The notes under the pieces were generated by a model. It saw nothing but the letters and a program-made list of their open reading frames with translations. It did not search any database and was not told the origin of the DNA. A stretch of 64,000 bases of DNA, taken from the NCBI RefSeq assembly GCF_002094305.1, contig NZ_LWTX01000006.1, positions 1 to 64,000 of the forward strand. Direction: 5' to 3'. Each line of letters begins with the position of its first letter. Position 1 is the first letter of the stretch. This DNA comes from Prescottella equi. Lineage in GTDB: Bacteria; Actinomycetota; Actinomycetes; Mycobacteriales; Mycobacteriaceae. Shown here in pieces: positions 1 to 64,000 of the stretch. The position numbers and the translations under genes are program-made.

Positions 1-1003
1 ACGTCATGAAGGAGAAGAACGGCAGCAGCACGGCGCCGGTGGCGTACATGTGGTGAGCCCACACCGCGATCGACAGGGCCGCGATACCCATCGTGGCGTA
101 CACCAGGCCGCTGTAGCCGAAGATGGGCTTACGCGCGAAGACCGGGAAGATCTCCGAGACGATGCCGAAGAACGGCAGCGCGATGACGTACACCTCGGGG
201 TGACCGAAGAACCAGAACAGGTGCTGCCACAACATCACTCCGCCCGTCGCCGGGTCGAACAGGTGCGCACCCAGATTCCGGTCCACCCACAGGCCGATCA
301 GCGCGGCGGCCAGCAGCGGGAACACCAGCAGGATCAGCAGTGACGTGATGAAGATGTTCCACACGAAGATCGGCATCCGGAACATGGTCATTCCGGGGGC
401 GCGCAGGCACACGATGGTGGTGATGAAGTTGACCGCACCGAGGATCGTGCCGACGCCGCCGAGCGCCAGGCCGATGATCCACAGGTCCGCGCCGACACCC
501 GGGCTGTGCACACCGTTCGACAGCGGCACGTACGCCGTCCAGCCGAAGTCCGCGGCACCGCCGGGGGTGATGAAGCCGGCCGTCGCGATCAGTCCGCCGA
601 ACAGGTAGAACCAGTAGCTCAGCGCGTTCAGACGCGGGAAGCTCACGTCCGGCGCACCGATCTGCAGCGGGACGATATAGTTCGCGAAACCGAACACGAC
701 CGGGGTCGCGTACAGCAGCAGCATGATCGTGCCGTGCATCGTGAACAGCTGGTTGAACTGCTCGTTCGAGAGGAACTGCAGTCCCGGCACCGCGAGCTCG
801 GTACGCATCAGCAGCGCCATCAGGCCACCGATGAGGAAGAACGCGAACGCCGTGACCAGGTACATGATCCCGAGCACCTTGGGGTCGGTGGTCGTGATCA
901 TCTTGTAGATGAACGAACCTTTCGACCCGGTGCGGGCAGGGGCCGGTCGCGACGCCGTCAGCGTTCGGGGTGGAGACAGTTCGATCTCGGGGTTGGCAAC
1001 CAT
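1..1003 (-). CDS. ctaD: cytochrome c oxidase subunit I, partial (3' end beyond window)
   Basis: Catalytic subunit of the aa3-type terminal oxidase: it takes electrons from the bc1/cytochrome c branch, reduces O2 to water and pumps protons in the plasma membrane. About 334 residues are visible out of the usual 570 or so; the C-terminal part lies left of base 1. Visible landmarks are a heme-ligand histidine in FTMHGTIM, the CuB histidine and cross-linked tyrosine in FGHPEVYV, and the CuB pair in WAHHMYATG near the cut edge. The ATG at 1003 gives a short cytoplasmic tail ([10 protein letters not shown]) before the first helix; another ATG eight bases upstream is out of frame. The family assignment is secure from the motifs. 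Oxidase genes in this group are scattered, so the lack of other subunits here is normal. Confidence 0.95.
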
Positions 1004-1126
1004 GCTGACATGGTCGGACGTCCGAGGGTTCCGTCACGAGGGCCTAAGGTCCCGACAGTTCCCGCCGACGGACACCAATTCTCCCGACCTCGGCGCGGAC
1101 CGGGCCGCGATGTGCTCGCCGTCCGC

Positions 1127-1156
1127 GGGCTCGGGCACCTGGGGCTCGGGCACCTG
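1127..1156. repeat. 15-bp tandem duplication between ctaD and ackA
   Basis: GGGCTCGGGCACCTG occurs twice head to tail, 13 bases beyond the stop codon of ackA. The 165-base gap that holds it has no other gene. It may be a slippage product; no hairpin of terminator type is evident around it. Confidence 0.6.
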
Positions 1157-1168
1157 GCCCGCTCACCC

Positions 1169-2359
1169 TCACGCGAGTGCCACCGCTTTGCGCGCGATCG
1201 CGAGTTCCTCGTCGGTGGGGATGACGAGCACCTCGACCGCGGAGTCCTCCGCGCTGATCCGTCGCTCGCCTCGCTGCGGCGACTCGTTGCGAGTGTCGTC
1301 GACCACAATACCCAGACGGCCCAGTCCCGCAAGGGCATCGCGCCGGACGTCGACGTTGTTCTCCCCGACCCCACCGGTGAACGTGATGACGTCGACGCCA
1401 CCGAGTTCGACGAGATACGCGCCGATGTACCGGCGCAGCCGGTGCACGTACACGTCGTATGCGAGCTTCGCGTCCGGGCTGCCGTCCGCGACCATCTTCA
1501 GCACCGACCGGAAGTCGTTTTCACCGCAGAGTCCCTTCAACCCGGAGTGCCGGTTGAGCAGGTCGTCGATCTCGTCCACCGTCATGCCCGCATTCCGGTT
1601 GAGGTACAGCAGGATTCCCGGATCGAGGTCGCCGCTGCGGGTTCCCATCACCAGGCCCTCGAGCGGTGTCATGCCCATCGAGGTGTCGATCGCCCGGCCG
1701 CCACGGATGGCCGACGCCGACGCCCCGTTGCCCAGATGCAGGACGATCTGGTTCAGGTCCGCGAGGTCGCGGCCGAGGAACGCGGCGGTCCGGCCGCTCA
1801 CGTACTCGTGCGAGGTTCCGTGGAACCCGTAGCGGCGCACCCGATTCGCGCGCGCCACTTCCGTGTCGATCGCGTAGGTCGCCGCGGCCTCGGGCAGTGT
1901 GTGGAAAAACGCCGTGTCGAACACCGCGACGTGCGGGACGTCGGGCAGTTGAGCCATCGCCACCTCGATGCCCACGACGTTCGGCGGGTTGTGCAGTGGC
2001 GCCAGCGTCGACAGTCGGCGCAGTTCACGCAGGACGCCGTCGTCGACGATCGTCGGTTCGTGGAACACCGCACCCCCGTGGACGACGCGGTGCCCGACGG
2101 CCACGATGCCGCGCTCGCGCAGCGGCGGCCCGGTCTCGGCGATCACGTCCTCGGCCGCGTGCAGGCCGGCCGTGTGGTCGGCGATGCGCAGTTCGCGGTC
2201 GATCTCCCCACCCGGGTAGCGGTACACGATGCGGCCGGCGGACTCACCGATCCGTTCCACCAGGCCGGTGCCGACCGATTCGCCCGCGACCGGGTGCACC
2301 AGCTGGAACTTGATCGACGAAGAACCCGAGTTGATCACCAGCACAACGGGTTCGGTCAC
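1169..2359 (-). CDS. ackA: acetate kinase
   Basis: Interconverts acetyl phosphate + ADP with acetate + ATP in the cytoplasm, the second half of the Pta-AckA acetate/overflow pathway. The 396-residue product has the usual family length and ASKHA-fold signatures: [11 protein letters not shown] near the N terminus, [15 protein letters not shown], the [10 protein letters not shown] loop and [10 protein letters not shown] chose the GTG at 2359 because it overlaps the pta stop codon (GTGA) and lies 7 bases after an AGGAGG on the same strand, so the two genes are translationally coupled. The same pta-ackA pair next to fgd1 is known in mycobacteria (Rv0407-Rv0409). Confidence 0.96.
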
Positions 2360-4437
2360 GACAGTTCCTCCTGCGCCTGGATCGCGGTGATCGCGACGGT
2401 GTTGACGATGTCCTGGACCAACGCGCCGCGCGACAGATCGTTCACCGGCTTGTTCAGTCCCTGCAGCACCGGTCCCACCGCCACCGCACCGGCGCTGCGC
2501 TGCACGGCCTTGTAAGTGTTGTTGCCGGTGTTGAGATCCGGGAACACGAACACCGTGGCCCGGCCGGCCACCTCCGAGCCCGGCAGTTTCGCGTCGGCCA
2601 CCGACGGCTCCACCGCCGCGTCGTACTGAATGGGACCCTCCACCAGCAGGTCCGGGCGCCGCTCGCGAACGAGTGCGGTCGCGGTGCGCACCTTGTCGAC
2701 GTCGACTCCCGATCCGGAGTCCCCCGTCGAGTACGACAGCATCGCCACGCGGGGGTCGATCCCGAAGCGGGCGGCCGTCGCAGCCGACGAGATCGCGATG
2801 TCCGCGAGCTGCTCCGCCGTCGGATCGGGCACGACGGCGCAGTCGCCGTAGGCGAGGACCCGGTCCGACAGGCACATGAGGAAGATGCTCGACACCGTCG
2901 ACACTCCCGGCTGGGTCTTGATGATCTCGAGCGCCGGACGGATGGTGTGCGCCGTGGTGTGCGCCGCACCGGACACCATGCCGTCGGCAATACCCCTGTG
3001 CACCATCATGGTTCCGAAGTACGAGATGTCGGTCATGATCTCTCGGGCCCGGTCGACGGTCATGCCCTTGTGCGCCCGCAGCTCCGCGTACTCGGCGGCG
3101 AAGTCCGTCACGTGGTCGGATCGGGCGGGGTCGAGCACCTCCGCCGTCGAGAGATCGACCCCGAGTTCGGCGGCTCGGCCGCGGACCTTGGCCTCGTCAC
3201 CGAGAATCGTCAGGTCCACCACCTGGCGGCGGAGCAGACGGCCGGCGGCCCGCAGGATGCGGTCGTCCGATCCTTCCGGCAACACGATGTGCTTGCGGTC
3301 CGCGCGGGCGCGGTCGATCAGCTGGTACTCGAACATCTGCGGTGTCGTGACCGACGGGATCTGCAGGCGCAGGCGCTCGATCAGCGTCGGGGCGTCCACC
3401 CGGCGCTCCACCAGGCTCAGCGCGGTGTCCACCTTGCGCAGCGAGCCCACGGCGACCCTGCCGCGTGTCTGCGCCGCGGTGTGTGCGGTGTCGAAGGTCC
3501 CCATCTCCGTGCTCAGGATCGGCAGCCGCGGCTTGAGCCCCGCCATGAGTTTCGCGATGGCCGGGTGCGGGGCGATCCCGCCGTTCATGATGATCCCGGC
3601 GAGAGACGGAAATCCTTCGGCATCATGCGCGTTCATCATCGAGAGCAGAACGTCGGACCGGTCACCGGGCACGATCACGACGGCGCCCTCGACGAGCCGC
3701 TCGAGGATGTGCTCGGCGGTCATGCCGCCCACCATCACCTTCAGCGCCTCCCGCTGCAGCAGCGCCGTGTCACCGCTGTACAGCTCGCCGTCGACGGCGT
3801 CCAGCAGTTCGGCCATCGTCGGCGCCACCAGCAGCGGGATCTCCGGCAGGCTCCACGCCGGTACCCCCAGTGGCTCGAGGGCCGTGGCGTACTCGTCGAG
3901 CAGCTCCGGCGCGCACCGGTTCGCGACGATCGCCACGAGGTGCGCGTGCTGCGACGCCAGTTCCACCGCACACATCTGCGCCAGCTGCCGCACCTCGTCG
4001 GGGCTGCGGTGCAGGCCGCGCAGGGTCAGCAGTACCGGGGCCTCGAGGTTCGCGGCGATGCGCGCGTTGTAGCCGAGTTCGCTGGGGCTCGCGACGTCGG
4101 TGTAGTCGCTGCCGACGACCACCACCGCGTCGCACTCGGCGGCCACCTCGTGGTAGCGCGAGACGATGTCGCTCAGGGCGCCGTCCGGATCGGCGTGCAC
4201 CTGCTCGTACGTCACGCCGAGGCACTGTTCGTAGCTCAGATCGGCCGTCGTGTGCTCGATCAGAAGTTCCAGGATGTGGTCCGTCTGGTCGGCGGCGCGC
4301 GCGATGGGACGGAACACTCCCACCCGCGCCGTCGACGCGCACAGCATCTGCAACACCCCCAGCGCCACCGTCGACTTGCCCGTGTCTCCCTCCGGGGAGG
4401 CGATGTAGACGCTCGACACCGTGCCCGAAACAGCCAT
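2356..4437 (-). CDS. pta: phosphate acetyltransferase, long two-domain form
   Basis: Converts acetyl-CoA + phosphate to acetyl phosphate + CoA. The 693-residue length and layout are those of the long Pta type: an N-terminal dethiobiotin-synthetase-like P-loop domain ([11 protein letters not shown] near residue 14), a central DRTGG-type region (about 220-330), and a C-terminal PTA/PTB catalytic domain starting at about residue 375 ([10 protein letters not shown]) and containing [10 protein letters not shown] and [12 protein letters not shown]. The ATG at 4437 starts directly before the P-loop strand; upstream in-frame sequence does not look conserved. It is coupled to ackA by a 4-base overlap. 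The N-terminal domain is thought to regulate activity in other bacteria. Confidence 0.95.
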
Positions 4438-4476
4438 GAGCGACAGCCTAGTGAGGATCGCGCATAATCGGCGTCC

Positions 4477-4998
4477 ATGAACGACTCGGTCAGTGATTCG
4501 GCCTTCCCGGACGTCCGGTGGGGCTCGGACACCAGCTTCCTGCGCCGGCCCGCGACGGCCTTCGCCGCGACCCGGCTGGGGTCGTGGACCATCCGCTCCC
4601 TCGCCGGGGTGGACCGGCGGCTGCTCACGCGCAGCAAGGGCCGCTTCACCGTCCTCGGGCCGATCGGGGCGCCCACCGTGCTGCTCAACACCGTCGGCCG
4701 CAAGTCCGGGCAACGCCGCACCAGCCCGCTGCTCTACGTCCGCGACACCGACCGACTGGTCGTCGTCGGCAGCAATTTCGGGCAGCAGCACCACCCGGCG
4801 TGGACGTCGAACCTGCTCGCGCAGCCCGAGGCCAGTGTGACCATGGCCGGACGCGAGATCCCCGTCCTGGCCACGCCGGTGACCGGCGCCGAGAAGGACC
4901 GGCTGTACCGGCGGTTCGTCGAACTGGCCGGCGCCTACGCCGTCTACCGGGGCCGCACCGATCGCGACCTCCGGATGTTCGTACTCACGCGCCGCTGA
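4477..4998 (+). CDS. nitroreductase/quinone reductase family (F420-type, Ddn-like)
   Basis: A 173-residue split-barrel protein of the deazaflavin-dependent nitroreductase family (DUF385), whose known members use reduced F420 to reduce quinones or nitro compounds. Family landmarks are the central LLNTVGRKSGQRRTSPLLY strand-loop, VVVGSNFGQQHHPAWTSNL, and a C-terminal YRGRTDR-IRLF-type segment (RTDRDLRMFVLTRR). It is transcribed divergently from pta with only 39 bases between starts. The F420-dependent glucose-6-phosphate dehydrogenase gene nearby (5667-6680) would supply reduced cofactor, which supports an F420 role but does not prove it. Substrate unknown. Confidence 0.85.
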   Translation: MNDSVSDSAFPDVRWGSDTSFLRRPATAFAATRLGSWTIRSLAGVDRRLLTRSKGRFTVLGPIGAPTVLLNTVGRKSGQRRTSPLLYVRDTDRLVVVGSNFGQQHHPAWTSNLLAQPEASVTMAGREIPVLATPVTGAEKDRLYRRFVELAGAYAVYRGRTDRDLRMFVLTRR

Positions 4999-5025
4999 GC
5001 AGCGCCGCTGTGTGGCTGTGTGAGG

Positions 5026-5628
5026 TCAGACCACCGACGGACGGTCGATGTCGGAGACGTCCGCGCCCGCGGCTTCGAGTCGCTCGAACAGTTCGTCGGT
5101 GCTGTACTTCGAGGCGAACTGCAGCTCGGCGTCGGTGATCGGCACGGCCTGCAGCCACGTGGTCACGTCCTCCTCGCGGTCGACGAGGATCTCGAGCGTG
5201 GCCCAGATGAACGGCACGACGAGCAGCACGTGCCGGGTGGACCGACCGGGATCCGCCGCGTGAACGGCGTTGGGAACGATGGTGTTCGGGGTGACGTGCA
5301 GCGATCCGGACGCCACTTGGAACGCGCACTGCGCCAGCACGTCGGACAGCAGCCGGTAGTCGGCGCGGCCGACGGTGATCAGTTCGGTGCGGATCGGACG
5401 GCCGTCGTCGGTGGTGACGTTGGTCGGGAAGCGCACCATGTCGAGCGTCGCGTACGACGCGTAGCCCGGGCCGGGGCAGCCGTCGCCGACCGCGATCGAC
5501 ACCTCCGCCGGCTCCTCGCCGTCGCCGTCCGGATCGACGGGTGCCCGGAACCGCAACACCTGCGGCGACACACCGAAGACCTCACCGATTCGGTGTGCCG
5601 CCGCCCGGACTTCTTCACTCGCTTCCAT
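5026..5628 (-). CDS. suppressor-of-fused (SUFU) domain protein
   Basis: The 200-residue product resembles the bacterial SUFU/DUF domain found alone in many actinobacteria and often linked to immunity or protein-protein interaction. Conserved-looking parts are the early strand PAEVSIAVG, VRFPTNVTTDDGRPIRTELI, the VLAQCAFQVAS helix, HVLLVVPFIW and the late helix FASKYSTDELFERLE. The ATG at 5628 precedes a helical start (MEASEEVRAAAHRIGE); an upstream in-frame extension is an artefact of the fgd1 antisense frame. It follows fgd1 on the same strand by 38 bases and may be cotranscribed. Biochemical role unknown; no toxin-like neighbour is visible. Confidence 0.75.
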   Translation of the reverse strand: MEASEEVRAAAHRIGEVFGVSPQVLRFRAPVDPDGDGEEPAEVSIAVGDGCPGPGYASYATLDMVRFPTNVTTDDGRPIRTELITVGRADYRLLSDVLAQCAFQVASGSLHVTPNTIVPNAVHAADPGRSTRHVLLVVPFIWATLEILVDREEDVTTWLQAVPITDAELQFASKYSTDELFERLEAAGADVSDIDRPSVV

Positions 5629-5666
5629 GGGAACGAGCCTAGAGGCCGCTCCCGGCGGAACCGGCG

Positions 5667-6680
5667 TCAGGCCAGCGCGCGCAGACGCGGCGCGAGATCC
5701 CGCTCGAACAGGTCGAGGAAGCGCTTCTGGTCGTGGCCCGGCGCGTGGAAGACCAGGTGGTTGAGGCCCGCATCGAGGTACGGCTTGATCATCTCGACGG
5801 CCTCGTCTGGATCCGACGAGACGATCCACCGCTTGGCGACCTGCTCGATCGGCAGCGCGTCGGCGGCGGCCTCCATCTCGATCGGGTCGTCGATGCTGTG
5901 CTTCTGCTCCGCGGTCAGCGACAGCGGTGCCCAGAATCGGGTGTTCTCCAGTGCCGCCGCCGGATCGGTGTCGTACGAGATCTTGATCTCGATCATCCGG
6001 TCGATGTCCGCGAAGTTGCGGGCCGCCTTCTCGGCGCCCTCCTTCACCGCAGGGATCAGCTTCTCGGTGTACAGGTCCATGCCCTTGCCGGACGTGCAGA
6101 TGAAGCCCTCGCCCGCGCGGCCCGCGTACCGCGCGACCACGGGGCCGCCGGCCGCGATGTAGACCGGAATGCCGCCCTCCGGCACGTCGTAGATCGACGC
6201 GCCCTTGGTGCTGTAGTACTCGCCCTCGAAATCGACGCGGTCGCCGGTCCACAGATCGCGCATCAGCTGCACCGACTCGCGCAGCCGTGCGAACCGCTCC
6301 TTGAACTCCGGCCACTCGCCCTTGAAACCGGTGGCGATCTCGTTGAGCGCCTCACCCGTACCCACACCGAGCATGACGCGCCCCGGGTACAGGCAGCCCA
6401 TCGTCGCGAACGCCTGCGCCACCACTGCCGGGTTGTAGCGGAACGTCGGGGTCATCACCGAGGTACCGAGCTGCAGCCGCTGGGTGCGCTCGCCGACCGC
6501 CGTCATCCACGCGATCGAGAACGGGGCATGACCACCGTTGTGCCGCCAGGGCTGGAAGTGGTCGCTGACGGTGACGCTGTCGAGGCCGTGTTCCTCGGCC
6601 ATCACGCCGAGCTCGACCAGATCGCGCGGCCCGAACTGCTCCGCGGACGCCTTCAACCCCAACTTCAATCCCTGTACCAC
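5667..6680 (-). CDS. fgd1: F420-dependent glucose-6-phosphate dehydrogenase
   Basis: Oxidises glucose 6-phosphate to 6-phosphogluconolactone while reducing coenzyme F420, the main source of F420H2 in mycobacteria and rhodococci. The 337-residue luciferase-like TIM barrel matches the mycobacterial enzyme closely: [38 protein letters not shown] with the active-site His and Trp, [35 protein letters not shown] and the [11 protein letters not shown] phosphate-binding segment. ATG at 6680. In M. tuberculosis the same gene sits beside pta and ackA; here a nitroreductase and a SUFU gene lie between. Confidence 0.95.
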
Positions 6681-6757
6681 CGGTTCTCCGATCGTCTGCC
6701 CGATTCGCTGTGGCTTCGAGTATGCCCCGCGTCACTGCCGGGGCGCAGACTCCGGTG

Positions 6758-7231
6758 TCAGTGATGCTCGACGAGATGCGGATCCGGCTTCCAGTCGTAG
6801 ACCACCGACGTCCGCAACGCGATGTCCTGCAGCGAGCGTCTCCTCCGGTCCACGGCCACCCAGAACAGCCCGAAGCCGAACAGCACGCACAGCACGGCGC
6901 GGGCCGCACACCGCGGGAAGCGGACGAGCTGTCCGTTGCGGCTGACCAGGCGCAGCCCCATGGCGACCGCCCCCACGGTGCGGCCACTGGTGGACCAGCA
7001 CACCGTGAGATACAGCACGGACAGCGCCACGAACGTGGTCGCCGACAGCAGGAACTGCGCCTGCGGGAACCGAAACTCCTGCGGTGAGAACAACAATCGC
7101 GTGAAGATCAGCCCCATGTAGATGACGCCCATCAGGAACAGCACCACCCCGATGTCGATCAGCGCGGCCAGGCCACGCGTGACGATGCCCGCCGGCCGGT
7201 GCTCCGGATCAGGGCGACGGAGTTCGGTCAT
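6758..7231 (-). CDS. RDD family membrane protein
   Basis: A 157-residue integral membrane protein with the RDD signature: an Arg followed by two Asp-containing helices (RGLAALIDIGVVLFLMGVIY, WSTSGRTVGAVAMGLRLV, and RRRRSLQDIALRTSVVYDW at the end). About three membrane helices are visible (roughly residues 22-42, 62-82 and 108-125). RDD proteins are of uncertain function; some are proposed transporters or antiporters. Its ATG overlaps the stop codon of the upstream nonapeptide-repeat gene (ATGA), so the two are translationally coupled and may work together in the membrane. Confidence 0.85.
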   Translation of the reverse strand: MTELRRPDPEHRPAGIVTRGLAALIDIGVVLFLMGVIYMGLIFTRLLFSPQEFRFPQAQFLLSATTFVALSVLYLTVCWSTSGRTVGAVAMGLRLVSRNGQLVRFPRCAARAVLCVLFGFGLFWVAVDRRRRSLQDIALRTSVVYDWKPDPHLVEHH

Positions 7232-7974
7232 GCCTCGTCACCTGCACGACCCTCACGTTCCTCACGACCGAACAGGCGGCCGACGAAGCCGGCGACGGCG
7301 TCGTCGGCCGCCATTCCCTGCGAACGGGCGCCCCGCACCGCCTCGGTCGACATCGTGCTGGTCGATTCCCGGATGATCCGCGGCAGGTCGACGCCCTCGA
7401 TGACCTCGTTGGACAGCCCGACCAGGTCGACCCGCCCGATCACGGCGTCGACGTCGACCGAGGCGGCGATCCGGTCCACGTCCACCTTGGCGGCGATAGC
7501 GTTCACGTCCACGCGGTCGACGATCCGCTCGATGTCCACGCGCGCGGCCACGGCGTCGACATCGACGCGGTCGAGGATCGGCGCGATGTCCACGCGGGCG
7601 GCGATCGCGTCGACGTCCACGCGGTCGACGATCCGCTCGATGTCCACGCGGTCGACGATCCGCTCGATATCGATGCCCTCCGCGATCGCATCGAGGTCGA
7701 CGTGCTCGCGGACCACCGCGGTGATGTCCACTTCGGTGAGCGCCGCGGCGACCACCCGGCGCACCACCTCCCGCAGCACGCGGTCGACGACGGCGTCCGC
7801 CGCCCGGAGGGTTTCGGCGCCCCGCGACTCGAGGAGGGCCAGACCGGCGTCCACCCCGGGCACTCGGCGAGCGAGATCGAGCGTGGTGCCCGCCGCGTAG
7901 CGCAGCGCGTCGCCGAGGAATGCGACGGATCCGGCCACGACGCGGGCCGGATCGGGGGTTCGGTTGCCGTCCAT
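7228..7974 (-). CDS. protein with eleven tandem nonapeptide repeats, unknown function
   Basis: I do not recognise a characterised family. With the ATG at 7974 (MDGNRTPDPAR) the product is about 248 residues; an ATG nine bases upstream is also possible. The N-terminal 80 residues are predicted helical and rich in Ala, Val and Arg. The middle is an uninterrupted run of eleven 9-residue units of form (V/I)-D-(I/V/L)-x-x-(I/V)-x-x-(R/K), such as VDIERIVDR and VDVDAIAAR, with a degenerate unit on each side. A 50-residue tail follows (SQGMAADDAVAGFVGRLFGRE). No signal peptide or clear membrane helix. It overlaps the RDD gene by 4 bases. Confidence 0.8.
   Translation of the reverse strand: MDGNRTPDPARVVAGSVAFLGDALRYAAGTTLDLARRVPGVDAGLALLESRGAETLRAADAVVDRVLREVVRRVVAAALTEVDITAVVREHVDLDAIAEGIDIERIVDRVDIERIVDRVDVDAIAARVDIAPILDRVDVDAVAARVDIERIVDRVDVNAIAAKVDVDRIAASVDVDAVIGRVDLVGLSNEVIEGVDLPRIIRESTSTMSTEAVRGARSQGMAADDAVAGFVGRLFGREEREGRAGDEA
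7405..7701 (-). repeat. eleven 27-bp coding tandem repeats
   Basis: These bases encode eleven consecutive nonapeptides inside the preceding gene. Three of the units are the same at protein level (VDIERIVDR) and nearly so in DNA; the others differ at positions 4, 5, 7 and 8. The reading frame is kept throughout, so the array is protein repeat structure rather than a non-coding satellite or CRISPR. Confidence 0.9.
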
Positions 7975-8125
7975 ATCGAACATCCAAGACCGAACGGGCG
8001 CAAAATGCACCCCCTCGGTCCCGCCGGGGCCCGGAAGCCCCGCGCCGACACGGCGTCCACGGATATGCTGTCGTGAGCTTCATTCAGCCAGAAAGCAATT
8101 CAGGCCTTTCGGCCGGAGGTGCGCG

Positions 8126-9130
8126 ATGCGAAGCTCTGGGGCGAGGGACGGTGCCCAGCACCGAATCCTGCACTCACTCACTCTCGTCGGGGTGCTGGTG
8201 GCCTCGCTGCTCGGCGCGACGCTCACCGCGCGGGCCGCGCCGTCGAACGTCGCGTACGTGGCCGGGACGGTCCAGGTGAGCGATCGGGTGACCCGGATAT
8301 CGGTGTACTCACCCTCGATGGACCGGGTGGTCACCAGCGACGTCATCCATCCCACCGGGGGCGGTCCCGCACCCACGTTCTACCTGCTCACCGGAATCAC
8401 GGGCGGCGAGGACGGCGTGTCCTGGTACAACAACACCGACGTCACGAACTTCTTCGCGGACAAACACGTCAACGTGGTGCTGCCGGTGGGTGGCAAGTAC
8501 TCGATGTACACCGACTGGGACGCCGACGACCCCGTGCTGGGGCGCAACAAGTGGCAGACGTTCCTCACCAGGGAGTTGCCGCCGGTGATCGACCGCCAGT
8601 TCGGGACCACCGGCGTCAACGCGCTCGGCGGAGTGTCCATGGCGGCCGGTCCGGTGCTGGACCTCGCGATCCAGGCACCCGACGTCTACCGCGCCGTCGG
8701 CTCGTACAGCGGGTGCGCGGGTACCAGCGACTTCAACGGGCAGGCGATGGTCCGCTCGATGGTCGAGGTGCGTGGCGGCGGCAACGTCAACAACATGTGG
8801 GGGCCGGGCGGCGGACCGCAATGGATCGAGCACGACCCGGTGGTGCAGGCAGAACGATTGCGCGGCAAGGTGTTGTTCCTGTCCGCCGCATCCGGGATGC
8901 CCGGTGCGATCGATCGCCTCGACCCACTGATCGCGATTCCGCAGGGCCTCGTCGGCGGCCTGCTGGAGTCGATCACGATGCGCTGCACCGCGGTGATGGA
9001 CGCCCGGCTGCGCTCGCTCGGGATCCCCGCGACGGTCGTCTACCGGGACGTCGGTAGCCACACGTGGGGCGTGTTCGAGGCCGAGATGCGGGACTCGTGG
9101 GCAGTGCTCGGTCCGGCGATCGGGGCATGA
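8126..9130 (+). CDS. secreted alpha/beta-hydrolase esterase, antigen-85/mycolyltransferase-like
   Basis: A 334-residue exported protein with an N-terminal signal sequence (hydrophobic stretch LTLVGVLVASLLGATLTARA, cleavage probably after the following Ala). The mature part has the esterase D/antigen-85 fold: FYLLTGITGGEDG, WYNNTDVTNFF, the nucleophile elbow GGVSMAAG, LDLAIQAPDVYRAVGSYSGC, and a late catalytic His in DVGSHTWGVFE. Antigen 85 proteins transfer mycolic acids to trehalose or arabinogalactan, and relatives in rhodococci may be esterases of cell-wall lipids. ATG 8126 was chosen because GGAGG lies 7 bases before it and it gives a proper signal peptide. It shares ATGA with the next gene. 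Confidence 0.85.
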   Translation: MRSSGARDGAQHRILHSLTLVGVLVASLLGATLTARAAPSNVAYVAGTVQVSDRVTRISVYSPSMDRVVTSDVIHPTGGGPAPTFYLLTGITGGEDGVSWYNNTDVTNFFADKHVNVVLPVGGKYSMYTDWDADDPVLGRNKWQTFLTRELPPVIDRQFGTTGVNALGGVSMAAGPVLDLAIQAPDVYRAVGSYSGCAGTSDFNGQAMVRSMVEVRGGGNVNNMWGPGGGPQWIEHDPVVQAERLRGKVLFLSAASGMPGAIDRLDPLIAIPQGLVGGLLESITMRCTAVMDARLRSLGIPATVVYRDVGSHTWGVFEAEMRDSWAVLGPAIGA

Positions 9131-9942
9131 CGGATACTGGATCCGTGAGCACCGACGAGCGGAACCCCGGCTGGACGTACCTCATGGACATGGACGGAGT
9201 TCTCGTCCACGAAGAGCACATCATTCCCGGCGCCGACGCCTTCCTCACCGAGCTGCAGGAGGCCGGCACGCCGTTCATCGTGCTGACCAACAACTCGATC
9301 CGCACCCCCCGCGATCTGCGGGCGCGCCTGCTGCGCAGCGGACTCGATATCCCCGAGAAGTCGATCTGGACGTCGGCCCTGGCGACGGCGACCTTCCTGA
9401 AGAATCAGCGTCCCGGCGGAAGTGCCTACGTGGTGGGCGAATCGGGGCTCACGACCGCGCTGCACGAGATCGGTTACGTGCTCACCGACAACGACCCCGA
9501 CTACGTCGTGCTCGGCGAGACCCGCACCTACTCGTTCGAGGCGATCACGACCGCGATCCGGCTCGTCGAGCGAGGCGCGCGGTTCATCGCCACCAACCCC
9601 GACGCCACCGGCCCGTCCCGCGAGGGTTCCCTCCCCGCAACAGGTTCGGTCGCGGCGCTGATCACCCGCGCGACGGGACGCGAACCGTACTACGTGGGCA
9701 AGCCGAATCCGCTCATGATGCGGTCGGCACTGCGAGCGATCGGGGCGCACTCGGAGAACACGCTGATGATCGGCGACCGGATGGACACCGACGTCGTCTC
9801 GGGCCTCGAGGCCGGTCTGCAGACCATCCTGGTACTGAGCGGCATCTCCACCCGGCAGACCGTCGAGACGTTCCCGTACCGCCCGACACTCGTGCTCGAC
9901 TCGGTTGCCGACCTGGTGGGACGCACCGCGAATCCGTTCTGA
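9127..9942 (+). CDS. HAD-IIA family phosphatase (NagD-like)
   Basis: A 271-residue cytoplasmic sugar-phosphate phosphatase-like protein of the HAD superfamily, class IIA. Motif I is MDMDGVLV with the nucleophilic Asp, motif II is VLTNNS, the Lys motif is in YVGKPNP, and motif IV is GDRMDTDV. The C2 cap lies between motifs II and III as in NagD and 4-nitrophenylphosphatases. The ATG at 9127 overlaps the esterase stop codon (ATGA); a GTG 18 bases downstream is a possible alternative start. Physiological substrate unknown. Confidence 0.9.
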   Translation: MTDTGSVSTDERNPGWTYLMDMDGVLVHEEHIIPGADAFLTELQEAGTPFIVLTNNSIRTPRDLRARLLRSGLDIPEKSIWTSALATATFLKNQRPGGSAYVVGESGLTTALHEIGYVLTDNDPDYVVLGETRTYSFEAITTAIRLVERGARFIATNPDATGPSREGSLPATGSVAALITRATGREPYYVGKPNPLMMRSALRAIGAHSENTLMIGDRMDTDVVSGLEAGLQTILVLSGISTRQTVETFPYRPTLVLDSVADLVGRTANPF

Positions 9943-9952
9943 CCCCGGCGTC

Positions 9953-11092
9953 TCACGTGATCGCCGCATACGCGGCCTCGACCAGCCGGTGCGCCCGGCG
10001 GTCGCCCGCGAAGTAGTCGCGTTTGAGGTTCGGCACGAACGCGAACGCGAGCCCGCTGCCGGGATCGCCCAACCCGACAGCGCCACCCGCACCCGGGTGC
10101 CCGAACGCATCGGAAGCCACGTCCGGAAGTTCGAAACTCTGGGCGGGGCGCATGAACCCGAGCCCGTACGCACTGTCGGTGAGCAGCACCCGGTCGCGTC
10201 CGCGCACCCGAACCCGGATCGCGTCGTCCAGCGTCCGGTGACTCAACGTCACCCCGTGCACCAGATCCCGGTAGAAGCGGGCGAGGGCGCGGGCCGTGGT
10301 CACCATCCCGGCGGCCGGCCAACCGCCGCCGAGCAGCACCGGGTCGTTGTACGACGCGGCCGGATTCGCGGTGGCCCGGAAGATCAGCGAACCGGGCTCC
10401 GCGTACGCCGCGCCGATCCTGGTCTGGGTGGCGATGTCGGTCAGCTCGGATTTCGGCTCGCCCCGCTTCGGGACGCTGATCCGCGCGGCCCGCGCGATCG
10501 TCCCCGCCGGGGCCCCGATCCACAGATCCGAACCGAACTCCTCCTGCACGAACTGCCCCACCGTCGCACCGGTGTGCCGTCTGACCAGTTCGCCGAGCAG
10601 CCACCCGAACGTGAGCGCGTGGTAACCGAAGTCGGTGCCGGGCTCCCATTCCGGGTGCTGCCCGGCCAATCGGTCGGCCATCGCGACGGGGTCCGCGGCC
10701 TGCGCCACCGTCACCGGCCCGTCGAAGGCCGGTAGTCCCACCTGATGGGTCAACAGGTGTTCGAGGGTGGCGCCGCCCTTGCCGTGGCGGGCGAACTCCG
10801 GCCACCAGTCGGCGACGGGGTCGTCGAGGCTCGCGTAGCCGCGCTCGACGAGCAGCAGTGCCGCCGCCGACGTCACCGCCTTGGTGCACGAGAACACCAC
10901 GCACGGGGTGTCCCACGACCACCTGCGCCCGGTCCGCCGATCGGCGACGCCGCCCCACAGATCGACAACGGGCCGGCCGTCGGCGTACACGGCCACTGCG
11001 GCGCCCAGGTTCTGCCCCTCCGCGAAGCTCTCCTCGAATACCTCGCGAACACCGCTGAACGCCGAATCACATTGACCCTGAACAGATGCCAT
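9953..11092 (-). CDS. serine hydrolase, beta-lactamase/EstB-type esterase family
   Basis: A 379-residue class C beta-lactamase-like (PF00144) hydrolase. The nucleophile motif SxxK is SCTKAV near residue 65, the tyrosine motif is YHALTFGW (position of YxN), and a third-motif region lies near HPGAGGAVGLGD. No signal peptide, so it is probably a cytoplasmic carboxylesterase rather than a true beta-lactamase; relatives in rhodococci are often annotated as such. I used the ATG at 11092, preceded by AGAGG; a GTG six bases upstream is also possible. Tail to tail with the HAD gene, 10 bases apart, with no clear terminator. Confidence 0.88.
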   Translation of the reverse strand: MASVQGQCDSAFSGVREVFEESFAEGQNLGAAVAVYADGRPVVDLWGGVADRRTGRRWSWDTPCVVFSCTKAVTSAAALLLVERGYASLDDPVADWWPEFARHGKGGATLEHLLTHQVGLPAFDGPVTVAQAADPVAMADRLAGQHPEWEPGTDFGYHALTFGWLLGELVRRHTGATVGQFVQEEFGSDLWIGAPAGTIARAARISVPKRGEPKSELTDIATQTRIGAAYAEPGSLIFRATANPAASYNDPVLLGGGWPAAGMVTTARALARFYRDLVHGVTLSHRTLDDAIRVRVRGRDRVLLTDSAYGLGFMRPAQSFELPDVASDAFGHPGAGGAVGLGDPGSGLAFAFVPNLKRDYFAGDRRAHRLVEAAYAAIT

Positions 11093-11174
11093 GAACACCT
11101 CTAATCGGGCATCCCCCGGAGCGGCCCCGATGCCAGGCTATTGCGCGCGGCGGACCCGCGCATCCGGTTCGGCG

Positions 11175-12521
11175 TCAGCGCAGCGACGTCGGCACGCCCG
11201 CCACCATCAGCACCACCGACTCCGACTCGGCCGCGACCGCGGAGTTGACCTTCCCGAGCAGGTCCCGGAATCGTCGGCCCGCGGGTGTCGGCGGCACCAC
11301 GCCGCTGCCCACCTCGTTGCTGACCGCGACGACGGGCATCGTCGCCCGGCGCAGCGCACCCAGCAGGTCCGTGATGTCGGCGTCGACGGCAGTCCAGTCG
11401 CCGCCGGTCCACACACCGTGGTAGTCCAGGCGCGCGGTCAGCCAGGTGCCGAGGCAGTCCAGCAGCACCGGCTCCCGGGCGTTTCGCAGCGTCGGCACGA
11501 CATCCGAGGTCTCGACCGTTGTCCACCCCGGCGGCCGGCGGGCCCGGTGCAGCGCGATCCGCTGCGCCCACTCCCGGTCGCCCTCCCGGACACCCCCGGT
11601 CGCCAGGTAGGTGACGCGGGGTTCGGCGGCCAGCAGCGCCTCGGCGTACGTCGACTTGCCGGCACGCGCCCCGCCGAGGACCAGCGTGCGCGACGCATGC
11701 CCGGATCGCACGACGGGTTCGCCGACCGGTACGGTCGTTCCGTCGTCCACGACGCGAGCACCCCACGGCGCCAGTCGATCCGACAGTTCGGGCGTCGGCG
11801 GGTTGTAGTGGCTCAGGTGCACCGCGACGACGTCGGAGGTATCCGTGACCGCACCGGCCTCGCGCAACGCGGCGAGGGTGCGCGGGAACGTCGTCAGATC
11901 GTGGTGCCCGGCACCGAGATCGGTGCGCGTGCCGAAGGTCTCCTCCAGGAACACCGCATCGAAGCGGGCATCCCGGACCGCCTCCAGCGTCGACCCCGGC
12001 AGCGGCCCGGTGTCGGTGGCCCACAGCACGCGGTCGCCGTGAGGACCGGTGATGTCGTAGAGCACGCTGTCCCCGTCGCGGAACACCCGATGCGCGGCCG
12101 CGAGGACCCGGATCGTGTAGCCGTCCAGCACGATTCGGTCGCCGGGGACGACAGGGACGAACCGCACCGGATCGTCCGGCCCCACCCAGTCGCGGCACAG
12201 GTCGAGCGCATCGGCCGGGCCGACCACGTCGAGTGGGCGGTCGCGGCGCACCCACGAGCGGAACAGCAGCGCCGCCGGATTCAGGTGATCGGGGTGGGCG
12301 TGCGTGAGCAGGAGGTGTCGCACGTCGGCCAGCGAGCGTCCGGCGCGCACGGCGGCGCGGGGGACGTCCGGGCCGCAGTCGAGCAGGATCGCGTCGTCGA
12401 TCAGGCCCGCGGTCTGCCCGCGGATCTCGCCGCGCTCGGCGGCGACGTGGCACGACGCGCACACGCAGAAGGGGTTGGGCCACCCGTCGGCACTGCCGGT
12501 GCCCAGCAGTACGACCTCGAT
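11175..12521 (-). CDS. fusion of an MBL-fold hydrolase and adenosylcobinamide kinase/guanylyltransferase (CobU)
   Basis: One continuous frame encodes two enzymes. Residues 1 to about 260 are an MBL-fold metallohydrolase of the PhnP/tRNase Z-like group (LLGTGSADGWPNP, a CxxC pair in CVCASC, THAHPDH metal motif, ATDTGPL, VHLSHYN). From about 262 to 448 is CobU, with P-loop GGARAGKSTYAE, the GTP/GMP histidine region around IALHRARRPP, LLDCLGTWLTA and SNEVGSGVVP. CobU phosphorylates adenosylcobinamide and attaches GMP in cobalamin nucleotide-loop assembly. No ATG, GTG or TTG occurs in frame between the conserved first strand and metZ coding sequence; a purine-rich GGAAGGGG sits 7 bases before an ATC codon at 12521, which I take as the probable start. 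The nearest standard start is a GTG at 12641 inside metZ. Confidence 0.8.
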   Translation of the reverse strand: MEVVLLGTGSADGWPNPFCVCASCHVAAERGEIRGQTAGLIDDAILLDCGPDVPRAAVRAGRSLADVRHLLLTHAHPDHLNPAALLFRSWVRRDRPLDVVGPADALDLCRDWVGPDDPVRFVPVVPGDRIVLDGYTIRVLAAAHRVFRDGDSVLYDITGPHGDRVLWATDTGPLPGSTLEAVRDARFDAVFLEETFGTRTDLGAGHHDLTTFPRTLAALREAGAVTDTSDVVAVHLSHYNPPTPELSDRLAPWGARVVDDGTTVPVGEPVVRSGHASRTLVLGGARAGKSTYAEALLAAEPRVTYLATGGVREGDREWAQRIALHRARRPPGWTTVETSDVVPTLRNAREPVLLDCLGTWLTARLDYHGVWTGGDWTAVDADITDLLGALRRATMPVVAVSNEVGSGVVPPTPAGRRFRDLLGKVNSAVAAESESVVLMVAGVPTSLR

Positions 12522-12543
12522 GGTCCAACCCCTTCCGTGCGTG

Positions 12544-13767
12544 TCAGCGCAGCGCCTGCGCCAGGTCCTCCAGCAGATCCTCCGGATCCTCGAGGCCCAC
12601 CGACAGGCGCACGACGCCGTCGGACAGGCCGATCGCGGCACGCCCCTCCGGCCCCATCGCGCGGTGCGTGGTGGTGGCCGGATGGGTGATGAGCGACTTG
12701 GAGTCGCCGAGGTTGTTCGAGATGTCGATGACGCGCAGCTTGTTCAGCAGCTCGAAGGCACGCTTCTTGCCCTCACCGTCGGCCGAATCGAGCTCGAACG
12801 TGACGACCGTGCCACCACCGCTCATCTGCGACGTCGCCAGCTCGTACTGCGGGTGCGACTCGAGGAACGGGTACTTCACCCAGCGGACCGCCGGGTCGGA
12901 CTCCAGGAACCGTGCGATGCGCAGTGCGCTGTCCACCGAGTGACCCACGCGCAGTGGCATCGTCTCGAGGCCCTTGAGCAGGGTGTGCGCGTTGAACGGG
13001 CTCAGCGCCGGGCCGGTGTGCCGGATCAGCTGCTGCACCGGGCCGTCGATGTAGTCCTTCGGGCCCAGGATCGCGCCGCCGAGGACGCGGCCCTGACCGT
13101 CGATGTGCTTGGTACCCGAGTACACGACGACGTCGGCGCCCAGGTCGATGCTGCGCTGCAGCATCGGCGTCGCGAAGACGTTGTCGAGGACCACCTTGGC
13201 GCCCGCAGCGTGCGCCATCTCCGACACCTTGCGGACGTCGACGAGGGTCTGCATCGGGTTGGACGGCGTCTCGAAGAACACGGCCGTGGTCGGCACCGAC
13301 AGCGCCCGCTCCCACTGGTCGAGGTCCTCACCGTCGACGAAGACAGTCTCGACGCCCCACCGCGGGAGGATCTCGTTGCACACCACGAAGCACGAACCGA
13401 AGAGACTGCGGGCCGCGACGAGGCGGTCACCCTGGCCGAGCAGCGCGGCCAGCGCGGTGAACACCGCGGACATGCCCGACGCGGTTGCGTAGCAGCCCTC
13501 GGCGCCGTCGAGCAGCCGCAGCCGCTCCTCGAACATCTTGACCGTGGGGTTGCCGTAGCGGGAGTAGACGAAGTGGTCGACCTCGCCGGTGAACGCCTGC
13601 TCCGCGGCCTCCGCGGACTCGTACACGAAGCCCGAGTTGAGGTAGATCGCCTCGGACGTCTCCTCGAAACCGGAGCGCAGTGTGCCGCCGCGGACGCCGA
13701 GGGTGGCCGGGCGGACGGACTCGGGAAGCTGCTTGCGGAAGGAGCCGCCCTGCGGGATCGCGCTCAC
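12544..13767 (-). CDS. metZ: O-succinylhomoserine sulfhydrylase
   Basis: A 407-residue PLP enzyme of the Cys/Met metabolism family, making homocysteine from O-succinylhomoserine and sulfide in methionine biosynthesis. Visible landmarks are YSRYGNPTV, the ATASGMSAVF phosphate-binding loop, ETPSNPMQTLVD, VLDNVFATP, and the PLP lysine in VYSGTKHIDGQGRVLGG. The GTG at 13767 overlaps the stop codon of the rhodanese gene (GTGA). The rhodanese-metZ pair is also found in mycobacteria (Rv0390-Rv0391), where it is thought to link sulfur transfer to homocysteine synthesis. metB or metC are less likely because of the SGTKHIDG segment and gene context. Confidence 0.92.
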   Translation of the reverse strand: MSAIPQGGSFRKQLPESVRPATLGVRGGTLRSGFEETSEAIYLNSGFVYESAEAAEQAFTGEVDHFVYSRYGNPTVKMFEERLRLLDGAEGCYATASGMSAVFTALAALLGQGDRLVAARSLFGSCFVVCNEILPRWGVETVFVDGEDLDQWERALSVPTTAVFFETPSNPMQTLVDVRKVSEMAHAAGAKVVLDNVFATPMLQRSIDLGADVVVYSGTKHIDGQGRVLGGAILGPKDYIDGPVQQLIRHTGPALSPFNAHTLLKGLETMPLRVGHSVDSALRIARFLESDPAVRWVKYPFLESHPQYELATSQMSGGGTVVTFELDSADGEGKKRAFELLNKLRVIDISNNLGDSKSLITHPATTTHRAMGPEGRAAIGLSDGVVRLSVGLEDPEDLLEDLAQALR

Positions 13768-14210
13768 GACTGCGTCCAGGGCAGGCCGACGGCCCGCCAC
13801 CCGGAAGTGCCACGGCGGCCGTCCGGGCCGAGTCCACCCTCGAAGCCGTCGAGCACGTTGTACGACGGCCCGATCCCGGCGGCGGTCGCGGCCTCGGCGG
13901 CACCGATGGACCGCTGGCCGGAGCGACACAGGAAGATCACCGGTCGCGCGTCGGCGGTGCCGACAGTTCCGTCCTGGGCGCCGCCGACGATCCCGGCCTC
14001 GACGAGCTGGTCGACGAAGGACTCGTTGCGCGCACCCGTGGGGTAGCTCACCCATTCGATGAGCACGGTCCGGCGGTCGATGGCCGACGTGTCGGGGACC
14101 CCGACGTATCGCCATTCCGCGTCGGTCCGCACATCCACGAGCACGGCTTCCGGATGCTCGCGCAGCAGCTCCCAGGCTTGCTGCGGCGTTATGTCACCTG
14201 CGTAGCTCAC
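13764..14210 (-). CDS. rhodanese-domain sulfurtransferase
   Basis: A 148-residue single-domain rhodanese. The substrate-entry strand is AVLVDVRTDAEWRYVGVPD, and the active-site loop is LCRSGQRS with the sulfur-carrying Cys. It is slightly longer than the smallest GlpE-type domains owing to an insert (TGARNESFVDQLVEAGIVGG). It precedes metZ with a 4-base overlap, so a role in sulfide delivery or sulfur handling for homocysteine synthesis is likely by context. ATG at 14210. Confidence 0.9.
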   Translation of the reverse strand: MSYAGDITPQQAWELLREHPEAVLVDVRTDAEWRYVGVPDTSAIDRRTVLIEWVSYPTGARNESFVDQLVEAGIVGGAQDGTVGTADARPVIFLCRSGQRSIGAAEAATAAGIGPSYNVLDGFEGGLGPDGRRGTSGWRAVGLPWTQS

Positions 14211-14288
14211 CGCTCCAGCTTTCCACAGAGTCCGATCGGGGCTAGCACGCGGATCGTGCGAAACCCGTGAACCGGGCCGTCGGGCGCG

Positions 14289-14711
14289 TCAGTCGCAGAC
14301 GAGCCAGCGGTCGTCGCCCAGCACGAACGTCCATGTGGAGGTCGTCGCGCCCTTGTCGTCCTTCGCGGAGATCCGGACGTCGGCGGTCGCGGAGTCGCCG
14401 TCGACGACGGCGTTGTCGAGCGCCTCGACGACCACCTCGCCCTCGCGCCCGGCGATCGGTGACCGGTCCTCGGCGAAACCGTCGCACACCATGCGGTCGA
14501 GTGCCTCGGCGTCGTCGTTGTTGCTCGCGCGGACGAAGTCGGTGGCCGACGCGTTGAGCCGGTCGGCGTCGGACCGGCTCTCGTCGGCGGGCCGCAGCAG
14601 CGCCGAGACGACAATTCCGATCATCAGGATCGCAACTATTGACACCGCGAGGATGAACGGCTTGGCCGTGGTCCGCGAGGGATCGTCGACAGGGGCGTGC
14701 TCGTCGCTCAT
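14289..14711 (-). CDS. membrane-anchored protein with an NTF2-like (DUF4878-type) extracellular domain
   Basis: A 140-residue protein with a short cytoplasmic tail, one membrane helix (ILAVSIVAILMIGIVVSALL, about residues 20-39) and a small exported domain. The domain has the pattern of NTF2-like lumazine-binding proteins: an opening helix (DFVRASNNDDAEALDRMVCDG), two beta segments (EVVVEALDNAVVDGDSATADV) and an ending strand with a conserved WLVCD. Two Cys could form a disulfide. The gene at 50584-51111 has the same design and ending (WKVCD), so the two are probable paralogs. Function unknown; likely cell-envelope. Confidence 0.75.
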   Translation of the reverse strand: MSDEHAPVDDPSRTTAKPFILAVSIVAILMIGIVVSALLRPADESRSDADRLNASATDFVRASNNDDAEALDRMVCDGFAEDRSPIAGREGEVVVEALDNAVVDGDSATADVRISAKDDKGATTSTWTFVLGDDRWLVCD

Positions 14712-14883
14712 ACCTGCAAGTTTCGCGTGTCCGCACCCGCGGCGTGCACCCGGGTCCCACACAACGCGGGGCACAAATCTCGCTTGTGGCCCCTCAACCT
14801 CGAGCGCAGTACCGTCGGTGCGCCGACCCCCCGACCATGAGGTGCGAGCAGTCGTCGGGTTCTAGCATGAAGGCGGGGACACC

Positions 14884-14903
14884 GTGAACTCCCGGGAATT
14901 CAC
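14884..14903. promoter_or_regulatory. near-palindrome in the 310-base divergent region before fprA
   Basis: GTGAACTCCCGGGAATTCAC is symmetric at 18 of 20 positions and lies between the divergent anchored-protein gene (start 14711) and fprA (start 15022). It is bracketed by GGCGGG on the left and CCCGCC on the right, which extends the symmetry. This could be an operator for either gene. Apart from this and a possible -10 hexamer TAGCAT at about 14862, nothing else stands out in the gap. Confidence 0.45.
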
Positions 14904-15021
14904 ACCCGCCCCCGCTCCGCGACACCCCAAGTAAGGCGGGGCTCAGTTTAAGCTGGAGCCTCACGCATTCGTGTCGCAAGCACACGTACGTCCGTCCAAT
15001 CGAAAAGGTAGTTCGCCTCAG

Positions 15022-16386
15022 ATGACTGACCAGACTCGTCCACTGCGCGTGGCCATCGTCGGTGCCGGCCCCGCCGGAATCTATGCCGCCGATGCGCTCA
15101 TGAAGTCCGACACCGAGGTGAGCATCGACCTGTTCGAGCGGATGCCGGCCCCGTTCGGGCTCATCCGGTACGGCGTCGCACCCGACCACCCGCGGATCAA
15201 GGGCATCATCACCGCCCTCCACAAGGTGCTCGACAAGGATGCGGTCCGCCTGCTCGGCAACATCGACTACGGCACCGACATCACCCTCGAGGACCTGCGC
15301 CGCTTCTACGACGCGGTGATCTTCTCGACCGGCGCCAACGCCGACCGCGCCCTGAACATCCCGGGCATCGATCTGGACGGCTCGTACGGCGCCGCGGACT
15401 TCGTGTCCTGGTACGACGGCCACCCGGACGTCCCGCGCACCTGGCCGCTCGAGGCCGAGAAGGTCGCGGTCCTCGGTGTCGGCAACGTCGCGCTCGACAT
15501 CGCCCGCGTGCTCGCCAAGACGGGCGACGAACTGCTCCCCACCGAGATCCCCGCGAACGTCTACGAGGGCCTCAAGAACAACAAGGCCGTCGAGGTCCAC
15601 GTGTTCGGCCGCCGTGGCCCGGCACAGGCCAAGTTCACGCCGCTGGAGCTGCGCGAACTCGACCACTCGCCCACGATCGAGGTCATCGTCGATCCCGAGG
15701 ACATCGACTACGACGAGGGCTCCGAGATAGCTCGCCGCAGCTCCAAGCAGGTCGACATGGTCGCCAACACGCTGCAGGACTGGGCCATCCGCGACCAGGG
15801 CGACCGCCCGCACAAGCTGTTCCTGCACTTCTTCGAGTCCCCGCACGAGGTGCTCGGAGAGAACGGCAAGGTCGTCGGTCTGCGCACCGAGCGCACCGAA
15901 CTCGACGGCACCGGCAACGTCCGCGGCACCGGCAAGTTCAACGACTGGGACGTCCAGGCCGTGTACCGCGCCGTCGGCTACCTGTCGCAGAACATCCCGT
16001 CGATCCCGTTCGACGACCAGGCCGGCACGGTGCCCAACGAGGCCGGACGCGTCATCGGCGACGACGGCAAGCACATGGACGGCACCTACGTCACCGGCTG
16101 GATCAAGCGCGGCCCCGTCGGCCTGATCGGCCACACCAAGGGCGACGCCAACGAGACCATCGCGTGCCTGCTCGAGGACGCCCCGAACTTCGCGGGTGCG
16201 GCCGAGCCGGCCGAGGACGCCATCATCGAGTTCCTCGAAGGCAAGGGTGTCCCGTACACCACGTGGCAGGGCTGGTACCGCCTCGACGCCCACGAGCGTT
16301 CCCTCGGCGAGCCCGAGGGCCGCGAGCGCATCAAGGTCGTCGAGCGCGAGGACATGCTCCGCGCCAGCGAGCCGCACAAGGCCTGA
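15022..16386 (+). CDS. fprA: NADPH-ferredoxin reductase FprA
   Basis: A 454-residue FAD enzyme of the adrenodoxin-reductase type that passes electrons between NADP(H) and ferredoxin, serving cytochromes P450 and other ferredoxin-dependent enzymes. The FAD fold motif is VAIVGAGPAGIYAA, followed by PFGLIRYGVAPDHPRIKGI, the NADP-binding GVGNVALDIARVL, FGRRGPAQAKFTP and the C-terminal GWIKRGPVGLIGHTKGDA. ATG 15022 was chosen because it directly precedes the first strand. In M. tuberculosis the orthologue is Rv3106. No ferredoxin gene is adjacent. A long palindrome with a T run follows the stop and probably terminates transcription. Confidence 0.95.
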   Translation: MTDQTRPLRVAIVGAGPAGIYAADALMKSDTEVSIDLFERMPAPFGLIRYGVAPDHPRIKGIITALHKVLDKDAVRLLGNIDYGTDITLEDLRRFYDAVIFSTGANADRALNIPGIDLDGSYGAADFVSWYDGHPDVPRTWPLEAEKVAVLGVGNVALDIARVLAKTGDELLPTEIPANVYEGLKNNKAVEVHVFGRRGPAQAKFTPLELRELDHSPTIEVIVDPEDIDYDEGSEIARRSSKQVDMVANTLQDWAIRDQGDRPHKLFLHFFESPHEVLGENGKVVGLRTERTELDGTGNVRGTGKFNDWDVQAVYRAVGYLSQNIPSIPFDDQAGTVPNEAGRVIGDDGKHMDGTYVTGWIKRGPVGLIGHTKGDANETIACLLEDAPNFAGAAEPAEDAIIEFLEGKGVPYTTWQGWYRLDAHERSLGEPEGRERIKVVEREDMLRASEPHKA

Positions 16387-16400
16387 TTTTTCGGGCCTCC

Positions 16401-16451
16401 AGCTGAAGGGTCCCTTCGTGCGCTGTCAGCGTACGAAGGGACCCTTCAGCT
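16401..16451. repeat. 51-bp palindrome, family A copy 1 (probable fprA terminator)
   Basis: Perfect 19-base arms (left arm AGCTGAAGGGTCCCTTCGT) flank a 13-base centre that itself pairs (CGCTG-T-CAGCG). The right arm is followed by TTTT, so it can act as an intrinsic terminator for fprA 15 bases upstream. Another copy with only arm-compensating changes lies at 29750-29800, which shows it is a dispersed element. Confidence 0.9.
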
Positions 16452-16473
16452 TTTCGCGGGGCATGATGAACAC

Positions 16474-17217
16474 GTGTTTGACGCGCACGTGCACATCATC
16501 GACCCGCGGTTCCCGCTGGTGGAGAACAACGGCTACCTGCCCGATCCGTTCACGATCGACGACTACCGCGCCCGGATGGCCGGGTTCGGGGTGGACGGCG
16601 GTGCGGTGGTGACGGCGTCGTACCAGGGCACGCTCGGCGGTCCGCAGTTGCTGGCGGCGCTGCGCGAACTCGGCGAGGGCTGGGTGGGTGTCACCCATCT
16701 CGATCCCGACGCCACCGACGAGGACATCCTCGAACTCGACCGGGCCGGGGTGCGCGGCATCCGGTTCAACCTTCGGCGCAGCGCCACCGACGTGCAGGTC
16801 CTCACGACGCAGGCCCTGCGCGCGTACGAGCTGGCCGGTTGGCACGCCGAGTTCTACGTGGATGCGACGCTGCTGCTGTCGCTCGAACCGGTGTTCGCGA
16901 AGCTGCCGGCCGTCAGCATCGACCACCTGGGGATGTCGACACGCGGGCTGCGGTACCTGCTCAACCTCGTCGACCGCGGCGCCAAGGTGAAGGCCACCGG
17001 CTTCGGGCGGACCTCGATCGACGACGTCGGCGACGTCCTCCGGCAGATCCACGCCGTCAATCCGAAGGCGCTGATGTTCGGCACCGACCTGCCCGGCACC
17101 CGCGCCCGCCGCGCCTTCGAGGCCGCCGACGTCGACATCATCGCCGACGCCGTCGGGGACGATCTCGAGGCGGTGCTCGGCGGCAACGCACGCGAGTGGT
17201 ACCGCTGCCCGGCCTGA
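16474..17217 (+). CDS. amidohydrolase-family metal-dependent hydrolase
   Basis: A 247-residue TIM-barrel hydrolase of the amidohydrolase_2 group (related to 2-pyrone-4,6-dicarboxylate lactonase). The metal motif is FDAHVHIIDP at the N terminus; other landmarks are AVVTASYQGT, GVRGIRFNLRR, AVSIDHLGM and the metal/active Asp in MFGTDLPGTRA. Start is GTG 16474, only 22 bases beyond the family A palindrome; the two ATGs just upstream are out of frame. Substrate unknown. It is tail to tail with the DUF456 gene, one base apart. Confidence 0.85.
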   Translation: MFDAHVHIIDPRFPLVENNGYLPDPFTIDDYRARMAGFGVDGGAVVTASYQGTLGGPQLLAALRELGEGWVGVTHLDPDATDEDILELDRAGVRGIRFNLRRSATDVQVLTTQALRAYELAGWHAEFYVDATLLLSLEPVFAKLPAVSIDHLGMSTRGLRYLLNLVDRGAKVKATGFGRTSIDDVGDVLRQIHAVNPKALMFGTDLPGTRARRAFEAADVDIIADAVGDDLEAVLGGNAREWYRCPA

Positions 17218-17218
17218 C

Positions 17219-17701
17219 TCACAGCGCCAGTACCGCGCCCAGCCACAGCCCGACGGCGAGCAGCGCCCCGAACAGCTCGACGAGGATCGATAGCCCCACG
17301 GCCTTCGTGGCGTGCACCGTCGAGGTCCACGCGTCGCGGTGGGTGCGGTGCCGAGCGGCCTCGGCGACGTAGGTTCCGAGCAGGAAACCGAGCAGCAGCC
17401 CGACGACCGGGACGACGAAGAACCCGACGATCCCCACCAGGCCGCCGAAGATCACCGACCGTCCCGGAACACCGGCGTCGCGCATGCGCCTGCCCGGCCA
17501 CGCGTACTTCACCACACCCGACGCCACGAGCAGCAACATCGCGACCGCGAACACGGCCCATCCGGCGGCGGTGGCGTCGAGGATCGCCCACACCAGCAGG
17601 GCTCCGGCGATCAGCAGCGTGCCCGGCAGGATCGGCACCACGATGCCGACCAGCCCCACCAGCATCACCAGACCGAGCAGGACCAGGACCCCGGTGCTCA
17701 C
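17219..17701 (-). CDS. DUF456 membrane protein
   Basis: A 160-residue integral membrane protein with about five helices and the Gly/Pro-rich loops of DUF456: VGIVVPILPGTLLIAGALLVW, then GRRMRDAGVPGRSVIFGGLVG and GLLLGFLLGTYVAEAARHR. The glycine-zipper-like repeats are typical. Start GTG 17701 gives a first helix without extra sequence; it lies 10 bases beyond the purT stop, so it is probably cotranscribed with purT. Function unknown. Confidence 0.82.
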   Translation of the reverse strand: MSTGVLVLLGLVMLVGLVGIVVPILPGTLLIAGALLVWAILDATAAGWAVFAVAMLLLVASGVVKYAWPGRRMRDAGVPGRSVIFGGLVGIVGFFVVPVVGLLLGFLLGTYVAEAARHRTHRDAWTSTVHATKAVGLSILVELFGALLAVGLWLGAVLAL

Positions 17702-17711
17702 GCCGGCCCGC

Positions 17712-18926
17712 TCACTCCGGTACGACGACGCGCACCCGCGAGGCCGCCTCGCGGGCCCGCTCACGGGCCGTGTCGACGTCGGGTCCGGTGGACACCGCGA
17801 CCCCCATCCGACGACGGGTGAACGCCTCGGGCTTGCCGAAAAGCCGCAGATCGGTCTCCGGTACCGCCAGCGCGTCGGCGACGCCCTCGAATGCCACGCC
17901 GACCGCTTCGACACCGCCGTAGATCACCGCGGACGCGCCGGGTGCGGCGAGCGTGGTGTCGACCGGCAGGCCGAGGATCGCGCGGGCGTGCAGTTCGAAC
18001 TCGGAGAACCGCTGCGAGCGCAGCGTCACCAGACCGGTGTCGTGGGGGCGCGGGCTCACCTCGGAGAAGTAGACGTCGTCACCCTTGACGAACAGCTCGA
18101 CGCCGAAGATGCCGCGGCCGCCGAGCGCGGTGGTGACCTTCTCGGCCACGTCGCGCGCGGCCGCGAGCGCGGCGGGGCTCATCGCCTGCGGTTGCCACGA
18201 CTCGATGTAGTCGCCGGAGTCCTGCAGGTGCCCGATGGGCTCGCAGAAGTGGGTGCCGTCGACGGCGCGGACGGTGAGCAGGGTGATCTCGTAGTCGAAG
18301 TCGACGAAACCCTCGACGATCACGCGCCCCTTGTTCACGCGGCCACCCGAAAGGGCGTATTCCCACGACTTTTCGAGGTCGTCGGCGCTGCGGGCCACGG
18401 ACTGCCCCTTGCCCGACGACGACATCACCGGCTTGATCACGCACGGGAAACCGATCCGCTCGGTGGCGGCCCGCACTTCGTCGAGGGAGTCGGCGAATGC
18501 GTACGGCGACGTCGGCAGACCCAGTTCCTCGGCGGCGAGACGGCGGATGCCCTCGCGGTTCATCGTCAGCTGCGTCGCGCGGGCGGTGGGGATGACGACG
18601 GCCAGACCGCGCTCCTCGACCTCCGCGAGGGCCTCCGTCGCGATGGCCTCGATCTCGGGCACCACGAAGTGCGGGCGCTCGTCCTCAACCAGCCGCAACA
18701 GTTGCTCGCGGTCACCCATGTCGACGGTGTGCGCGCGGTGCGCCACCTGGTGCCCCGGCGCATCGGCGTAGCGGTCGACGGCGATCACCTCGACACCCAG
18801 CCGCTGCAGCGCGATGATCACTTCCTTGCCCAGTTCGCCGGAGCCGAGCAGCATCACGCGGGTCGCGCTCGGGCTCAGCGGGGTGCCGATGCGGGCGGGG
18901 ACGTCAGAAGGAATCTCGAGGGGCAT
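17712..18926 (-). CDS. purT: formate-dependent phosphoribosylglycinamide formyltransferase
   Basis: A 404-residue ATP-grasp enzyme that makes formylglycinamide ribonucleotide from GAR, formate and ATP, an alternative to PurN in purine synthesis. Landmarks are [35 protein letters not shown], the ATP-grasp segment [30 protein letters not shown], and [27 protein letters not shown] spread over the active site. ATG 18926 starts [10 protein letters not shown]. The orthologue in M. tuberculosis (Rv0389) also lies close to metZ. A short divergent spacer of 41 bases separates it from the next gene. Confidence 0.94.
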
Positions 18927-18967
18927 GGCTCGGACTATATGCGGTCGACGCTGGGCATACTGTCGCG

Positions 18968-19393
18968 ATGACCCTGGGACTCGACACCCGCCTGACGCTG
19001 CTCGCGGCGGGGCTGATCTTCCTGCTGGCCCTGCTGCTCGGTGTGTGGAAGTACCGGCAGATGGCGACGTCGCCCGATCATCTCGCGCACCCGTACGTCG
19101 ACATCGCGCACCGCTCGGCACTGATGTATTCGTTTGCCACGCTGCTGGTGTCGGTCTTCGTCGAGCTCAGCGACTGGCCGACGGCCGTGAACGCGACGTG
19201 CGCGGGGATCCTGGTGTTCTTCTTCGTCGCGGCCATCGGCAGCTACATCGCACACGGCGCCCGCCGCGACACCACCAACCAGTTCGAGCGCCCCGACGCC
19301 GCGCTGCGTGTGGCGATGATCGCACTCGTCGTCGGCGAGGTGGGCGCGTTCGGGGTGCTGCTCGCGGGCTTCGTCGCGGCGCAGCTGCTGTAG
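18968..19393 (+). CDS. small integral membrane protein, four helices
   Basis: A 141-residue hydrophobic protein with about four membrane helices (residues 8-27, 50-68, 74-95, 112-136). A conserved-looking motif [20 protein letters not shown] sits between helices 1 and 2 and is rich in His, which could indicate a heme or metal site. No family is recognised with certainty; similar proteins in rhodococci are annotated as hypothetical. Divergent from purT. Function unknown. Confidence 0.75.
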
Positions 19394-19397
19394 CCGG

Positions 19398-20114
19398 TCA
19401 GTCGTGCGCCTCGACGTGCGCCAGGAAGTCGAGCACCGCCGCGTTGAACACCTCGGGTCGCTGCTCGGCGCACGCGTGTCCGGCGTCCGGGACGTACATC
19501 AGTTCGGCGTCGGGGATCGACCGCGCGATCAGCTCGGTGTGCCGGCGCGGGATCGCGTCGCGTTCCCCCACGATCACGAGCGTGGGGACCCCGATCGTGG
19601 AGAGCGCGTCGACCGGGATGTGCGGATGCCGAACCATCAGCTCGAGCAGTTCCCGGTGCCGCCGGACCTTCGCCGACAGCGGCGCGATCGCCCCCGCTGC
19701 CAGCCACGCGAGCGTCGCGGGAATCCGGAACCGGGCACCGAGCCCGTGCGGATCGAGGTTGGCGCCGTTGACGATCAGCGAACGCACCCGACGCGGGTCG
19801 CGCAGCGCCAGGGTGAGCGCGGTGTTCCCGCCGTCGCTGTACCCGAGGATGTGCGCGCTCTCGATACCGAGGGCGTCGAGCACCGCTTCCACGTCGTCGG
19901 ACAGGCGTGCGAAATCGAGGGGCCCGTCGCCGCGGGTGGACTCGCCGTGCGCACGCGTGTCGAGCGCGAGCACCCGGTAGCGCTCGGCGAAGACGGGCAC
20001 CTGCGCCGCGAAGTACCCGAGGTTCTCACTGTTGCCGTGCAGCAGCACCAGCGGTTCCCCGGCGCCGCGCTCCTCGTAGTGCAGCCGCGCGCCGGCGGCA
20101 TCGACGAATCCCAC
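19398..20114 (-). CDS. alpha/beta hydrolase
   Basis: A 238-residue alpha/beta-hydrolase of the 3-oxoadipate enol-lactonase/haloalkane-dehalogenase-like group. The oxyanion motif is LLHGNSEN, the nucleophile elbow is LGYSDGGNTA, the acid is in VGERDAI and the catalytic His in DAGHACAEQ. It is cytoplasmic. The start at 20114 is 4 bases after the stop of the upstream VOC gene, so the two are an operon. Substrate unknown. Confidence 0.88.
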   Translation of the reverse strand: MGFVDAAGARLHYEERGAGEPLVLLHGNSENLGYFAAQVPVFAERYRVLALDTRAHGESTRGDGPLDFARLSDDVEAVLDALGIESAHILGYSDGGNTALTLALRDPRRVRSLIVNGANLDPHGLGARFRIPATLAWLAAGAIAPLSAKVRRHRELLELMVRHPHIPVDALSTIGVPTLVIVGERDAIPRRHTELIARSIPDAELMYVPDAGHACAEQRPEVFNAAVLDFLAHVEAHD

Positions 20115-20118
20115 CCGC

Positions 20119-20499
20119 TCAGCTCGGCGGCTGGTGGATCGAGAGCACGTTGCCGTGCGGATCGTGGAACCACGCGACCCGGGTGCCGTCGGGCGCGGTC
20201 CACGCGGCGTGATCGTCCTGATCCATGCCCTGATAGCGCAGGAAGTCGACGCCCTTCGCGCGGAGCTCGTCGACGGTCGCGGACAGATCCGCCGTGCGCC
20301 AGCCGAGGACGGTGTAGCCGGTGTCGGCCTTCGACTGCACGAGGGTGACGCGCAGTTCCGTTCCGCCGCCCCCGTCGACGACGAGTGCGAACGGGGTTCG
20401 CTCGGTGACCGTCAGACCCAGGGTGTCGACGTAGAACATCGACGACACGTCCAGATCGGTACTGGCCAGGAACGCGACGAGTTCTCCGGGGAAGGCCAT
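20119..20499 (-). CDS. VOC-superfamily (glyoxalase/bleomycin-resistance fold) protein
   Basis: A 126-residue single vicinal-oxygen-chelate domain pair: a first module [22 protein letters not shown] with strand [13 protein letters not shown], and a second ending in [14 protein letters not shown], where the Asp-Pro-His-Gly-Asn signature is typical. Start ATG 20499 rather than the upstream ATG because it precedes the first strand. It leads a two-gene operon with the alpha/beta hydrolase. Substrate unknown; roles could be lactoylglutathione-like, dioxygenase or resistance. Confidence 0.85.
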
Positions 20500-20630
20500 G
20501 TCGTCAACTGTGCGCCTCGACGGCGGTCGGCGACAAGTCACCGCAGCTCCGTGACCCGGACCACAACCGGCGTACGGGACGGGTTACCGTCACAGGAACG
20601 GAGGTTCGACCATCACTCAGGAGGAATTAC

Positions 20631-21731
20631 GTGACTACCGCAGGAGCTGAGCGGAAGGGCCCGTTGACGGGCATCCGCGTCGTCGAATTCGCCGGAATCG
20701 GACCGGGCCCGCACGCCGCGACGCTGCTCGCGGACCTGGGCGCCGACGTGGTGCGGGTCCAGCGCGCGGGGATGCTGCCGGCGGAGGGCCAGGTGGGTGA
20801 TCAGACCGCGCGCAACCGCCGCGTCGTCGAGGCCGACCTGAAGAATCCTGCCGACGTCGAGAAGGTCGTCGAGCTGCTGGGGCGCGCCGACATCCTGATC
20901 GAGGGCTTCCGTCCGGGTGTCATGGAGCGCATGGGCCTGGGCCCCGACGTCGTCCTGGAACGCTGCCCGCGTCTGGTCTACGGCCGCATGACGGGCTGGG
21001 GCCAGGACGGTCCGCTCGCGCAGTCTGCGGGCCATGACCTCAACTACATCTCGCTGACGGGCGTCCTGCACGCGGTGGGACGCAAGGGCGAGCGCCCGGT
21101 GCCGCCGCTGAACATGGTCGGCGACTTCGGTGGCGGCTCCATGTTCCTGCTGTTCGGTCTCCTCGCGGCGCTCGTCGAGCGTCAGACGTCGGGCAAGGGG
21201 CAGGTCATCGATGCGGCGATGGTCGACGGCACCCTCGCGTTGTCGCACATCATCTGGAACTTCCGCCGCATCGGCATGTGGTCGGACGAGCGCGGCGTGA
21301 ACTTCCTCGACGGCGGCGCCCCGTACTACGACACCTACGAGACCTCCGACGGCAAGTACATGGCGGTCGGCGCGATCGAGCCGCAGTTCTACGCCGAACT
21401 GCTGAAGGGCCTCGAGCTGGATCCGGCGGCCCTGCCCGGCCAGCAGGACGCGAGCCGCTGGCCCGAACTGCGCCAGATCCTCACCGACAAGTTCCTGAGC
21501 AAGACCCGCGACGAGTGGACCAAGATCTTCGACGGGACCGATGCCTGCACGACGCCGGTCCTCACGTTCACCGAGGCACCGAACGATCCGCACATCGCGG
21601 CCCGCGGCAGCATCATCGAACTCGAAGGGGTCACCCAGCACGCCCCGGCACCCCGCTTCTCGCGGACCCCCACGACCACGCCGCAGCCGCCCGCACGGGT
21701 GGCCACGGATGTCGACACTCTCTGGCGCTGA
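20631..21731 (+). CDS. mcr: alpha-methylacyl-CoA racemase (CoA-transferase family III)
   Basis: Interconverts R and S 2-methylacyl-CoA esters, needed for beta-oxidation of branched fatty acids and sterol side chains. The 366-residue product aligns with M. tuberculosis MCR (Rv1143): [14 protein letters not shown] near the N terminus, [37 protein letters not shown] with the catalytic His and the following Asp-Asn-Tyr region, [17 protein letters not shown] with the catalytic Asp, and [12 protein letters not shown] with the catalytic Glu nearby. GTG 20631 has a strong AGGAGG 6 bases before it. A Rho-independent hairpin follows. Confidence 0.9.
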
Positions 21732-21795
21732 GCACCTTTCACGGCTCGGAGCCTCATCTCCGCCGATCGACCTTCGCCACCGACGGCAGTCACCA

Positions 21796-21824
21796 CGGGC
21801 CGGACACCTCGAGTGTCCGGCCCG
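21796..21824. terminator. hairpin terminator after mcr
   Basis: Twelve-base perfect arms (CGGGCCGGACAC) separated by five bases, beginning 64 bases after the mcr stop and followed by a weak T-containing tail (TCGGCGTTTCT). Most likely the mcr terminator. Confidence 0.7.
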
Positions 21825-21912
21825 TCGGCGTTTCTGCAACTCGTTCTCGGATCGGGACGGACCCTGGCAGCCCTGCCACCTCCGTGGCGTCCCACTTCTT
21901 TTCTCCCGCTAA

Positions 21913-21996
21913 TTACTCTCGAGTAACCCTCCGGCACAGTCGATTTCACAACAAACAATCCGGACGGTCGTTCAAGTTTCGCCTTGATCGATCAAG
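21913..21996. promoter_or_regulatory. two short palindromes upstream of the Ig-like gene pair
   Basis: In the 365-base gap between mcr and the Ig-like gene, beyond the mcr terminator, the AT content rises. TTACTC-tc-GAGTAA lies at 21913-21926 and the perfect palindrome CTTGATCGATCAAG at 21983-21996, followed by TAAATT, a possible -10-like hexamer. These look like operator and promoter elements for the secreted Ig-like proteins. The regulator is not visible. Confidence 0.45.
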
Positions 21997-22096
21997 CGTA
22001 AATTCCGCTTATGCCGGGTTTCGAATGCGTGTTAGGTGAAACACGTTCCACTCCCCAATCGAGAACGTTCGCATTCCGAATCCAGGAGTCTCATCC

Positions 22097-23505
22097 ATGA
22101 CGAACCGATGGCGCCGAACAGCGCTCACGACGGCGGCCGCGGCTGCCGGCAGCCTGCTCTTCTTCACGGGAAGTGCCACGGCGGAACCCGCGCAGAACCC
22201 GCCGACCGGATCACCCGTCCTGCTCGCCGACGACCCCGGGCCGTCCGAGTTCGCGACCCGTGTCGATCTGACCATGCCGACCCAGATCAAGACCGGTATC
22301 GAGATCGACCTCAAGTCACAGACATTCGGCGTCGACGCCAACAAGGGTGTCAACGGCGGCATGGTCCAGTTCCTGGTCGACGGGGTCGAGACGGGGGCGC
22401 AGATCAAGGCCGGCAGCACCGGACTCGCCACCCTCAAGCACACGTTCACGACCGCCGGGCCGCACACCGTCTCCGTCCAGTACCTCGGCGGCGGCAAGAT
22501 CACCGGCGTCACCGACACCGCCGCGGCGAGCAGCACCCAAGGGACCATCACGGCCGTCGAGCAGGACGTGGCCACGGTCGTCGAGATCCTGCCGAACGAC
22601 ACCCCGTCGAGACCGGCGTCCAGGCCACTCTCAAGGCCAAGGTGTCCCTGCAGTCCGGCGGGATTCTGCCGATCCGCACCAACGGCAAGGTGAGCTTCTA
22701 CGACGGCGACGACCTGCTCGGCACGGCAACGTCGATCCTGACGGACGGCACCGCCAGCATCAAGGCGACCTTCCTGCACTCCGGCACCCGGACCGTCACC
22801 GCGCGGTTCTCCGGCAACACCGGGTTCGCCCCGTCCACCTCGGCGGACACCCCGCTGGAGGTGCAGCACAAGGATCTGGCCACCAGCACCACCCTGCTGG
22901 CACCCAACAGCGGCCGGGCCGGTCAGCCGGTCACGCTCACCGCGACCGTCACGGCGCAGCTGCCGGCCGACGGAACCGTCCAGTTCCTCTCGGGCAGCAC
23001 GCCGCTCGGCGCACCGGTGCCGGTCGTCGACGGTGTCGCCACGGCCGCACACATCTTCGAGGAAGCCGGCGAACACTCGGTCACGGCGGTGTTCACGGGC
23101 ACCGGCTTCGTCACGTCGACGTCTGCGCCTGCACCGCTGAGCATCTCGGCGGCCCAGCCCGGGGACACCACCACCACGGTCACCGCCCCGGCAGCCACGA
23201 TCCCGGGTATCCCGGTGACCCTGACCGCGAACGTCGCCCCGGCGCCCTACGGAGGCACCGTGCAGTTCTACGTCGCCGACACCCCCGTCGGCGATCCGGT
23301 CTCGGTCGTGAACGGCTTCGCCTCGATCGGTCACTCCTTCACCGACGCCGGCACGTTCCAGGTCACTGCGCGCTACAGCGGCCACATCGCGGCCAACCCG
23401 TCGACGTCGGCAGCAGCCGCCGTCACGGTCGTCGGCCCCGGCGGCGGAACCGGCTCGGTGGAGCTGCCGTCGTTCGGCTCGCTCACGCTGCCGTTCGGCT
23501 CCTGA
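22097..23505 (+). pseudogene. secreted Ig-like repeat protein, interrupted by a one-base frameshift
   Basis: The reading frame from ATG 22097 (AGGAG 10 bases upstream) encodes a signal peptide (AAAAAGSLLFFTGSATAEP) and a first Ig-like module, then loses homology after LPNDTP at about 22603. The sequence continues in the neighbouring frame (VETGVQATLKAKVSL) through three more bacterial Ig-like modules, each with the pattern GGTVQFYVADTPVGDP and a closing ARYSG-type strand, and ends with GSVELPSFGSLTLPFGS. Restoring one G in the run CACCCCGTCG joins the two frames into one product of about 469 residues. Either a true disruption or a base-calling error. It is likely a cell-surface or secreted adhesin-like protein when intact. 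Confidence 0.8.
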
Positions 23506-23553
23506 CCGAACGGTCCCACTCCCTCCCCTACTTCGAATGTCAAGGAACGCAGC

Positions 23554-24723
23554 ATGACCGAAAATTCGACCAGGCGATATCTCACCCCGTTGTGCGCGAC
23601 CGGCCTCGCAGCCGGGCTCGTGCTGTCGGGATCCCCGGCATCGGCCGCCACCACGACCACCCCGTTCGACGCCCAGTGCCGCGCCGCGGCAATTCTCACC
23701 GTCGACAAGGTGGCACAGCACGTGTTCACCGTCGACGGCCCCGCCCGGGTCGATCCGGGTGAGACGTTCACCTACCGAATCCAGCCGGCGCCGTCCGCCT
23801 TCCCGGACAAGGAGAGCATCGCCACCACGACGAACGTCTCCCGCATGAAGATGGACTACCAGCTTCCGGACAACGCAACATTCGTCGGCGCAGAGGTGGT
23901 CCCGGGCAGCGGCATCGGCATCTCCGGCACCCCCGCGAACGTGCTGCGGATCAACGAGAGCGGCGAACCCGACCCGGCCGGCACGATCCTGCGCCTGTCC
24001 GGCGACAACGAGGTGATCGGCAACAGCCCCAAGGCCGACAAGAAGAGCCAGGGCGGCATCGTCGCCGAGAAGACGAAGAACTATCTGAACGGCACGCCCA
24101 GTTCCGACGGCTCGACGTGGTTCCAGTTGCCGGCGATCGACGTCACCCTCACCGCGGGCGCCGGTGGCGAGATCACCCCGAAGCTGCGGACCGGCGGCAG
24201 CGCAGCGAACCTGGGCGACGAGGGCAACTACAACACCTTCCTCGCTCTCGCGGTGGCTCTGGGCGGCAACCAGTGGGCACCCACGCGCTGTGTCCCCAAG
24301 GACGCCAAGGACGACTCCGCGCCGCTGAACCGCGGTGGCGGCCCGCTCGCCACGATTGCGGTCGGCGAGCAGACCGGCAACGTCACGACCACGCAGGTGA
24401 CAGCTCCCGAGACGGCCGACGCCGGTGAGGCGGTGCAACTCTCGGCCACGGTCACCCCGAACCCGAACGGCGGCAACGTCGCGTTCCTCGTCGACAGTGT
24501 CGTGGTCGGTGAGGCTCCGGTGATCGACGGCACGGCGACCCTGTCCCACGTCTTCACCGGCGGATCGCACAACGTGGCCGCCCGGTACGTCGGTAACGGC
24601 ACCTTCCGTCCGTCGCTGTCCGCGGATGCCACGATCGTGGTCGCCGGCGGTGGATCCGGGAGCGCGATCGGCTCCCTCGAACTGCCCTCGCCGGGCTCGC
24701 TGACGGCGCCGTTCGGCTCCTGA
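23554..24723 (+). CDS. secreted protein with one C-terminal Ig-like domain
   Basis: A 389-residue exported protein. The signal peptide is CATGLAAGLVLSGSPASAA. Residues 40 to about 270 are a beta-rich region seen in other actinobacterial surface proteins (FTYRIQPAPSAFP, WFQLPAIDVTLTAGAGG) with Cys near each end (DAQCRAA and TRCVPKD). Residues 285-370 form one Ig-like module (VTPNPNGGNVAFLVDSVVVGE), then a Gly/Ser linker and the tail IGSLELPSPGSLTAPFGS, nearly the same as in the preceding gene. No LPXTG signal or transmembrane tail. Probably cotranscribed with the preceding gene, 48 bases upstream. Confidence 0.8.
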   Translation: MTENSTRRYLTPLCATGLAAGLVLSGSPASAATTTTPFDAQCRAAAILTVDKVAQHVFTVDGPARVDPGETFTYRIQPAPSAFPDKESIATTTNVSRMKMDYQLPDNATFVGAEVVPGSGIGISGTPANVLRINESGEPDPAGTILRLSGDNEVIGNSPKADKKSQGGIVAEKTKNYLNGTPSSDGSTWFQLPAIDVTLTAGAGGEITPKLRTGGSAANLGDEGNYNTFLALAVALGGNQWAPTRCVPKDAKDDSAPLNRGGGPLATIAVGEQTGNVTTTQVTAPETADAGEAVQLSATVTPNPNGGNVAFLVDSVVVGEAPVIDGTATLSHVFTGGSHNVAARYVGNGTFRPSLSADATIVVAGGGSGSAIGSLELPSPGSLTAPFGS

Positions 24724-24736
24724 TCGCCTGACCGGC

Positions 24737-24778
24737 ACGGTGGTGGGTGGGGACCTCGGCGGCCCTGCCCACCACCGT
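24737..24778. terminator. bidirectional hairpin between convergent genes
   Basis: Eleven-base arms ACGGTGGTGGG and CCCACCACCGT enclose a GC-rich 20-base loop. It sits between the stops of the Ig-like gene and the convergent MocR gene and could serve both. Confidence 0.65.
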
Positions 24779-24780
24779 CG

Positions 24781-26265
24781 TCACACCACCAGGGCCGGTT
24801 CCACGGCCTCGGTGCCGACACCCAGCGCCGAGTACGCCGCCGCCACACCGGCCACCGCCCGTCGGAGTTCGTCCACCGGGCGTGCGTACGGCAGCCGGAT
24901 GAAGCGCTCGAAGGCACCCTCGACACCGAAGCGCGGGCCGGCCGCGAGCACCACGCCGTGACTCGGCGCGGTCGCAGCCAGCGCCGTCGACACCGCGGCG
25001 GGCATCCGCAGCCACAGCGACATGCCGCCGGACCCGACGGTCGGCGCCCAGTCCGGCAGCCGCGCCGACAACTCGTCGAGCATCGCGGCGCGCTGTACCC
25101 GCAGCAGTGCGCGGCGCTCCGCGATCGGCTCGTCGCCCAGCGCCAGCAGGTGGGCCGCGGCCAGCTGGTCCATCACCGGGGTGCCGAGGTCGAGGGCCGA
25201 GCGCGAGCCGGCGAGCCGGGCGATCAGCTCCGGATTCGCCCGAATCCACCCCACCCGCATGCCACCCCAGTGGGACTTGGAGATCGAGCCGACCGTCACC
25301 ACGTCGGCACCGGACGTGTCGCGGGCCAGGGCGGCCACCGGCGGCGGCGGGGGCCCGTCGAGCCAGACGTCCACCATCGTCTCGTCCACCACCAGCGTCA
25401 TCCGGGTCTCGCGGGCGATGCGCGCCAGTTCCGCCCGCCCCAGCTCGTCGAGGCACAGCCCGGTCGGGTTGTGGAAGTCCGGCAGCAGGTACGCCATCCG
25501 AGCGGCGGTCTGTCGCGCAGCCCCGCGAATCGCGTCGAGGTCCCAGCCACGCGACGTACCGCCCTCGGGACGCACGGGCACCGGGACCGGGCGTGCCCCG
25601 ACCCGCCTGATCGCTTCCAGCGCGTTGGGGTAGGTCGGGTGATCGACGAGAACCCGCTCGCCCGGCGCGGTGAGCACTCCGAGCAGCAGCCGTAGCGCAT
25701 GCTGCGCACCCGACGTGATCATGATCTGGTCGGTGGACGTCTCCAGACCGCGCGCACGGTACCGGGCCGCGACGGCCTCCCGGAGCACCGCGATGCCCAC
25801 CGGCTCCATGCCGTGCGTCGACAGGAACGGGGGAAGCTCGTGCAGCGCAGCGCCGTAGGCTTCCTCGACCTCCGCGACGGGCGCCACCATGGCCGCGTAG
25901 CTGAGATCGACGAGCGGTTCGTCGGACGGCGGAAGGTGGCGTGGTCGCTGTTGCGCCGCAGCACGGTTCACCGAATCAGGCAATGCAACGGTGGTCCGCG
26001 ACCCCTGCCGGCTCAGCACGTAGCCCTCGTCGCGCAGCACCGCGTACGCCGAGGTGACGGTGGTGCGGCTCAACTCGAGCTCGGCCGCGAGTTCCCGTTC
26101 GCTCGGCAGCGCCGACCCCAACGGAACCCGACCGTCGTGCACCAACAGCCGGATCCCGTCGGCGAGCGCACGGTACGCCGGACGGGACGCCCTCCGTCCC
26201 CCGTTGTCGTGCCAGGCCCCGAGATCACGAGCCAGCGACCGCGCGCTCAGTGCATGCATCATCAT
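24781..26265 (-). CDS. MocR-family (GntR + aminotransferase fold) transcriptional regulator
   Basis: A 494-residue fusion regulator. An N-terminal GntR winged helix (about residues 25-95; RPAYRALADGIRLLVHDGRVP, ALPSERELAAELELSRTTVT) is joined to a type I aminotransferase-like domain that binds PLP. The Schiff-base lysine lies in TVGSISKSHWGGMRVGW and the domain keeps HNPTGLCLDELGRAEL. MocR proteins sense PLP or amino-acid-PLP adducts and often control pyridoxal or amine genes. Three consecutive ATG codons (26257-26265) are possible starts. It is divergent from a small membrane protein gene; no pdx gene or YczE-like membrane protein is adjacent, so its target is unclear. Confidence 0.9.
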   Translation of the reverse strand: MMMHALSARSLARDLGAWHDNGGRRASRPAYRALADGIRLLVHDGRVPLGSALPSERELAAELELSRTTVTSAYAVLRDEGYVLSRQGSRTTVALPDSVNRAAAQQRPRHLPPSDEPLVDLSYAAMVAPVAEVEEAYGAALHELPPFLSTHGMEPVGIAVLREAVAARYRARGLETSTDQIMITSGAQHALRLLLGVLTAPGERVLVDHPTYPNALEAIRRVGARPVPVPVRPEGGTSRGWDLDAIRGAARQTAARMAYLLPDFHNPTGLCLDELGRAELARIARETRMTLVVDETMVDVWLDGPPPPPVAALARDTSGADVVTVGSISKSHWGGMRVGWIRANPELIARLAGSRSALDLGTPVMDQLAAAHLLALGDEPIAERRALLRVQRAAMLDELSARLPDWAPTVGSGGMSLWLRMPAAVSTALAATAPSHGVVLAAGPRFGVEGAFERFIRLPYARPVDELRRAVAGVAAAYSALGVGTEAVEPALVV

Positions 26266-26283
26266 GCAGTCCAGCGTGCCCGT

Positions 26284-26305
26284 TCTGGCCCTTCATTTCA
26301 AAGCC
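26284..26305. promoter_or_regulatory. possible MocR operator in the 63-base divergent spacer
   Basis: CTGGCCCTTCATTTC followed by AAAGCCAAT resembles the CTGGxC-type half-sites described for MocR/YczR regulators, with an inverted TGGC...GCCA pair. The spacer contains both promoters. Only a weak pattern match. Confidence 0.3.
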
Positions 26306-26328
26306 AATCGTTTCCCAGACTGGTCGAC

Positions 26329-26622
26329 ATGAGCACCCTGATCACCTTCCTTGCCATCGCCGCTCTCGCCGCTTTCGTCTACCGCTACATGCCGAAGGAA
26401 CGGCAGGGATCGCCGTTTCACCTCGAACAATTCCGGCCTGCAGCACCTTTGGCGGGAATCTTCGACGACGGCGCCTCCCCGGCCACAGCGGAGCGGCGCG
26501 CCGAGGCGGATTCGGCCCGACCGGGGGCCGAGCAGTCCAGCAACCGCGCACTGGACTGCTCGGGCTCGGACCGTGCGCCCCAGGATCCGGCGGACACCGG
26601 GAGCGATATCGTGGCGACGTGA
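26329..26622 (+). CDS. short membrane-anchored protein, unknown
   Basis: A 97-residue protein. One N-terminal hydrophobic helix (LITFLAIAALAAFVYRYMP, residues 4-22) is followed by a hydrophilic, low-complexity tail rich in Ala, Ser, Asp and Arg, so it is probably anchored with the tail in the cytoplasm or outside. Start ATG 26329 and a 4-base GTGA overlap with the next gene, a sensor-like regulator, suggest they are cotranscribed and functionally coupled. No family recognised. Confidence 0.65.
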   Translation: MSTLITFLAIAALAAFVYRYMPKERQGSPFHLEQFRPAAPLAGIFDDGASPATAERRAEADSARPGAEQSSNRALDCSGSDRAPQDPADTGSDIVAT

Positions 26623-27884
26623 GCGAGACCGGAACGGACGCGGTACTGGACGGTCTGCGTGACGTCCTGGTCGGCCGCCTCTCCGACATCGGACGCCGGT
26701 TCTCGGCCGTGCTGGCCGACGCCGTGCCGCACACCGCGCTGGTGATCTTCACTCGCGAATGCACGGGCCGTCCCCGCAAGGTCGCCGGCGATCCCGCGAT
26801 CGTCGACCGGGTGACGATCGCCGAATTGGATTCCCTGCGAGCAGATCTCGATCACGGCCGGACGTTCCGCGGTCGCGCCGAGATCGCGGGACGTCCGCGC
26901 GAGGTGTACGCGATCCTCGACCGCACCGACACCCTGCTCGTGATCGTCCCGTCGGGCACGCTGTCACGGACCGCACCGCTCGAGTCCGTCCGGTCGATGT
27001 TCGGCATCGTCGCCACCGGCATCCAGTTGCAGGTGCAGGGCGCGAGCCCCGCGTATCTCGCGGAATCCCGCGCCGCTTCGGCCGAACGCGCCCGCACCGT
27101 CGCCGAACTCACCGAGGTGCATGCCACGACGCTCGAGACGCTGCTGGCGACGCTGCGGTCCGGCGACCTCGACGACACCCGGGCCCGGGCCGCGGCACGG
27201 GAGGCGGCGTCGGGCGCGCTCATCCGGTTGCGGACGACGGTCGACACGCATCGCGAGTTGGCCGAGGAATCCGTCGTCACCGCCTTCGCCCGTCTGCGCG
27301 GCGAACTCCGCGGACTGCTCCGGCACCGGGACCTCGAACTGGATCTCGTCGAGCCCGCGGTCGACGGCCGCGCCGTGCCCGGCGAGGTGGCGCACGGCGC
27401 CCGCGCGGTGGTGCGGGGCGCCGTCCTGTCGCTGTCCACGCAGACCGGACTCAGCCGGATCCGTGTGGCCTGGACCTGCTCGGAATCCGAACTGGTGGTG
27501 GACATCCGCGACGACGGGCGCGGACTGGCCGACACCACGGACCTCGAGCGTCAACTCCGTCCGCGGGTGGAGACCCTCGACGGCACACTGACGACCGAGT
27601 CGACGTCGGGCTGGGGTTCACGGGTCGTCGCGACCCTGCCGCTGCGCACCCGGACCACCGCGCCTCCGACGCACCACGCCCTCACCGACCTGGGCCCGCG
27701 AGAACTCGAGGTGCTCGGGCATCTGGTCGCCGGCCGGCGCAACCGGGCCATCGCCGAACGCCTCGGGGTCAGCGAGAGCACCGTGAAGTTCCACGTCGCC
27801 GGTGTTCTGCGCAAACTCGACGTCGCCACGCGCGCCGAGGCGGCCGCCCTGGCCGGCGAGGCCGGCATCCGGCCCGTCCCCTGA
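26619..27884 (+). CDS. HATPase-like sensor fused to LuxR DNA-binding domain
   Basis: A 421-residue cytoplasmic regulator. The N-terminal 150 residues look like a GAF-type sensor (ALVIFTRECTGRPRK, EVYAILDRTDTLLVIVPSGTL). A coiled helical region follows with a possible His-containing helix (LTEVHATTLETLLATLR). Then comes a GHKL-type ATP-binding segment (VDIRDDGRGLADTTD and GWGSRVVATLPL). The last 70 residues are a LuxR helix-turn-helix (LGPRELEVLGHLVAGRRNRA, GVSESTVKFHVAGVLRKLDV). There is no receiver domain, so kinase-like and output parts are in one protein. GTG 26619 overlaps the stop of the small membrane gene. It stands upstream of the formaldehyde dehydrogenase gene but separated by 134 bases. 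Confidence 0.82.
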   Translation: MSETGTDAVLDGLRDVLVGRLSDIGRRFSAVLADAVPHTALVIFTRECTGRPRKVAGDPAIVDRVTIAELDSLRADLDHGRTFRGRAEIAGRPREVYAILDRTDTLLVIVPSGTLSRTAPLESVRSMFGIVATGIQLQVQGASPAYLAESRAASAERARTVAELTEVHATTLETLLATLRSGDLDDTRARAAAREAASGALIRLRTTVDTHRELAEESVVTAFARLRGELRGLLRHRDLELDLVEPAVDGRAVPGEVAHGARAVVRGAVLSLSTQTGLSRIRVAWTCSESELVVDIRDDGRGLADTTDLERQLRPRVETLDGTLTTESTSGWGSRVVATLPLRTRTTAPPTHHALTDLGPRELEVLGHLVAGRRNRAIAERLGVSESTVKFHVAGVLRKLDVATRAEAAALAGEAGIRPVP

Positions 27885-28018
27885 CCGTTCGGCCAGGTCC
27901 ACCTCCCCGATCGACCAGTCCCGGTACCGCCCGCCGGTGACTAGCCTCGTAGTCGGATGCGCACGCCAGCATGGGTGTGCCCGCGCGTTCACGTCGACCG
28001 AATTGGAGTGGAGAAACC

Positions 28019-29107
28019 ATGCCGCAGCAGGTACGGGGCGTCATCGCCCGCTCGAAGGACGCCCCCGTCGAACTGGTGACCATCAACATCCCCGACCCCG
28101 GGCCGGGCGAGGCCGTCGTCGCGATCGCGGCGTGCGGCGTCTGCCACACCGACCTGACCTACCGTGACGGCGGCATCAACGACGAGTTCCCGTTCCTCCT
28201 GGGGCACGAGGCCGCGGGCATCGTCGAGGCCGTCGGTGAGGGCGTCGACACCGTCGAGGTCGGCGATTTCGTCGTCCTCAACTGGCGCGCGGTGTGCGGA
28301 AAGTGTCGCGCCTGCAAGCGTGGTCGTCCGCAGTACTGCTTCGACACCCACAACGCGAAGCAGAAAATGACGCTCGAGGACGGCACCGAACTGACCCCGG
28401 CACTGGGCATCGGCGCGTTCGCCGACAAGACCCTCGTCGCGGCCGGCCAGTGCACCAAGGTCGACCCCACCGCCGATCCGGCGGTCGTCGGACTGCTCGG
28501 CTGCGGCGTCATGGCCGGCATGGGTGCCGCGATGAACACCGGCAACGTCACCCGCGGCGACTCCGTCGCGGTCATCGGCTGCGGCGGCGTCGGTGACGCC
28601 GCCGTCATGGGCTCGCGCCTGGCCGGCGCCAACAAGATCGTCGCGATCGATCGGGACCCGAAGAAACTCGAGTGGGCCGTCGAGCTCGGCGCCACCCACA
28701 CCATCGACGCGTCGAAGGTCGACGACGTGGTCGAGGCGATCCAGGACCTCACCGACGGCTTCGGCACCGACGTCGTGATCGACGCGGTGGGCCGCCCGGA
28801 AACCTGGAAGCAGGCGTTCTACGCCCGCGACCTGGCCGGCACCGTCGTCCTCGTGGGCGTCCCCACCCCGGACATGACCCTCGAGATGCCGCTGGTCGAC
28901 TTCTTCTCGCGCGGCGGCTCGCTCAAGTCGTCGTGGTACGGCGACTGCCTGCCCGAGCGCGACTTCCCGATGCTCGTCGACCTGTACCAGCAGGGTCGGC
29001 TGCCGCTCGAGAAGTTCGTGACCGAGCGGATCAAGCTCGAGGACGTCGAGCAGGCCTTCGAGACCATGCACCGCGGCGAGGTGCTGCGCTCGGTGGTGGT
29101 CCTGTGA
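28019..29107 (+). CDS. mscR: mycothiol-dependent S-(hydroxymethyl)mycothiol (formaldehyde) dehydrogenase
   Basis: A 362-residue zinc medium-chain alcohol dehydrogenase that oxidises the formaldehyde-mycothiol adduct (and reduces S-nitrosomycothiol in mycobacteria). Catalytic zinc ligands are in [10 protein letters not shown] and FLLGHEAAG; the structural zinc Cys cluster is [15 protein letters not shown]; the NAD fold is [19 protein letters not shown] 28019 has GGAG 10-12 bases before it. It overlaps the MBL gene by GTGA, the same pair as M. tuberculosis Rv2259-Rv2260. It would deal with formaldehyde released by demethylation of amines, which fits the neighbouring amine genes, but the pair is common in actinobacteria. 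Confidence 0.93.
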
Positions 29108-29736
29108 GCGGGGTCCTCAGGGTCGACCGCGTCGTCACGGCGGGCACGTTCGAGCTCGACGGCGGCAGCTGGGACGTCGACAACAACATCTGGCTCGTCG
29201 GCGACGACGACGAGGTACTGGTGATCGACGCCGCGCACACCGCGCAGCCGATCATCGACGCCGTCGGCGGCCGCAAGGTGGTCGGCATCGTGTGCACGCA
29301 CGGGCACAACGACCACGTCACCGTCGCCCCGGAGCTGTCCAAGAAGCTCGATGCGCCGATCTACCTGAACCCGGCCGACGACGTGCTGTGGCAGATGACC
29401 CATCCGGGTGTCCGCCACCTCGCGCTCGAGGACGGTCAGCGGATCGCGGTGGCGGGCACGGATATCCAGGCCATCCACACCCCGGGCCACTCCCCCGGCT
29501 CGACGTGCCTGTACCTGCCGGAGGCGGGAGAGCTGTTCTCCGGCGACACCCTGTTCTCGGGTGGACCCGGCGCCACCGGACGCTCGTTCTCGGACTTCCC
29601 GACGATCATCGGCTCGATCCGCGACAAGCTGTTCGCACTACCCGCGGAAACCCGCGTCCACACCGGTCACGGCGACGACACCGCCCTGGGCACCGAGGCA
29701 CCGCACCTCGAGGAGTGGATCGCCCGCGGTCACTGA
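29104..29736 (+). CDS. MBL-fold hydrolase, probable S-formylmycothiol hydrolase partner
   Basis: A 210-residue metallo-beta-lactamase-fold hydrolase related to glyoxalase II. Metal motif [10 protein letters not shown], later ligands in [23 protein letters not shown] with the bridging Asp, and a last ligand in [12 protein letters not shown]. Its GTG start overlaps the stop of mscR, the conserved arrangement known in mycobacteria, which suggests it hydrolyses the formyl-mycothiol product to formate and mycothiol (inference from context). A family A palindrome 14 bases after the stop probably ends the operon. Confidence 0.88.
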
Positions 29737-29749
29737 CCGCCCCCCCGAC

Positions 29750-29800
29750 AGCTGAAGGGTCCCTTCATGCGCTCGCAGCGTATGAAGGGACCCTTCAGCT
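29750..29800. repeat. 51-bp palindrome, family A copy 2
   Basis: Same length and arm structure as the element at 16401-16451, with 19-base perfect arms (left arm AGCTGAAGGGTCCCTTCAT). Compared with copy 1, the single arm difference (G to A) is matched by a compensating change in the other arm, so pairing is preserved. It lies after the MBL gene and touches the end of the DmmA-like remnant. Confidence 0.9.
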
Positions 29801-30111
29801 TGCACGTGCGCCAGCGCTCCCGCCTCCACGGCGAACGCCTGCGCCTGCAGCACCGTCACCGCGTCCCCGACGAGGGCGAGTCGCCAGCCGACGCGGGCGG
29901 CGACGAGTTCACGCGAGAGCACCGCCTCCACACCCGCCGTCCAGCCCGGCGACATGAGTAACCAGCTGACCCTGCGCCCTGACCGCCCTGCAACCAGCGC
30001 CCGCGCCCGCGGTTCGGCGGCGCCGCGAACGACCGCAGGCCGACGTGGAACGCAGCGTTCGATCGGGGGTCCTGCAGCGGATCCGCGACCCGGTCGGGAA
30101 GTTGATCGCAT
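29801..30111 (-). pseudogene. remnant resembling dimethylamine monooxygenase subunit DmmA
   Basis: The minus-strand frame from 30111 to the palindrome edge encodes about 104 residues. The stretch VLSRELVAARVGWRLALVGD, continuing with AVTVLQAQAFAVEAGAL, matches my memory of the DmmA core (xxALxxARVGWRLxxAGPExDVLxxRxxAxxAGA). The family's C-terminal Cys-rich part is missing: similarity stops exactly at the family A palindrome. A stop codon lies directly upstream of 30111 and there is no good ribosome site. The family call rests on memory and needs a search. With no other Dmm subunit present it would be non-functional. The remaining 200 bases up to glnT hold the promoter region described separately. 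Confidence 0.45.
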
Positions 30112-30256
30112 CTCCGACGATTACACGAGCACTTGAACCTTGTGACCGAATCCTCCTCGTGCCCAGCAATTCCCAGGACGTTCGCGAGCGGACTCACCCC
30201 GCCGGAAGGCGTCACCACATTCTCACCCGCCCGTAACGCATCCGTCACGGACGCTA

Positions 30257-30295
30257 TGTTTCATGACATGCAACAGTGATTCACTCAATGAAACA
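30257..30295. promoter_or_regulatory. operator-like element before glnT, shared with the 39 kb promoter
   Basis: TGTTTCATGACATGCAACA at 30257-30275 is followed by ATGAAACA at 30288-30295, which is the exact reverse complement of the first eight bases. The same 19-mer with two changes, and a matching half-site at the same 31-base offset, lies at 39018-39056 before the FAD oxidoreductase. The element ends 24 bases before the glnT start. A common regulator is likely, possibly the XRE-cupin protein at 35048. Confidence 0.7.
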
Positions 30296-30319
30296 CAGTC
30301 GGACCACCGAGGAGTTCAC

Positions 30320-31684
30320 ATGGCGCTCGACCCCGCAGATCTGACCGTGATGTGCCTACCCGAGGCCGGCGCGCCGGATCGCCCGGATCTCGCGACCCTC
30401 GCCCGGACCACCGACACCCGTTTCGTCCTGGCGGTGTTCACCAACCTGGCCGGCAAGCCGTGCGCCAAGCTGGTGCCCGTCGAGGCGGTGGAGGAACTGC
30501 AGGAGGACGGCGTCGGCTTCGCCGGCTACGCCGCCGGAGCGATGGGTCAGGTGCCCGCGGATCCCGATCTCGTCGCCGTCCCCGACGCCGCGTCGTTCAC
30601 CCCGATCCCGTTCGTGCGCCCCGGCCTCGCGCTGGTGCACTGCGACCCGCACGTGCAGGGCGAGCCGTGGCCCTTCGCCCCGCGCGTGATCCTGAAGAAG
30701 GTGCTGGGACAGGCCGGCGACCTCGGCCTCGAGGTCAACGTCGGCACCGAGATCGAGTACTTCCTCGTCGACCGCGACGGGGACGGTGGTTTGCGCACCG
30801 CCGATGCCCTCGACACCTCCCGGCGCCCCTGCTACGACGCTCGCGACGTCACCCGCATGTACGAGCACCTCACCGCGATCTCGGCCGCGATGAACCAGTT
30901 GGGTTGGGGCAACTACGCCAACGACCACGAGGACGGCAACGGTCAGTTCGAGCAGAACTTCCAGTACGCCGACGCCCTCACCACCGCCGACCGCGTCGTC
31001 ACGTTGCGCTATCTCATCTCCGTACTCGCCGAACAGCGCGGTATGACGGCGACGTTCATGCCCAAGCCCTTCGCCGACCGGACCGGCAGCGGCATGCACA
31101 TGCACCTGTCGCTGTGGCGAGACGGCGCACCGGTCTTCCCCGACCACACGGACCCGCGCGGACTGGGTCTCTCGCCCACCGCTTACGCGTTCATCGGCGG
31201 CATCCTCGAGCATGCCGGCGGATTGCAGGGTGTGCTCGCCCCGACGGTCAACTCCTACAAACGAACCGGGGCCACCTCGACGAGCAGCGGTGCGACGTGG
31301 TCGCCGCGAAGGCCGACGTACGGCGGCAACGACCGCACCCACTACCTGCGGGTGCCGGACGCCAGCCGCGTCGAGTTGCGCGGCGGCGACGGTTCCGCCA
31401 ACCCGTATCTCGCGTCGGCGGTGACCGTCGCGGCCGGGCTGGACGGCATCCGCCGCGGCACCGACCCCGGCGAACCCGGCGGTGGCATCTGCCCCGACGA
31501 CCTGCCGATGACCCTGCTGCACGCGATGGATGCGCTCGGGAAGGACGCCGTGGTCACCGGCGCCCTCGACGCCGCGGGTCCCGGCGTGGCCGACTACTTC
31601 ACCGCCCTCAAGCGGGACGAGTTCTTCGAATGGCACAGCACGGTCACACCGTGGGAGGTCGACAGCTACCTCACCGCATTCTGA
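30320..31684 (+). CDS. glnT: glutamine synthetase-like ligase (GlnT / gamma-glutamylmethylamide synthetase type)
   Basis: A 454-residue glutamine-synthetase-fold enzyme that joins glutamate with ammonia or an amine using ATP. The beta-grasp start is VLAVFTNLAGKPCAKLVP. Metal and substrate motifs are NVGTEIEYFLVDRDG, EDGNGQFEQNFQY, FMPKPFADRTGSGMHMHLSLW and the ATP/phosphate segment NSYKRTG with RVELRGGDGSANPY. It is of the short type that lacks the class I adenylylation Tyr region. ATG 30320 has GAGGAG just before it. Followed by glxB-glxC-glxD, it matches the glnT-glxBCD and gmaS-mgsABC arrangements, where the product is gamma-glutamylmethylamide. Which amine it uses here is not shown by sequence. 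Confidence 0.85.
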   Translation: MALDPADLTVMCLPEAGAPDRPDLATLARTTDTRFVLAVFTNLAGKPCAKLVPVEAVEELQEDGVGFAGYAAGAMGQVPADPDLVAVPDAASFTPIPFVRPGLALVHCDPHVQGEPWPFAPRVILKKVLGQAGDLGLEVNVGTEIEYFLVDRDGDGGLRTADALDTSRRPCYDARDVTRMYEHLTAISAAMNQLGWGNYANDHEDGNGQFEQNFQYADALTTADRVVTLRYLISVLAEQRGMTATFMPKPFADRTGSGMHMHLSLWRDGAPVFPDHTDPRGLGLSPTAYAFIGGILEHAGGLQGVLAPTVNSYKRTGATSTSSGATWSPRRPTYGGNDRTHYLRVPDASRVELRGGDGSANPYLASAVTVAAGLDGIRRGTDPGEPGGGICPDDLPMTLLHAMDALGKDAVVTGALDAAGPGVADYFTALKRDEFFEWHSTVTPWEVDSYLTAF

Positions 31685-31713
31685 CCGCCACCGCGAACAA
31701 AGGGAGACAACAC

Positions 31714-32610
31714 ATGTGCGGAATCGTCGGGCTTCATCTCCGGGAGCCCTCACTGTATCCGCGGCTCGGTGAACTACTCACCGGGATGCTCGGCCAGATG
31801 GTCGACCGCGGACCGGACTCTGCGGGGATGGCCATCTACGGCGACCCGGTCTGGTCACCGGCCGGGCACGCGACGGTGTCGCTGCTCGGCGCCGACGCCA
31901 CCGCGCAGTCGTTGGCCGCCGCAGTCGGGAGCACACTGGGCGTCGTCGTCACCGGCGTCGACATCGGCCCGAACACGTTGCTGCACGCACCTGTTCCGGC
32001 GTCGGCGCTCGCCGACGCCGCACTCGGCGAAGCGCCCGGTGCGATCCTCATCGGATTCGGCGACGACGTCACGGTACTCAAGGGCATGGGCGACCCGGTG
32101 GACCTCGCACACCGATTCGGGCTGCCCGCCGCGTCGGGCCGGCAGGGCGTCGCGCACACGCGCATGGCCACCGAATCCGCCGTCACCGCAGCGGGTTCGC
32201 ATCCGTTCGCCGTCGGACCGGACCAGTGTCTGGTGCACAACGGATCGTTCTCGAATCACCTGAGCGTCAAACGTGAACTCGAGGCCGAGGGCGTCGCGTT
32301 CGACAGTGAGAACGACACCGAGGTGGGCGCACGCTTCGTCGCGAAGCAGCTCGCGGAGGGTGTCGACCTGGAGAAGGCCCTGCGTCTGCTCGGCGAGCGG
32401 TTCGACGGCTTCTACACGCTGCTCGTGTCCACGCGGGACTCGTTCGCGGTGGTGCGCGACCCCATCGCGTGCAAGCCCGCGATCATCGCCGAGCACACCG
32501 GCTACGTCGCGATGGCGTCCGAGTACCGCGCGCTGGCCGGCCTGCCCGGCATCGAGAGCGCCCGCATCTTCGAACCCGAACCGGAAGAGGTTTACGTATG
32601 GCACCGCTGA
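31714..32610 (+). CDS. glxB: class II glutamine amidotransferase (GlxB / N-methylglutamate synthase subunit A type)
   Basis: A 298-residue Ntn-type amidotransferase domain, equal to the N-terminal part of glutamate synthase as a separate protein. The nucleophile is Cys2 in MCGIVGLHL; other signatures are MVDRGPDSAGMA, VAHTRMATES and LVHNGSFSN. In GlxB/MgsA it frees ammonia or methylamine from the glutamyl amide for transfer to 2-oxoglutarate. The start is fixed by the Cys2 requirement, with AGGGAG at 31700. It overlaps glxC by 13 bases. Confidence 0.88.
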   Translation: MCGIVGLHLREPSLYPRLGELLTGMLGQMVDRGPDSAGMAIYGDPVWSPAGHATVSLLGADATAQSLAAAVGSTLGVVVTGVDIGPNTLLHAPVPASALADAALGEAPGAILIGFGDDVTVLKGMGDPVDLAHRFGLPAASGRQGVAHTRMATESAVTAAGSHPFAVGPDQCLVHNGSFSNHLSVKRELEAEGVAFDSENDTEVGARFVAKQLAEGVDLEKALRLLGERFDGFYTLLVSTRDSFAVVRDPIACKPAIIAEHTGYVAMASEYRALAGLPGIESARIFEPEPEEVYVWHR

Positions 32611-33296
32611 CCGCCACCCCGACCACCACGTACGACGTCTCCGACGTCGGGACCCGCGGGCTCAACGCCGCACTGCAGTCCACCGCGGCGCCGGCAACGG
32701 TGACGGTGGTGGAACCGGCCGGTGCGCATGCCCTCGCGTGCGGCCTGGACGCCCCGATCGACGTACGCATCGACGGGCACGTCGGCTACTACGCGGCCGG
32801 CATGAACCAGCGTGCGACCGTGACGATCGACGGCAATGCCGGTGTCGGCGTGGCCGAGAACATGATGTCGGGCACCGTCCGCGTCACCGGCGACGCATCG
32901 CAGTCGGCGGGCGCGACCGCGCACGGCGGCCTGCTCGTGATCGAGGGCAATGCCGCAGCGCGCTGCGGCATCTCGATGAAGGGCGTCGACATCGTCGTCG
33001 GCGGCAGCATCGGCCACATGAGCGCGTTCATGGGCCAGGCCGGACGGCTCGTCGTGCTCGGCGACGCCGGTGAGGCGCTGGGTGATTCGCTGTACGAGAC
33101 CCGTATCTACGTGCGCGGAACCGTTGCCTCCCTCGGGGCCGACTGCATCGTGAAGGAGATGCGCGACGAACACCGGGCCGAACTTCGGGAACTGCTCGAC
33201 GCCGCGGGTTTCGACGCCGACCCCACCGAGTTCACCCGTTACGGCTCGGCCCGCAGGCTCTACAACTTCCACGTCGACAACACCTCGTCCTACTGA
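32598..33296 (+). CDS. glxC: GXGXG-domain protein (GlxC / N-methylglutamate synthase subunit B type)
   Basis: A 232-residue beta-helix protein equivalent to the C-terminal GXGXG domain of glutamate synthase. The repeat pattern is visible in HVGYYAAGMNQRATVTIDGN, AGVGVAENMMSGTVRVTGD and GISMKGVDIVVGGSIGHMSA. This domain has a structural and channelling role between the amidotransferase and FMN parts. Start ATG 32598 lies inside the end of glxB, so translation is coupled. The C terminus (YGSARRLYNFHVDN) resembles other GlxC proteins. Confidence 0.88.
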   Translation: MAPLTATPTTTYDVSDVGTRGLNAALQSTAAPATVTVVEPAGAHALACGLDAPIDVRIDGHVGYYAAGMNQRATVTIDGNAGVGVAENMMSGTVRVTGDASQSAGATAHGGLLVIEGNAAARCGISMKGVDIVVGGSIGHMSAFMGQAGRLVVLGDAGEALGDSLYETRIYVRGTVASLGADCIVKEMRDEHRAELRELLDAAGFDADPTEFTRYGSARRLYNFHVDNTSSY

Positions 33297-33320
33297 CGCG
33301 CGCCATTTCCAGGAGGCCCC

Positions 33321-34646
33321 ATGACCACGCACACCCCCGGGCTGCGCGAATCCGCGACGTTCGACCGCGACGTCATCCACGAGATCCAGCGCGCCGCCGA
33401 GACCGGCATCTACGACATCCGAGGATGGGGCGCCAAACGAAAGCTCCCACACTTCGACGACCTGTTGTTCCTGGGCGCATCGATGTCCCGCTACCCACTC
33501 GAGGGTTATCGCGAGCGTTGTGACACCGACGTCGTGCTCGGTGACCGCCACGCGAAGTACCCACTGCACCTCGATATTCCGATCACCATCGCGGGCATGA
33601 GCTTCGGCGCGCTGTCCGGTCGGGCGAAGGAGGCCCTGGGCCGCGGCGCGAGCGAGGTGGGCACCTCCACCACGACCGGGGACGGCGGCATGACGACCGA
33701 GGAGCGCGGGCAGTCCAAGCACCTCGTCTACCAGTATCTGCCGTCGCGGTACGGCATGAACCCCGACGACCTGCGCAAGGCCGATGCGATCGAGATCGTG
33801 CTGGGCCAGGGCGCCAAGCCCGGCGGTGGCGGAATGCTGCTGGGCCAGAAGATCACCGACCGTGTCGCCGGGATGCGCACGTTGCCCGTGGGCGTCGACC
33901 AGCGCAGCGCGTGCCGACACCCGGACTGGACCGGCCCGGACGACCTCGCCATCAAGATCATCGAACTGCGGGAGATCACCGGGTGGGAGAAGCCGATCTA
34001 CGTGAAGGTGGGCGCCACCCGCACGTACTACGACGTCAAGCTCGCCGTGAAGGCCGGAGCCGACGTGATCGTCGTCGACGGCATGCAGGGAGGCACCGCC
34101 GCGACGCAGGACGTGTTCATCGAGCACGTGGGCATCCCCACGCTCGCCGCGATCCCGCAGGCCGCGCAGGCGCTGCAGGAGTTGGGTGTGCACCGGACAC
34201 CGGGCGGGGTGCAACTCGTCGTGTCGGGCGGCATCCGCTCGGGCGCCGACGTCGCGAAGGCCATGGCTCTGGGCGCGGATGCCGTCGCGATCGGCACCGC
34301 AGCGCTGATCGCGTTGGGCGACAACCATCCCCGCTTCCAGCAGCAGTACGAGGCGCTCGGCTCGGCGGCCGGCTTCTACGACGATTTCCAGGCCGGACTC
34401 GACCCCGCAGGCATCACGACACAGGATCCGGAACTGCAGAAGAACCTCGACCCGGTCGACGGCGGACGCCGCCTCGCGAACTACCTGCGCGTGCTGACGA
34501 TGGAGGCACAGACCCTCGCCCGCGCGTGCGGCAAGTCCCACCTGCGCAACCTCGAACCACAGGACCTCGTCGCACTCACCGTCGAGGCGTCGGCGATGGC
34601 GCAGGTGCCGCTCGCGGGCACGAACTGGATTCCCGGCCGAATCTGA
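33321..34646 (+). CDS. glxD: FMN-binding glutamate synthase-like protein (GlxD / N-methylglutamate synthase subunit C type)
   Basis: A 441-residue TIM-barrel flavoprotein equal to the central synthase domain of GltB. Flavin and substrate features are ITIAGMSFGALSGRAKEALG, STTTGDGGMTTEERG, VKVGATRTYYDVKLAVKAGA, DVIVVDGMQGGTAATQ and VSGGIRSGADVAKAMALGA. The CxxCxxxxCP cluster motif of classical GltB is not present; instead the sequence reads DPAGITTQDPEL, so no 3Fe-4S cluster is expected. Strong AGGAGG 7 bases before ATG 33321. With GlxB and GlxC it should make glutamate or N-methylglutamate from a glutamyl amide and 2-oxoglutarate/glutamate. Confidence 0.88.
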   Translation: MTTHTPGLRESATFDRDVIHEIQRAAETGIYDIRGWGAKRKLPHFDDLLFLGASMSRYPLEGYRERCDTDVVLGDRHAKYPLHLDIPITIAGMSFGALSGRAKEALGRGASEVGTSTTTGDGGMTTEERGQSKHLVYQYLPSRYGMNPDDLRKADAIEIVLGQGAKPGGGGMLLGQKITDRVAGMRTLPVGVDQRSACRHPDWTGPDDLAIKIIELREITGWEKPIYVKVGATRTYYDVKLAVKAGADVIVVDGMQGGTAATQDVFIEHVGIPTLAAIPQAAQALQELGVHRTPGGVQLVVSGGIRSGADVAKAMALGADAVAIGTAALIALGDNHPRFQQQYEALGSAAGFYDDFQAGLDPAGITTQDPELQKNLDPVDGGRRLANYLRVLTMEAQTLARACGKSHLRNLEPQDLVALTVEASAMAQVPLAGTNWIPGRI

Positions 34647-34661
34647 TGCGGGACAGGGCGA

Positions 34662-34691
34662 GGCCGGGCCCCGCGTCGCGGGGACCCGGCC
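34662..34691. terminator. hairpin terminator after glxD
   Basis: Arms GGCCGGGcCCCGCG and CGCGGGGaCCCGGCC with one bulge and a very small loop, 15 bases after the glxD stop and followed by TTCGTACCC. It likely ends the glnT-glxBCD transcript and may also serve the convergent 34-codon gene. Confidence 0.7.
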
Positions 34692-34709
34692 TTCGTACCC
34701 GGCGGCCGG

Positions 34710-34814
34710 TCAGGCCTGCGGGTCCGTGGGCGGGGTCTGCCCCTCACCCGACGATCCGAGGAACGCCAGCAGCTTGTTGATGATGCCGAGGAAGCCATCG
34801 AGTTCGGCCGACAT
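34710..34814 (-). CDS. 34-residue small protein, not in conventional ORF length range
   Basis: ATG 34814 is preceded by GGAG with a 6-base spacer in a well-formed ribosome site (TTGGAGAAAAC). The product has an amphipathic N-terminal part (MSAELDGFLGIINKLLAFLG) and a hydrophilic Pro-rich tail (SSGEGQTPPTDPQA). It lies in the 401-base gap between glxD and the XRE-cupin gene, convergent with glxD. The amphipathic start could bind membrane or another protein. The call depends on ribosome site and codon use only; no family is known to me. Confidence 0.6.
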   Translation of the reverse strand: MSAELDGFLGIINKLLAFLGSSGEGQTPPTDPQA

Positions 34815-35047
34815 GTTTTCTCCAATCTGTGTGGTGTTCAATGCATGTACCCCACGAAGGGGCACATCGATCTTGTACCCGGAGGCGGTGAAGATCTAAA
34901 CCCCCCATCTCCACAAAAACTTTCGTGTTCCACGCAGGCCCAGGTGAGAGCGATGCCGAAGCCCGAGCGGCGGCCGGGGACACGCCCGGGAGCCCCCACC
35001 CTCCGGGTCGGGTCCACTGCCAGTGGACCGAACGCTACTGTGAGGCA

Positions 35048-35695
35048 ATGAGCCCGTCCAAGCGCCCCGTCCACCACGACACCGCGCAACGCGAAGTGCC
35101 CGCCGACACCCCCACCGGCGTCGACCTCGAGCGCGTCATCGCGACCCAGGTCCGCAAACTCCGCCTGGCGAGCGGACTCTCGGTGGGCGACATGGCCGCG
35201 AAGGTCGGCATCTCCAAGGCGATGCTGTCCAAGATCGAGAACGCGCAGACGTCGTGCAGCCTGTCCACCCTCGCGCGCCTCGCTGCCGGCCTCGACGTGC
35301 CGGTGACGTCACTGTTCCGCGGTGCCGATTCCACGCGCGACGCCGTGTTCGTCGAGGCCGGCAGCGGCGCGGTGATCGTCGGACGCGGCACCCGCGTCGG
35401 CCACCACTACGAGCTGCTCGGCGCGCTGCGGGGACAGCACAAGCGGCTCGAACCGGTGCTCGTCACCCTCACCGACGCGAGTGAGGTGTTCCCGCTCTTC
35501 CAGCATCCGGGCACCGAGCTGATCTACATGCTCGAGGGCGAGATGGTCTACGGCCACGGCGAGAGCGAGTACCGACTGAAGCCCGGAGACTCGCTGCTTC
35601 TCGACGGTGAGGGCCTGCACGGGCCCAACGATCTGGTGCAGTTGCCGATCCGCTTCCTTGCGGTGACCGCCTATCCGGACAACCATCAGGAGTGA
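35048..35695 (+). CDS. XRE-family regulator with C-terminal cupin domain
   Basis: A 215-residue repressor-type protein. A Cro/CI helix-turn-helix covers about residues 28-85 (QVRKLRLASGLSVGDMAAKV, GISKAMLSKIENAQTSCSLS). A cupin ligand domain covers about 130-208 (PLFQHPGTELIYMLEGEM, YRLKPGDSLLLDGEGLHGP). Regulators of this design often control amine, polyamine or amino-acid use and sense the substrate in the cupin. Placed in the middle of the amine genes, it is the best local candidate for binding the shared element at 30257 and 39018. ATG 35048; a weak GTGAGGCA precedes it. Confidence 0.85.
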   Translation: MSPSKRPVHHDTAQREVPADTPTGVDLERVIATQVRKLRLASGLSVGDMAAKVGISKAMLSKIENAQTSCSLSTLARLAAGLDVPVTSLFRGADSTRDAVFVEAGSGAVIVGRGTRVGHHYELLGALRGQHKRLEPVLVTLTDASEVFPLFQHPGTELIYMLEGEMVYGHGESEYRLKPGDSLLLDGEGLHGPNDLVQLPIRFLAVTAYPDNHQE

Positions 35696-35754
35696 GGGGT
35701 TGCCTCCGGATCCACGGACGCAACCCGAACTTTCATTTGAGTTGAAATTTCATA

Positions 35755-35773
35755 GAAGGTAAGCCTATGCTCA
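35755..35773. promoter_or_regulatory. iron-box-like site before the siderophore-binding gene
   Basis: GAAGGTAAGCCTATGCTCA matches 13 of 19 positions of the DtxR/IdeR box as I know it (TTAGGTTAGCCTAACCTAA), including a full AGCCTA core. It lies 34 bases before the lipoprotein start, in an AT-rich stretch (TTTCATTTGAGTTGAAATTT). Confidence 0.5.
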
Positions 35774-35806
35774 CCGCGCATCGTCGCCGTGTGGAAAGGC
35801 CCCTCC

Positions 35807-36838
35807 ATGAGATCTGCTCGATCACGAACCGCTCGCCGGTCCGTCCTGCTGTCCGGCCTGGTAGCCGCGGCTCTCGTCGTCGCCGGCTGCGGTTCGAGCG
35901 AACCCTCCACGGAGTCCGCCGACAGCGACTTCGAAACCGTGACGATCGAGCACGCCCTCGGCACGGCCGTCATCACCGCCGAACCCGAACGCATCGTCAC
36001 GCTGGGCCAGGGCTCCGCGGAGACCGCGATCGCCCTCGGCACCGTGCCGGTGGGCATCGAGGCCTACGAATGGGGCAGCGACGAGACCGGATACCTGCCG
36101 TGGATCCACGACGCGATCACCGACCGAGGCGCGCAATTGCCCGTGCAGTTCACCGGCGGCAGCGAGATCGACATCGAGGCCGTCGCAAAGCTCGACCCGG
36201 ACCTCATCCTGGCACCGTGGTCGGGTGTCACCCAGCAGCAGTACGACGCCCTGAGTGCCCTGGCCCCCACCGTCGCGTACGCCGAGAAGGCGTGGACGAC
36301 CACATGGGAGGACCAGATCAGGGTGATCGGGAAGGCGATGGGCAAGGCCCCCGAGGCCGATCAGGAGATCGCGAAGATCAAGGCGCAGTTCGCCGATGCC
36401 ACGGCGGCACACCCCGAGTACGCGGACGTGTCGTTCTCGTTCGTCTACAACACCGGCCCCGGCACACTGGGCGTGTTCTTCCCGGACGAGCAGCGCGTAG
36501 CGATGGTGCGCGGCCTCGGATTGCAGGTCGACCCGATCGTGAACACCCTGCACGAGACCGAGGGCACCGACTCCGCGCTGATCGGTCTGGAGAACGCGCA
36601 CCTGCTGAAGGACTCCGACCTGCTGTTCACGTTCTACTCCGACGACGCGAACCGCGCGGAGATCGAGGCTCAGCCCGTCTACCGTCAGATTCCCGCAATC
36701 GCACGCGGCTCGGTGGTGGCGCCCGAGGATCAGTCGTTCGTCACCGGGTCCTCGATGATCAATCCGCTGACCGTGCCGTGGTCGCTCGAGCGCTACGTCC
36801 CGATGATCGACGAGGCTGTCGCCCAGCTCGGCAACTGA
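35807..36838 (+). CDS. iron-siderophore ABC transporter substrate-binding lipoprotein
   Basis: A 343-residue FecB/FhuD-type periplasmic-binding-fold protein. The lipobox is VVAGCGSS after a Tat/Sec-like start (SARSRTARRSVLLSGL), so it is anchored by a lipid on the outer face of the membrane. The fold keeps ERIVTLGQGSAETAIALG, a long central helix (IRVIGKAMGKAPEADQEIAKI), and a C-terminal lobe. GGAAAGG precedes ATG 35807. No permease or ATPase gene follows; it stands alone, so the rest of the transporter is elsewhere. An iron box upstream suggests iron control. Converges with the GbsR gene directly at the stop. Confidence 0.88.
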   Translation: MRSARSRTARRSVLLSGLVAAALVVAGCGSSEPSTESADSDFETVTIEHALGTAVITAEPERIVTLGQGSAETAIALGTVPVGIEAYEWGSDETGYLPWIHDAITDRGAQLPVQFTGGSEIDIEAVAKLDPDLILAPWSGVTQQQYDALSALAPTVAYAEKAWTTTWEDQIRVIGKAMGKAPEADQEIAKIKAQFADATAAHPEYADVSFSFVYNTGPGTLGVFFPDEQRVAMVRGLGLQVDPIVNTLHETEGTDSALIGLENAHLLKDSDLLFTFYSDDANRAEIEAQPVYRQIPAIARGSVVAPEDQSFVTGSSMINPLTVPWSLERYVPMIDEAVAQLGN

Positions 36839-37381
36839 TCACTCGTCGTCTCCGCCGGATGCTCCGCCGGCGCGCGCCTGCCCGTCGCGTTCGGCCTTGA
36901 AGCGGTTCCACTCGCTGCGGAGCATCCGGTTGTCGATGATCCAGCCCATGTAGTCGCGCATGTTCAGCACCCGCTCGTACGCGGGCCCGTCGGGATCGGT
37001 GTGCGCGAGCGCCTCGGCCGCCAGCCGCCGCTGATTCTCCAGATACGCGTGCTCGTTCTCGAGAAAGCCACCCCACACATCCGAATCCATTGCGTAGTAG
37101 TGGGTTCGGTCGCGTGGTTTCCGGACCAGCTTGACGAATCCGCGGTCGATCAACCGGCGCACGTACGTCGACACCGAACCGCGGCTCGCACCCAGTTCGG
37201 TGGCCAGTTCCTCGGCCGTCACGCCGGGAGTGTCGTCGATGAGCAGGTACCCGGCGATCCGTCCCTCGATGCGCGAAGCGCCCGCCGACTGCCAGTAGTC
37301 GGCGAACCGCTCGACGAACCAGCGCGAGAAGTCCGCACCGGTCGCGGGGCCGCCGCCGTCGGTGTTCGTGCGCTCGCTCAT
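36839..37381 (-). CDS. GbsR/MarR-type transcriptional regulator
   Basis: A 180-residue winged-helix protein. The DNA-binding part is about residues 38-85 (EGRIAGYLLIDDTPGVTAEE, ELATELGASRGSVSTYVRRL, GFVKLVRKPRDRTHYYAMD), followed by a long helical dimerisation part (ENEHAYLENQRRLAAEALAH). GbsR-type proteins control compatible-solute, drug or envelope genes. Its stop abuts the siderophore protein gene; on the other side 136 bases separate it from amt. No target operator was recognised. Confidence 0.82.
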   Translation of the reverse strand: MSERTNTDGGGPATGADFSRWFVERFADYWQSAGASRIEGRIAGYLLIDDTPGVTAEELATELGASRGSVSTYVRRLIDRGFVKLVRKPRDRTHYYAMDSDVWGGFLENEHAYLENQRRLAAEALAHTDPDGPAYERVLNMRDYMGWIIDNRMLRSEWNRFKAERDGQARAGGASGGDDE

Positions 37382-37517
37382 GTACCGCCTCGAAATCCCG
37401 TCTCCCGAAACTCTTGCCGACGAACATTATGCCGACGGCAGAGCGGGCGACGCGACACGGCGACGCGGCCGCAGCCCGTCGGATGACGAACAGCGGCCGC
37501 GTGGACCGTTCGAGAAT

Positions 37518-38882
37518 CTACGTGCGCTGCTCGGTGGTCGCGACGCGCGTCGCGAGCGCCTCGGCGGCGTCCGCGACGGCAACCGGATCCACCGGCCCCG
37601 AACCTGTCACCGTGACGGCCATCGTCTCGGTCACGTACGCGGTCTCGCCGTGCTCGGTGACGTCGAGACCCTCGTGCTCGTCCTCCGGGCGTACCCGCAG
37701 ACCGATGGTGACCTGGATTGCCTTCGCGATGAGCCAGGTGACCGTGAACGAGTAGGCCAGCACCACGACGACCGCGAGCGCCTGCTTGCCCAGCAGCCCC
37801 AGGCCGCCGCCGTAGAACAGACCCGCGACACCGTTGGGGGCGTCCTCCGTCGCGAGCAGGCCGATCAGCAGCGTGCCCAGGATGCCGCCGACCAGGTGGA
37901 TGCCGACTACGTCCAGGGCGTCGTCGTAGCCGAGACGGAACTTGAGCGACACCGCGAAGCAGCACAGCGCACCCGCGGCGGCGCCGATGACGAGCGCACC
38001 GATCGGCGACACCGCACCACACGCCGGCGTGATCGCGACCAACGCGGCGATGAGTCCGGACGCCGCGCCGAGCGAGGTCGGGCGTCCCTCCCGCACTCGC
38101 TCCACCAGCAGCCACCCGCAGATGCCGGCGCACGCAGCGGCCACGGTGTTGAGCACGACGACGGACGCGGCATTGTCGGCGGCGAGCGCGGAGCCGCCGT
38201 TGAAGCCGAACCAGCCGAACAGCAGGATGCCCGCACCCAGCAGCGTCAGAGGAAGGTTGTGCGGCCGAGGCATGTTCGGGAACGCGTGCCGCTTGCCGAG
38301 CACCAGGACCATCGCCAACGCGGCGATACCGGCGTTGATGTGGACGGCGGTGCCGCCCGCGAAGTCGATGGCTCCCAACTTGTTCGCGATCCAGCCGCCG
38401 ACCACGCTGCCGTCGTCGGAGTCGAACGCGAACACCCAGTGGGCCACGGGGAAGTACACGAGCGTGACCCACAGGCCGGCGAAGAGCATCCACGCCCCGA
38501 ACTTGATGCGGTCGGCCAGCGCACCCGAGATGAGCGCGACCGTGATGGCCGCGAACAACATCTGGAATCCCGCCACCAGCGCCGGCGGCAGGCCGGGCTC
38601 CGCGGACGGCTCGAGCAGTTGCCCGAGTCCGACGAACTCGAGCGGGTCGCCGAGAATACCCAAGCCGCCCAACGAGTTACCGAGAACCGTCGAGTAGCCG
38701 AACAGCACCCACAGCACACCGACGACGGCGAACGATCCGAACGTCATCATCATCATGTTGAGGGAGTTGCGGATGCTGACCATGCCGCCGTAGAACAGCG
38801 CGAGACCCGGGATCATCAACGCCACGAACGTGAATGCCGCCAATAACCATGCGGTGTCGGCGGCCGCGAGAGCCTGTTCCAT
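37518..38882 (-). CDS. amt: ammonium/methylammonium transporter
   Basis: A 454-residue Amt/MEP/Rh channel with 11 membrane helices. The twin pore histidines are visible in VTLVYFPVAHWVFAFD and DVVGIHLVGGILG; the Phe gate region lies in DTAWLLAAFTFVALMIPGLA. The C-terminal cytoplasmic tail is acidic (DEHEGLDVTEHGE). AAGGTGGG precedes ATG 38882. No glnK or glnD gene follows, unlike typical nitrogen operons, so this is a stand-alone transporter tied to the amine region. It is divergent from the FAD oxidoreductase and shares its promoter region with the 39018 element. Such channels also carry methylammonium. Confidence 0.95.
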   Translation of the reverse strand: MEQALAAADTAWLLAAFTFVALMIPGLALFYGGMVSIRNSLNMMMMTFGSFAVVGVLWVLFGYSTVLGNSLGGLGILGDPLEFVGLGQLLEPSAEPGLPPALVAGFQMLFAAITVALISGALADRIKFGAWMLFAGLWVTLVYFPVAHWVFAFDSDDGSVVGGWIANKLGAIDFAGGTAVHINAGIAALAMVLVLGKRHAFPNMPRPHNLPLTLLGAGILLFGWFGFNGGSALAADNAASVVVLNTVAAACAGICGWLLVERVREGRPTSLGAASGLIAALVAITPACGAVSPIGALVIGAAAGALCCFAVSLKFRLGYDDALDVVGIHLVGGILGTLLIGLLATEDAPNGVAGLFYGGGLGLLGKQALAVVVVLAYSFTVTWLIAKAIQVTIGLRVRPEDEHEGLDVTEHGETAYVTETMAVTVTGSGPVDPVAVADAAEALATRVATTEQRT

Positions 38883-39017
38883 ATCTGCCCACCTTGCGTC
38901 GGCCCGTCTTACACGGGGAATCGAGGTCACCCGAGAGTGAACGGCGGCTGTAAGGCCTGCAAGTAGCTGCGGTGAACAGTGCGTAACGGGGTCCGCACAG
39001 GATCTGCGGGTTGCCAT

Positions 39018-39056
39018 TGTTTCATTTCATGCAACACTGTCTCTCATCAAGAAACC
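39018..39056. promoter_or_regulatory. operator-like element before the FAD oxidoreductase, twin of 30257
   Basis: TGTTTCATTTCATGCAACA at 39018-39036 differs from the glnT element at two positions only. At the same offset (+31) lies AAGAAACC, matching six of eight bases of the glnT half-site. The element lies between the divergent amt and FAD oxidoreductase genes and could regulate both. Confidence 0.7.
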
Positions 39057-39075
39057 CTGCGACTGGAGGTCTGAG

Positions 39076-40278
39076 ATGACAGAAAAGGCGACGGAGCGCG
39101 CACGGATCGTGATCGTCGGAGGCGGGCTCGAGGGCCTGGCCATCGCGTGGCAACTCGCCGACCGCGGCGAGACCGACGTGCTCGTCCTCGAGCGGGACAC
39201 CCTGTGCGGGGGCATGACGGGCAAGTCCAGCGGAATCGTGCGCTGCCACTACGGCGTTCCGTCGTTGGCCGCGATGGCGTGGTACGGCGTCGAGGTGTTC
39301 GGCCGGGCCGACGAGATCTTCGGCACCGACATCGGATTCCGACAGACCGGATACGTCGTCGGCGTGGGTGAGAACAACGTCGAACCCCTGCGCGCCAACA
39401 TCGAGATGCACCGCACGCTCGGCGTTCCCGTCGACCTGGTCGACGCCGACGCGGTCCGCGCGCTGTGGCCCGGAATCCACCTCGACGACTTCGCGGGCTT
39501 CGCCTACGAGCCGCTCGGCGGTCACGGCGACGCCTACATGACCGGTATGGCGTACGGTGCCCGGGCCCGCGCACTCGGCGTACGGATTCGTCAGTCCACC
39601 AACGTTGTTCGCCTGATCTCCGACGACTTCGGAGCCGTCCGCGGCGTCCTGTGCGCCGACGGAACCGAGATTCTGTGCGATACCGTCGTACTCGCGACCG
39701 GGGTGTGGAGTCCTGCCCTCGCCGCAACCGCGGGCGTCCACCTGCCCATCCGGGCCCAGCGCGAGCAACTGGTGCTGGTGGATCAGGGTGCGCCCACCCC
39801 CGACGTCCCGACATTCTCGGATCTGGTGAACTTGCAGTACATTCGACGCGAACCCAACGGTCACCTACTGGTCGGCAACAGCGATCACTCGAATCCCGAG
39901 ATCGCCGATCCGGACGCCTATCCCAACCGCGCTACCGAGGACTTCGTCGAGACCGCGATCGGCAGACTCGACCGCATCCTGCCCGACATGCCGGATCCGC
40001 GACTCGCGTCGTCGTACGCGGGCTGTTACGACATCACTCCCGACTACAACCCGATCATCGGGCCCTCGCCCGCCGCGGGCCTGTTCCTGGCCGTCGGCTT
40101 CAGCGGCCACGGCTTCAAGATCTCGCCGGCCGTGGGGCGTCTGGCGGCCGATCTACTGCTCGACGGGATCAGCAGCGACCCCGCCGTCGACGGGAACGAC
40201 TTCCGCTACAGCCGCTTCGACGAGGGCAAACCACTCGCGAGCCTGCACCCGTACGCCGGGGCCGGCGAGATGCGCTGA
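39076..40278 (+). CDS. FAD-dependent amine oxidoreductase (sarcosine oxidase beta / DAO family)
   Basis: A 400-residue flavoenzyme of the DAO superfamily. The FAD fold is IVIVGGGLEGLAIAWQLADR; a catalytic-face segment GGMTGKSSGIVRCHYGVPSL follows, with Cys and His near where related enzymes attach the flavin; the C-terminal DYNPIIGPSPAAGLFLAVGF and SGHGFKISPAVGRLAADLL are typical of sarcosine/N-methylglutamate oxidases. GGAGG precedes ATG 39076. It has the length of heterotetrameric SoxB/MgdA subunits, but no alpha, gamma or delta partner is adjacent, so it may act alone. Its promoter shares a 19-bp element with glnT-glxBCD, which suggests it oxidises a methylated amino acid in the same pathway (inference). 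Confidence 0.85.
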   Translation: MTEKATERARIVIVGGGLEGLAIAWQLADRGETDVLVLERDTLCGGMTGKSSGIVRCHYGVPSLAAMAWYGVEVFGRADEIFGTDIGFRQTGYVVGVGENNVEPLRANIEMHRTLGVPVDLVDADAVRALWPGIHLDDFAGFAYEPLGGHGDAYMTGMAYGARARALGVRIRQSTNVVRLISDDFGAVRGVLCADGTEILCDTVVLATGVWSPALAATAGVHLPIRAQREQLVLVDQGAPTPDVPTFSDLVNLQYIRREPNGHLLVGNSDHSNPEIADPDAYPNRATEDFVETAIGRLDRILPDMPDPRLASSYAGCYDITPDYNPIIGPSPAAGLFLAVGFSGHGFKISPAVGRLAADLLLDGISSDPAVDGNDFRYSRFDEGKPLASLHPYAGAGEMR

Positions 40279-40291
40279 CCTCTCGGACGAA

Positions 40292-40903
40292 TCAACGCAG
40301 CGTCGCGAGAACGCCTCGGCCACCGTCCCATTCGCCCAGCAGCGCGGGCCCGGTGGGCTCGCCGCCGACCGGCCGATGGTGCACGACCACGGTGGTCCCA
40401 CCCGCCTCGATCACGGTGTCGGTGCCGTCCGCGGAGACCCGCACGTCGGACACGACGGGGACCGGGGCATCTGCGACGCCCGTCCCCCACGCGTGCGCGG
40501 AATTGTCGATCTTCCGGGGCTCGGCGTCGTCGACGTGCACGAACTGGTCCGCCTCGTGTCGGCCGCCGTGGACGGCATCGAGCAGTTGCTGCACGAACAC
40601 CGGGTCGGTGGTCGCGTCGTAGACGTACCGGCGGCCGAGCACCGAGTGCTCCATCTCCCCGGCCGGGCGGGCGCCGGGCAGCGGCGCCGCGCGGTACGTC
40701 AACGGCACCTGCCAGAGCGTGCCGTCGGCGTCGCGCACCAGATGCACCTCGATGCCGACCTCGCCGTCCGGATCGTCGAACCGGTACGCGCCGATCGGCT
40801 CGATCGCCGGCGACGCACCGTCGTAGTACGGGGACGACGGGAGCCAGGCCGCGATCAGCTCCGGCTTGGTGGGTGACAGCTGTGCCGCGTAGAGGAGGGC
40901 CAT
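40292..40903 (-). CDS. maltokinase N-terminal-cap-like domain protein
   Basis: A 203-residue protein resembling the N-terminal cap domain of maltokinase as a stand-alone unit: a start MALLYAAQLSPTKPELIAAW, YRFDDPDGEVGIEVHLV, LWQVPLTYRAAPL, HSVLGRRYVYDATTDPVFV and ending VVHHRPVGGEP. The kinase domain is absent. Similar short proteins occur next to metabolic genes in actinobacteria, with unknown function. AGGAGGGC lies directly before ATG 40903 when read on the plus strand complement, but a clear ribosome site is not seen. Tail to tail with the oxidoreductase, 13 bases apart. Confidence 0.75.
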   Translation of the reverse strand: MALLYAAQLSPTKPELIAAWLPSSPYYDGASPAIEPIGAYRFDDPDGEVGIEVHLVRDADGTLWQVPLTYRAAPLPGARPAGEMEHSVLGRRYVYDATTDPVFVQQLLDAVHGGRHEADQFVHVDDAEPRKIDNSAHAWGTGVADAPVPVVSDVRVSADGTDTVIEAGGTTVVVHHRPVGGEPTGPALLGEWDGGRGVLATLR

Positions 40904-40945
40904 GTCCCCGATGGTAACCGGCGTGCGCCTCCGCATCCCGAAACG

Positions 40946-40992
40946 CCGAATGTCACATGCGTTCAGTCGAACTGAACGCATGTGACATTCGG
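40946..40992. repeat. 47-bp perfect palindrome (family B), downstream of purA
   Basis: Twenty-two-base perfect arms (outer part CCGAATGTCACATGCG) around a three-base loop CGA. It lies 20 bases after the purA stop and 43 before the start of the next gene on the same strand, so it can terminate purA. Sequence is unlike families A and C. Confidence 0.9.
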
Positions 40993-41012
40993 TCACACAC
41001 GAGCGGGTGAGG

Positions 41013-43262
<2,250 letters not shown>

Positions 43263-43288
43263 GCCCCGTCCGCCTGGATACTGGGGTC

Positions 43289-44068
43289 ATGTACTCCGAC
43301 GCGCGTCCCCGCGCCAGCCTCGTCCGCCCGAGCCCGGTGTTCCTGGGCATCGTGGCGATCGCCGCCGTCGGCGGGGTCCTCGCGTGGCGGGCGACCGGCA
43401 ACGAGATGTCGGGCCGCATCGGGGTGTTCCTGCTCGTCGTCGCCGGCTGGGTCGTCACTCTCTGCCTGCACGAGTTCGCGCACGCCTTCGTGGCGTGGCG
43501 GAACGGCGACCGCGACGTCGTGATGCGCGGCTATCTGACGCTCGACCCGCGCAAGTACACCCAGCCGCTGCTGTCGATCGGCCTGCCGGTGGTGTTCCTC
43601 GCGCTCGGTGGCATAGGTCTGCCCGGCGGCGCGGTGTACCTGCAGACCGGACTGATGCCGCCGCGGACGCAGACCCGCGTCAGCCTCGCCGGCCCGGCGG
43701 TGAACGCGGTGGCCGCGATCGTGCTGCTGGCGGTCATACGGCTGTTCGGCCTCGACGGCGACCATCAGGTGTTCTGGTGGGGACTGAGCTTCCTGGCATT
43801 CCTGCAGGTGATGGCGACCGTACTGAATCTGCTGCCGGTGCCCGGGCTGGACGGCTACGGCGCCCTCGAACCACACCTGCAGCCGAGCACGCGGGCCTCG
43901 CTCGACAAGGTCAAGCCGTTCGGGTTGCTCCTGCTGATCGCCCTGCTGTTCGTCCCGCAGATCAACACCGTCTTCTTCGACGCGATCTACTGGTTGTTCG
44001 AACTGTCCGGTGTACCCGACGTCTTCGCGATGTTCGGCAACTACCTCATGCAGTTCTGGCGCAGCTGA
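43289..44068 (+). CDS. site-2 protease family (M50) membrane metallopeptidase
   Basis: A 259-residue integral membrane protein with about six helices. The zinc motif is TLCLHEFAHAFVAW (HExxH) in one helix, and the third ligand is in VLNLLPVPGLDGYGALEP. It matches Rv0359 by position and length. M50 proteins cut within membranes, for example of anti-sigma factors, but a PDZ domain is absent here so the target is unknown. ATG 43289, 26 bases after the preceding stop; likely one operon with it. Confidence 0.88.
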   Translation: MYSDARPRASLVRPSPVFLGIVAIAAVGGVLAWRATGNEMSGRIGVFLLVVAGWVVTLCLHEFAHAFVAWRNGDRDVVMRGYLTLDPRKYTQPLLSIGLPVVFLALGGIGLPGGAVYLQTGLMPPRTQTRVSLAGPAVNAVAAIVLLAVIRLFGLDGDHQVFWWGLSFLAFLQVMATVLNLLPVPGLDGYGALEPHLQPSTRASLDKVKPFGLLLLIALLFVPQINTVFFDAIYWLFELSGVPDVFAMFGNYLMQFWRS

Positions 44069-44129
44069 GTCGCCACGTCACGAACGCGACCGCACCGACC
44101 CCGATCGGTTCCTGATCGGGGTCGGCCGG

Positions 44130-44435
44130 TCACATGGCATGACCCAGACGCCCCCGCCCGAGCCGGAGGAGCAACAGCGCGAGTGTGTGGCCCTCCGGTC
44201 CCAGGTCGTCGAAACGCGACAACACCCTCATTTCTCGGGTGTGCACCAAGCGGGTGCCGCCGCCGAGCATGCGTACCTCACCGATCAGGCGGGAGAGTTC
44301 GGTGCGCTGCTGAATCGCCGCGAGAATCTGTGCGTCCAGGCGGTCGATCTCGCTGCGAAGCTGCTCGATGTCGACGTCCGATCGACGGTCTGCCGAGGGG
44401 GTGGCCGACATGTTCGTTGCCTGTGCGCTGGTCAT
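44130..44435 (-). CDS. chorismate mutase (intracellular AroQ-delta type)
   Basis: A 101-residue all-helical enzyme converting chorismate to prephenate for Phe and Tyr synthesis. It matches the short mycobacterial enzyme (Rv0948c): LRSEIDRLDAQILAAIQQRT, LSRLIGEVRMLGGGTRLVH, TREMRVLSRFDDLGP and the C-terminal LLLRLGRGRLGH that contacts DAHP synthase to gain full activity. The ATG at 44435 or the one at 44411 could be the start; neither has a strong ribosome site. This gene is not in the mycobacterial purA-fba block and opens the inserted segment. Confidence 0.93.
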   Translation of the reverse strand: MTSAQATNMSATPSADRRSDVDIEQLRSEIDRLDAQILAAIQQRTELSRLIGEVRMLGGGTRLVHTREMRVLSRFDDLGPEGHTLALLLLRLGRGRLGHAM

Positions 44436-44505
44436 GCCGTAAACGCTAGGTACACGTCCGCGTAGGCACGTAGGTAGTTCACTACCCGATCTCGCCCGGC
44501 GCACA

Positions 44506-45420
44506 TCACCGCAGGTAGGACACCCATCCGCGGCCGTCGTCCGAGCGCAGCGCCGCCGCGTGCCGCTTGCGCAGCACCTCGCACACCGGTCCCGGCACAC
44601 CCTCCCCGACGGTCCGCCCGTCCACCTCCACCACCGGCGCCACCCCGGCCGACGTCCCGGTCGCGAACACCTCGTCGGCGATGTAGAGCTCGGTGAGGTC
44701 GACGGCCCGTTCCACGACGGGGATGCCCTCCTCCGCGGCGAGGGTGAGCACCGAGCGCCGGTTGATGCCGTCGAGGATGTCGCACGAGACGTCGGGGGTG
44801 ATCAGGGTGCCGCCGCGCACCAGGAAGATGTTGGCCGCACTCAGCTCGCACACGTGCCCCGCGCCGTCGAGGAAGATCGCGTCGTCGTAGCCGGCGTCGA
44901 TCGCGCCCTGCTTGGCCAGCACCGAGTTCACGTACGCGCCGTTGACCTTGGCCCGCGACGGGATCGCGTAGTCGGGGATCCGCCGCCACGTGCTGGTCCC
45001 GAGCCGCATCCCGTCCTGCGGCACGATCGGCACCGCGTCGTAGACGAACATCGACACGACGGTGCGGCAGCCGCGCACCCGGGTGCCCGGGATCGACTCG
45101 TCGACGTGCACGGTGGCGCGGACGAAGACGTCGGATGTGGGCGCGTTCGCCGCGACCAGTTCCCCGGCCACCGCCACGAACCGGTCGAAGCTCCACTCGT
45201 CGGCGAAGCGGTCGATGCCGATGATCCGGCAGGACTCGACGAGCCGCCGGTAGTGGTCCCGCAACCGGAACGCCGAGCGCACGCCGGCGTCCACGTGGAC
45301 CGGGAACACCGTGTAGACACTGAGCCCGTAGAGGACCGCCGAGGTCGCGACACCGAGGGTGGCCTCGGCGGCCGGGACGAGTCGATCACCGAAATACACG
45401 TGGGGATGCGGATCAGCCAT
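44506..45420 (-). CDS. class IV PLP aminotransferase (branched-chain aminotransferase / ADC lyase family)
   Basis: A 304-residue fold-type IV PLP enzyme. The Schiff-base lysine is in PSRAKVNGAYVNSVLAKQ, followed by GYDDAIFLDGAGHVCELSAA, NIFLVRGGTLITPDVSCDIL and EVFATGTSAGVAPVVEVDG, which are typical of IlvE/PabC-type proteins. The pattern of the N terminus (PHPHVYFGDRLVPAAEA) is closer to branched-chain aminotransferase-like proteins of unknown specificity. It lies 70 bases upstream of the chorismate mutase gene on the same strand, so a role with chorismate (ADC lyase, folate) is possible by context. Confidence 0.85.
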   Translation of the reverse strand: MADPHPHVYFGDRLVPAAEATLGVATSAVLYGLSVYTVFPVHVDAGVRSAFRLRDHYRRLVESCRIIGIDRFADEWSFDRFVAVAGELVAANAPTSDVFVRATVHVDESIPGTRVRGCRTVVSMFVYDAVPIVPQDGMRLGTSTWRRIPDYAIPSRAKVNGAYVNSVLAKQGAIDAGYDDAIFLDGAGHVCELSAANIFLVRGGTLITPDVSCDILDGINRRSVLTLAAEEGIPVVERAVDLTELYIADEVFATGTSAGVAPVVEVDGRTVGEGVPGPVCEVLRKRHAAALRSDDGRGWVSYLR

Positions 45421-45536
45421 GCCCCGAGATCGTAGGGAACGGCGCTCGGACGCGACAGCGAGTTTCGGCGTGGGGGTCCACTGCTCGTGCCCCGGCGCGC
45501 AAACACCGCTGCGGCCGTCGGGAACGGGCGCCCACG

Positions 45537-46496
45537 CTACGTCGAGTTGAGTCGCAGCACCTCCCGGGCCGCGGTCGCCAGCGCCGCGCGCAGGGTCGCC
45601 GGGGCCAGCACCTCGACGCCGGGCGCGAGGGTGAACAGCTGGTCGGCCGCGACGTCCTCGGCCTCGAGCCTCAGATCGACCGTCACCCAGCCCTGTTCGT
45701 CCGGATCGGAGGCCGGCACCTTGGCGGCCTCCTCGCCCACCACCGCGGGCAGCCGACGCCACGCGTACGGGGAGAGCCGCACCCGGCACGGAAAGCGCAG
45801 CAACGCCCGGTCGAACTCCGCGGTCGACGCCGACCACCAGGCGGCGAGGTCGAACGACTCCGGCCGGCGCGCGCGTTCGTCCAGCATCTGCGCGGCGTCG
45901 ATCCGCGACACCCGGTACGAGAGCGTGCGATCACGATGCCGGGCAACGAGATACCAGACGCCGGCCTTGGCGACCAGGCCGAGCGGGTCGAGCGTGCGCG
46001 ACGTCTCCCGCGCGCCCTTGCGATAGCGGATCCGCAGGCGTCGGCCCTCGAGCACCGCCGCTGCGACAGCCGCCAACTCGCCCGTGTCCGACGTCCTCGC
46101 GAACCAGCCCGGCGCGTCGACGTGCAGGCGCTCGCGCCACAGCAACGCACCCGTCCGCAGCGGAAGTGGCAGCGCGCCCAGCAGTTTCGACTCCGCGCGG
46201 GCCGTGACGTCCGCCAGACCCAGATCGTCGGCGAGCCCGGGGATACCCAGCAGCATCAGCGCCGACGTCTCCGCCCCGGTCATCCCGCTGAGCTTGGACT
46301 GCCAGCCGTCGAGCAGGCGGATGCCACCGCCCGGGCCGCTCTCGGTCCACACCGGCACACCGGCGGCCTGCAGCGCCGCGACGTCGCGGTAGACCGTGCG
46401 GACCGAGACGTCGAGCTGCTGCGCCAGCCGTGCCGCAGTGGCGCCGGGACTGCCCTGCAGACGCAGCATCAGGTCGAGGAGCCGGCTCGAGCGCAT
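45537..46496 (-). CDS. HTH + WYL-domain transcriptional regulator
   Basis: A 319-residue YafY-type regulator. An N-terminal HTH (residues 1-60; RLLDLMLRLQGSPGATAARL, AQQLDVSVRTVYRDVAALQ) is followed by a WYL domain (about 140-215; RRLRIRYRKGARETSRTLDP, LGLVAKAGVWYLVARH) and a C-terminal WCX part. WYL proteins bind small ligands or nucleic acid. It is divergent from a PPOX-SDR operon, and a perfect 10-base inverted repeat in the spacer (46515-46539) is probably its operator. Confidence 0.9.
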   Translation of the reverse strand: MRSSRLLDLMLRLQGSPGATAARLAQQLDVSVRTVYRDVAALQAAGVPVWTESGPGGGIRLLDGWQSKLSGMTGAETSALMLLGIPGLADDLGLADVTARAESKLLGALPLPLRTGALLWRERLHVDAPGWFARTSDTGELAAVAAAVLEGRRLRIRYRKGARETSRTLDPLGLVAKAGVWYLVARHRDRTLSYRVSRIDAAQMLDERARRPESFDLAAWWSASTAEFDRALLRFPCRVRLSPYAWRRLPAVVGEEAAKVPASDPDEQGWVTVDLRLEAEDVAADQLFTLAPGVEVLAPATLRAALATAAREVLRLNST

Positions 46497-46514
46497 GCCC
46501 GCAGCCTACGGAAA

Positions 46515-46539
46515 ATCACTGACACAAGATGTCAGTGAT
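46515..46539. promoter_or_regulatory. probable operator of the WYL regulator
   Basis: ATCACTGACA and TGTCAGTGAT are perfect 10-base arms separated by CAAGA, centred in the 62-base spacer between the WYL gene and the PPOX gene. TGACA-N5-TGTCA matches the type of site bound by this regulator family. It likely gives autoregulation plus control of the divergent operon. Confidence 0.8.
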
Positions 46540-46558
46540 GCGGTCGCACACTGAAGGC

Positions 46559-47023
46559 ATGGCAACCTGGCAGGAGTTCACCGAAGCGGCGCCGGCACTG
46601 GCCGACGCCGTCCGCGCGCGGCTCACCGCGCACAGACACCACGTCCTGGCGACGCTGCGCGCCGACGGCTCGCCGCGCGTGAGCGGCACCGAGGTCGAGA
46701 CCTTCCGCGGTCTACTGGTCCTCGGATCGATGCCGGGCGCGCGGAAGGTCCGGGATCTGCACCGGGATCCGCGGTACGCGCTGCACTCGAATCCCGGCCA
46801 CCACACCATGGAGGGCGGCGACGCCAAGATCTCCGGCCGGGCTCGCGAGCTGACCGGCGAAGAGAAGCGAGCGATCCTCGACTCCTATCCGGAGAATCCC
46901 GGCGACGACGCACAGATCTTCGAGCTCGGCATCGACGACGTCGTGCTCACCACCGTCTCGGACGACCGCCTGCACGTCGACCTCTGGCGTCCCGGCGCCG
47001 ACGTCGTGAGGACCAGCCGGTGA
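46559..47023 (+). CDS. pyridoxamine 5'-phosphate oxidase-fold protein
   Basis: A 154-residue split-barrel flavin or F420-binding-type protein: LTAHRHHVLATLRADGSPRVSG, LGSMPGARKVRDLHRDPRYAL, GDAKISGRARELT and a terminal VDLWRPGADVVRTSR. Specificity cannot be read from sequence; relatives include F420-dependent biliverdin or quinone reductases and heme-utilisation proteins. ATG 46559 (GAAGG before it) was preferred over a frame start that would begin inside the operator. It shares GTGA with the following SDR gene. Confidence 0.83.
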   Translation: MATWQEFTEAAPALADAVRARLTAHRHHVLATLRADGSPRVSGTEVETFRGLLVLGSMPGARKVRDLHRDPRYALHSNPGHHTMEGGDAKISGRARELTGEEKRAILDSYPENPGDDAQIFELGIDDVVLTTVSDDRLHVDLWRPGADVVRTSR

Positions 47024-47943
47024 GCGCGCCGGATCTCACCGGGAAGGTCGCGCTGGTCGCCGGGGCGACGCGCGGCGCGGGCCGGGCCATCGCCGTCGAA
47101 CTGGCCCGCGCGGGCGCCACCGTCTACGCGACCGGACGCAGCAGCCGGGTCGACGGCCGGTCCGAGATCGGCCGACCCGAGACCATCGAGGAGACCGGCG
47201 AGCTCATCGCGGCCGCCGGCGGGAACGGCGTCGCGCTGCGCGTCGACCACCTCGAACCCGATCAGGTGCTCGCCCTGGTCGAACGCATCGACGCCGACCA
47301 CGGCCGCCTCGACATCCTCGTCAACGACATCTTCGGCGGCGACCGCTACGCCCAGTTCGGCACCACACTGTGGGAGCACGACCTGGACGGCGGTCTGCGG
47401 ATGCTGCGGATGGGAATCGACACCCACGTGATCACGAGTCACTTCGCGCTCCCGCTGCTCATCCGCCGGCCGGGAGGACTGGTCGTCGAGATGACCGACG
47501 GCACCGCCGAGTACAACGTCGCCTACCGGCACCAGGTCGGGTTCTTCTACGACCTCGTCAAAGCGGCCGTCCAGCGGATGACCACCGCGCAGGCGTACGA
47601 GCTGGCCCCGCACGGCGGCGCGGCCGTCGCGGTGACGCCGGGCTGGCTGCGGTCGGAGAACATGCTCGACGCCTTCGGCGTCACCGAGGACAACTGGCGC
47701 GACGCCCTCGATCAGGTGCCGCACTTCGCGATCTCGGAGACACCGACGTTCGTCGGCCGGGCGGTGACCGCGCTGGCCGGGGACCCGGATGTCGGCGAGT
47801 TCAGCGGCCGGGTCGTCTCGAGCGGGCAACTGGCGCAGCGGTACGGCGTCACCGACGTCGACGGCTCCCGGCCCGACTGTTGGCGGTACCTCGTCGAGGT
47901 GCAGGACCCCGACCTGCCGGCGAACACCGACGGCTACCGCTGA
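47020..47943 (+). CDS. short-chain dehydrogenase/reductase
   Basis: A 307-residue SDR. The cofactor motif is LVAGATRGAGRAIAVELARAG, with Arg-rich residues after it (YATGRSSRVDGRSEIGR) pointing to NADP. The active-site region departs from the usual YxxxK: EMTDGTAEYNVAYRHQVGFF is followed by YDLVKAAVQRM, so Tyr and Lys are kept as YxxxK in FYDLVK. It is an extended version (usual 250) with extra C-terminal residues. It is the second gene of the operon under the WYL operator. Substrate unknown. Confidence 0.87.
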   Translation: MSAPDLTGKVALVAGATRGAGRAIAVELARAGATVYATGRSSRVDGRSEIGRPETIEETGELIAAAGGNGVALRVDHLEPDQVLALVERIDADHGRLDILVNDIFGGDRYAQFGTTLWEHDLDGGLRMLRMGIDTHVITSHFALPLLIRRPGGLVVEMTDGTAEYNVAYRHQVGFFYDLVKAAVQRMTTAQAYELAPHGGAAVAVTPGWLRSENMLDAFGVTEDNWRDALDQVPHFAISETPTFVGRAVTALAGDPDVGEFSGRVVSSGQLAQRYGVTDVDGSRPDCWRYLVEVQDPDLPANTDGYR

Positions 47944-47965
47944 GCGACCGCCGGTCCGCAGGCCG

Positions 47966-48892
47966 TCACCACGTCAGGTCCTCCTGGCACCGCGATCCCT
48001 CGACACACGATTCGACCTGAACGGTGGCGTGGCCGAGGCCGTGCGCATCGAGCACGGTCTTGGCCGCCGCCAGCACCCGCTGCGAATCGGAATCGGTCGT
48101 GAGGTGCACCGTCGCGACGTCCATGCCGGTGGTCAGCGTCCACACGTGCAGGTCGTGCACGTCGGAGACGCCGGGGACGGCACGCAGATCGGCCCGGACG
48201 GCGTCGACGTCGACGTTGGCGGGTGAGGCCTGCGTGAGGATCCGCAGCGCCGATCCGGCCAGCTTGAGCGCGCGGGGGACCACCCACAGCGAGATCAGGA
48301 CACCGACGACGATGTCGGCGTAGCTCCAGTCGAACAGCACCAGCGCGGCGCCGGCGATCAGGACCCCGACGCTGCCGACGGCGTCGGCGAGCACCTCGAG
48401 GTACGCGCCGCGGACGGCGAGCGAGTCCTTGGCGTCGCCGCGCAGCATCAGCATCACGACGATGTTGGCGGCGAGTCCCGCGGCGGCCGTCAACATGAGC
48501 GGGACGCCGGGGATCTCCGGCGCGTGGCCGATGCGGCCGATGGCCTCGTACATGACGAACGCGGCGACGCCGAGCAGCAGGACGGCGTTCGCCATCGCGG
48601 TGAGCACCTCGGCGCGATGCCACCCGAACGTGCGGGCCGCCGCCTTGGAACCCTGCTTCGCCAGCAGCAGCGCGACCAGCCCCATCGACATGCCGACGAC
48701 GTCGGTGAGCATGTGGCCGGCGTCCGCGAGCAGGGACAGGGAGCCGATGGCGAGCGCGACGACCGTCTCGAGGACCAGGAAGCCGACGAGGATGGCCAGG
48801 GCGATCACCATCTTGCGGATGCGGGTGGGCGTGGGCCCTACCCCGTTCGCGGCGGCGGTGTTGCCGTGGCTGTGCCCGTGACCGGCTCCCAT
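47966..48892 (-). CDS. cation diffusion facilitator (zinc/cobalt exporter type)
   Basis: A 308-residue CDF transporter with six membrane helices. His-rich N terminus (GAGHGHSHGN), metal site in helix 2 (SLLADAGHMLTDVVGM) and helix 5 (VLADAVGSVGVLIAG), and a C-terminal cytoplasmic metal-binding domain (VSDVHDLHVWTLTTG). It exports divalent metal, probably Zn2+, in exchange for protons. GAGGAGG lies 7 bases before ATG 48892. An inverted repeat upstream suggests control by an ArsR/SmtB-type repressor not in this window. Confidence 0.92.
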   Translation of the reverse strand: MGAGHGHSHGNTAAANGVGPTPTRIRKMVIALAILVGFLVLETVVALAIGSLSLLADAGHMLTDVVGMSMGLVALLLAKQGSKAAARTFGWHRAEVLTAMANAVLLLGVAAFVMYEAIGRIGHAPEIPGVPLMLTAAAGLAANIVVMLMLRGDAKDSLAVRGAYLEVLADAVGSVGVLIAGAALVLFDWSYADIVVGVLISLWVVPRALKLAGSALRILTQASPANVDVDAVRADLRAVPGVSDVHDLHVWTLTTGMDVATVHLTTDSDSQRVLAAAKTVLDAHGLGHATVQVESCVEGSRCQEDLTW

Positions 48893-48921
48893 GATGGACC
48901 TCCTCGTCGGTTCGGCCCATC

Positions 48922-48941
48922 ATATGCATGTATTCGCATAT
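48922..48941. promoter_or_regulatory. ArsR/SmtB-like operator candidate before the metal exporter
   Basis: ATATGCATGTATTCGCATAT has 6-base inverted arms around eight bases, in an AT-rich island 29 bases before the exporter start within very GC-rich DNA. Sites of this type are bound by metal-sensing ArsR proteins. Confidence 0.5.
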
Positions 48942-48953
48942 ATGAAAAGGCTG

Positions 48954-50099
48954 TCAGAGGTCCGGCCGGTAGGCGGGTCTGGGCACGGTCGGCGGCAACG
49001 TCGCGATCGCCGAGATCCGTTCGAGCCCCGCGACCCGCAACAGGTCGACGATGAGCGAACGGATCTGCGCGAACACCACCGTCGCGGAAATGCCCGCACC
49101 CTCGACCAGTTCGGGTTTCAGGCCCGACGCCGCCGTCCGCAGCACCCGCGCGGCCTCCGCCTGGTCCGGCTGCTCCCCCGGTTCCGCGAGAATCATCCGG
49201 CGCAGCACGTCGAGGGCCTGAGAGAGCTTCTCGATCTCGTCGACCAGGCGCGGGTCGAGAATCTCGTCGTCGCGCACCAGCGTGAGCGATCGGCGCGACA
49301 GGACGCGGATGTTACGCATCGCGTTGTCGATCGGGTCGGCGGTCGCGGTGAGCCTGGCGAGCCGGGCCCGGCTGCCCCAGTAGAGCGGGGAGATCCGGCT
49401 GATCTCCTTGCCGCCGGACAGGTTGCTGCGAAGGGAATCGATCGCCGGCTGCGTCTCCCGGGCCTTGCGCAGGGCCTTCTCGATCGGCTTGGCATCGTTC
49501 GCGATGAGCCCGTCGGCCACCAGTTGCAGGACCTCGCTCGCGGTCGCGAGGATGCCGGCGGCGTCGCGTCGGGCTCGCCGCACCGGATGCGTCGGCACCA
49601 CCGCGACGACCGCGATACCCACGAGCCCTCCGACGAGGGCGTCGACCATCCGCTCGAACCCGGCGGCGTCACCGGGCGGAAGCAGCGTCGCGACGAGCAC
49701 CGCCGACGTGCCGGCCTGCATCGAGAAGATCGGGCCGGACCCGATCAGCACGGCGGTACCCATCGCGAGCGTGACGACCAGCGTGATCTGCCACGCGCCG
49801 GTACCGATCAGCGAGATCAGCAGGTCACCGATACCGATCCCGACGGTGACACCACACACCAGTTCCACCGACCGGCGCATCCGCGCACCGAGCGACAGTC
49901 CCAGCGAGACGACGGCGGCGATCGGCGCGAAGAACGGTCTCGTGTGCCCCACGACCTCGGTCGCGAACCACCACGCGAAACCGGCCGCCAGACCGCACTG
50001 CAGGATCGGCAACGCCGACGCGCGCAGACGACGGACGTTCGCCGCTGCGCGCGCTCGGCCCGCCGCCGGGCTGGGAACGAAGCGGCTAGCCGAGACCAA
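48954..50099 (-). CDS. FUSC-family (aromatic acid exporter-like) membrane protein
   Basis: A protein of about 381 residues with N-terminal membrane helices (about six between residues 25 and 165; ILQCGLAAGFAWWFATEVVG, PFFAPIAAVVSLGLSLGARM, RSVELVCGVTVGIGIGDLLI) and a long cytoplasmic helical part (RKARETQPAIDSLRSNLSGG), typical of the YccS/FUSC group. These export aromatic acids or other toxic organics. No ATG fits; TTG 50099 is proposed, overlapping the end of the DUF3151 gene by 14 bases. The start is uncertain. Confidence 0.8.
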   Translation of the reverse strand: MVSASRFVPSPAAGRARAAANVRRLRASALPILQCGLAAGFAWWFATEVVGHTRPFFAPIAAVVSLGLSLGARMRRSVELVCGVTVGIGIGDLLISLIGTGAWQITLVVTLAMGTAVLIGSGPIFSMQAGTSAVLVATLLPPGDAAGFERMVDALVGGLVGIAVVAVVPTHPVRRARRDAAGILATASEVLQLVADGLIANDAKPIEKALRKARETQPAIDSLRSNLSGGKEISRISPLYWGSRARLARLTATADPIDNAMRNIRVLSRRSLTLVRDDEILDPRLVDEIEKLSQALDVLRRMILAEPGEQPDQAEAARVLRTAASGLKPELVEGAGISATVVFAQIRSLIVDLLRVAGLERISAIATLPPTVPRPAYRPDL

Positions 50100-50502
50100 G
50101 TGCTTCGGCTGCCCGCGGATCGCTGTCCTCGAGCAGGTCCAGGCAGCGGGCGTACTCGTCGTTCTCACCGATGGCCTGCGCGGCCTTCGCGAGGACGGCG
50201 ACACAGCGCAGGAAACCGCGATTGGGCTCGTGGCTGTAGGGAACGGCACCGAAGCCCTTCCACCCGTTGCGGCGCAACTGGTCGAGTCCACGGTGGTAGC
50301 CGGTACGCGCGTACGCGTACGCCGTGATGGTCTGCCCCTGCTCGAGCGCCGCCTCCGCGAGATACGCCCACGCGATGGACGCGGTGGGGTGCTCGGCGGC
50401 GACCTTCGCCGGGTCCTCGTGGTTGAGCAGCGCCGATTCCGCGTCCTCGTCGCCGGGGAGCAGGGTGGGCTGTGGTCCGAGAAGATCACCGAATGACGTC
50501 AT
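50086..50502 (-). CDS. DUF3151 protein (Rv0360c-like)
   Basis: A 138-residue helical protein that looks like a TPR-type repeat domain: SIAWAYLAEAALEQGQTITA, YAYARTGYHRGLDQLRRNG, WKGFGAVPYSHEPNRGFLRC and ENDEYARCLDLLEDSDPRA. These conserved segments agree with the actinobacterial DUF3151 family found next to fba. ATG 50502 (MTSFGDLLGPQPTLLPGD) was chosen; an in-frame ATG nine bases upstream is possible. Function unknown; by repeat type it may bind a protein partner. Confidence 0.85.
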   Translation of the reverse strand: MTSFGDLLGPQPTLLPGDEDAESALLNHEDPAKVAAEHPTASIAWAYLAEAALEQGQTITAYAYARTGYHRGLDQLRRNGWKGFGAVPYSHEPNRGFLRCVAVLAKAAQAIGENDEYARCLDLLEDSDPRAAEALGLG

Positions 50503-50583
50503 GGCGTCCATTGTGCCGCCATCGGCCGGAAGGCCGATAGGCTGCCCACCAGTTGATCTCGCTCCCGGACCGAGAGGCGTCAC

Positions 50584-51111
50584 GTGCCCGACCAGAACGA
50601 CAATCCGACCAGCCCGGCCGCCGGTCCGCAGCGCATCCGGCCGACGGCGCCGAGCACGAAGAAGGATCGGCGGCGCGGGGGCAACCGCGGTTGGATCGTC
50701 GCGTCGACGTTGGCGGTGGTCGGCGTCCTGGCCGCGCTCGGCGTGACCGGGTTCGTCATCGCCCGCACCGGCGCCCAGGACCCTGACGAGTCCCGCGTCC
50801 GGAACGCCGTCGACACCTTCGCGCAGGCCCTCGACTCCGGCAACCTGGGCGCCCTGCAGTCGTCGACGTGCGGCACGCTGGCGGACTTCTACCGCGACAT
50901 CCCGCCCACCGACTTCGCCGGCGTGCACCGCGACGTGGTCGCGCACGGCGGTGTCCCGGTGGTCACGAGCGTCGACACCGTCCAGATCACCGGGGACACC
51001 GCGATCGCTCAGGTCACCGCGCACACCGAGGCCGATCCGTCCGATGCGTCGCCGCGCACACTCGACCTCGAGCGAGTCGACGGCACCTGGAAGGTGTGCG
51101 ACCGCGAGTAG
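50584..51111 (+). CDS. membrane-anchored protein with NTF2-like exported domain (Rv0361-like)
   Basis: A 175-residue protein: basic cytoplasmic head (KKDRRRGGNRG), one helix (WIVASTLAVVGVLAALGVTG, about 37-56), and an exported domain with an initial helix (RVRNAVDTFAQALDSGN), Cys in SSTCGTL, alternating strands, and ending TWKVCDRE. It parallels the protein at 14289-14711. By position next to fba it corresponds to Rv0361. GTG 50584 has GAGAGG 6 bases upstream. Confidence 0.8.
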   Translation: MPDQNDNPTSPAAGPQRIRPTAPSTKKDRRRGGNRGWIVASTLAVVGVLAALGVTGFVIARTGAQDPDESRVRNAVDTFAQALDSGNLGALQSSTCGTLADFYRDIPPTDFAGVHRDVVAHGGVPVVTSVDTVQITGDTAIAQVTAHTEADPSDASPRTLDLERVDGTWKVCDRE

Positions 51112-51127
51112 CGCACCGCCCCCGAAA

Positions 51128-51190
51128 CGCGTTTTGCGCACTTATCGCGGGTTTCCCGTCCCGGGAACTGCGATAAGTGCGCAAAACGCG
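51128..51190. repeat. 63-bp palindrome, family C copy 1, between convergent genes
   Basis: Twenty-one-base perfect arms (inner part GTTTTGCGCACTTATCGC) around a 21-base centre that itself folds (TTCCCGTCCCGGGAA). It lies between the stops of the anchored-protein gene and fba and can terminate both. Compared with copies 2 and 3, one base pair in each arm has changed in a compensating way (A-T for G-C). Confidence 0.9.
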
Positions 51191-51200
51191 AAAAGGGTGA

Positions 51201-52238
51201 CTAGCCGGCGGAGACGGAGCGTCCCGCGGACTTGAGGTCGTTGCAGGCCTCGATGACGCGGGCGGTCATACCGGCCTCGGCCTTCTTGAGGTAGCTGCGC
51301 GGGTCGTAGACCTTCTTGTTGCCGACCTCGCCGTCGATCTTCAGGACGCCGTCGTAGTTCGAGAACATGTGGCCGGCGATCGGACGCGAGAACGCGTACT
51401 GCGTGTCGGTGTCGACGTTCATCTTCACGACGCCGTAGCGCAGCGAGTCCTCGATCTCCGACTTCAGCGATCCCGAACCGCCGTGGAAGACGAAGTCGAA
51501 CGGCTTCGAGCCCGCGGACAGACCCAGCTTGGCGACGGCCGTCTCCTGGCCCTCCTTGAGCACCTCGGGCTTGAGGACGACGTTGCCCGGCTTGTAGACG
51601 CCGTGGACGTTGCCGAACGTCGCGGCCAGCAGGTACTTGCCGTTCTCGCCGACACCGAGCGCGTCGACCGTCTTCTCGAAGTCCTCACGCGACGTGTACA
51701 GCTTGTCGTTGATCTCGGCCTCGACGCCGTCCTCTTCACCGCCGACGACGCCGATCTCGACCTCGAGGATGATGTTCGCGGCCTTCGACAGCTTCAGCAG
51801 CTCCTGCGCGATCTCGAGGTTCTCGTCGATCGGCACCGCCGAGCCGTCCCACATGTGCGACTGGAACAGCGGGTTCCGACCGTTGTTCACGCGCTCCTGC
51901 GAGATCGCGAGCAGCGGGCGCACGAAGGTGTCCAGCTTGTCCTTGGGGCAGTGGTCGGTGTGCAGCGCGATCGTCACGTCGTATTTGGCGGCGACGACGT
52001 GCGCGAACTCGGCGAGCGCGACCGCACCCGTCACCATGTCCTTGACGCCCAGGCCCGAGCCGAACTCCGCGCCACCGGTCGAGAACTGGATGATGCCGTC
52101 ACTGCCTGCGTCCGCGAAACCCTTGATCGCGGCGTTGATCGTCTCCGACGACGTGCAGTTGATGGCGGGGAAGGCGAAGGAGTGCTCCTTGGCGCGGCCG
52201 AGCATCTCGGCGTAGACCTCGGGAGTTGCGATAGGCAC
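51201..52238 (-). CDS. fba: class II fructose-bisphosphate aldolase
   Basis: Zinc-dependent aldolase of glycolysis and gluconeogenesis, splitting fructose 1,6-bisphosphate into DHAP and G3P. The 345-residue product has the class II motifs: AFPAINCTSSETINAAI, zinc ligands in IALHTDHCPKDKLD, ILEVEIGVVGGEEDG, FGNVHGVYKPGNV and VFHGGSGS, and MNVDTDTQYAF. It is the fba of the mycobacterial block (Rv0363c). ATG 52238. Confidence 0.96.
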   Translation of the reverse strand: MPIATPEVYAEMLGRAKEHSFAFPAINCTSSETINAAIKGFADAGSDGIIQFSTGGAEFGSGLGVKDMVTGAVALAEFAHVVAAKYDVTIALHTDHCPKDKLDTFVRPLLAISQERVNNGRNPLFQSHMWDGSAVPIDENLEIAQELLKLSKAANIILEVEIGVVGGEEDGVEAEINDKLYTSREDFEKTVDALGVGENGKYLLAATFGNVHGVYKPGNVVLKPEVLKEGQETAVAKLGLSAGSKPFDFVFHGGSGSLKSEIEDSLRYGVVKMNVDTDTQYAFSRPIAGHMFSNYDGVLKIDGEVGNKKVYDPRSYLKKAEAGMTARVIEACNDLKSAGRSVSAG

Positions 52239-52414
52239 GGCGGCTGTCCTCCATGTGACGGTTGATGGCGCGGCCGACTGTGACGGCGCGCCGGTTCTCT
52301 ATGCAGTATGGCAACCCGTACGCGCCCCCGCCTCCCTTGGTGTCCGGACCGTGTCGGCTCACCCGGCCCGGTGGACTCAGCGGTCTCTCAGCGGCCGCCG
52401 GTAGTCTGGTGCGC

Positions 52415-53158
52415 GTGAATGTGCTGGCAGCCTCGGAGCCCGTGACCACGAATCTCGCATTGCTGCCGGGATTCCTCGATCCAGTGAATCTGCTGAACTC
52501 GTTCGGCACCTGGATGCTGATCGGCCTCCTACTGGTCGTCTTCATCGAGTCGGGTCTGCTGTTCCCGCTCCTGCCGGGCGACTCGCTCCTGTTCACCGCC
52601 GGTCTCATCGCGGCGTCGAAGTCGGCGGAGGTGGAACCGTTCGCGCCGCTGTGGGTGCTGATGGTGACCATCCCGATCGCCGCGGTCCTCGGCGACCAGG
52701 TGGGCTACCTGATCGGCGCGAAGGGCGGCTCGGCCCTGTTCAAGTCGAACGACGCGAAGGTCTTCAAGAAGAGCTACATCGACGAGGCGCACGCCTTCTT
52801 CGAGAAGCACGGCCCGGCCACCATCTTCCTGGCCCGCTTCGTGCCGATCGTGCGCACCTACGCGCCGCTCGTCGCGGGCGCGTCGAAGATGAAGTACTCG
52901 ACGTTCATCACCTACAACGTCATCGGTGGCATCGTGTGGGGCGCCGGCGTCACGCTCCTCGGTTTCTGGCTCGGCCAGATCCAGTTCATCGCCGACAACA
53001 TCGACTACATCTTCATCGGCATCGTCCTGGTGTCGGTGGTCCCCATCATCGTCGAGGTGGGTAAGCGCTACTTCGGTTCCCGCAAGGCGCCGAAGACCTC
53101 TGTCGAGGGCGTCGAGCCCGTCGAGCCCGTGCGGACCCCGAACGACCCCACCGCTTGA
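52415..53158 (+). CDS. DedA-family membrane protein, first of a pair
   Basis: A 247-residue DedA/SNARE-associated-Golgi protein of the type thought to move lipids across the membrane or keep proton balance. Motifs: FIESGLLFPLLPGDSLLFTAG, LGDQVGYLIGAKGG, and FLARFVPIVRTYAPLVAGAS with the conserved Arg residues. Five or six helices. GTG 52415 is proposed; GTG 52442 has a better GGAG but a short spacer, so the start is uncertain. The spacer before it (176 bases from fba start) shows no other gene. Cotranscribed with a second DedA gene two bases downstream. Confidence 0.87.
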   Translation: MNVLAASEPVTTNLALLPGFLDPVNLLNSFGTWMLIGLLLVVFIESGLLFPLLPGDSLLFTAGLIAASKSAEVEPFAPLWVLMVTIPIAAVLGDQVGYLIGAKGGSALFKSNDAKVFKKSYIDEAHAFFEKHGPATIFLARFVPIVRTYAPLVAGASKMKYSTFITYNVIGGIVWGAGVTLLGFWLGQIQFIADNIDYIFIGIVLVSVVPIIVEVGKRYFGSRKAPKTSVEGVEPVEPVRTPNDPTA

Positions 53159-53160
53159 CG

Positions 53161-53823
53161 ATGACCATTGCGGCCGGCTCCTTCGGCCCGCTCGAATCGG
53201 CCGGTCCCGCACTGGTCTGGATCATCGTTCTCACGTTCGTCTTCCTGGAGTGCGCACTGATCATCGGGCTGTTCCTGCCCGGTGACTCGCTGCTGGTGAC
53301 GGCGGGCATCGTGCTCGCGACGCACGAGGCGGGCGCGCAGCACACGTGGGCGCTGTCAGCCGGCGCGATGGGCGCCGCGATCGCCGGCAACCAGGTGGGC
53401 TACGCGATCGGAAAGCGCAGCGGCCACCATCTCGTGGCCCGCCGCAACGGCAAGTACGTCAATGCGGCGAACCTGCACAAGGTGAACGTGCTCCTCGACC
53501 GGCACGGCTTCTGGGCGGTCCTGGTCGCCCGCTGGATTCCCTGGGTCCGGACGCTGTGCCCGATGGTTGCGGGTGCCGCGAACATGGACCATCGGCGCTA
53601 CACGATCGCCAGCAGCATCGGTGCGGTCGTGTGGGCGCCGGTGCTGCTGATGATCGGCTTCTACTGCGGTTCCCTGCTCGAACGGGTGCCGTGGCTGATG
53701 CCGCTGGTACTCGGGCTCCTGGTGACGCTGCTCGTGATCGGCACCGCCGCGGGAGTGTGGAGCTATCGCCGCGAGATGGCGAAGCCGGCCGAGGACGTCG
53801 AAGTCGACGACGTCCACAACTGA
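53161..53823 (+). CDS. DedA-family membrane protein, second of a pair
   Basis: A 220-residue paralog of the preceding protein: FLECALIIGLFLPGDSLLVTAG, AGNQVGYAIGKRSGHHL, LVARWIPWVRTLCPMVAGAAN. It has the same key Arg-Pro segments, although the two are far apart in overall sequence. ATG 53161 follows the previous stop by two bases; a TTG six bases upstream overlaps that stop (TTGA) and is an alternative. Tandem DedA genes could form a heteromeric or redundant lipid transport unit (inference). Confidence 0.87.
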   Translation: MTIAAGSFGPLESAGPALVWIIVLTFVFLECALIIGLFLPGDSLLVTAGIVLATHEAGAQHTWALSAGAMGAAIAGNQVGYAIGKRSGHHLVARRNGKYVNAANLHKVNVLLDRHGFWAVLVARWIPWVRTLCPMVAGAANMDHRRYTIASSIGAVVWAPVLLMIGFYCGSLLERVPWLMPLVLGLLVTLLVIGTAAGVWSYRREMAKPAEDVEVDDVHN

Positions 53824-53830
53824 CGCTCGG

Positions 53831-54952
53831 TCACCGACGCTTCGGGTATCCGGCCGCCGACACCAGGTACGCCGATTCCATCAGCAGCCAGCCGCCCAAC
53901 TGCACCGACAGGTCCCGTTCGGCGATGTCCGACGGATGCACCGACCCGTCGGAGAACGTCGCGATCCCCGAACCGAGGCCCGGTAGCTGCGCGGGAATGC
54001 TCCAGTCCTTGCCGAACAGCGGCAGCTCCTCGACCTGGAGCCGGTTCTCCCACGCCGCCTCCGCCGAGCCGAGCACCAACTGCGCGGCGAGTTGCCGGGC
54101 GCGGACGTCCTCCGGGGCATCGCCGGGCAGCATGAGCGCCACCAGCGCCAGGTATCGGGCGAGCAGCCCGTTGAACAGGCCGCCGTCGCCACCTCCCCCG
54201 TCGCGGATCACCCCGCCGCGCGTGAGTCGCTCGTCGATCGCGTCGACCAGACGGTGCACCCTCGACAGGTGCCGGGGTGCACCCATCCGGACCGCCAGCT
54301 CCGTCTCGAGGCTGAGTACCGTGCCCTGGCAGTACGAGTAGATGTTGCGTTCGATCGTGCCGTCGGACCGGATGCCGTCGAAGATCAGTCCCGTCTCCGG
54401 ATCGCGGAGCGTCTCGTCGATCCAGTCCGCGATCGCCTGCGCCCGCCACAACCGGCCGAGCCGGGCGAGTACCAGTCCGGCCGGCCCGTTCGCCGGGGTG
54501 TTGAAGAAATCGGAGTTCCTACGCCACGGGATCCCGCCGCCGGAATCGGGTGACCAGGCATCGAACAGTTGCGACTCGAGTGTCGACAGCGCTTTGCGGC
54601 TGTCGATCAACTGCATCCGCTGCGCACGTTCGAGCGCGAGCGCGAGCCACGCCATGTCGTCGTAGTAGTTGTTGGTCCAGCCCGAGATGTTCCGGAAGCG
54701 GTGACCGCGAATGAGCCGCGCGAGCCGACGCCGGCGGCGTGCGGTGGGGTTTCGTTCCGCGGCGTCGACGGTGCAGTTGATGAGGTTCGCCTGCCACCAG
54801 TAGTGCCAGTTGACGAACATCCGTTCGCGCCGCACCGCGGGCCACGCCACCACCGCGAGCGCGGTCCCCGGCATCCCCCACACGCGGCGAATGTGCCGGG
54901 TCATGACCGCCTCCTCGGCGGCGTCCGCCCGGGCAGACCATTCGCGCTGCAT
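53831..54952 (-). CDS. glycoside hydrolase family 76-like protein
   Basis: A 373-residue (alpha/alpha)6-barrel-type protein resembling alpha-1,6-mannanase family GH76. The catalytic-type double Asp is in SGWTNNYYDDMAWLALAL; further conserved parts are NTPANGPAGLVLARLGRL, YSYCQGTVLSLETELAVRM and DGGLFNGLLARYLALVAL. No signal peptide is present, so it acts inside the cell, perhaps on mannan-based lipids. It corresponds to Rv0365c by position after fba and DedA. Tail to tail with the DedA gene, 7 bases apart. Confidence 0.85.
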   Translation of the reverse strand: MQREWSARADAAEEAVMTRHIRRVWGMPGTALAVVAWPAVRRERMFVNWHYWWQANLINCTVDAAERNPTARRRRRLARLIRGHRFRNISGWTNNYYDDMAWLALALERAQRMQLIDSRKALSTLESQLFDAWSPDSGGGIPWRRNSDFFNTPANGPAGLVLARLGRLWRAQAIADWIDETLRDPETGLIFDGIRSDGTIERNIYSYCQGTVLSLETELAVRMGAPRHLSRVHRLVDAIDERLTRGGVIRDGGGGDGGLFNGLLARYLALVALMLPGDAPEDVRARQLAAQLVLGSAEAAWENRLQVEELPLFGKDWSIPAQLPGLGSGIATFSDGSVHPSDIAERDLSVQLGGWLLMESAYLVSAAGYPKRR

Positions 54953-55019
54953 GCCCCGATCTTGCCTGGGCGCCGGTACTTTTGCTACCGGACTCGCTGG
55001 TATGTGCCGCGCGGTCCGG

Positions 55020-55700
55020 TCACCACGCCCGGCCGAGATCCGCGTGCTGACGGATCCAGGTGTGCATCGCGATTCCCGCCGCGACTCCGGCGTTGATGCT
55101 GCGGGTGGACCCGAACTGAGCGATCGACACCGTCATCGACGCGACCGCGTGCCCCTGCTCGGTGACGCCGGGCCCCTCCTGCCCGAACAGCAGCAGGCAG
55201 TCCCGCGGCAACTCGACCGTCTCGATCGGTACCGACCCCGGGGTGTTGTCGACCGCGACGACCGTCAGCCCGTTCTCCCGCGCGAACGCGGCCAACTCGT
55301 CGAGATCGGTGTGGTGGACCAGGTGCTGGTAGCGGTCGGTGACCATGGCGCCGCGCCGATTCCAGCGTCGACGCCCGACGATGTGGACCGCGGCGGCCGC
55401 GAACGCGTTCGCGGTGCGCACCACCGTCCCGATGTTCGAGTCGTGCGCGAAGTTCTCGATCGCCACGTGCAGCGGGTGCCGTCGGGAGTCGATGTCGGCG
55501 ACGATCGCTTCCCGCGTCCAGTAGCGGTACGCGTCGACGACGTTGCGGCGGTCGCCGTCGACGAGCAACTGCGGGTCGTAGCGCTCGTCGGTCGGCATCG
55601 GCGTCTCGTGCTCGTCCGCCCACGGGCCGACGCCGTGCGGGTGCTCGCCCCACTCGGTGGGACCCGCCGCGTCTGCGTCGTCGGCGAGCGGGGTGTGCAT
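55020..55700 (-). CDS. TrmH-family (SPOUT) RNA 2'-O-methyltransferase
   Basis: A 226-residue SPOUT methyltransferase that methylates tRNA or rRNA ribose using SAM. Motif 1 is VAIENFAHDSNIGTVVRTAN with the catalytic Arg, motif 2 LLLFGQEGPGVTEQ, motif 3 VSIAQFGSTRSINAGVAAGI. The first 65 residues are a hydrophilic lead (GVGPWADEHETPMP). ATG 55700. Target nucleotide unknown; relatives include TrmH and TrmL-like enzymes. It follows the lipoprotein gene by 17 bases. Confidence 0.92.
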   Translation of the reverse strand: MHTPLADDADAAGPTEWGEHPHGVGPWADEHETPMPTDERYDPQLLVDGDRRNVVDAYRYWTREAIVADIDSRRHPLHVAIENFAHDSNIGTVVRTANAFAAAAVHIVGRRRWNRRGAMVTDRYQHLVHHTDLDELAAFARENGLTVVAVDNTPGSVPIETVELPRDCLLLFGQEGPGVTEQGHAVASMTVSIAQFGSTRSINAGVAAGIAMHTWIRQHADLGRAW

Positions 55701-55717
55701 CTTCGGTTCCTCGGTGG

Positions 55718-56356
55718 TCAAAACGTCTCGTTCGAATCGGGGGCGACGGTGAACCCGTGCCCGGTCTCGTCGTTGGTGCACGTCACCGACGACGCCGTCG
55801 TCGCGCAGGTGTACCCGAGCTTCGCGAGCGGGGTACCCGGCGCGAGGACCGGTTCGGTGCCGGAGCCGGACGTGTAGAGCTGCCCGCCCGAGCACATGAA
55901 TGCGCCGCGTCCGGTGTCCTCGACGCGGATCCCGTTCCCCCAGCTGACCATGCAGTCCTCGGGCCGCGGCGGCACCGGTGTGGTGACGCCCTCGCACCCG
56001 GCCTCGGTGCGGCCCGGCAGCCGCACGATCCCGCACGTGAAGGTGCCGTCGGGCGAGGAGAAGAAGTACGACTCGTTGCGCTGGAACTGCACGTCGGTGA
56101 GCGTCGTGGTGGCCGCCGCGGTGGTCGTGGGCGCCGTCGTGGTGGTCGTCGGGGCCGTCGTCGTCGTGGTGGTGGGCGGGGCCTCGGATGTCGTGGTCGT
56201 CGGCGCTGCGACGGTAGTGGTGGGTTCGGCCGCCGGTGTCTGCGCCGAACTTCCGCACCCGGCAAGCGCCGGCACGGCGGTCAGCGCCGCGGCCACTCCC
56301 AGCCACGGCAGAAATCCCCGACGCACACCCACTCCTGACCGATTTCTCGACGCCAT
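55718..56356 (-). CDS. lipoprotein with Thr-rich linker and Cys-containing domain
   Basis: A 212-residue exported protein. The lipobox is ALAGCGSS after a signal helix (LPWLGVAAALTAVPALAG). A long linker of Pro, Ala and mostly Thr follows (residues 38-88), a wall-spanning spacer often O-glycosylated in actinobacteria. The 120-residue C-terminal domain has Cys residues in FTCGIVR, EAGCEG, EDCMVSWG, FMCSGG, YTCATT and VTCTNDE, likely three disulfides. Similar domains occur in mycobacterial LppP/sensor-like lipoproteins. Function unknown. Confidence 0.82.
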   Translation of the reverse strand: MASRNRSGVGVRRGFLPWLGVAAALTAVPALAGCGSSAQTPAAEPTTTVAAPTTTTSEAPPTTTTTTAPTTTTTAPTTTAAATTTLTDVQFQRNESYFFSSPDGTFTCGIVRLPGRTEAGCEGVTTPVPPRPEDCMVSWGNGIRVEDTGRGAFMCSGGQLYTSGSGTEPVLAPGTPLAKLGYTCATTASSVTCTNDETGHGFTVAPDSNETF

Positions 56357-56397
56357 CCGCCGTCACCGAACTCTAGTCGTCCACACCGGCACTCGAT

Positions 56398-57189
56398 TCA
56401 GGCGCGGCTGAGTACCTTGTTCGACAGCCGCGCCAGCCACGAGGGCGAGATCCCCGATGCCGCGGCGAGGACCCGGGCCTGAGCGCCGACAGGGAAGTGC
56501 ACCTTCGGGAACCGTCCCCGATTCCGGGTGGCGTCGAACACAGCCCGCGCGACGTGCTCCGGGGTGAGCCGCACGCCCAGCGACCGGGTGCTGCCGATGG
56601 ACATCCCGCGGATCATCCCGGTCCGCACGAACAGCGGCCACACGTCGAGCACCCGGATGTCGTGGCCGCGCCACTCCAGTTCGAGTGCCTCCGTGAGTCC
56701 GCGCACCGCGAACTTGGTGGCGCTGTACGTCGCGAGTTCGGGCTGGCCGTAGATCGCCGACGCCGACGCCAGGTTCACCACCTGCGCTCCCGGCGTCTCC
56801 TTCAGGTACGGAAACGCCGTGTACATGCCGTTCATCATGCCGACGACGTTGATGTCCACCATCCGCCGCTGTGTCTCCAGGGGAATGTCCTCGAAGTGCC
56901 CCGACGCCAGGACACCGGCATTGTTGACGAGGACGTCGAGTCGACCGTTCCCCGCGGTGAACTCGGCCAGACGCAGCCGCCACTCGTCGGCGTCGGTGAC
57001 GTCCAGGACGCCGGTGCGGGCCCGGCCGCCCTGCGCGACGATCTCCTCGCGCAGGGAGCCGAGCCCGTCCTCGTCGATGTCGTATGCGCCCACGAAGTAC
57101 CCGCGGCGCGCGAACTCGAGGGCGGTCGCGCGGCCGATCCCCGCCGCGGCGCCGGTGACGAACACGGTGGGCCGAGATGTCGCTGCCAT
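56398..57189 (-). CDS. short-chain dehydrogenase/reductase
   Basis: A 263-residue classical SDR. Cofactor motif VFVTGAAAGIGRATALEFARRG, with Asp after strand 2 (YDIDED) which favours NAD; LVNNAGV; catalytic Ser in LASASAIYG and YSATK as the YxxxK. The C-terminal extension (VGAQARVLAAASGISPSWLA) matches SDRs of lipid metabolism in mycobacteria and rhodococci. It lies in a run of minus-strand genes with a membrane protein and a metal-dependent hydrolase upstream and may share their substrate. Confidence 0.9.
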   Translation of the reverse strand: MAATSRPTVFVTGAAAGIGRATALEFARRGYFVGAYDIDEDGLGSLREEIVAQGGRARTGVLDVTDADEWRLRLAEFTAGNGRLDVLVNNAGVLASGHFEDIPLETQRRMVDINVVGMMNGMYTAFPYLKETPGAQVVNLASASAIYGQPELATYSATKFAVRGLTEALELEWRGHDIRVLDVWPLFVRTGMIRGMSIGSTRSLGVRLTPEHVARAVFDATRNRGRFPKVHFPVGAQARVLAAASGISPSWLARLSNKVLSRA

Positions 57190-57228
57190 GCCGTCAGGCT
57201 AGGCGCTGCGGGACGAAACCGTGTGCAC

Positions 57229-58383
57229 TCAGGCCGAGTTGGTCACCGGACGCTCGTCGGGGGCCGTGTCCCGGTCGGCGGTCGGGCGCGGCACGGTGAA
57301 CGTCGCGGCGACGCACGCGATCGCGACGGCGAAGCATGCGATCGTGTACCAGATGTTGCCGATCGGATCACCGTTCGTGGTGACGCCGTCGACCGCCCCG
57401 AAGAAGTCGGGCAGGGCGCTCAGCCACAACCCGCCCATCACCACGAGGTACACGACGGCGTAGATGCGGACGAAGTCGTTGGAGTAGGCGGGAACGTCGG
57501 AGGTCCTCGACCGCAATCGGGACCACTGCTTGACCAGCAGCGGCACCGCGACCACCGTGACGGCGACGAGTTCGGCCGCGTAGAGGACGCCGCGGACCGT
57601 GTCGCTGCCCATGCCGAAGACCGTGGCCGGGAGCGGCAGAACGAACACCCCGACCGACGCCACGAGGCCGACCACGACAGTGCGCCACACCAATTCGAGC
57701 CCGGAGAAGTGCCGTCCCCCGTCCACGTGCCGGCCGACGAAGAACTGGACGCACAGCGCCAGCGACATCGGCCACAGCGCGGCGAACACCACCACACTCG
57801 GCAGCGGCACCGAGTCGAAGAACGGCAGGTTGACCTTGTTGTCGAGCATCCACTCCCACCACCGCAGCTGCGGTCCGAGCTGGTCGAAGATCTCGTAGAA
57901 CGCGTGGTGGACGAAGCCGACGCACACCGCGCCGAGGAACACCCCGTAGCGCCGGAACACGCCGAGCATGCGGACGAGCTCGAACGCCAGCGTGGCCATC
58001 AACGGATAGATCGCGATGATGTACAGCGGCAGTCTGCCCCACAGGAAGTCGACGGTGAACACGTTGTGCGCGAACATCGTGCCGAGGTATTCCTCGGTAC
58101 CGAACGTGCCCGGGAAGTAGATGGGCGGCTCGATCACGAACAGGAACGCGGTGGCGCCGAACCACAGCACCAGGTTGGTGGGATCGCCGTGCCGGCGCAG
58201 CCGCACGATCGCGTACACGAGCGCCAGGACCGAACCGAGGACGATGGTCAGCTCGAGGACGGGCAGCGTCCAGTTCTCCAACGCCGCCGGGTTACGCAGC
58301 TCGAAGAAGCCGCCGGCCTCCTCGCACGAGAAGCCGAGCCGGGTCGCCAGGTCCTCGAACGTGGGCGTACACAGGTCCGACAT
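57229..58383 (-). CDS. polytopic membrane protein of a hydrolase-linked operon
   Basis: A 384-residue protein with a soluble start (MSDLCTPTFEDLATRLGFSC) and about nine membrane helices (for example LPVLELTIVLGSVLALVYAI, RTVVVGLVASVGVFVLPLPA, ELVAVTVVAVPLLVKQWSRL). It has conserved-looking charged sites near helices (FAHNVFTVDFLWGRLPLYI, GFVHHAFYEIFDQLGPQLRW with His-His and Glu). I do not know the family function. The ATG overlaps the stop of the upstream metal-dependent hydrolase gene by one base (TGATG), so the two are tightly coupled and probably work on the same compound. Confidence 0.78.
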   Translation of the reverse strand: MSDLCTPTFEDLATRLGFSCEEAGGFFELRNPAALENWTLPVLELTIVLGSVLALVYAIVRLRRHGDPTNLVLWFGATAFLFVIEPPIYFPGTFGTEEYLGTMFAHNVFTVDFLWGRLPLYIIAIYPLMATLAFELVRMLGVFRRYGVFLGAVCVGFVHHAFYEIFDQLGPQLRWWEWMLDNKVNLPFFDSVPLPSVVVFAALWPMSLALCVQFFVGRHVDGGRHFSGLELVWRTVVVGLVASVGVFVLPLPATVFGMGSDTVRGVLYAAELVAVTVVAVPLLVKQWSRLRSRTSDVPAYSNDFVRIYAVVYLVVMGGLWLSALPDFFGAVDGVTTNGDPIGNIWYTIACFAVAIACVAATFTVPRPTADRDTAPDERPVTNSA

Positions 58384-59312
58384 CAGTTCACCCCCGACGA
58401 CACCGGCGCGGCCGAGTACCAACGGGTGCAGTCGTCACCGGCGTCGTAGCGGGTGAACCACTCGTCGGCCAGCACCGGCAGGTTCTCGTGCGTCGGGTTG
58501 TGGCCGGGCATCTGGCTGCGGACGGCGCCGCGCAGCGCGGTGAGCTGCTCGCCGATGGGGAGGCCGTCGAACGCGCGCGGCATCGGACCCTTGGTCAGGT
58601 ACGGCGCGAGGGTGGTGAGCACCCGCTGCTTGACCCGGTGCCGCGCGAACATCGACAGCGAGTCGACCTTCCGCTCGGACAGCGGAACATGCTGGTTGAA
58701 GCCGGCACACGCGATGCGGATGGACTTCATGACGTGCGCGAAGATCGACGGCGCCATCCGCATCCGGTACAGCTCGTTGCCGACGATCGAGTTGTAGATG
58801 ATCAGTGCCGAACTGCGGTGCTCGACCTCCTCGACGAAGTGCCACAGGAACAGCGACGCGACCCGGTCGTCGCCGGGCCGGAACAGGGTGGCCTCGTTGT
58901 CGAGCATGAGCTTGAAGACGGGCGTGAACGTCGCCTCGAGGTCGGCGGTGTACGCGAGCCGGTAGTTGATCGAAGTGCGCTCGGTCAGCAGATCGAACTC
59001 GCCGACGACCGCGTCGAGGGTGTTCTGCAGGCCCGGGTAGCTGCGGATCAGCCCGTTCACGTGCTGGCGGTGTGCAGTCGAGTGGTGGCCCTCCTGCCTC
59101 ATGAACGCCACCGCCTCCTCCGCGACCTCGGGGTCGGTGATGAGGGGCTTGGCCTGCAGGATCAGCTTCACGATCATCTTCTCGAAGCCGATGGCCAGGA
59201 ACGACACCGCGTTCGACATGCTCGACCAGGCCGGGTTGTCGGGGTTCCACAGGAACGGGACGTCCCCGTCGTCGAAGCCGAAATCCATCTTCCGGGGCTT
59301 GAGATCCGTCAT
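58383..59312 (-). CDS. predicted metal-dependent hydrolase (PF10118/COG3687 type)
   Basis: A 309-residue mainly helical protein with ferritin-like di-metal spacing: EEAVAFMRQEGHHSTAHRQH and FLWHFVEEVEHRSSALI carry ExxH motifs, and Glu in LLDNEATLFRPGDD is a further candidate ligand. The family is called metal-dependent hydrolase without good biochemical proof; a di-iron role is possible. ATG 59312 has GAGG upstream. Divergent from a TetR gene with an operator in between, which probably controls this gene, the membrane protein and maybe the SDR. Confidence 0.82.
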   Translation of the reverse strand: MTDLKPRKMDFGFDDGDVPFLWNPDNPAWSSMSNAVSFLAIGFEKMIVKLILQAKPLITDPEVAEEAVAFMRQEGHHSTAHRQHVNGLIRSYPGLQNTLDAVVGEFDLLTERTSINYRLAYTADLEATFTPVFKLMLDNEATLFRPGDDRVASLFLWHFVEEVEHRSSALIIYNSIVGNELYRMRMAPSIFAHVMKSIRIACAGFNQHVPLSERKVDSLSMFARHRVKQRVLTTLAPYLTKGPMPRAFDGLPIGEQLTALRGAVRSQMPGHNPTHENLPVLADEWFTRYDAGDDCTRWYSAAPVSSGVN

Positions 59313-59376
59313 GCGCACTTACCTCGTTCGTCGTCGGTGCGGGCCCGTCCGGGCAGGCCGGGGCCACGATCGCCGC

Positions 59377-59408
59377 AATCATACGATCGACTTGTCATTT
59401 GTATGATT
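59377..59408. promoter_or_regulatory. probable TetR operator
   Basis: AATCATAC and GTATGATT are perfect inverted 8-base arms separated by 16 bases, in the 158-base spacer between the TetR gene and the metal-dependent hydrolase gene. The AT-rich arms stand out from the GC-rich surroundings. Confidence 0.75.
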
Positions 59409-59470
59409 GGTTTCGACGAAATCGTCGCCACCTGCGCGGGGACCGGCCGCACGGCTGGTACGGTCCGGCC

Positions 59471-60100
59471 GTGGCACGCAGACGCGGATGGGGCGGCAAG
59501 CCGCCGGTCGACGACGACGAGGCCGCGCGGCGGATCGTCGCCGCCGCGGTCGAGGGGATCTCCCGCACCGGATCGGCCGTCAGCATCGCGGACGTCGCCG
59601 AATCGCTGGGCGTGATCCGGCAGACGGTGTACCGCTACTTCCCGAGCGCCGACGCGCTGATGCGGGCGTCCGCGATCGCGTCGGTCGGCGACTTCCTCGA
59701 TCGCCTCACCGACCACGTGCAGGGGCGCCGCGATCCCGCCGACGCCCTGGTCGAGGCCGTCGTCTACACGCTCGACGACGTCCGCCGGACTCCGCACCTG
59801 GGCATCATGCTCTCGGGCGCGCACTCCCACACGGACGGCATCACGTCCGACGAGGCGCAGGCCTTCGGGCTCACCATGATCAGGCGCTTCGACGTCGACT
59901 GGGAGCGGCACGGCTACGACGACGCGGCCCTGAGTGAACTCGTCGAGCATCTGTTGCGGACGATGCAGTCGTTCTTCGTCTCCCCCGGCAACCCGCAGCG
60001 CCCGGACGCCGAACTACGCCGTTACCTGCAGCGATGGCTCGCTCCGGTGATCGTCGCGCAGCCCGGTTACGACGCTGCCGGGCGCACTTCGGACGACTAG
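59471..60100 (+). CDS. TetR/AcrR family transcriptional regulator
   Basis: A 209-residue TetR-type repressor. The N-terminal HTH (about residues 20-68) contains RIVAAAVEGISRTGSAVSIA, DVAESLGVIRQTVYRYFPS and ADALMRASA; the rest is the helical ligand domain (HVQGRRDPADALVEAVVYTL). GTG 59471 gives the common basic tail (VARRRGWGGKP). Divergent from the metal-dependent hydrolase operon and next to the AATCATAC repeat, so it probably represses that operon. Confidence 0.9.
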   Translation: MARRRGWGGKPPVDDDEAARRIVAAAVEGISRTGSAVSIADVAESLGVIRQTVYRYFPSADALMRASAIASVGDFLDRLTDHVQGRRDPADALVEAVVYTLDDVRRTPHLGIMLSGAHSHTDGITSDEAQAFGLTMIRRFDVDWERHGYDDAALSELVEHLLRTMQSFFVSPGNPQRPDAELRRYLQRWLAPVIVAQPGYDAAGRTSDD

Positions 60101-60127
60101 GCTGGGTGGCGTCAAGAAGAGAAGGCC

Positions 60128-60574
60128 ATGAATCACCCACGCATCGTTCGCACCGTCTGCTTCATCACCGTCGGCTACCTCATCGTGCTGTCGGCCTGGC
60201 TCGGCTGGCTCGTCGAGCACACTCCCGAGGGCACGATCCCGTACCAGATCGGCGGTCTTCTCGCGGCGTACGGCTCCATCCTCGGGCTGGGCATGATGTG
60301 GGCCGACCGCCCCACCCGGTCCGAGCGCAAACTGGCCAGGCACGGGATCGAGGGATGGGCGACCATCCGCCGCGCGCAACCGCTGCGCCGGACGGTCGAC
60401 AACGGCCAGCTCACCGAACTCGATCTGGCGCTGACGGTGCCCGGATCCGAGTCGTACACCGGCACCGTGGTTTACGAGGTCGCGCGCGAGTTCCGCGAGC
60501 GCTTCCTCCCGGGCGAGACGATCTCGATCCGCGTCGACCCGCGCAATCGCGATCGAATCCTGATCTACCCCTAG
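60128..60574 (+). CDS. small membrane protein with DUF3592-like exported/cytoplasmic domain
   Basis: A 148-residue protein with two membrane helices (FITVGYLIVLSAWLGWLV, IGGLLAAYGSILGLGMMW) and a C-terminal beta domain (ATIRRAQPLRRTVDNGQL, VPGSESYTGTVVYEV, ETISIRVDPRNRDRILIYP) that ends with the strand typical of DUF3592. GAAGG precedes ATG 60128 at 27 bases after the TetR stop. Its stop codon overlaps that of the convergent YhhN gene by 4 bases. Function unknown. Confidence 0.75.
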   Translation: MNHPRIVRTVCFITVGYLIVLSAWLGWLVEHTPEGTIPYQIGGLLAAYGSILGLGMMWADRPTRSERKLARHGIEGWATIRRAQPLRRTVDNGQLTELDLALTVPGSESYTGTVVYEVAREFRERFLPGETISIRVDPRNRDRILIYP

Positions 60575-61308
60575 CCCATTCGCTTCCGGGCGTGTCGGCC
60601 CAACTCGATCATCCCCTCGACGAGCAGCAGTTGCGCGGCCGCGTACGAGGCGAGGATCGCGCCCTCGGCCACGGCCCGCGTCTTCTCGCCGCGCAGGAAG
60701 AGCTTGCGCACCACGATCGTTCCGTCGGAGCCGGTGAAGAGGAGCCCGCCGAGGCCGAGCCAGCTGCGGCGGTCGCCGCGGTTGGGCATCGGCAGTCCCG
60801 CGACGTCCGAGGCGCCGGGCGCGAGCGCGGGATCGGCGGCGAGCGTCGCGGTGGTGCCGAGCAGCGCCCCGTACCCGGTGAGGGTCTTCGCGACGGCGGG
60901 AGCTTTCGCGTGCAACAGGGTTGACGCGCCCGCCCAGGCACCGAGTCGCGGGAGAACCGCCGCCCGCCGCGGCTTGGCGCCCCGACGGACCAGCAACGAC
61001 GAATACGTCGTCTGCATGACGCCGAACGACGTGGCGCCGCGGCGCAGGCGGGCGTCGACGTCGGGGTCGATCATGAACACGTCACCGACGGTGGCGGCGG
61101 CCAGGCCCGCCACGAGCAGCGCGGCGTCGGCGGTGTCCAGGTCGTCGCGCCGGCGCAGGACCCGGGTCGCGAGCGCGGGCGCGATCAACGGCTTCGCCAC
61201 CTGCTGGACCCGCTCCCGTCCGGTGACCGCACCGAAGATCGTCGCCGCCGTCGCCCCGGCGAACACCGCGTGCTCGAGTCCCCACTTCTTGCCGCTCGCG
61301 AATGCCAT
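60571..61308 (-). CDS. YhhN-like (lysoplasmalogenase-type) membrane protein
   Basis: A 245-residue integral membrane protein of the YhhN/TMEM86 group with about seven helices. Recognisable are LLVAGLAAATVGDVFMIDPD (the conserved GDxx segment), RRGATSFGVMQTTYSSLLVR and the C-terminal ILASYAAAQLLLVEGMIEL. TMEM86 cleaves lysoplasmalogens; the bacterial function is unproven. ATG 61308 has GGAG with a 5-base spacer. Upstream lies a family C palindrome. Confidence 0.8.
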   Translation of the reverse strand: MAFASGKKWGLEHAVFAGATAATIFGAVTGRERVQQVAKPLIAPALATRVLRRRDDLDTADAALLVAGLAAATVGDVFMIDPDVDARLRRGATSFGVMQTTYSSLLVRRGAKPRRAAVLPRLGAWAGASTLLHAKAPAVAKTLTGYGALLGTTATLAADPALAPGASDVAGLPMPNRGDRRSWLGLGGLLFTGSDGTIVVRKLFLRGEKTRAVAEGAILASYAAAQLLLVEGMIELGRHARKRMG

Positions 61309-61416
61309 GCCCACTCCTCGTGTCCGATCCGGCACGACGGCCTTCGCTGGGAGCGCCGTGTCCGATTTCGCACGACCGTACCGCCGCGCCTCTCCCTTCC
61401 CTGCCTTTCCCCTCCC

Positions 61417-61479
61417 CGCGTTTTGCGCACTTGTCGCGGTTTCCGGGGCGCCGAACCCGCGACAAGTGCGCAAAACGCG
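61417..61479. repeat. 63-bp palindrome, family C copy 2, in a divergent spacer
   Basis: Twenty-one-base perfect arms (inner part GTTTTGCGCACTTGTCGC) around a 21-base centre. It lies between the divergent YhhN (start 61308) and MarR (start 61523) genes, where a terminator has no obvious use. A pyrimidine-rich strand (TCTCCCTTCCCTGCCTTTCC) leads into it, as at copy 3. Confidence 0.9.
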
Positions 61480-61484
61480 AGGGG

Positions 61485-61520
61485 TAGACATAGATAGTTA
61501 GCTTATGTAATTATTATCTT
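61485..61520. promoter_or_regulatory. AT-rich promoter/operator before the MarR gene
   Basis: About 35 bases of AT-rich sequence with an imperfect inverted repeat AGATA...TATCT enclosing TTAGCTTATGTAA, next to the MarR start. Such sites are usual targets of MarR autoregulation. TTATGT may overlap a -10 element. Confidence 0.5.
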
Positions 61521-61522
61521 CC

Positions 61523-61969
61523 GTGAGTTCCACCGATCCGCAGTTCCGAGACCTGCTCGTCGAGCTGGTGAGCAACGCCCACCGGTTCACCCGACTCGCG
61601 TCGGCACTCTCCGTCGACGACCGCCCCCGGCCGTGGATGCGGGCACTGTCACTACTCGAGGAGCAGGGCCCCATCCGGATCAGCACCTTCGCGCGCCTCG
61701 ACCGCTGTTCCCAGCCGTCGGCGACGGCGCTGCTCAAGCGCCTCGGCGAGGAGGGGCTGGTATCGCGCCAGACGGATCCCGACGACTGCCGGGCCGTCCT
61801 CGTCGGCATCAGCGACGACGGACGACGCTGGCTCGCCGAGGCCCGCCACGAGGTCGCCGACGCGCTGACGCCACACTTCGCGCACCTCGAGCCGGAGCAG
61901 GTAGCCCGCATCTCGGACGGACTGGGTGAACTCCGGGCGATCATCCGGACCGCCGCAGCAGAGCGCTGA
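61523..61969 (+). CDS. MarR-family transcriptional regulator
   Basis: A 148-residue winged-helix protein: LVELVSNAHRFTRLASAL, ALSLLEEQGPIRISTFARLD, CSQPSATALLKRLGEEGLV (recognition helix) and SRQTDPDDCRAVLVGISDDG (wing). GTG 61523. The following MFS transporter gene starts 29 bases after its stop and is probably its target, an arrangement common for drug-responsive MarR repressors. Confidence 0.9.
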   Translation: MSSTDPQFRDLLVELVSNAHRFTRLASALSVDDRPRPWMRALSLLEEQGPIRISTFARLDRCSQPSATALLKRLGEEGLVSRQTDPDDCRAVLVGISDDGRRWLAEARHEVADALTPHFAHLEPEQVARISDGLGELRAIIRTAAAER

Positions 61970-61998
61970 CCACCACGACATCACCCGAGGAGGGATAC

Positions 61999-63243
61999 GT
62001 GAGCACCACGACCGCACCGGCCGCGAGCAAGCCGAGCATCCTGCATCAACCGAAAGCGGTGTGGGCCGTCGCCTTCGCCAGCGTCATCGCCTTCATGGGC
62101 ATCGGGCTCGTCGACCCGATCCTCAAGCCCATCGCCGAACAGCTCGACGCCACCCCGTCGCAGGTGTCGCTGCTGTTCACCAGCTACATGCTGGTCACGG
62201 GCGTCGCCATGCTGTTCACCGGCATGATCTCGAGCCGCATCGGAGCCAAGAAGACGCTGCTGTGGGGCCTGGCGATCATCGTGGTGTTCGCGGCGGCGGC
62301 CGGCACGTCGGACACCATCAACCAGATCGTCGGCTTCCGTGCCGGCTGGGGTCTGGGCAACGCACTGTTCATCGCGACCGCCCTCGCGGCGATCGTCGGC
62401 GCTGCCAGTGGCGGTGTCGCACAGGCGATCATCCTGTACGAGGCGGCGCTCGGCATCGGTATCGCCGTCGGACCGCTGGTCGGTGGAGTGCTCGGCAACA
62501 TCAGCTGGCGCGCACCGTTCTTCGGTGTCGCGACGCTCATGGCCATCGCCTTCATCCTGATCATGGTGATGCTGCCCAAGGCGCCCAAGCCGACGCACCG
62601 GACCTCGCTGGCCGCACCGTTCCTCGCGTTGCGCCACCGCGGTCTGCTGACGGTCGCGATCACCGCGCTGCTCTACAACTACGGCTTCTTCACGCTGCTC
62701 GCCTACACCCCGTTCCCGCTGGACATGGGCGCGTACTCGATCGGCTTCATCTTCTTCGGCTGGGGTGTGGCGCTGGCGATCGCGTCGGTGTTCCTGGCCC
62801 CGCGCCTACAGCGCCGCTTCGGCACGCTGCCGATGATGATCGCCGCCCTCAGCCTGTTCGCCGTCGACCTCGCGGCGATGGCACTGTTCACCGACTCCAA
62901 GCCGGCACTGGTGGTGTGCGTCGTCCTGGCGGGACTGTTCCTGGGCGTCAACAACACCCTCATCACCGAGACCGTGATGATCTCGGCGCCGGTCGAACGT
63001 TCGACGGCGTCGGCCGCGTACAGCTTCGTCCGCTTCGTCGGCGGCGCAGCGGCTCCGTACGTCGCCGGCAAGCTCGGCGAGCACAACGTGCACGTGCCGT
63101 TCTGGGTGGGCGCCGGATGCACCGTCCTGGGCATCCTGGTCCTCGCCACGGGACGAAAGGTGCTGGCGCACGTCGACGATCACGATCCCGAACCGCACAG
63201 CGTCGAGGAGGCCGTCGCCGTCACGGTCGGCGACGCCGACTGA
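61999..63243 (+). CDS. major facilitator superfamily efflux transporter
   Basis: A 414-residue MFS protein with 12 predicted helices. Motif A region is GMISSRIGAKKTLLWGLAII, motif C-like GIAVGPLVGGVLGNISWRAP typical of drug/H+ antiporters. The middle loop (KAPKPTHRTSLAAPFLALRH) and acidic tail (VDDHDPEPHSVEEAV) are cytoplasmic. GTG 61999 with GAGGAGG at 61987. In an operon with the MarR gene; substrate unknown but a drug or toxic organic is likely. Confidence 0.9.
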   Translation: MSTTTAPAASKPSILHQPKAVWAVAFASVIAFMGIGLVDPILKPIAEQLDATPSQVSLLFTSYMLVTGVAMLFTGMISSRIGAKKTLLWGLAIIVVFAAAAGTSDTINQIVGFRAGWGLGNALFIATALAAIVGAASGGVAQAIILYEAALGIGIAVGPLVGGVLGNISWRAPFFGVATLMAIAFILIMVMLPKAPKPTHRTSLAAPFLALRHRGLLTVAITALLYNYGFFTLLAYTPFPLDMGAYSIGFIFFGWGVALAIASVFLAPRLQRRFGTLPMMIAALSLFAVDLAAMALFTDSKPALVVCVVLAGLFLGVNNTLITETVMISAPVERSTASAAYSFVRFVGGAAAPYVAGKLGEHNVHVPFWVGAGCTVLGILVLATGRKVLAHVDDHDPEPHSVEEAVAVTVGDAD

Positions 63244-63286
63244 GGTCGGTACCCTTCCCCCTCCCCCTCCCTGTCCCCCTCCCCCT

Positions 63287-63349
63287 CGCGTTTTGCGCAC
63301 TTGTCGCGGAAATCCCGGTGCCCCGGGCGCGACAAGTGCGCAAAACGCG
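63287..63349. repeat. 63-bp palindrome, family C copy 3, between convergent genes
   Basis: Arms are identical to copy 2 over 21 bases; only the 21-base centre differs. It lies between the stops of the MFS gene and the NTF2-like gene. A pyrimidine-rich strand of about 40 bases (CTTCCCCCTCCCCCTCCCTG and more) leads into it. With copy 2 it brackets the MarR-MFS pair. Confidence 0.9.
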
Positions 63350-63357
63350 TTCGGGGG

Positions 63358-63912
63358 TCAGGTGGCCGGGGTGTGCACCAGGTCGACGTACTCCTGCGGC
63401 AACTCCTCGAACGACAGCTTGGTGACGCTCGACGGGCCGGAGTGGTACGAGTCCTCGCCCTGGATGAGCCCGTCCTCGTCCACCGGCCACAGGATCAGCT
63501 GACGGAAGACGACGAGATAGTCGGCCGCCTCGTCGTCGACCGGGATGCCGATCTGCGCGGCATACGAGCCGGGGTAGATCTGCTTGAGGAAACCCTCGGT
63601 GACCAGGCAGTGGTCGTCGACGACGAGCCGGTCGAGCTCGTACTCGAGGATGTTGGTGCGGGTCGCGAGGAAGTCGATGTAATACGTCTTCACACCCTCG
63701 GTGCCCTTCGGCCCGACGTCCTGGCCGCCGTTCCAGAAGTGGTAGTCGGGAGCGGGATTCAGCGTCGCCATCAGCCGATCCAGGTCCGGGGCGGCCTCCG
63801 CCCGCATGTGCTCGATCACCGCGCCGAGAACGACTCGGTGGCGGGCATCGGTGGTGACGGCGAGGCGCTGCTCGAGCAGTTCCCACGTGCGATTCGGGTC
63901 GATCACGGCCAT
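63358..63912 (-). CDS. nuclear transport factor 2-like (SnoaL-type) protein
   Basis: A 184-residue alpha+beta barrel protein: MRAEAAPDLDRLMATLNPAP, DYHFWNGGQDVGPKGTEGV, YYIDFLATRTNILEYELDRL, VVDDHCLVTEGFLKQIYPGS and a strand VFRQLILWPVDEDGLIQGED. SnoaL-like enzymes include polyketide cyclases, ketosteroid isomerases and dehydratases; Asp and His in the pocket are present, but function is open. AAAGGAA precedes ATG 63912. The remaining bases to 64000 contain no recognisable gene. Confidence 0.8.
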   Translation of the reverse strand: MAVIDPNRTWELLEQRLAVTTDARHRVVLGAVIEHMRAEAAPDLDRLMATLNPAPDYHFWNGGQDVGPKGTEGVKTYYIDFLATRTNILEYELDRLVVDDHCLVTEGFLKQIYPGSYAAQIGIPVDDEAADYLVVFRQLILWPVDEDGLIQGEDSYHSGPSSVTKLSFEELPQEYVDLVHTPAT

Positions 63913-64000
63913 GTGCGAATTCCTTTCCGGTGAAACGAACTTCGCGACGATCGTCACCCATCGGACCCGTACCGGTCACCCGACGCGCGTCGACCGTTCC

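Follow-up and report, generated by a model that had tools for sequence, protein, structure and literature searches.

The N-methylglutamate (NMG) pathway of Proteobacteria is encoded by gmaS, mgsABC, and mgdABCD, and is represented here by reference clusters from Rhizobium johnstonii pRL11, Methylobacterium sp. DM1, and Aminobacter niigataensis, whose genes were assigned by gene content rather than by assays of the strains themselves. In R. johnstonii, a single block combines genes of the sarcosine-oxidase type (beta, delta, alpha, and gamma) with mgs-type genes, glnT, purU, and dmm-type genes. For actinobacteria, one report describes gma-mgsABC clusters in Mycobacterium sp. 141 and 155 and proposes methylamine oxidation via N-methylglutamate (PMC5023230). 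The amt1-glnT genes of Mycobacterium smegmatis are reported to be nitrogen- and GlnR-responsive and are described as nitrogen-starvation genes (PMC4222082, PMC4617892). Further literature was also drawn on (PMC7948447, PMC3160333, and PMC8879981).

We analyzed a 64,000-nt stretch of Prescottella equi DNA (GCF_002094305.1, contig NZ_LWTX01000006.1; genome 5.2 Mb), hereafter the window. A first-pass annotation had proposed that it carries a compact actinobacterial route for methylated amines with a one-subunit oxidase in place of MgdABCD; this proposal gains support here and fits most of the comparative tests made, and all the features it named lie at or near the coordinates it gave. We favor, at a probability of about 0.7, methylamine nitrogen assimilation via N-methylglutamate, in which a one-subunit demethylase would work independently of folate and pass formaldehyde on to mycothiol-dependent oxidation; this reading is based on homology, gene-block conservation, a heterotetramer marker that was not found, and a shared motif. 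Genome counts for ligase and DAO-family enzyme, SoxD, and HODM come from 151 genomes drawn evenly from the family, and locus counts (n/80) from the best 80 of 133 relatives, an uneven sampling. Genes in the relatives' DNA were called with a home-made GC-position score that missed or overextended some of them, and counts were therefore taken from tblastn or HMM searches.

Ligase and synthase

The ligase gene (30320-31684, + strand; "glnT" in relatives' records) encodes a type III, gamma-glutamylmethylamide synthetase-type protein that scores 600 bits against TIGR03105 (cut-off 469.6), a family that NCBIfam names type III glutamate--ammonia ligase; its top PDB matches are GmaS (7cql) and glutamate-methylamine ligase (9qur). 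The pocket and signature residues read KAYADEENWR, retaining 9 of 10 RhGmaS residues. Ammonia glutamine synthetases (GS) carry an Asp (Asp50 loop) and a flap Glu where the window ligase has Ala48 and Trp300. Four further GS-type matches occur in the genome, with Asp and Glu at these sites in L003 and L004, Asp and Trp in L005, and Thr and Trp in L002. By sequence, the window ligase looks like GmaS and not like an ammonia GS. The RhGmaS pocket residue Gln175 is Ala in the window ligase and in Streptomyces NBC_01320, and indeed in 77/77 actinobacterial ligases aligned from the best 80 of 133 relatives, so that their amine preference may differ from that of RhGmaS.

In the phylogeny that the first-pass annotation had suggested as a check, the window ligase falls with type III/GmaS ligases, apart from its own GlnA-type paralogues, and not with the ammonia-only GS that the annotation had named as the contrary outcome. 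One tree joined it to the RhGmaS group at 96/96, a placement that the program marked as perhaps due to long branches and that disappeared once the tree was rebuilt without the long own paralogues L002, L004, and L005; we therefore build no claim on that join and have slightly lowered our confidence. The type III group that appears nearest differs between trees, which we count against the NMG pathway here.

The three synthase subunits are encoded in order, at 47-81% to the reference subunits: glxB (MgsA; class II amidotransferase subunit with N-terminal MCGI; 31714-32610, +; 47-49%), glxC (MgsB; GXGXG subunit; 32598-33296, +; 63-67%), and glxD (MgsC; FMN glutamate-synthase-like subunit; 33321-34646, +; 76-81%).

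A single-subunit flavoenzyme linked to the ligase

The proposed N-methylglutamate dehydrogenase/oxidase is a single-subunit DAO-family flavoenzyme (39076-40278, +; PF01266). Its AF2 model (pLDDT 92.6) has 1y56_B as top fold match, followed by SoxB 1vrq_B, and the tree sets it beside MgdA/SoxB and PDH1-beta, outside the monomeric sarcosine oxidase (MSOX) group. The NCBIfam soxB match reaches 129 bits against a cut-off of 529, so that no substrate can be assigned to the protein from NCBIfam. Arg56 is present in 21/21 type-1 (window-type) rows, 15/16 type-2 rows (one gap), and 5/5 MgdA/SoxB rows, and Lys348 in all of these; we take the pair to be the MSOX carboxylate ligands Arg52/Lys348. The window enzyme and 21/21 type-1 rows have Gly316, and so lack an MSOX hallmark, the Cys that 16/16 type-2 rows carry at this position and that we presume to be the covalent-flavin Cys of monomeric sarcosine oxidase. 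The type-2 residue counts exclude the second DAO of L144 and include one Antrihabitans protein as 2 of the 16 rows. Three placements in the DAO tree were flagged by the program (type 2 with the sarcosine oxidase row, MgdA with PDH1-beta, and L144_t2); the placing of type 2 near MSOX is separately backed by PDB and NCBIfam matches, in which the type-2 enzymes of Streptomyces clusters are closest to monomeric sarcosine oxidase / N-methyltryptophan oxidase.

The classical MgdABCD heterotetramer was not recovered: SoxD, the delta marker and the one model used in the genome-wide Mgd search, was not found in this genome, and at E 1e-6 the 64 kb window has no match to MgdB, MgdC, or MgdD. SoxD was searched twice in this genome, one run having no positive control and the other yielding 14 matches in relatives; it occurs in 14/151 family genomes and in only 5/36 ligase-positive ones (not found in 31/36). 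We found no report of a single-subunit N-methylglutamate dehydrogenase in the open-licence PMC literature.

Among the 151 family genomes, a close DAO homologue (best match at least 54% identity) is present in 35/36 ligase-positive genomes vs 3/115 others (Fisher p = 1e-29), which argues that the FAD enzyme belongs to the ligase system and that the grouping of features in the window is more than chance proximity. A type-2 enzyme fills the DAO slot in the 36th ligase-positive genome (G042). These counts leave out G023 and G054, whose sole DAO match is distant (31%), accept partial matches for the DAO of G102 and the ligase of G027, and score G049, where a contig end cuts the cluster, as ligase-negative. 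Ligase and DAO lie at most 17 kb apart on one contig in 33/35 genomes, and on separate contigs of drafts in the other two. The two genes share one block across many genera, with comparable arrangements in many other actinobacteria; most loci of Mycolicibacterium and Gordonia have the DAO gene 3' of glxD, and Nocardia and R. opacus have it 5' of the ligase gene.

Near the ligase in the best 80 of 133 relatives, 56/80 loci have a window-type DAO, 15/80 a monomeric-sarcosine-oxidase-type DAO, and 9/80 neither, with MgdB/MgdC nearby in 0/80 (tblastn). Five of the nine have short or incomplete flanks (L068, L099, L100, L113, and L121); the four with full flanks (L069, L115, L116, and L138) count against the proposed pathway.

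Formaldehyde, amine, and regulatory context

Upstream of the ligase lies a gene for S-(hydroxymethyl)mycothiol dehydrogenase, that is, mycothiol-dependent formaldehyde dehydrogenase (mscR/fadH type; 28016-29107, +), whose product scores 690.5 bits against TIGR03451 (cut-off 512.9). It overlaps, here and in L173, the gene of an MBL-fold hydrolase (29095-29736, +; PF00753) that probably acts after the dehydrogenase. The mscR gene adjoins the cluster in the window and in Prescottella, and in two Streptomyces lies directly 3' of the type-2 DAO; its presence near the ligase in only 3/80 loci (best 80 of 133 relatives) counts against the NMG route. No PurU match reached E 1e-6 in the 64 kb window, and purU lies near the cluster in 1/80 of those loci.

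At 29807-30112 (-) lies what is left of a decayed dmmA, matching the DmmA of L065 over 71 aa at 83% identity (E 4e-32), together with a weaker trace of a eutQ-like cupin gene (C-terminal piece, E 8e-7). The remainder of the dmm block is missing from the window, and a hairpin repeat with exact 17-base arms (29752-29798; three genome copies) lies near the deletion edge. Dimethylamine monooxygenase is thus represented by the remnant and not by intact HODM, reductase, and DmmA genes; a copy elsewhere was considered and rejected, since PF11927 had no match anywhere in this genome. Dimethylamine monooxygenase genes flank 19/80 loci (best 80 of 133 relatives), and HODM is found in 26/36 ligase-positive vs 2/115 other family genomes. 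A divergent cluster for a TTQ amine dehydrogenase is present in the genome as well, which we count against the NMG pathway; a search for copper amine oxidase, positive in one control genome, found none in this one.

The Amt channel gene (37518-38882, -, with a chosen start in a frame open to 39017) scores 445 bits against TIGR00836, and its product matches PDB 2b2f at E 8e-92; Amt lies within the flanks of 48/80 loci (best 80 of 133 relatives). Amt-type ammonium channels also use methylammonium, and this one would serve as a channel for both. The XRE-cupin regulator (35045-35695, +; PF01381 and PF07883) is 48-49% to the XRE gene beside the mgs genes of Rhizobium and Aminobacter, with a match in 68/80 of the same loci. 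The siderophore protein and GbsR gene that the first-pass annotation saw interrupting the block are both there, as a FecB-type siderophore-binding protein (35789-36838, +; PF01497) and a MarR/GbsR-type regulator (36839-37381, -; PF12802); pathway roles for them are doubtful, and the region is absent in P. defluvii L065.

A candidate operator, GTTTCAT-NN-CATGCAACA with a GAAAC end, occurs just twice in the 5.2 Mb genome, upstream of the ligase (30258-30294, +) and between Amt and the FAD enzyme (39019-39055, +), at the ligase and FAD/Amt promoters; the XRE-cupin protein may possibly read it. At up to 4 mismatches, the motif lies upstream of 22/80 ligase, 14/56 DAO, 9/47 Amt, and 4/68 XRE genes in the best 80 of 133 relatives, compared with controls of 7/79 for glxB and 26/800 for random stretches, and it is weak beyond Nocardiaceae. 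Inspection by eye revealed no convincing GlnR boxes near the two promoters, a promoter/terminator scan of the window yielded no more than shuffled sequence, and Rfam had no match within the window.

In the proposed route, as modeled from homology, methylammonium would enter through Amt, and the GmaS-type ligase would join methylamine to the gamma-carboxylate of glutamate at the expense of ATP. GlxB-GlxC-GlxD (MgsABC) would convert the resulting gamma-glutamylmethylamide to N-methylglutamate, which the one-subunit flavoenzyme (39076-40278), replacing MgdABCD, would oxidize to glutamate and free formaldehyde; MscR, probably with the MBL hydrolase, would then oxidize formaldehyde to formate through mycothiol. 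Both transcription units are probably under XRE-cupin control through the common candidate operator.

Alternative readings and known systems

The same carrier chemistry might instead serve a larger primary amine, ethylamine or ethanolamine for example. The amine would be joined to glutamate, transferred to the alpha position, and oxidized by the DAO enzyme, yielding glutamate and the corresponding aldehyde. The Gln175 to Ala change may enlarge the ligase pocket, and RhGmaS accepts ethylamine (Km 58 uM). M. smegmatis, with amt1-glnT-glxBCD and a co-regulated oxidoreductase, is reported not to grow when 10 mM methylamine is its sole source of nitrogen and to grow, GlnR-dependently, on ethanolamine (PMC4222082, PMC4617892); the former result, the one published methylamine growth test that we found for a cluster of this type, counts against an NMG function of the cluster. 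We nevertheless judge a larger amine unlikely, given that the product of the flanking dimethylamine monooxygenase-type genes would be methylamine, that Amt is an ammonium-channel homologue, and that in some lineages an adjoining mscR gene speaks for formaldehyde.

It is likewise improbable, on our estimate, that the DAO enzyme oxidizes sarcosine or another N-methyl amino acid while a different enzyme handles N-methylglutamate. Consistent with such a division, one genome (G056) has a 65% identical DAO beside M20 and HutD genes, without a ligase match at E 1e-100, which we count against our reading; the second DAO copy in P. equi also overlaps an M20 gene, and the soxB score is far under its cut-off. 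Against such a division, the MgdABCD delta marker was not found in this genome, and one of the two DAO types lies near the ligase in 71/80 loci (best 80 of 133 relatives) vs none for MgdB/MgdC. An ammonia-assimilating GS/GOGAT-like pair for nitrogen starvation, with the DAO enzyme as a separate sarcosine or amino-acid oxidase, would suit the NCBIfam name of the ligase and the reported nitrogen and GlnR response of the M. smegmatis genes, amt1 among them, but is highly improbable and was set aside on the Ala and Trp that replace the ammonium Asp and flap Glu, in a genome with four other GS-type matches, and would leave DAO co-occurrence and dmm neighbors without explanation.

The NMG pathway with a one-subunit demethylase would provide an identity, open to testing, for a gene block that is widespread in actinobacteria and that databases label glutamine synthetase / glutamate synthase; the GlnR-responsive amt1-glnT genes of M. 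smegmatis belong to it. If this is true, a single small flavoenzyme can carry out the N-methylglutamate dehydrogenase step in place of a four-subunit complex, and two enzyme subfamilies have been recruited for one use. This would bear on actinobacterial methylated-amine nitrogen use, on the use of gmaS as a biomarker, and on how enzymes demethylate N-methyl amino acids. More tentatively, and at low confidence, the folate-free form may have been built at least twice in actinobacteria, from SoxB/PDH1-beta-like and MSOX-like flavoenzymes in the same slot, and, with the Gln175 to Ala ligase, may serve as a general route with glutamate as carrier, drawing nitrogen from several small primary amines and giving out free aldehyde, and not as a methylamine-only C1 route.

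Among known systems, the fold and tree neighbors of the window DAO are the beta subunits of heterotetrameric sarcosine oxidase and of L-proline dehydrogenase PDH1, which act within multi-subunit complexes; for the window enzyme, by contrast, no delta gene was found in the genome, and the window gave no match to the alpha, gamma, or delta subunit of Mgd. With monomeric sarcosine oxidase / N-methyltryptophan oxidase it shares a single-subunit DAO fold, yet it falls outside the monomeric sarcosine oxidase group, with Gly where type-2 rows have Cys. The reported gene order of M. smegmatis msmeg_6259-6264 (amt1-glnT; PMC4222082, PMC4617892) is that of most Mycolicibacterium loci, and its position makes msmeg_6264, a "putative oxidoreductase", the probable DAO gene. 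For Mycobacterium sp. 141 and 155, the authors gave the dehydrogenase step to distant mgdA-D (PMC5023230), whereas for the window we propose the DAO enzyme. The window shares with the proteobacterial NMG pathway a homologous ligase, a three-subunit synthase, and an XRE regulator, and dmm-type genes adjoin the cluster in relatives; it differs in a one-subunit DAO enzyme for MgdABCD, in having no purU match within the window, and in the presence of Amt and mycothiol-dependent formaldehyde dehydrogenase.

Gene order and shared motif

The window spans the initial 64 kb of one of the 36 contigs of a 5.2-Mb genome, and gene and profile searches located in it all of the genes named in the first-pass annotation. 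The gene order is mscR (mycothiol-dependent formaldehyde dehydrogenase), an MBL hydrolase, a dmm (dimethylamine monooxygenase) remnant, the GmaS-type ligase (30320-31684, +), glxB, glxC, glxD, an XRE-cupin gene, FecB, a GbsR-type gene (-), Amt (-), and the single-subunit FAD enzyme DAO (39076-40278, +). The closest named relatives are other Prescottella loci; the P. defluvii locus is collinear, with main DNA blocks 88-89% identical and a ligase 93% identical to that of the window. The FecB-GbsR pair (35789-37381) is absent from P. defluvii by locus comparison. It also occurs, at a different position, inside the cluster of a genome from another genus (L171 14840-16450 of G049), and may be more than a chance interruption. 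A hairpin repeat of 47 bp whose 17-base arms match exactly, and which may be a terminator or REP-like element, lies close to the boundary of the dmm deletion and has three copies in the genome (window 29752-29798, C18:8398-8444, and C18:23711-23757).

With at most two mismatches allowed, the motif GTTTCAT-NN-CATGCAACA has two sites genome-wide, one upstream of the ligase at 30258 and the other at 39019 in the interval that separates Amt from DAO; one more match was the 30258 site on the opposite strand, and a reversed control pattern gave one match. Both sites sit in a 37-bp module with a GAAAC end, and both recur in the further Prescottella loci that were compared, with a weak ligase site (3 mismatches) in P. 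agglutinans. The XRE-cupin protein, 48-49% identical to the regulator next to the Rhizobium and Aminobacter genes, would be the natural candidate for reading this motif.

The ligase and the flavoenzyme

The ligase exceeds the cut-off of TIGR03105 (600 bits), a model named type III glutamate--ammonia ligase, and its top solved relatives in a PDB search are Rhodovulum GmaS (RhGmaS; 7cql, E 4e-116) and a glutamate-methylamine ligase (9qur, E 1e-97), with ammonia GS chains ranking below these GmaS-type chains (3e-56 and weaker). According to the RhGmaS structure paper (PMC7948447), Ala48 replaces GS Asp50, Trp300 replaces the GS flap Glu, and the methylamine pocket comprises Tyr147, Gln175, Asp177, Glu179, Glu186, Asn188, and Lys30'. 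At these nine positions plus the catalytic Arg312, RhGmaS and nine non-actinobacterial ligases from plasmid records (Rhizobium, Methylobacterium, Aminobacter, Thioclava, Acidithiobacillus, Aquabacterium, Cupriavidus, Acinetobacter, and Leptolyngbya) align as K A Y Q D E E N W R, and the window ligase as K A Y A D E E N W R. The sole change, Gln175 to Ala, is shared by all 77 actinobacterial ligases aligned from the best 80 of 133 relatives, and could widen the pocket. Four paralogues in the same genome carry, at the GS Asp and flap Glu positions, D and E (L003 and L004), D and W (L005), or T and W (L002). The phylogeny proposed in the first-pass annotation was built, and in it the actinobacterial ligases group together as a single clade, among type III ligases and separate from L003, L004, and L005 (93/93). 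A first tree joined them to the RhGmaS/rhizobial/Methylobacterium group at 96/96; because that join carried a warning of a possible long-branch artefact and became a three-way fork in a tree rebuilt without three long paralogues of the same genome (L002, L004, and L005), the residue signature rather than the branching carries the argument. One ligase paralogue of about 40% identity (L167 8111-9472) has an Amt gene of its own and a TetR-like gene next to it; its ten signature residues are K T Y S D E E D W R, and it is possibly another gamma-glutamyl-amine ligase.

Among 151 family genomes drawn evenly, the ligase occurs in 36, a close DAO (54% identity or more in the best match) in 38, and both in 35 (Fisher p = 1e-29); in 33 of those 35 the two share a contig and are no more than 17 kb apart. 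In G042, the remaining genome with the ligase, a different single-subunit DAO adjoins glxD. In the best 80 of 133 relatives, the window form of DAO (type 1) was found in 56 loci, a monomeric-sarcosine-oxidase-like form (type 2) in 15, and both together in none, a second search giving equal counts; neither type was found in the flanks of nine, five of which are short or incomplete. A search of the same 80 flanks gave no MgdB match and no strong MgdC match. A profile search for SoxD, a marker of the heterotetramer, found none in the window's genome, and found it in 14 of the 151 genomes and 5 of the 36 with the ligase. DAO lies 4.4 kb downstream of glxD, adjoining Amt, in the window; between glxD and the XRE gene in most Mycolicibacterium and Gordonia loci; and before the ligase in Nocardia, R. 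opacus, and a handful of further loci.

In a tree with several long-branch-flagged joins, type 1 has MgdA/SoxB and PDH1-beta as neighbours, and type 2 the single monomeric sarcosine oxidase row; sarcosine oxidases are also the top PDB matches of type 2. The position of window Gly316 is Gly in 21/21 type 1 and 5/5 MgdA/SoxB rows, and Cys, the residue that holds the flavin in sarcosine oxidase, in 16/16 type 2 rows. Arg56 and Lys348, presumably carboxylate ligands, are kept in all three sets bar one gap at Arg56, and PDH1-beta has Met at 348. The predicted DAO model (mean pLDDT 92.6, built from 40 sequences) fits L-proline dehydrogenase beta (TM 0.85/0.91) and SoxB best. Taken together, these results make DAO look like a catalytic beta subunit, one that would work partner-free.

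Substrate context and evidence against the reading

In P. defluvii and in G039, of the same genus, a block between MBL/mscR and the ligase encodes (families named on representatives) a eutQ-like cupin, DmmA, a ferredoxin reductase that carries a DmmA-like domain, and a haem-dependent oxidative N-demethylase; a similar block was seen in part in G009. Demethylase genes occur in 28 of the 151 genomes and in 19 of the best 80 of 133 relatives. Of those 28 genomes, 26 also have the ligase (p = 7e-19), with the two genes at most 15 kb apart in 22 of these 26. Relative to P. defluvii, the window has lost 2.1 kb of this block, leaving a decayed remnant at 29807-30112 (a 71-residue dmmA piece at 83% identity and a weak eutQ-like cupin piece); a search of the P. 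agglutinans locus found neither block nor remnant. Several Gordonia loci (L113, L115, L138, and others, at about 2-8 kb) have two pairs of demethylase and reductase genes upstream of Amt, which may serve two different methylated amines. Formaldehyde fits as the product of the DAO step, since mscR adjoins the cluster in Prescottella and lies directly behind the type 2 DAO in two Streptomyces; it is nearby in only 3 of the best 80 of 133 relatives.

Counted against this reading were the Gln175 change, ligase-free DAO homologues, a TTQ cluster, and a methylamine result from M. smegmatis. In G056, a DAO homologue (65%) without a ligase match adjoins M20 and HutD genes, and a second DAO copy in the window's genome (L166 7092-8261, -; 54%) overlaps an allantoate-amidohydrolase-type M20 gene (5791-7095, -); these two cases suggest additional uses of the DAO family. 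An M20 gene is close to the cluster in 18 of the best 80 of 133 relatives. The window's genome also holds a divergent TTQ amine dehydrogenase cluster (L179, C3:197500-215000) encoding MauA-, MauD-, and MauE-like proteins, an amicyanin-like protein, a multicopper oxidase, and an amino-acid-type permease; its MauA and MauD score under their equivalog cut-offs. By annotation, M. smegmatis msmeg_6259-6263 is the same cluster; it is GlnR-responsive, with the oxidoreductase msmeg_6264 rising alongside. PMC4222082 did not detect GlnR binding upstream of msmeg_6258, and reports growth on ethanolamine and none on 10 mM methylamine.

Relation to the N-methylglutamate pathway

The first-pass proposal of a compact actinobacterial methylated-amine route, with a single-subunit oxidase in place of MgdABCD, is supported by this comparative evidence. 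We found no report of a one-subunit N-methylglutamate dehydrogenase in the open-licence literature; the pathway was earlier proposed for two Mycobacterium strains whose mgdA-D genes lie at a distance (PMC5023230). On an Aquabacterium plasmid (L160 307-9279), glnT-glxBCD is accompanied by one FAD oxidoreductase, 32% to the DAO of the window, by HutD, and by the N-formylglutamate deformylase HutG.

GlxB, GlxC, and GlxD are 47-49%, 63-67%, and 76-81% identical to their counterparts in the clusters of Rhizobium johnstonii and Methylobacterium DM1. By annotation, the R. johnstonii block comprises sarcosine oxidase gamma, alpha, delta, and beta; GlxA, a helix-turn-helix regulator, an amidotransferase, a GXGXG protein, an FMN glutamate synthase, and glnT; and purU, an aminomethyltransferase, DmmA, a reductase, and a DUF3445 protein, and is read here as MgdABCD-MgsABC-GmaS-PurU-Dmm. 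In SAR11, glxBCD and soxBDAG were assigned by homology as N-methylglutamate synthase and N-methylglutamate dehydrogenase (PMC3160333). The window cluster resembles the classical pathway overall, but departs from it in one defining feature, MgdABCD; judged from sequence, the system therefore looks like a variant of the N-methylglutamate pathway rather than a plain member.
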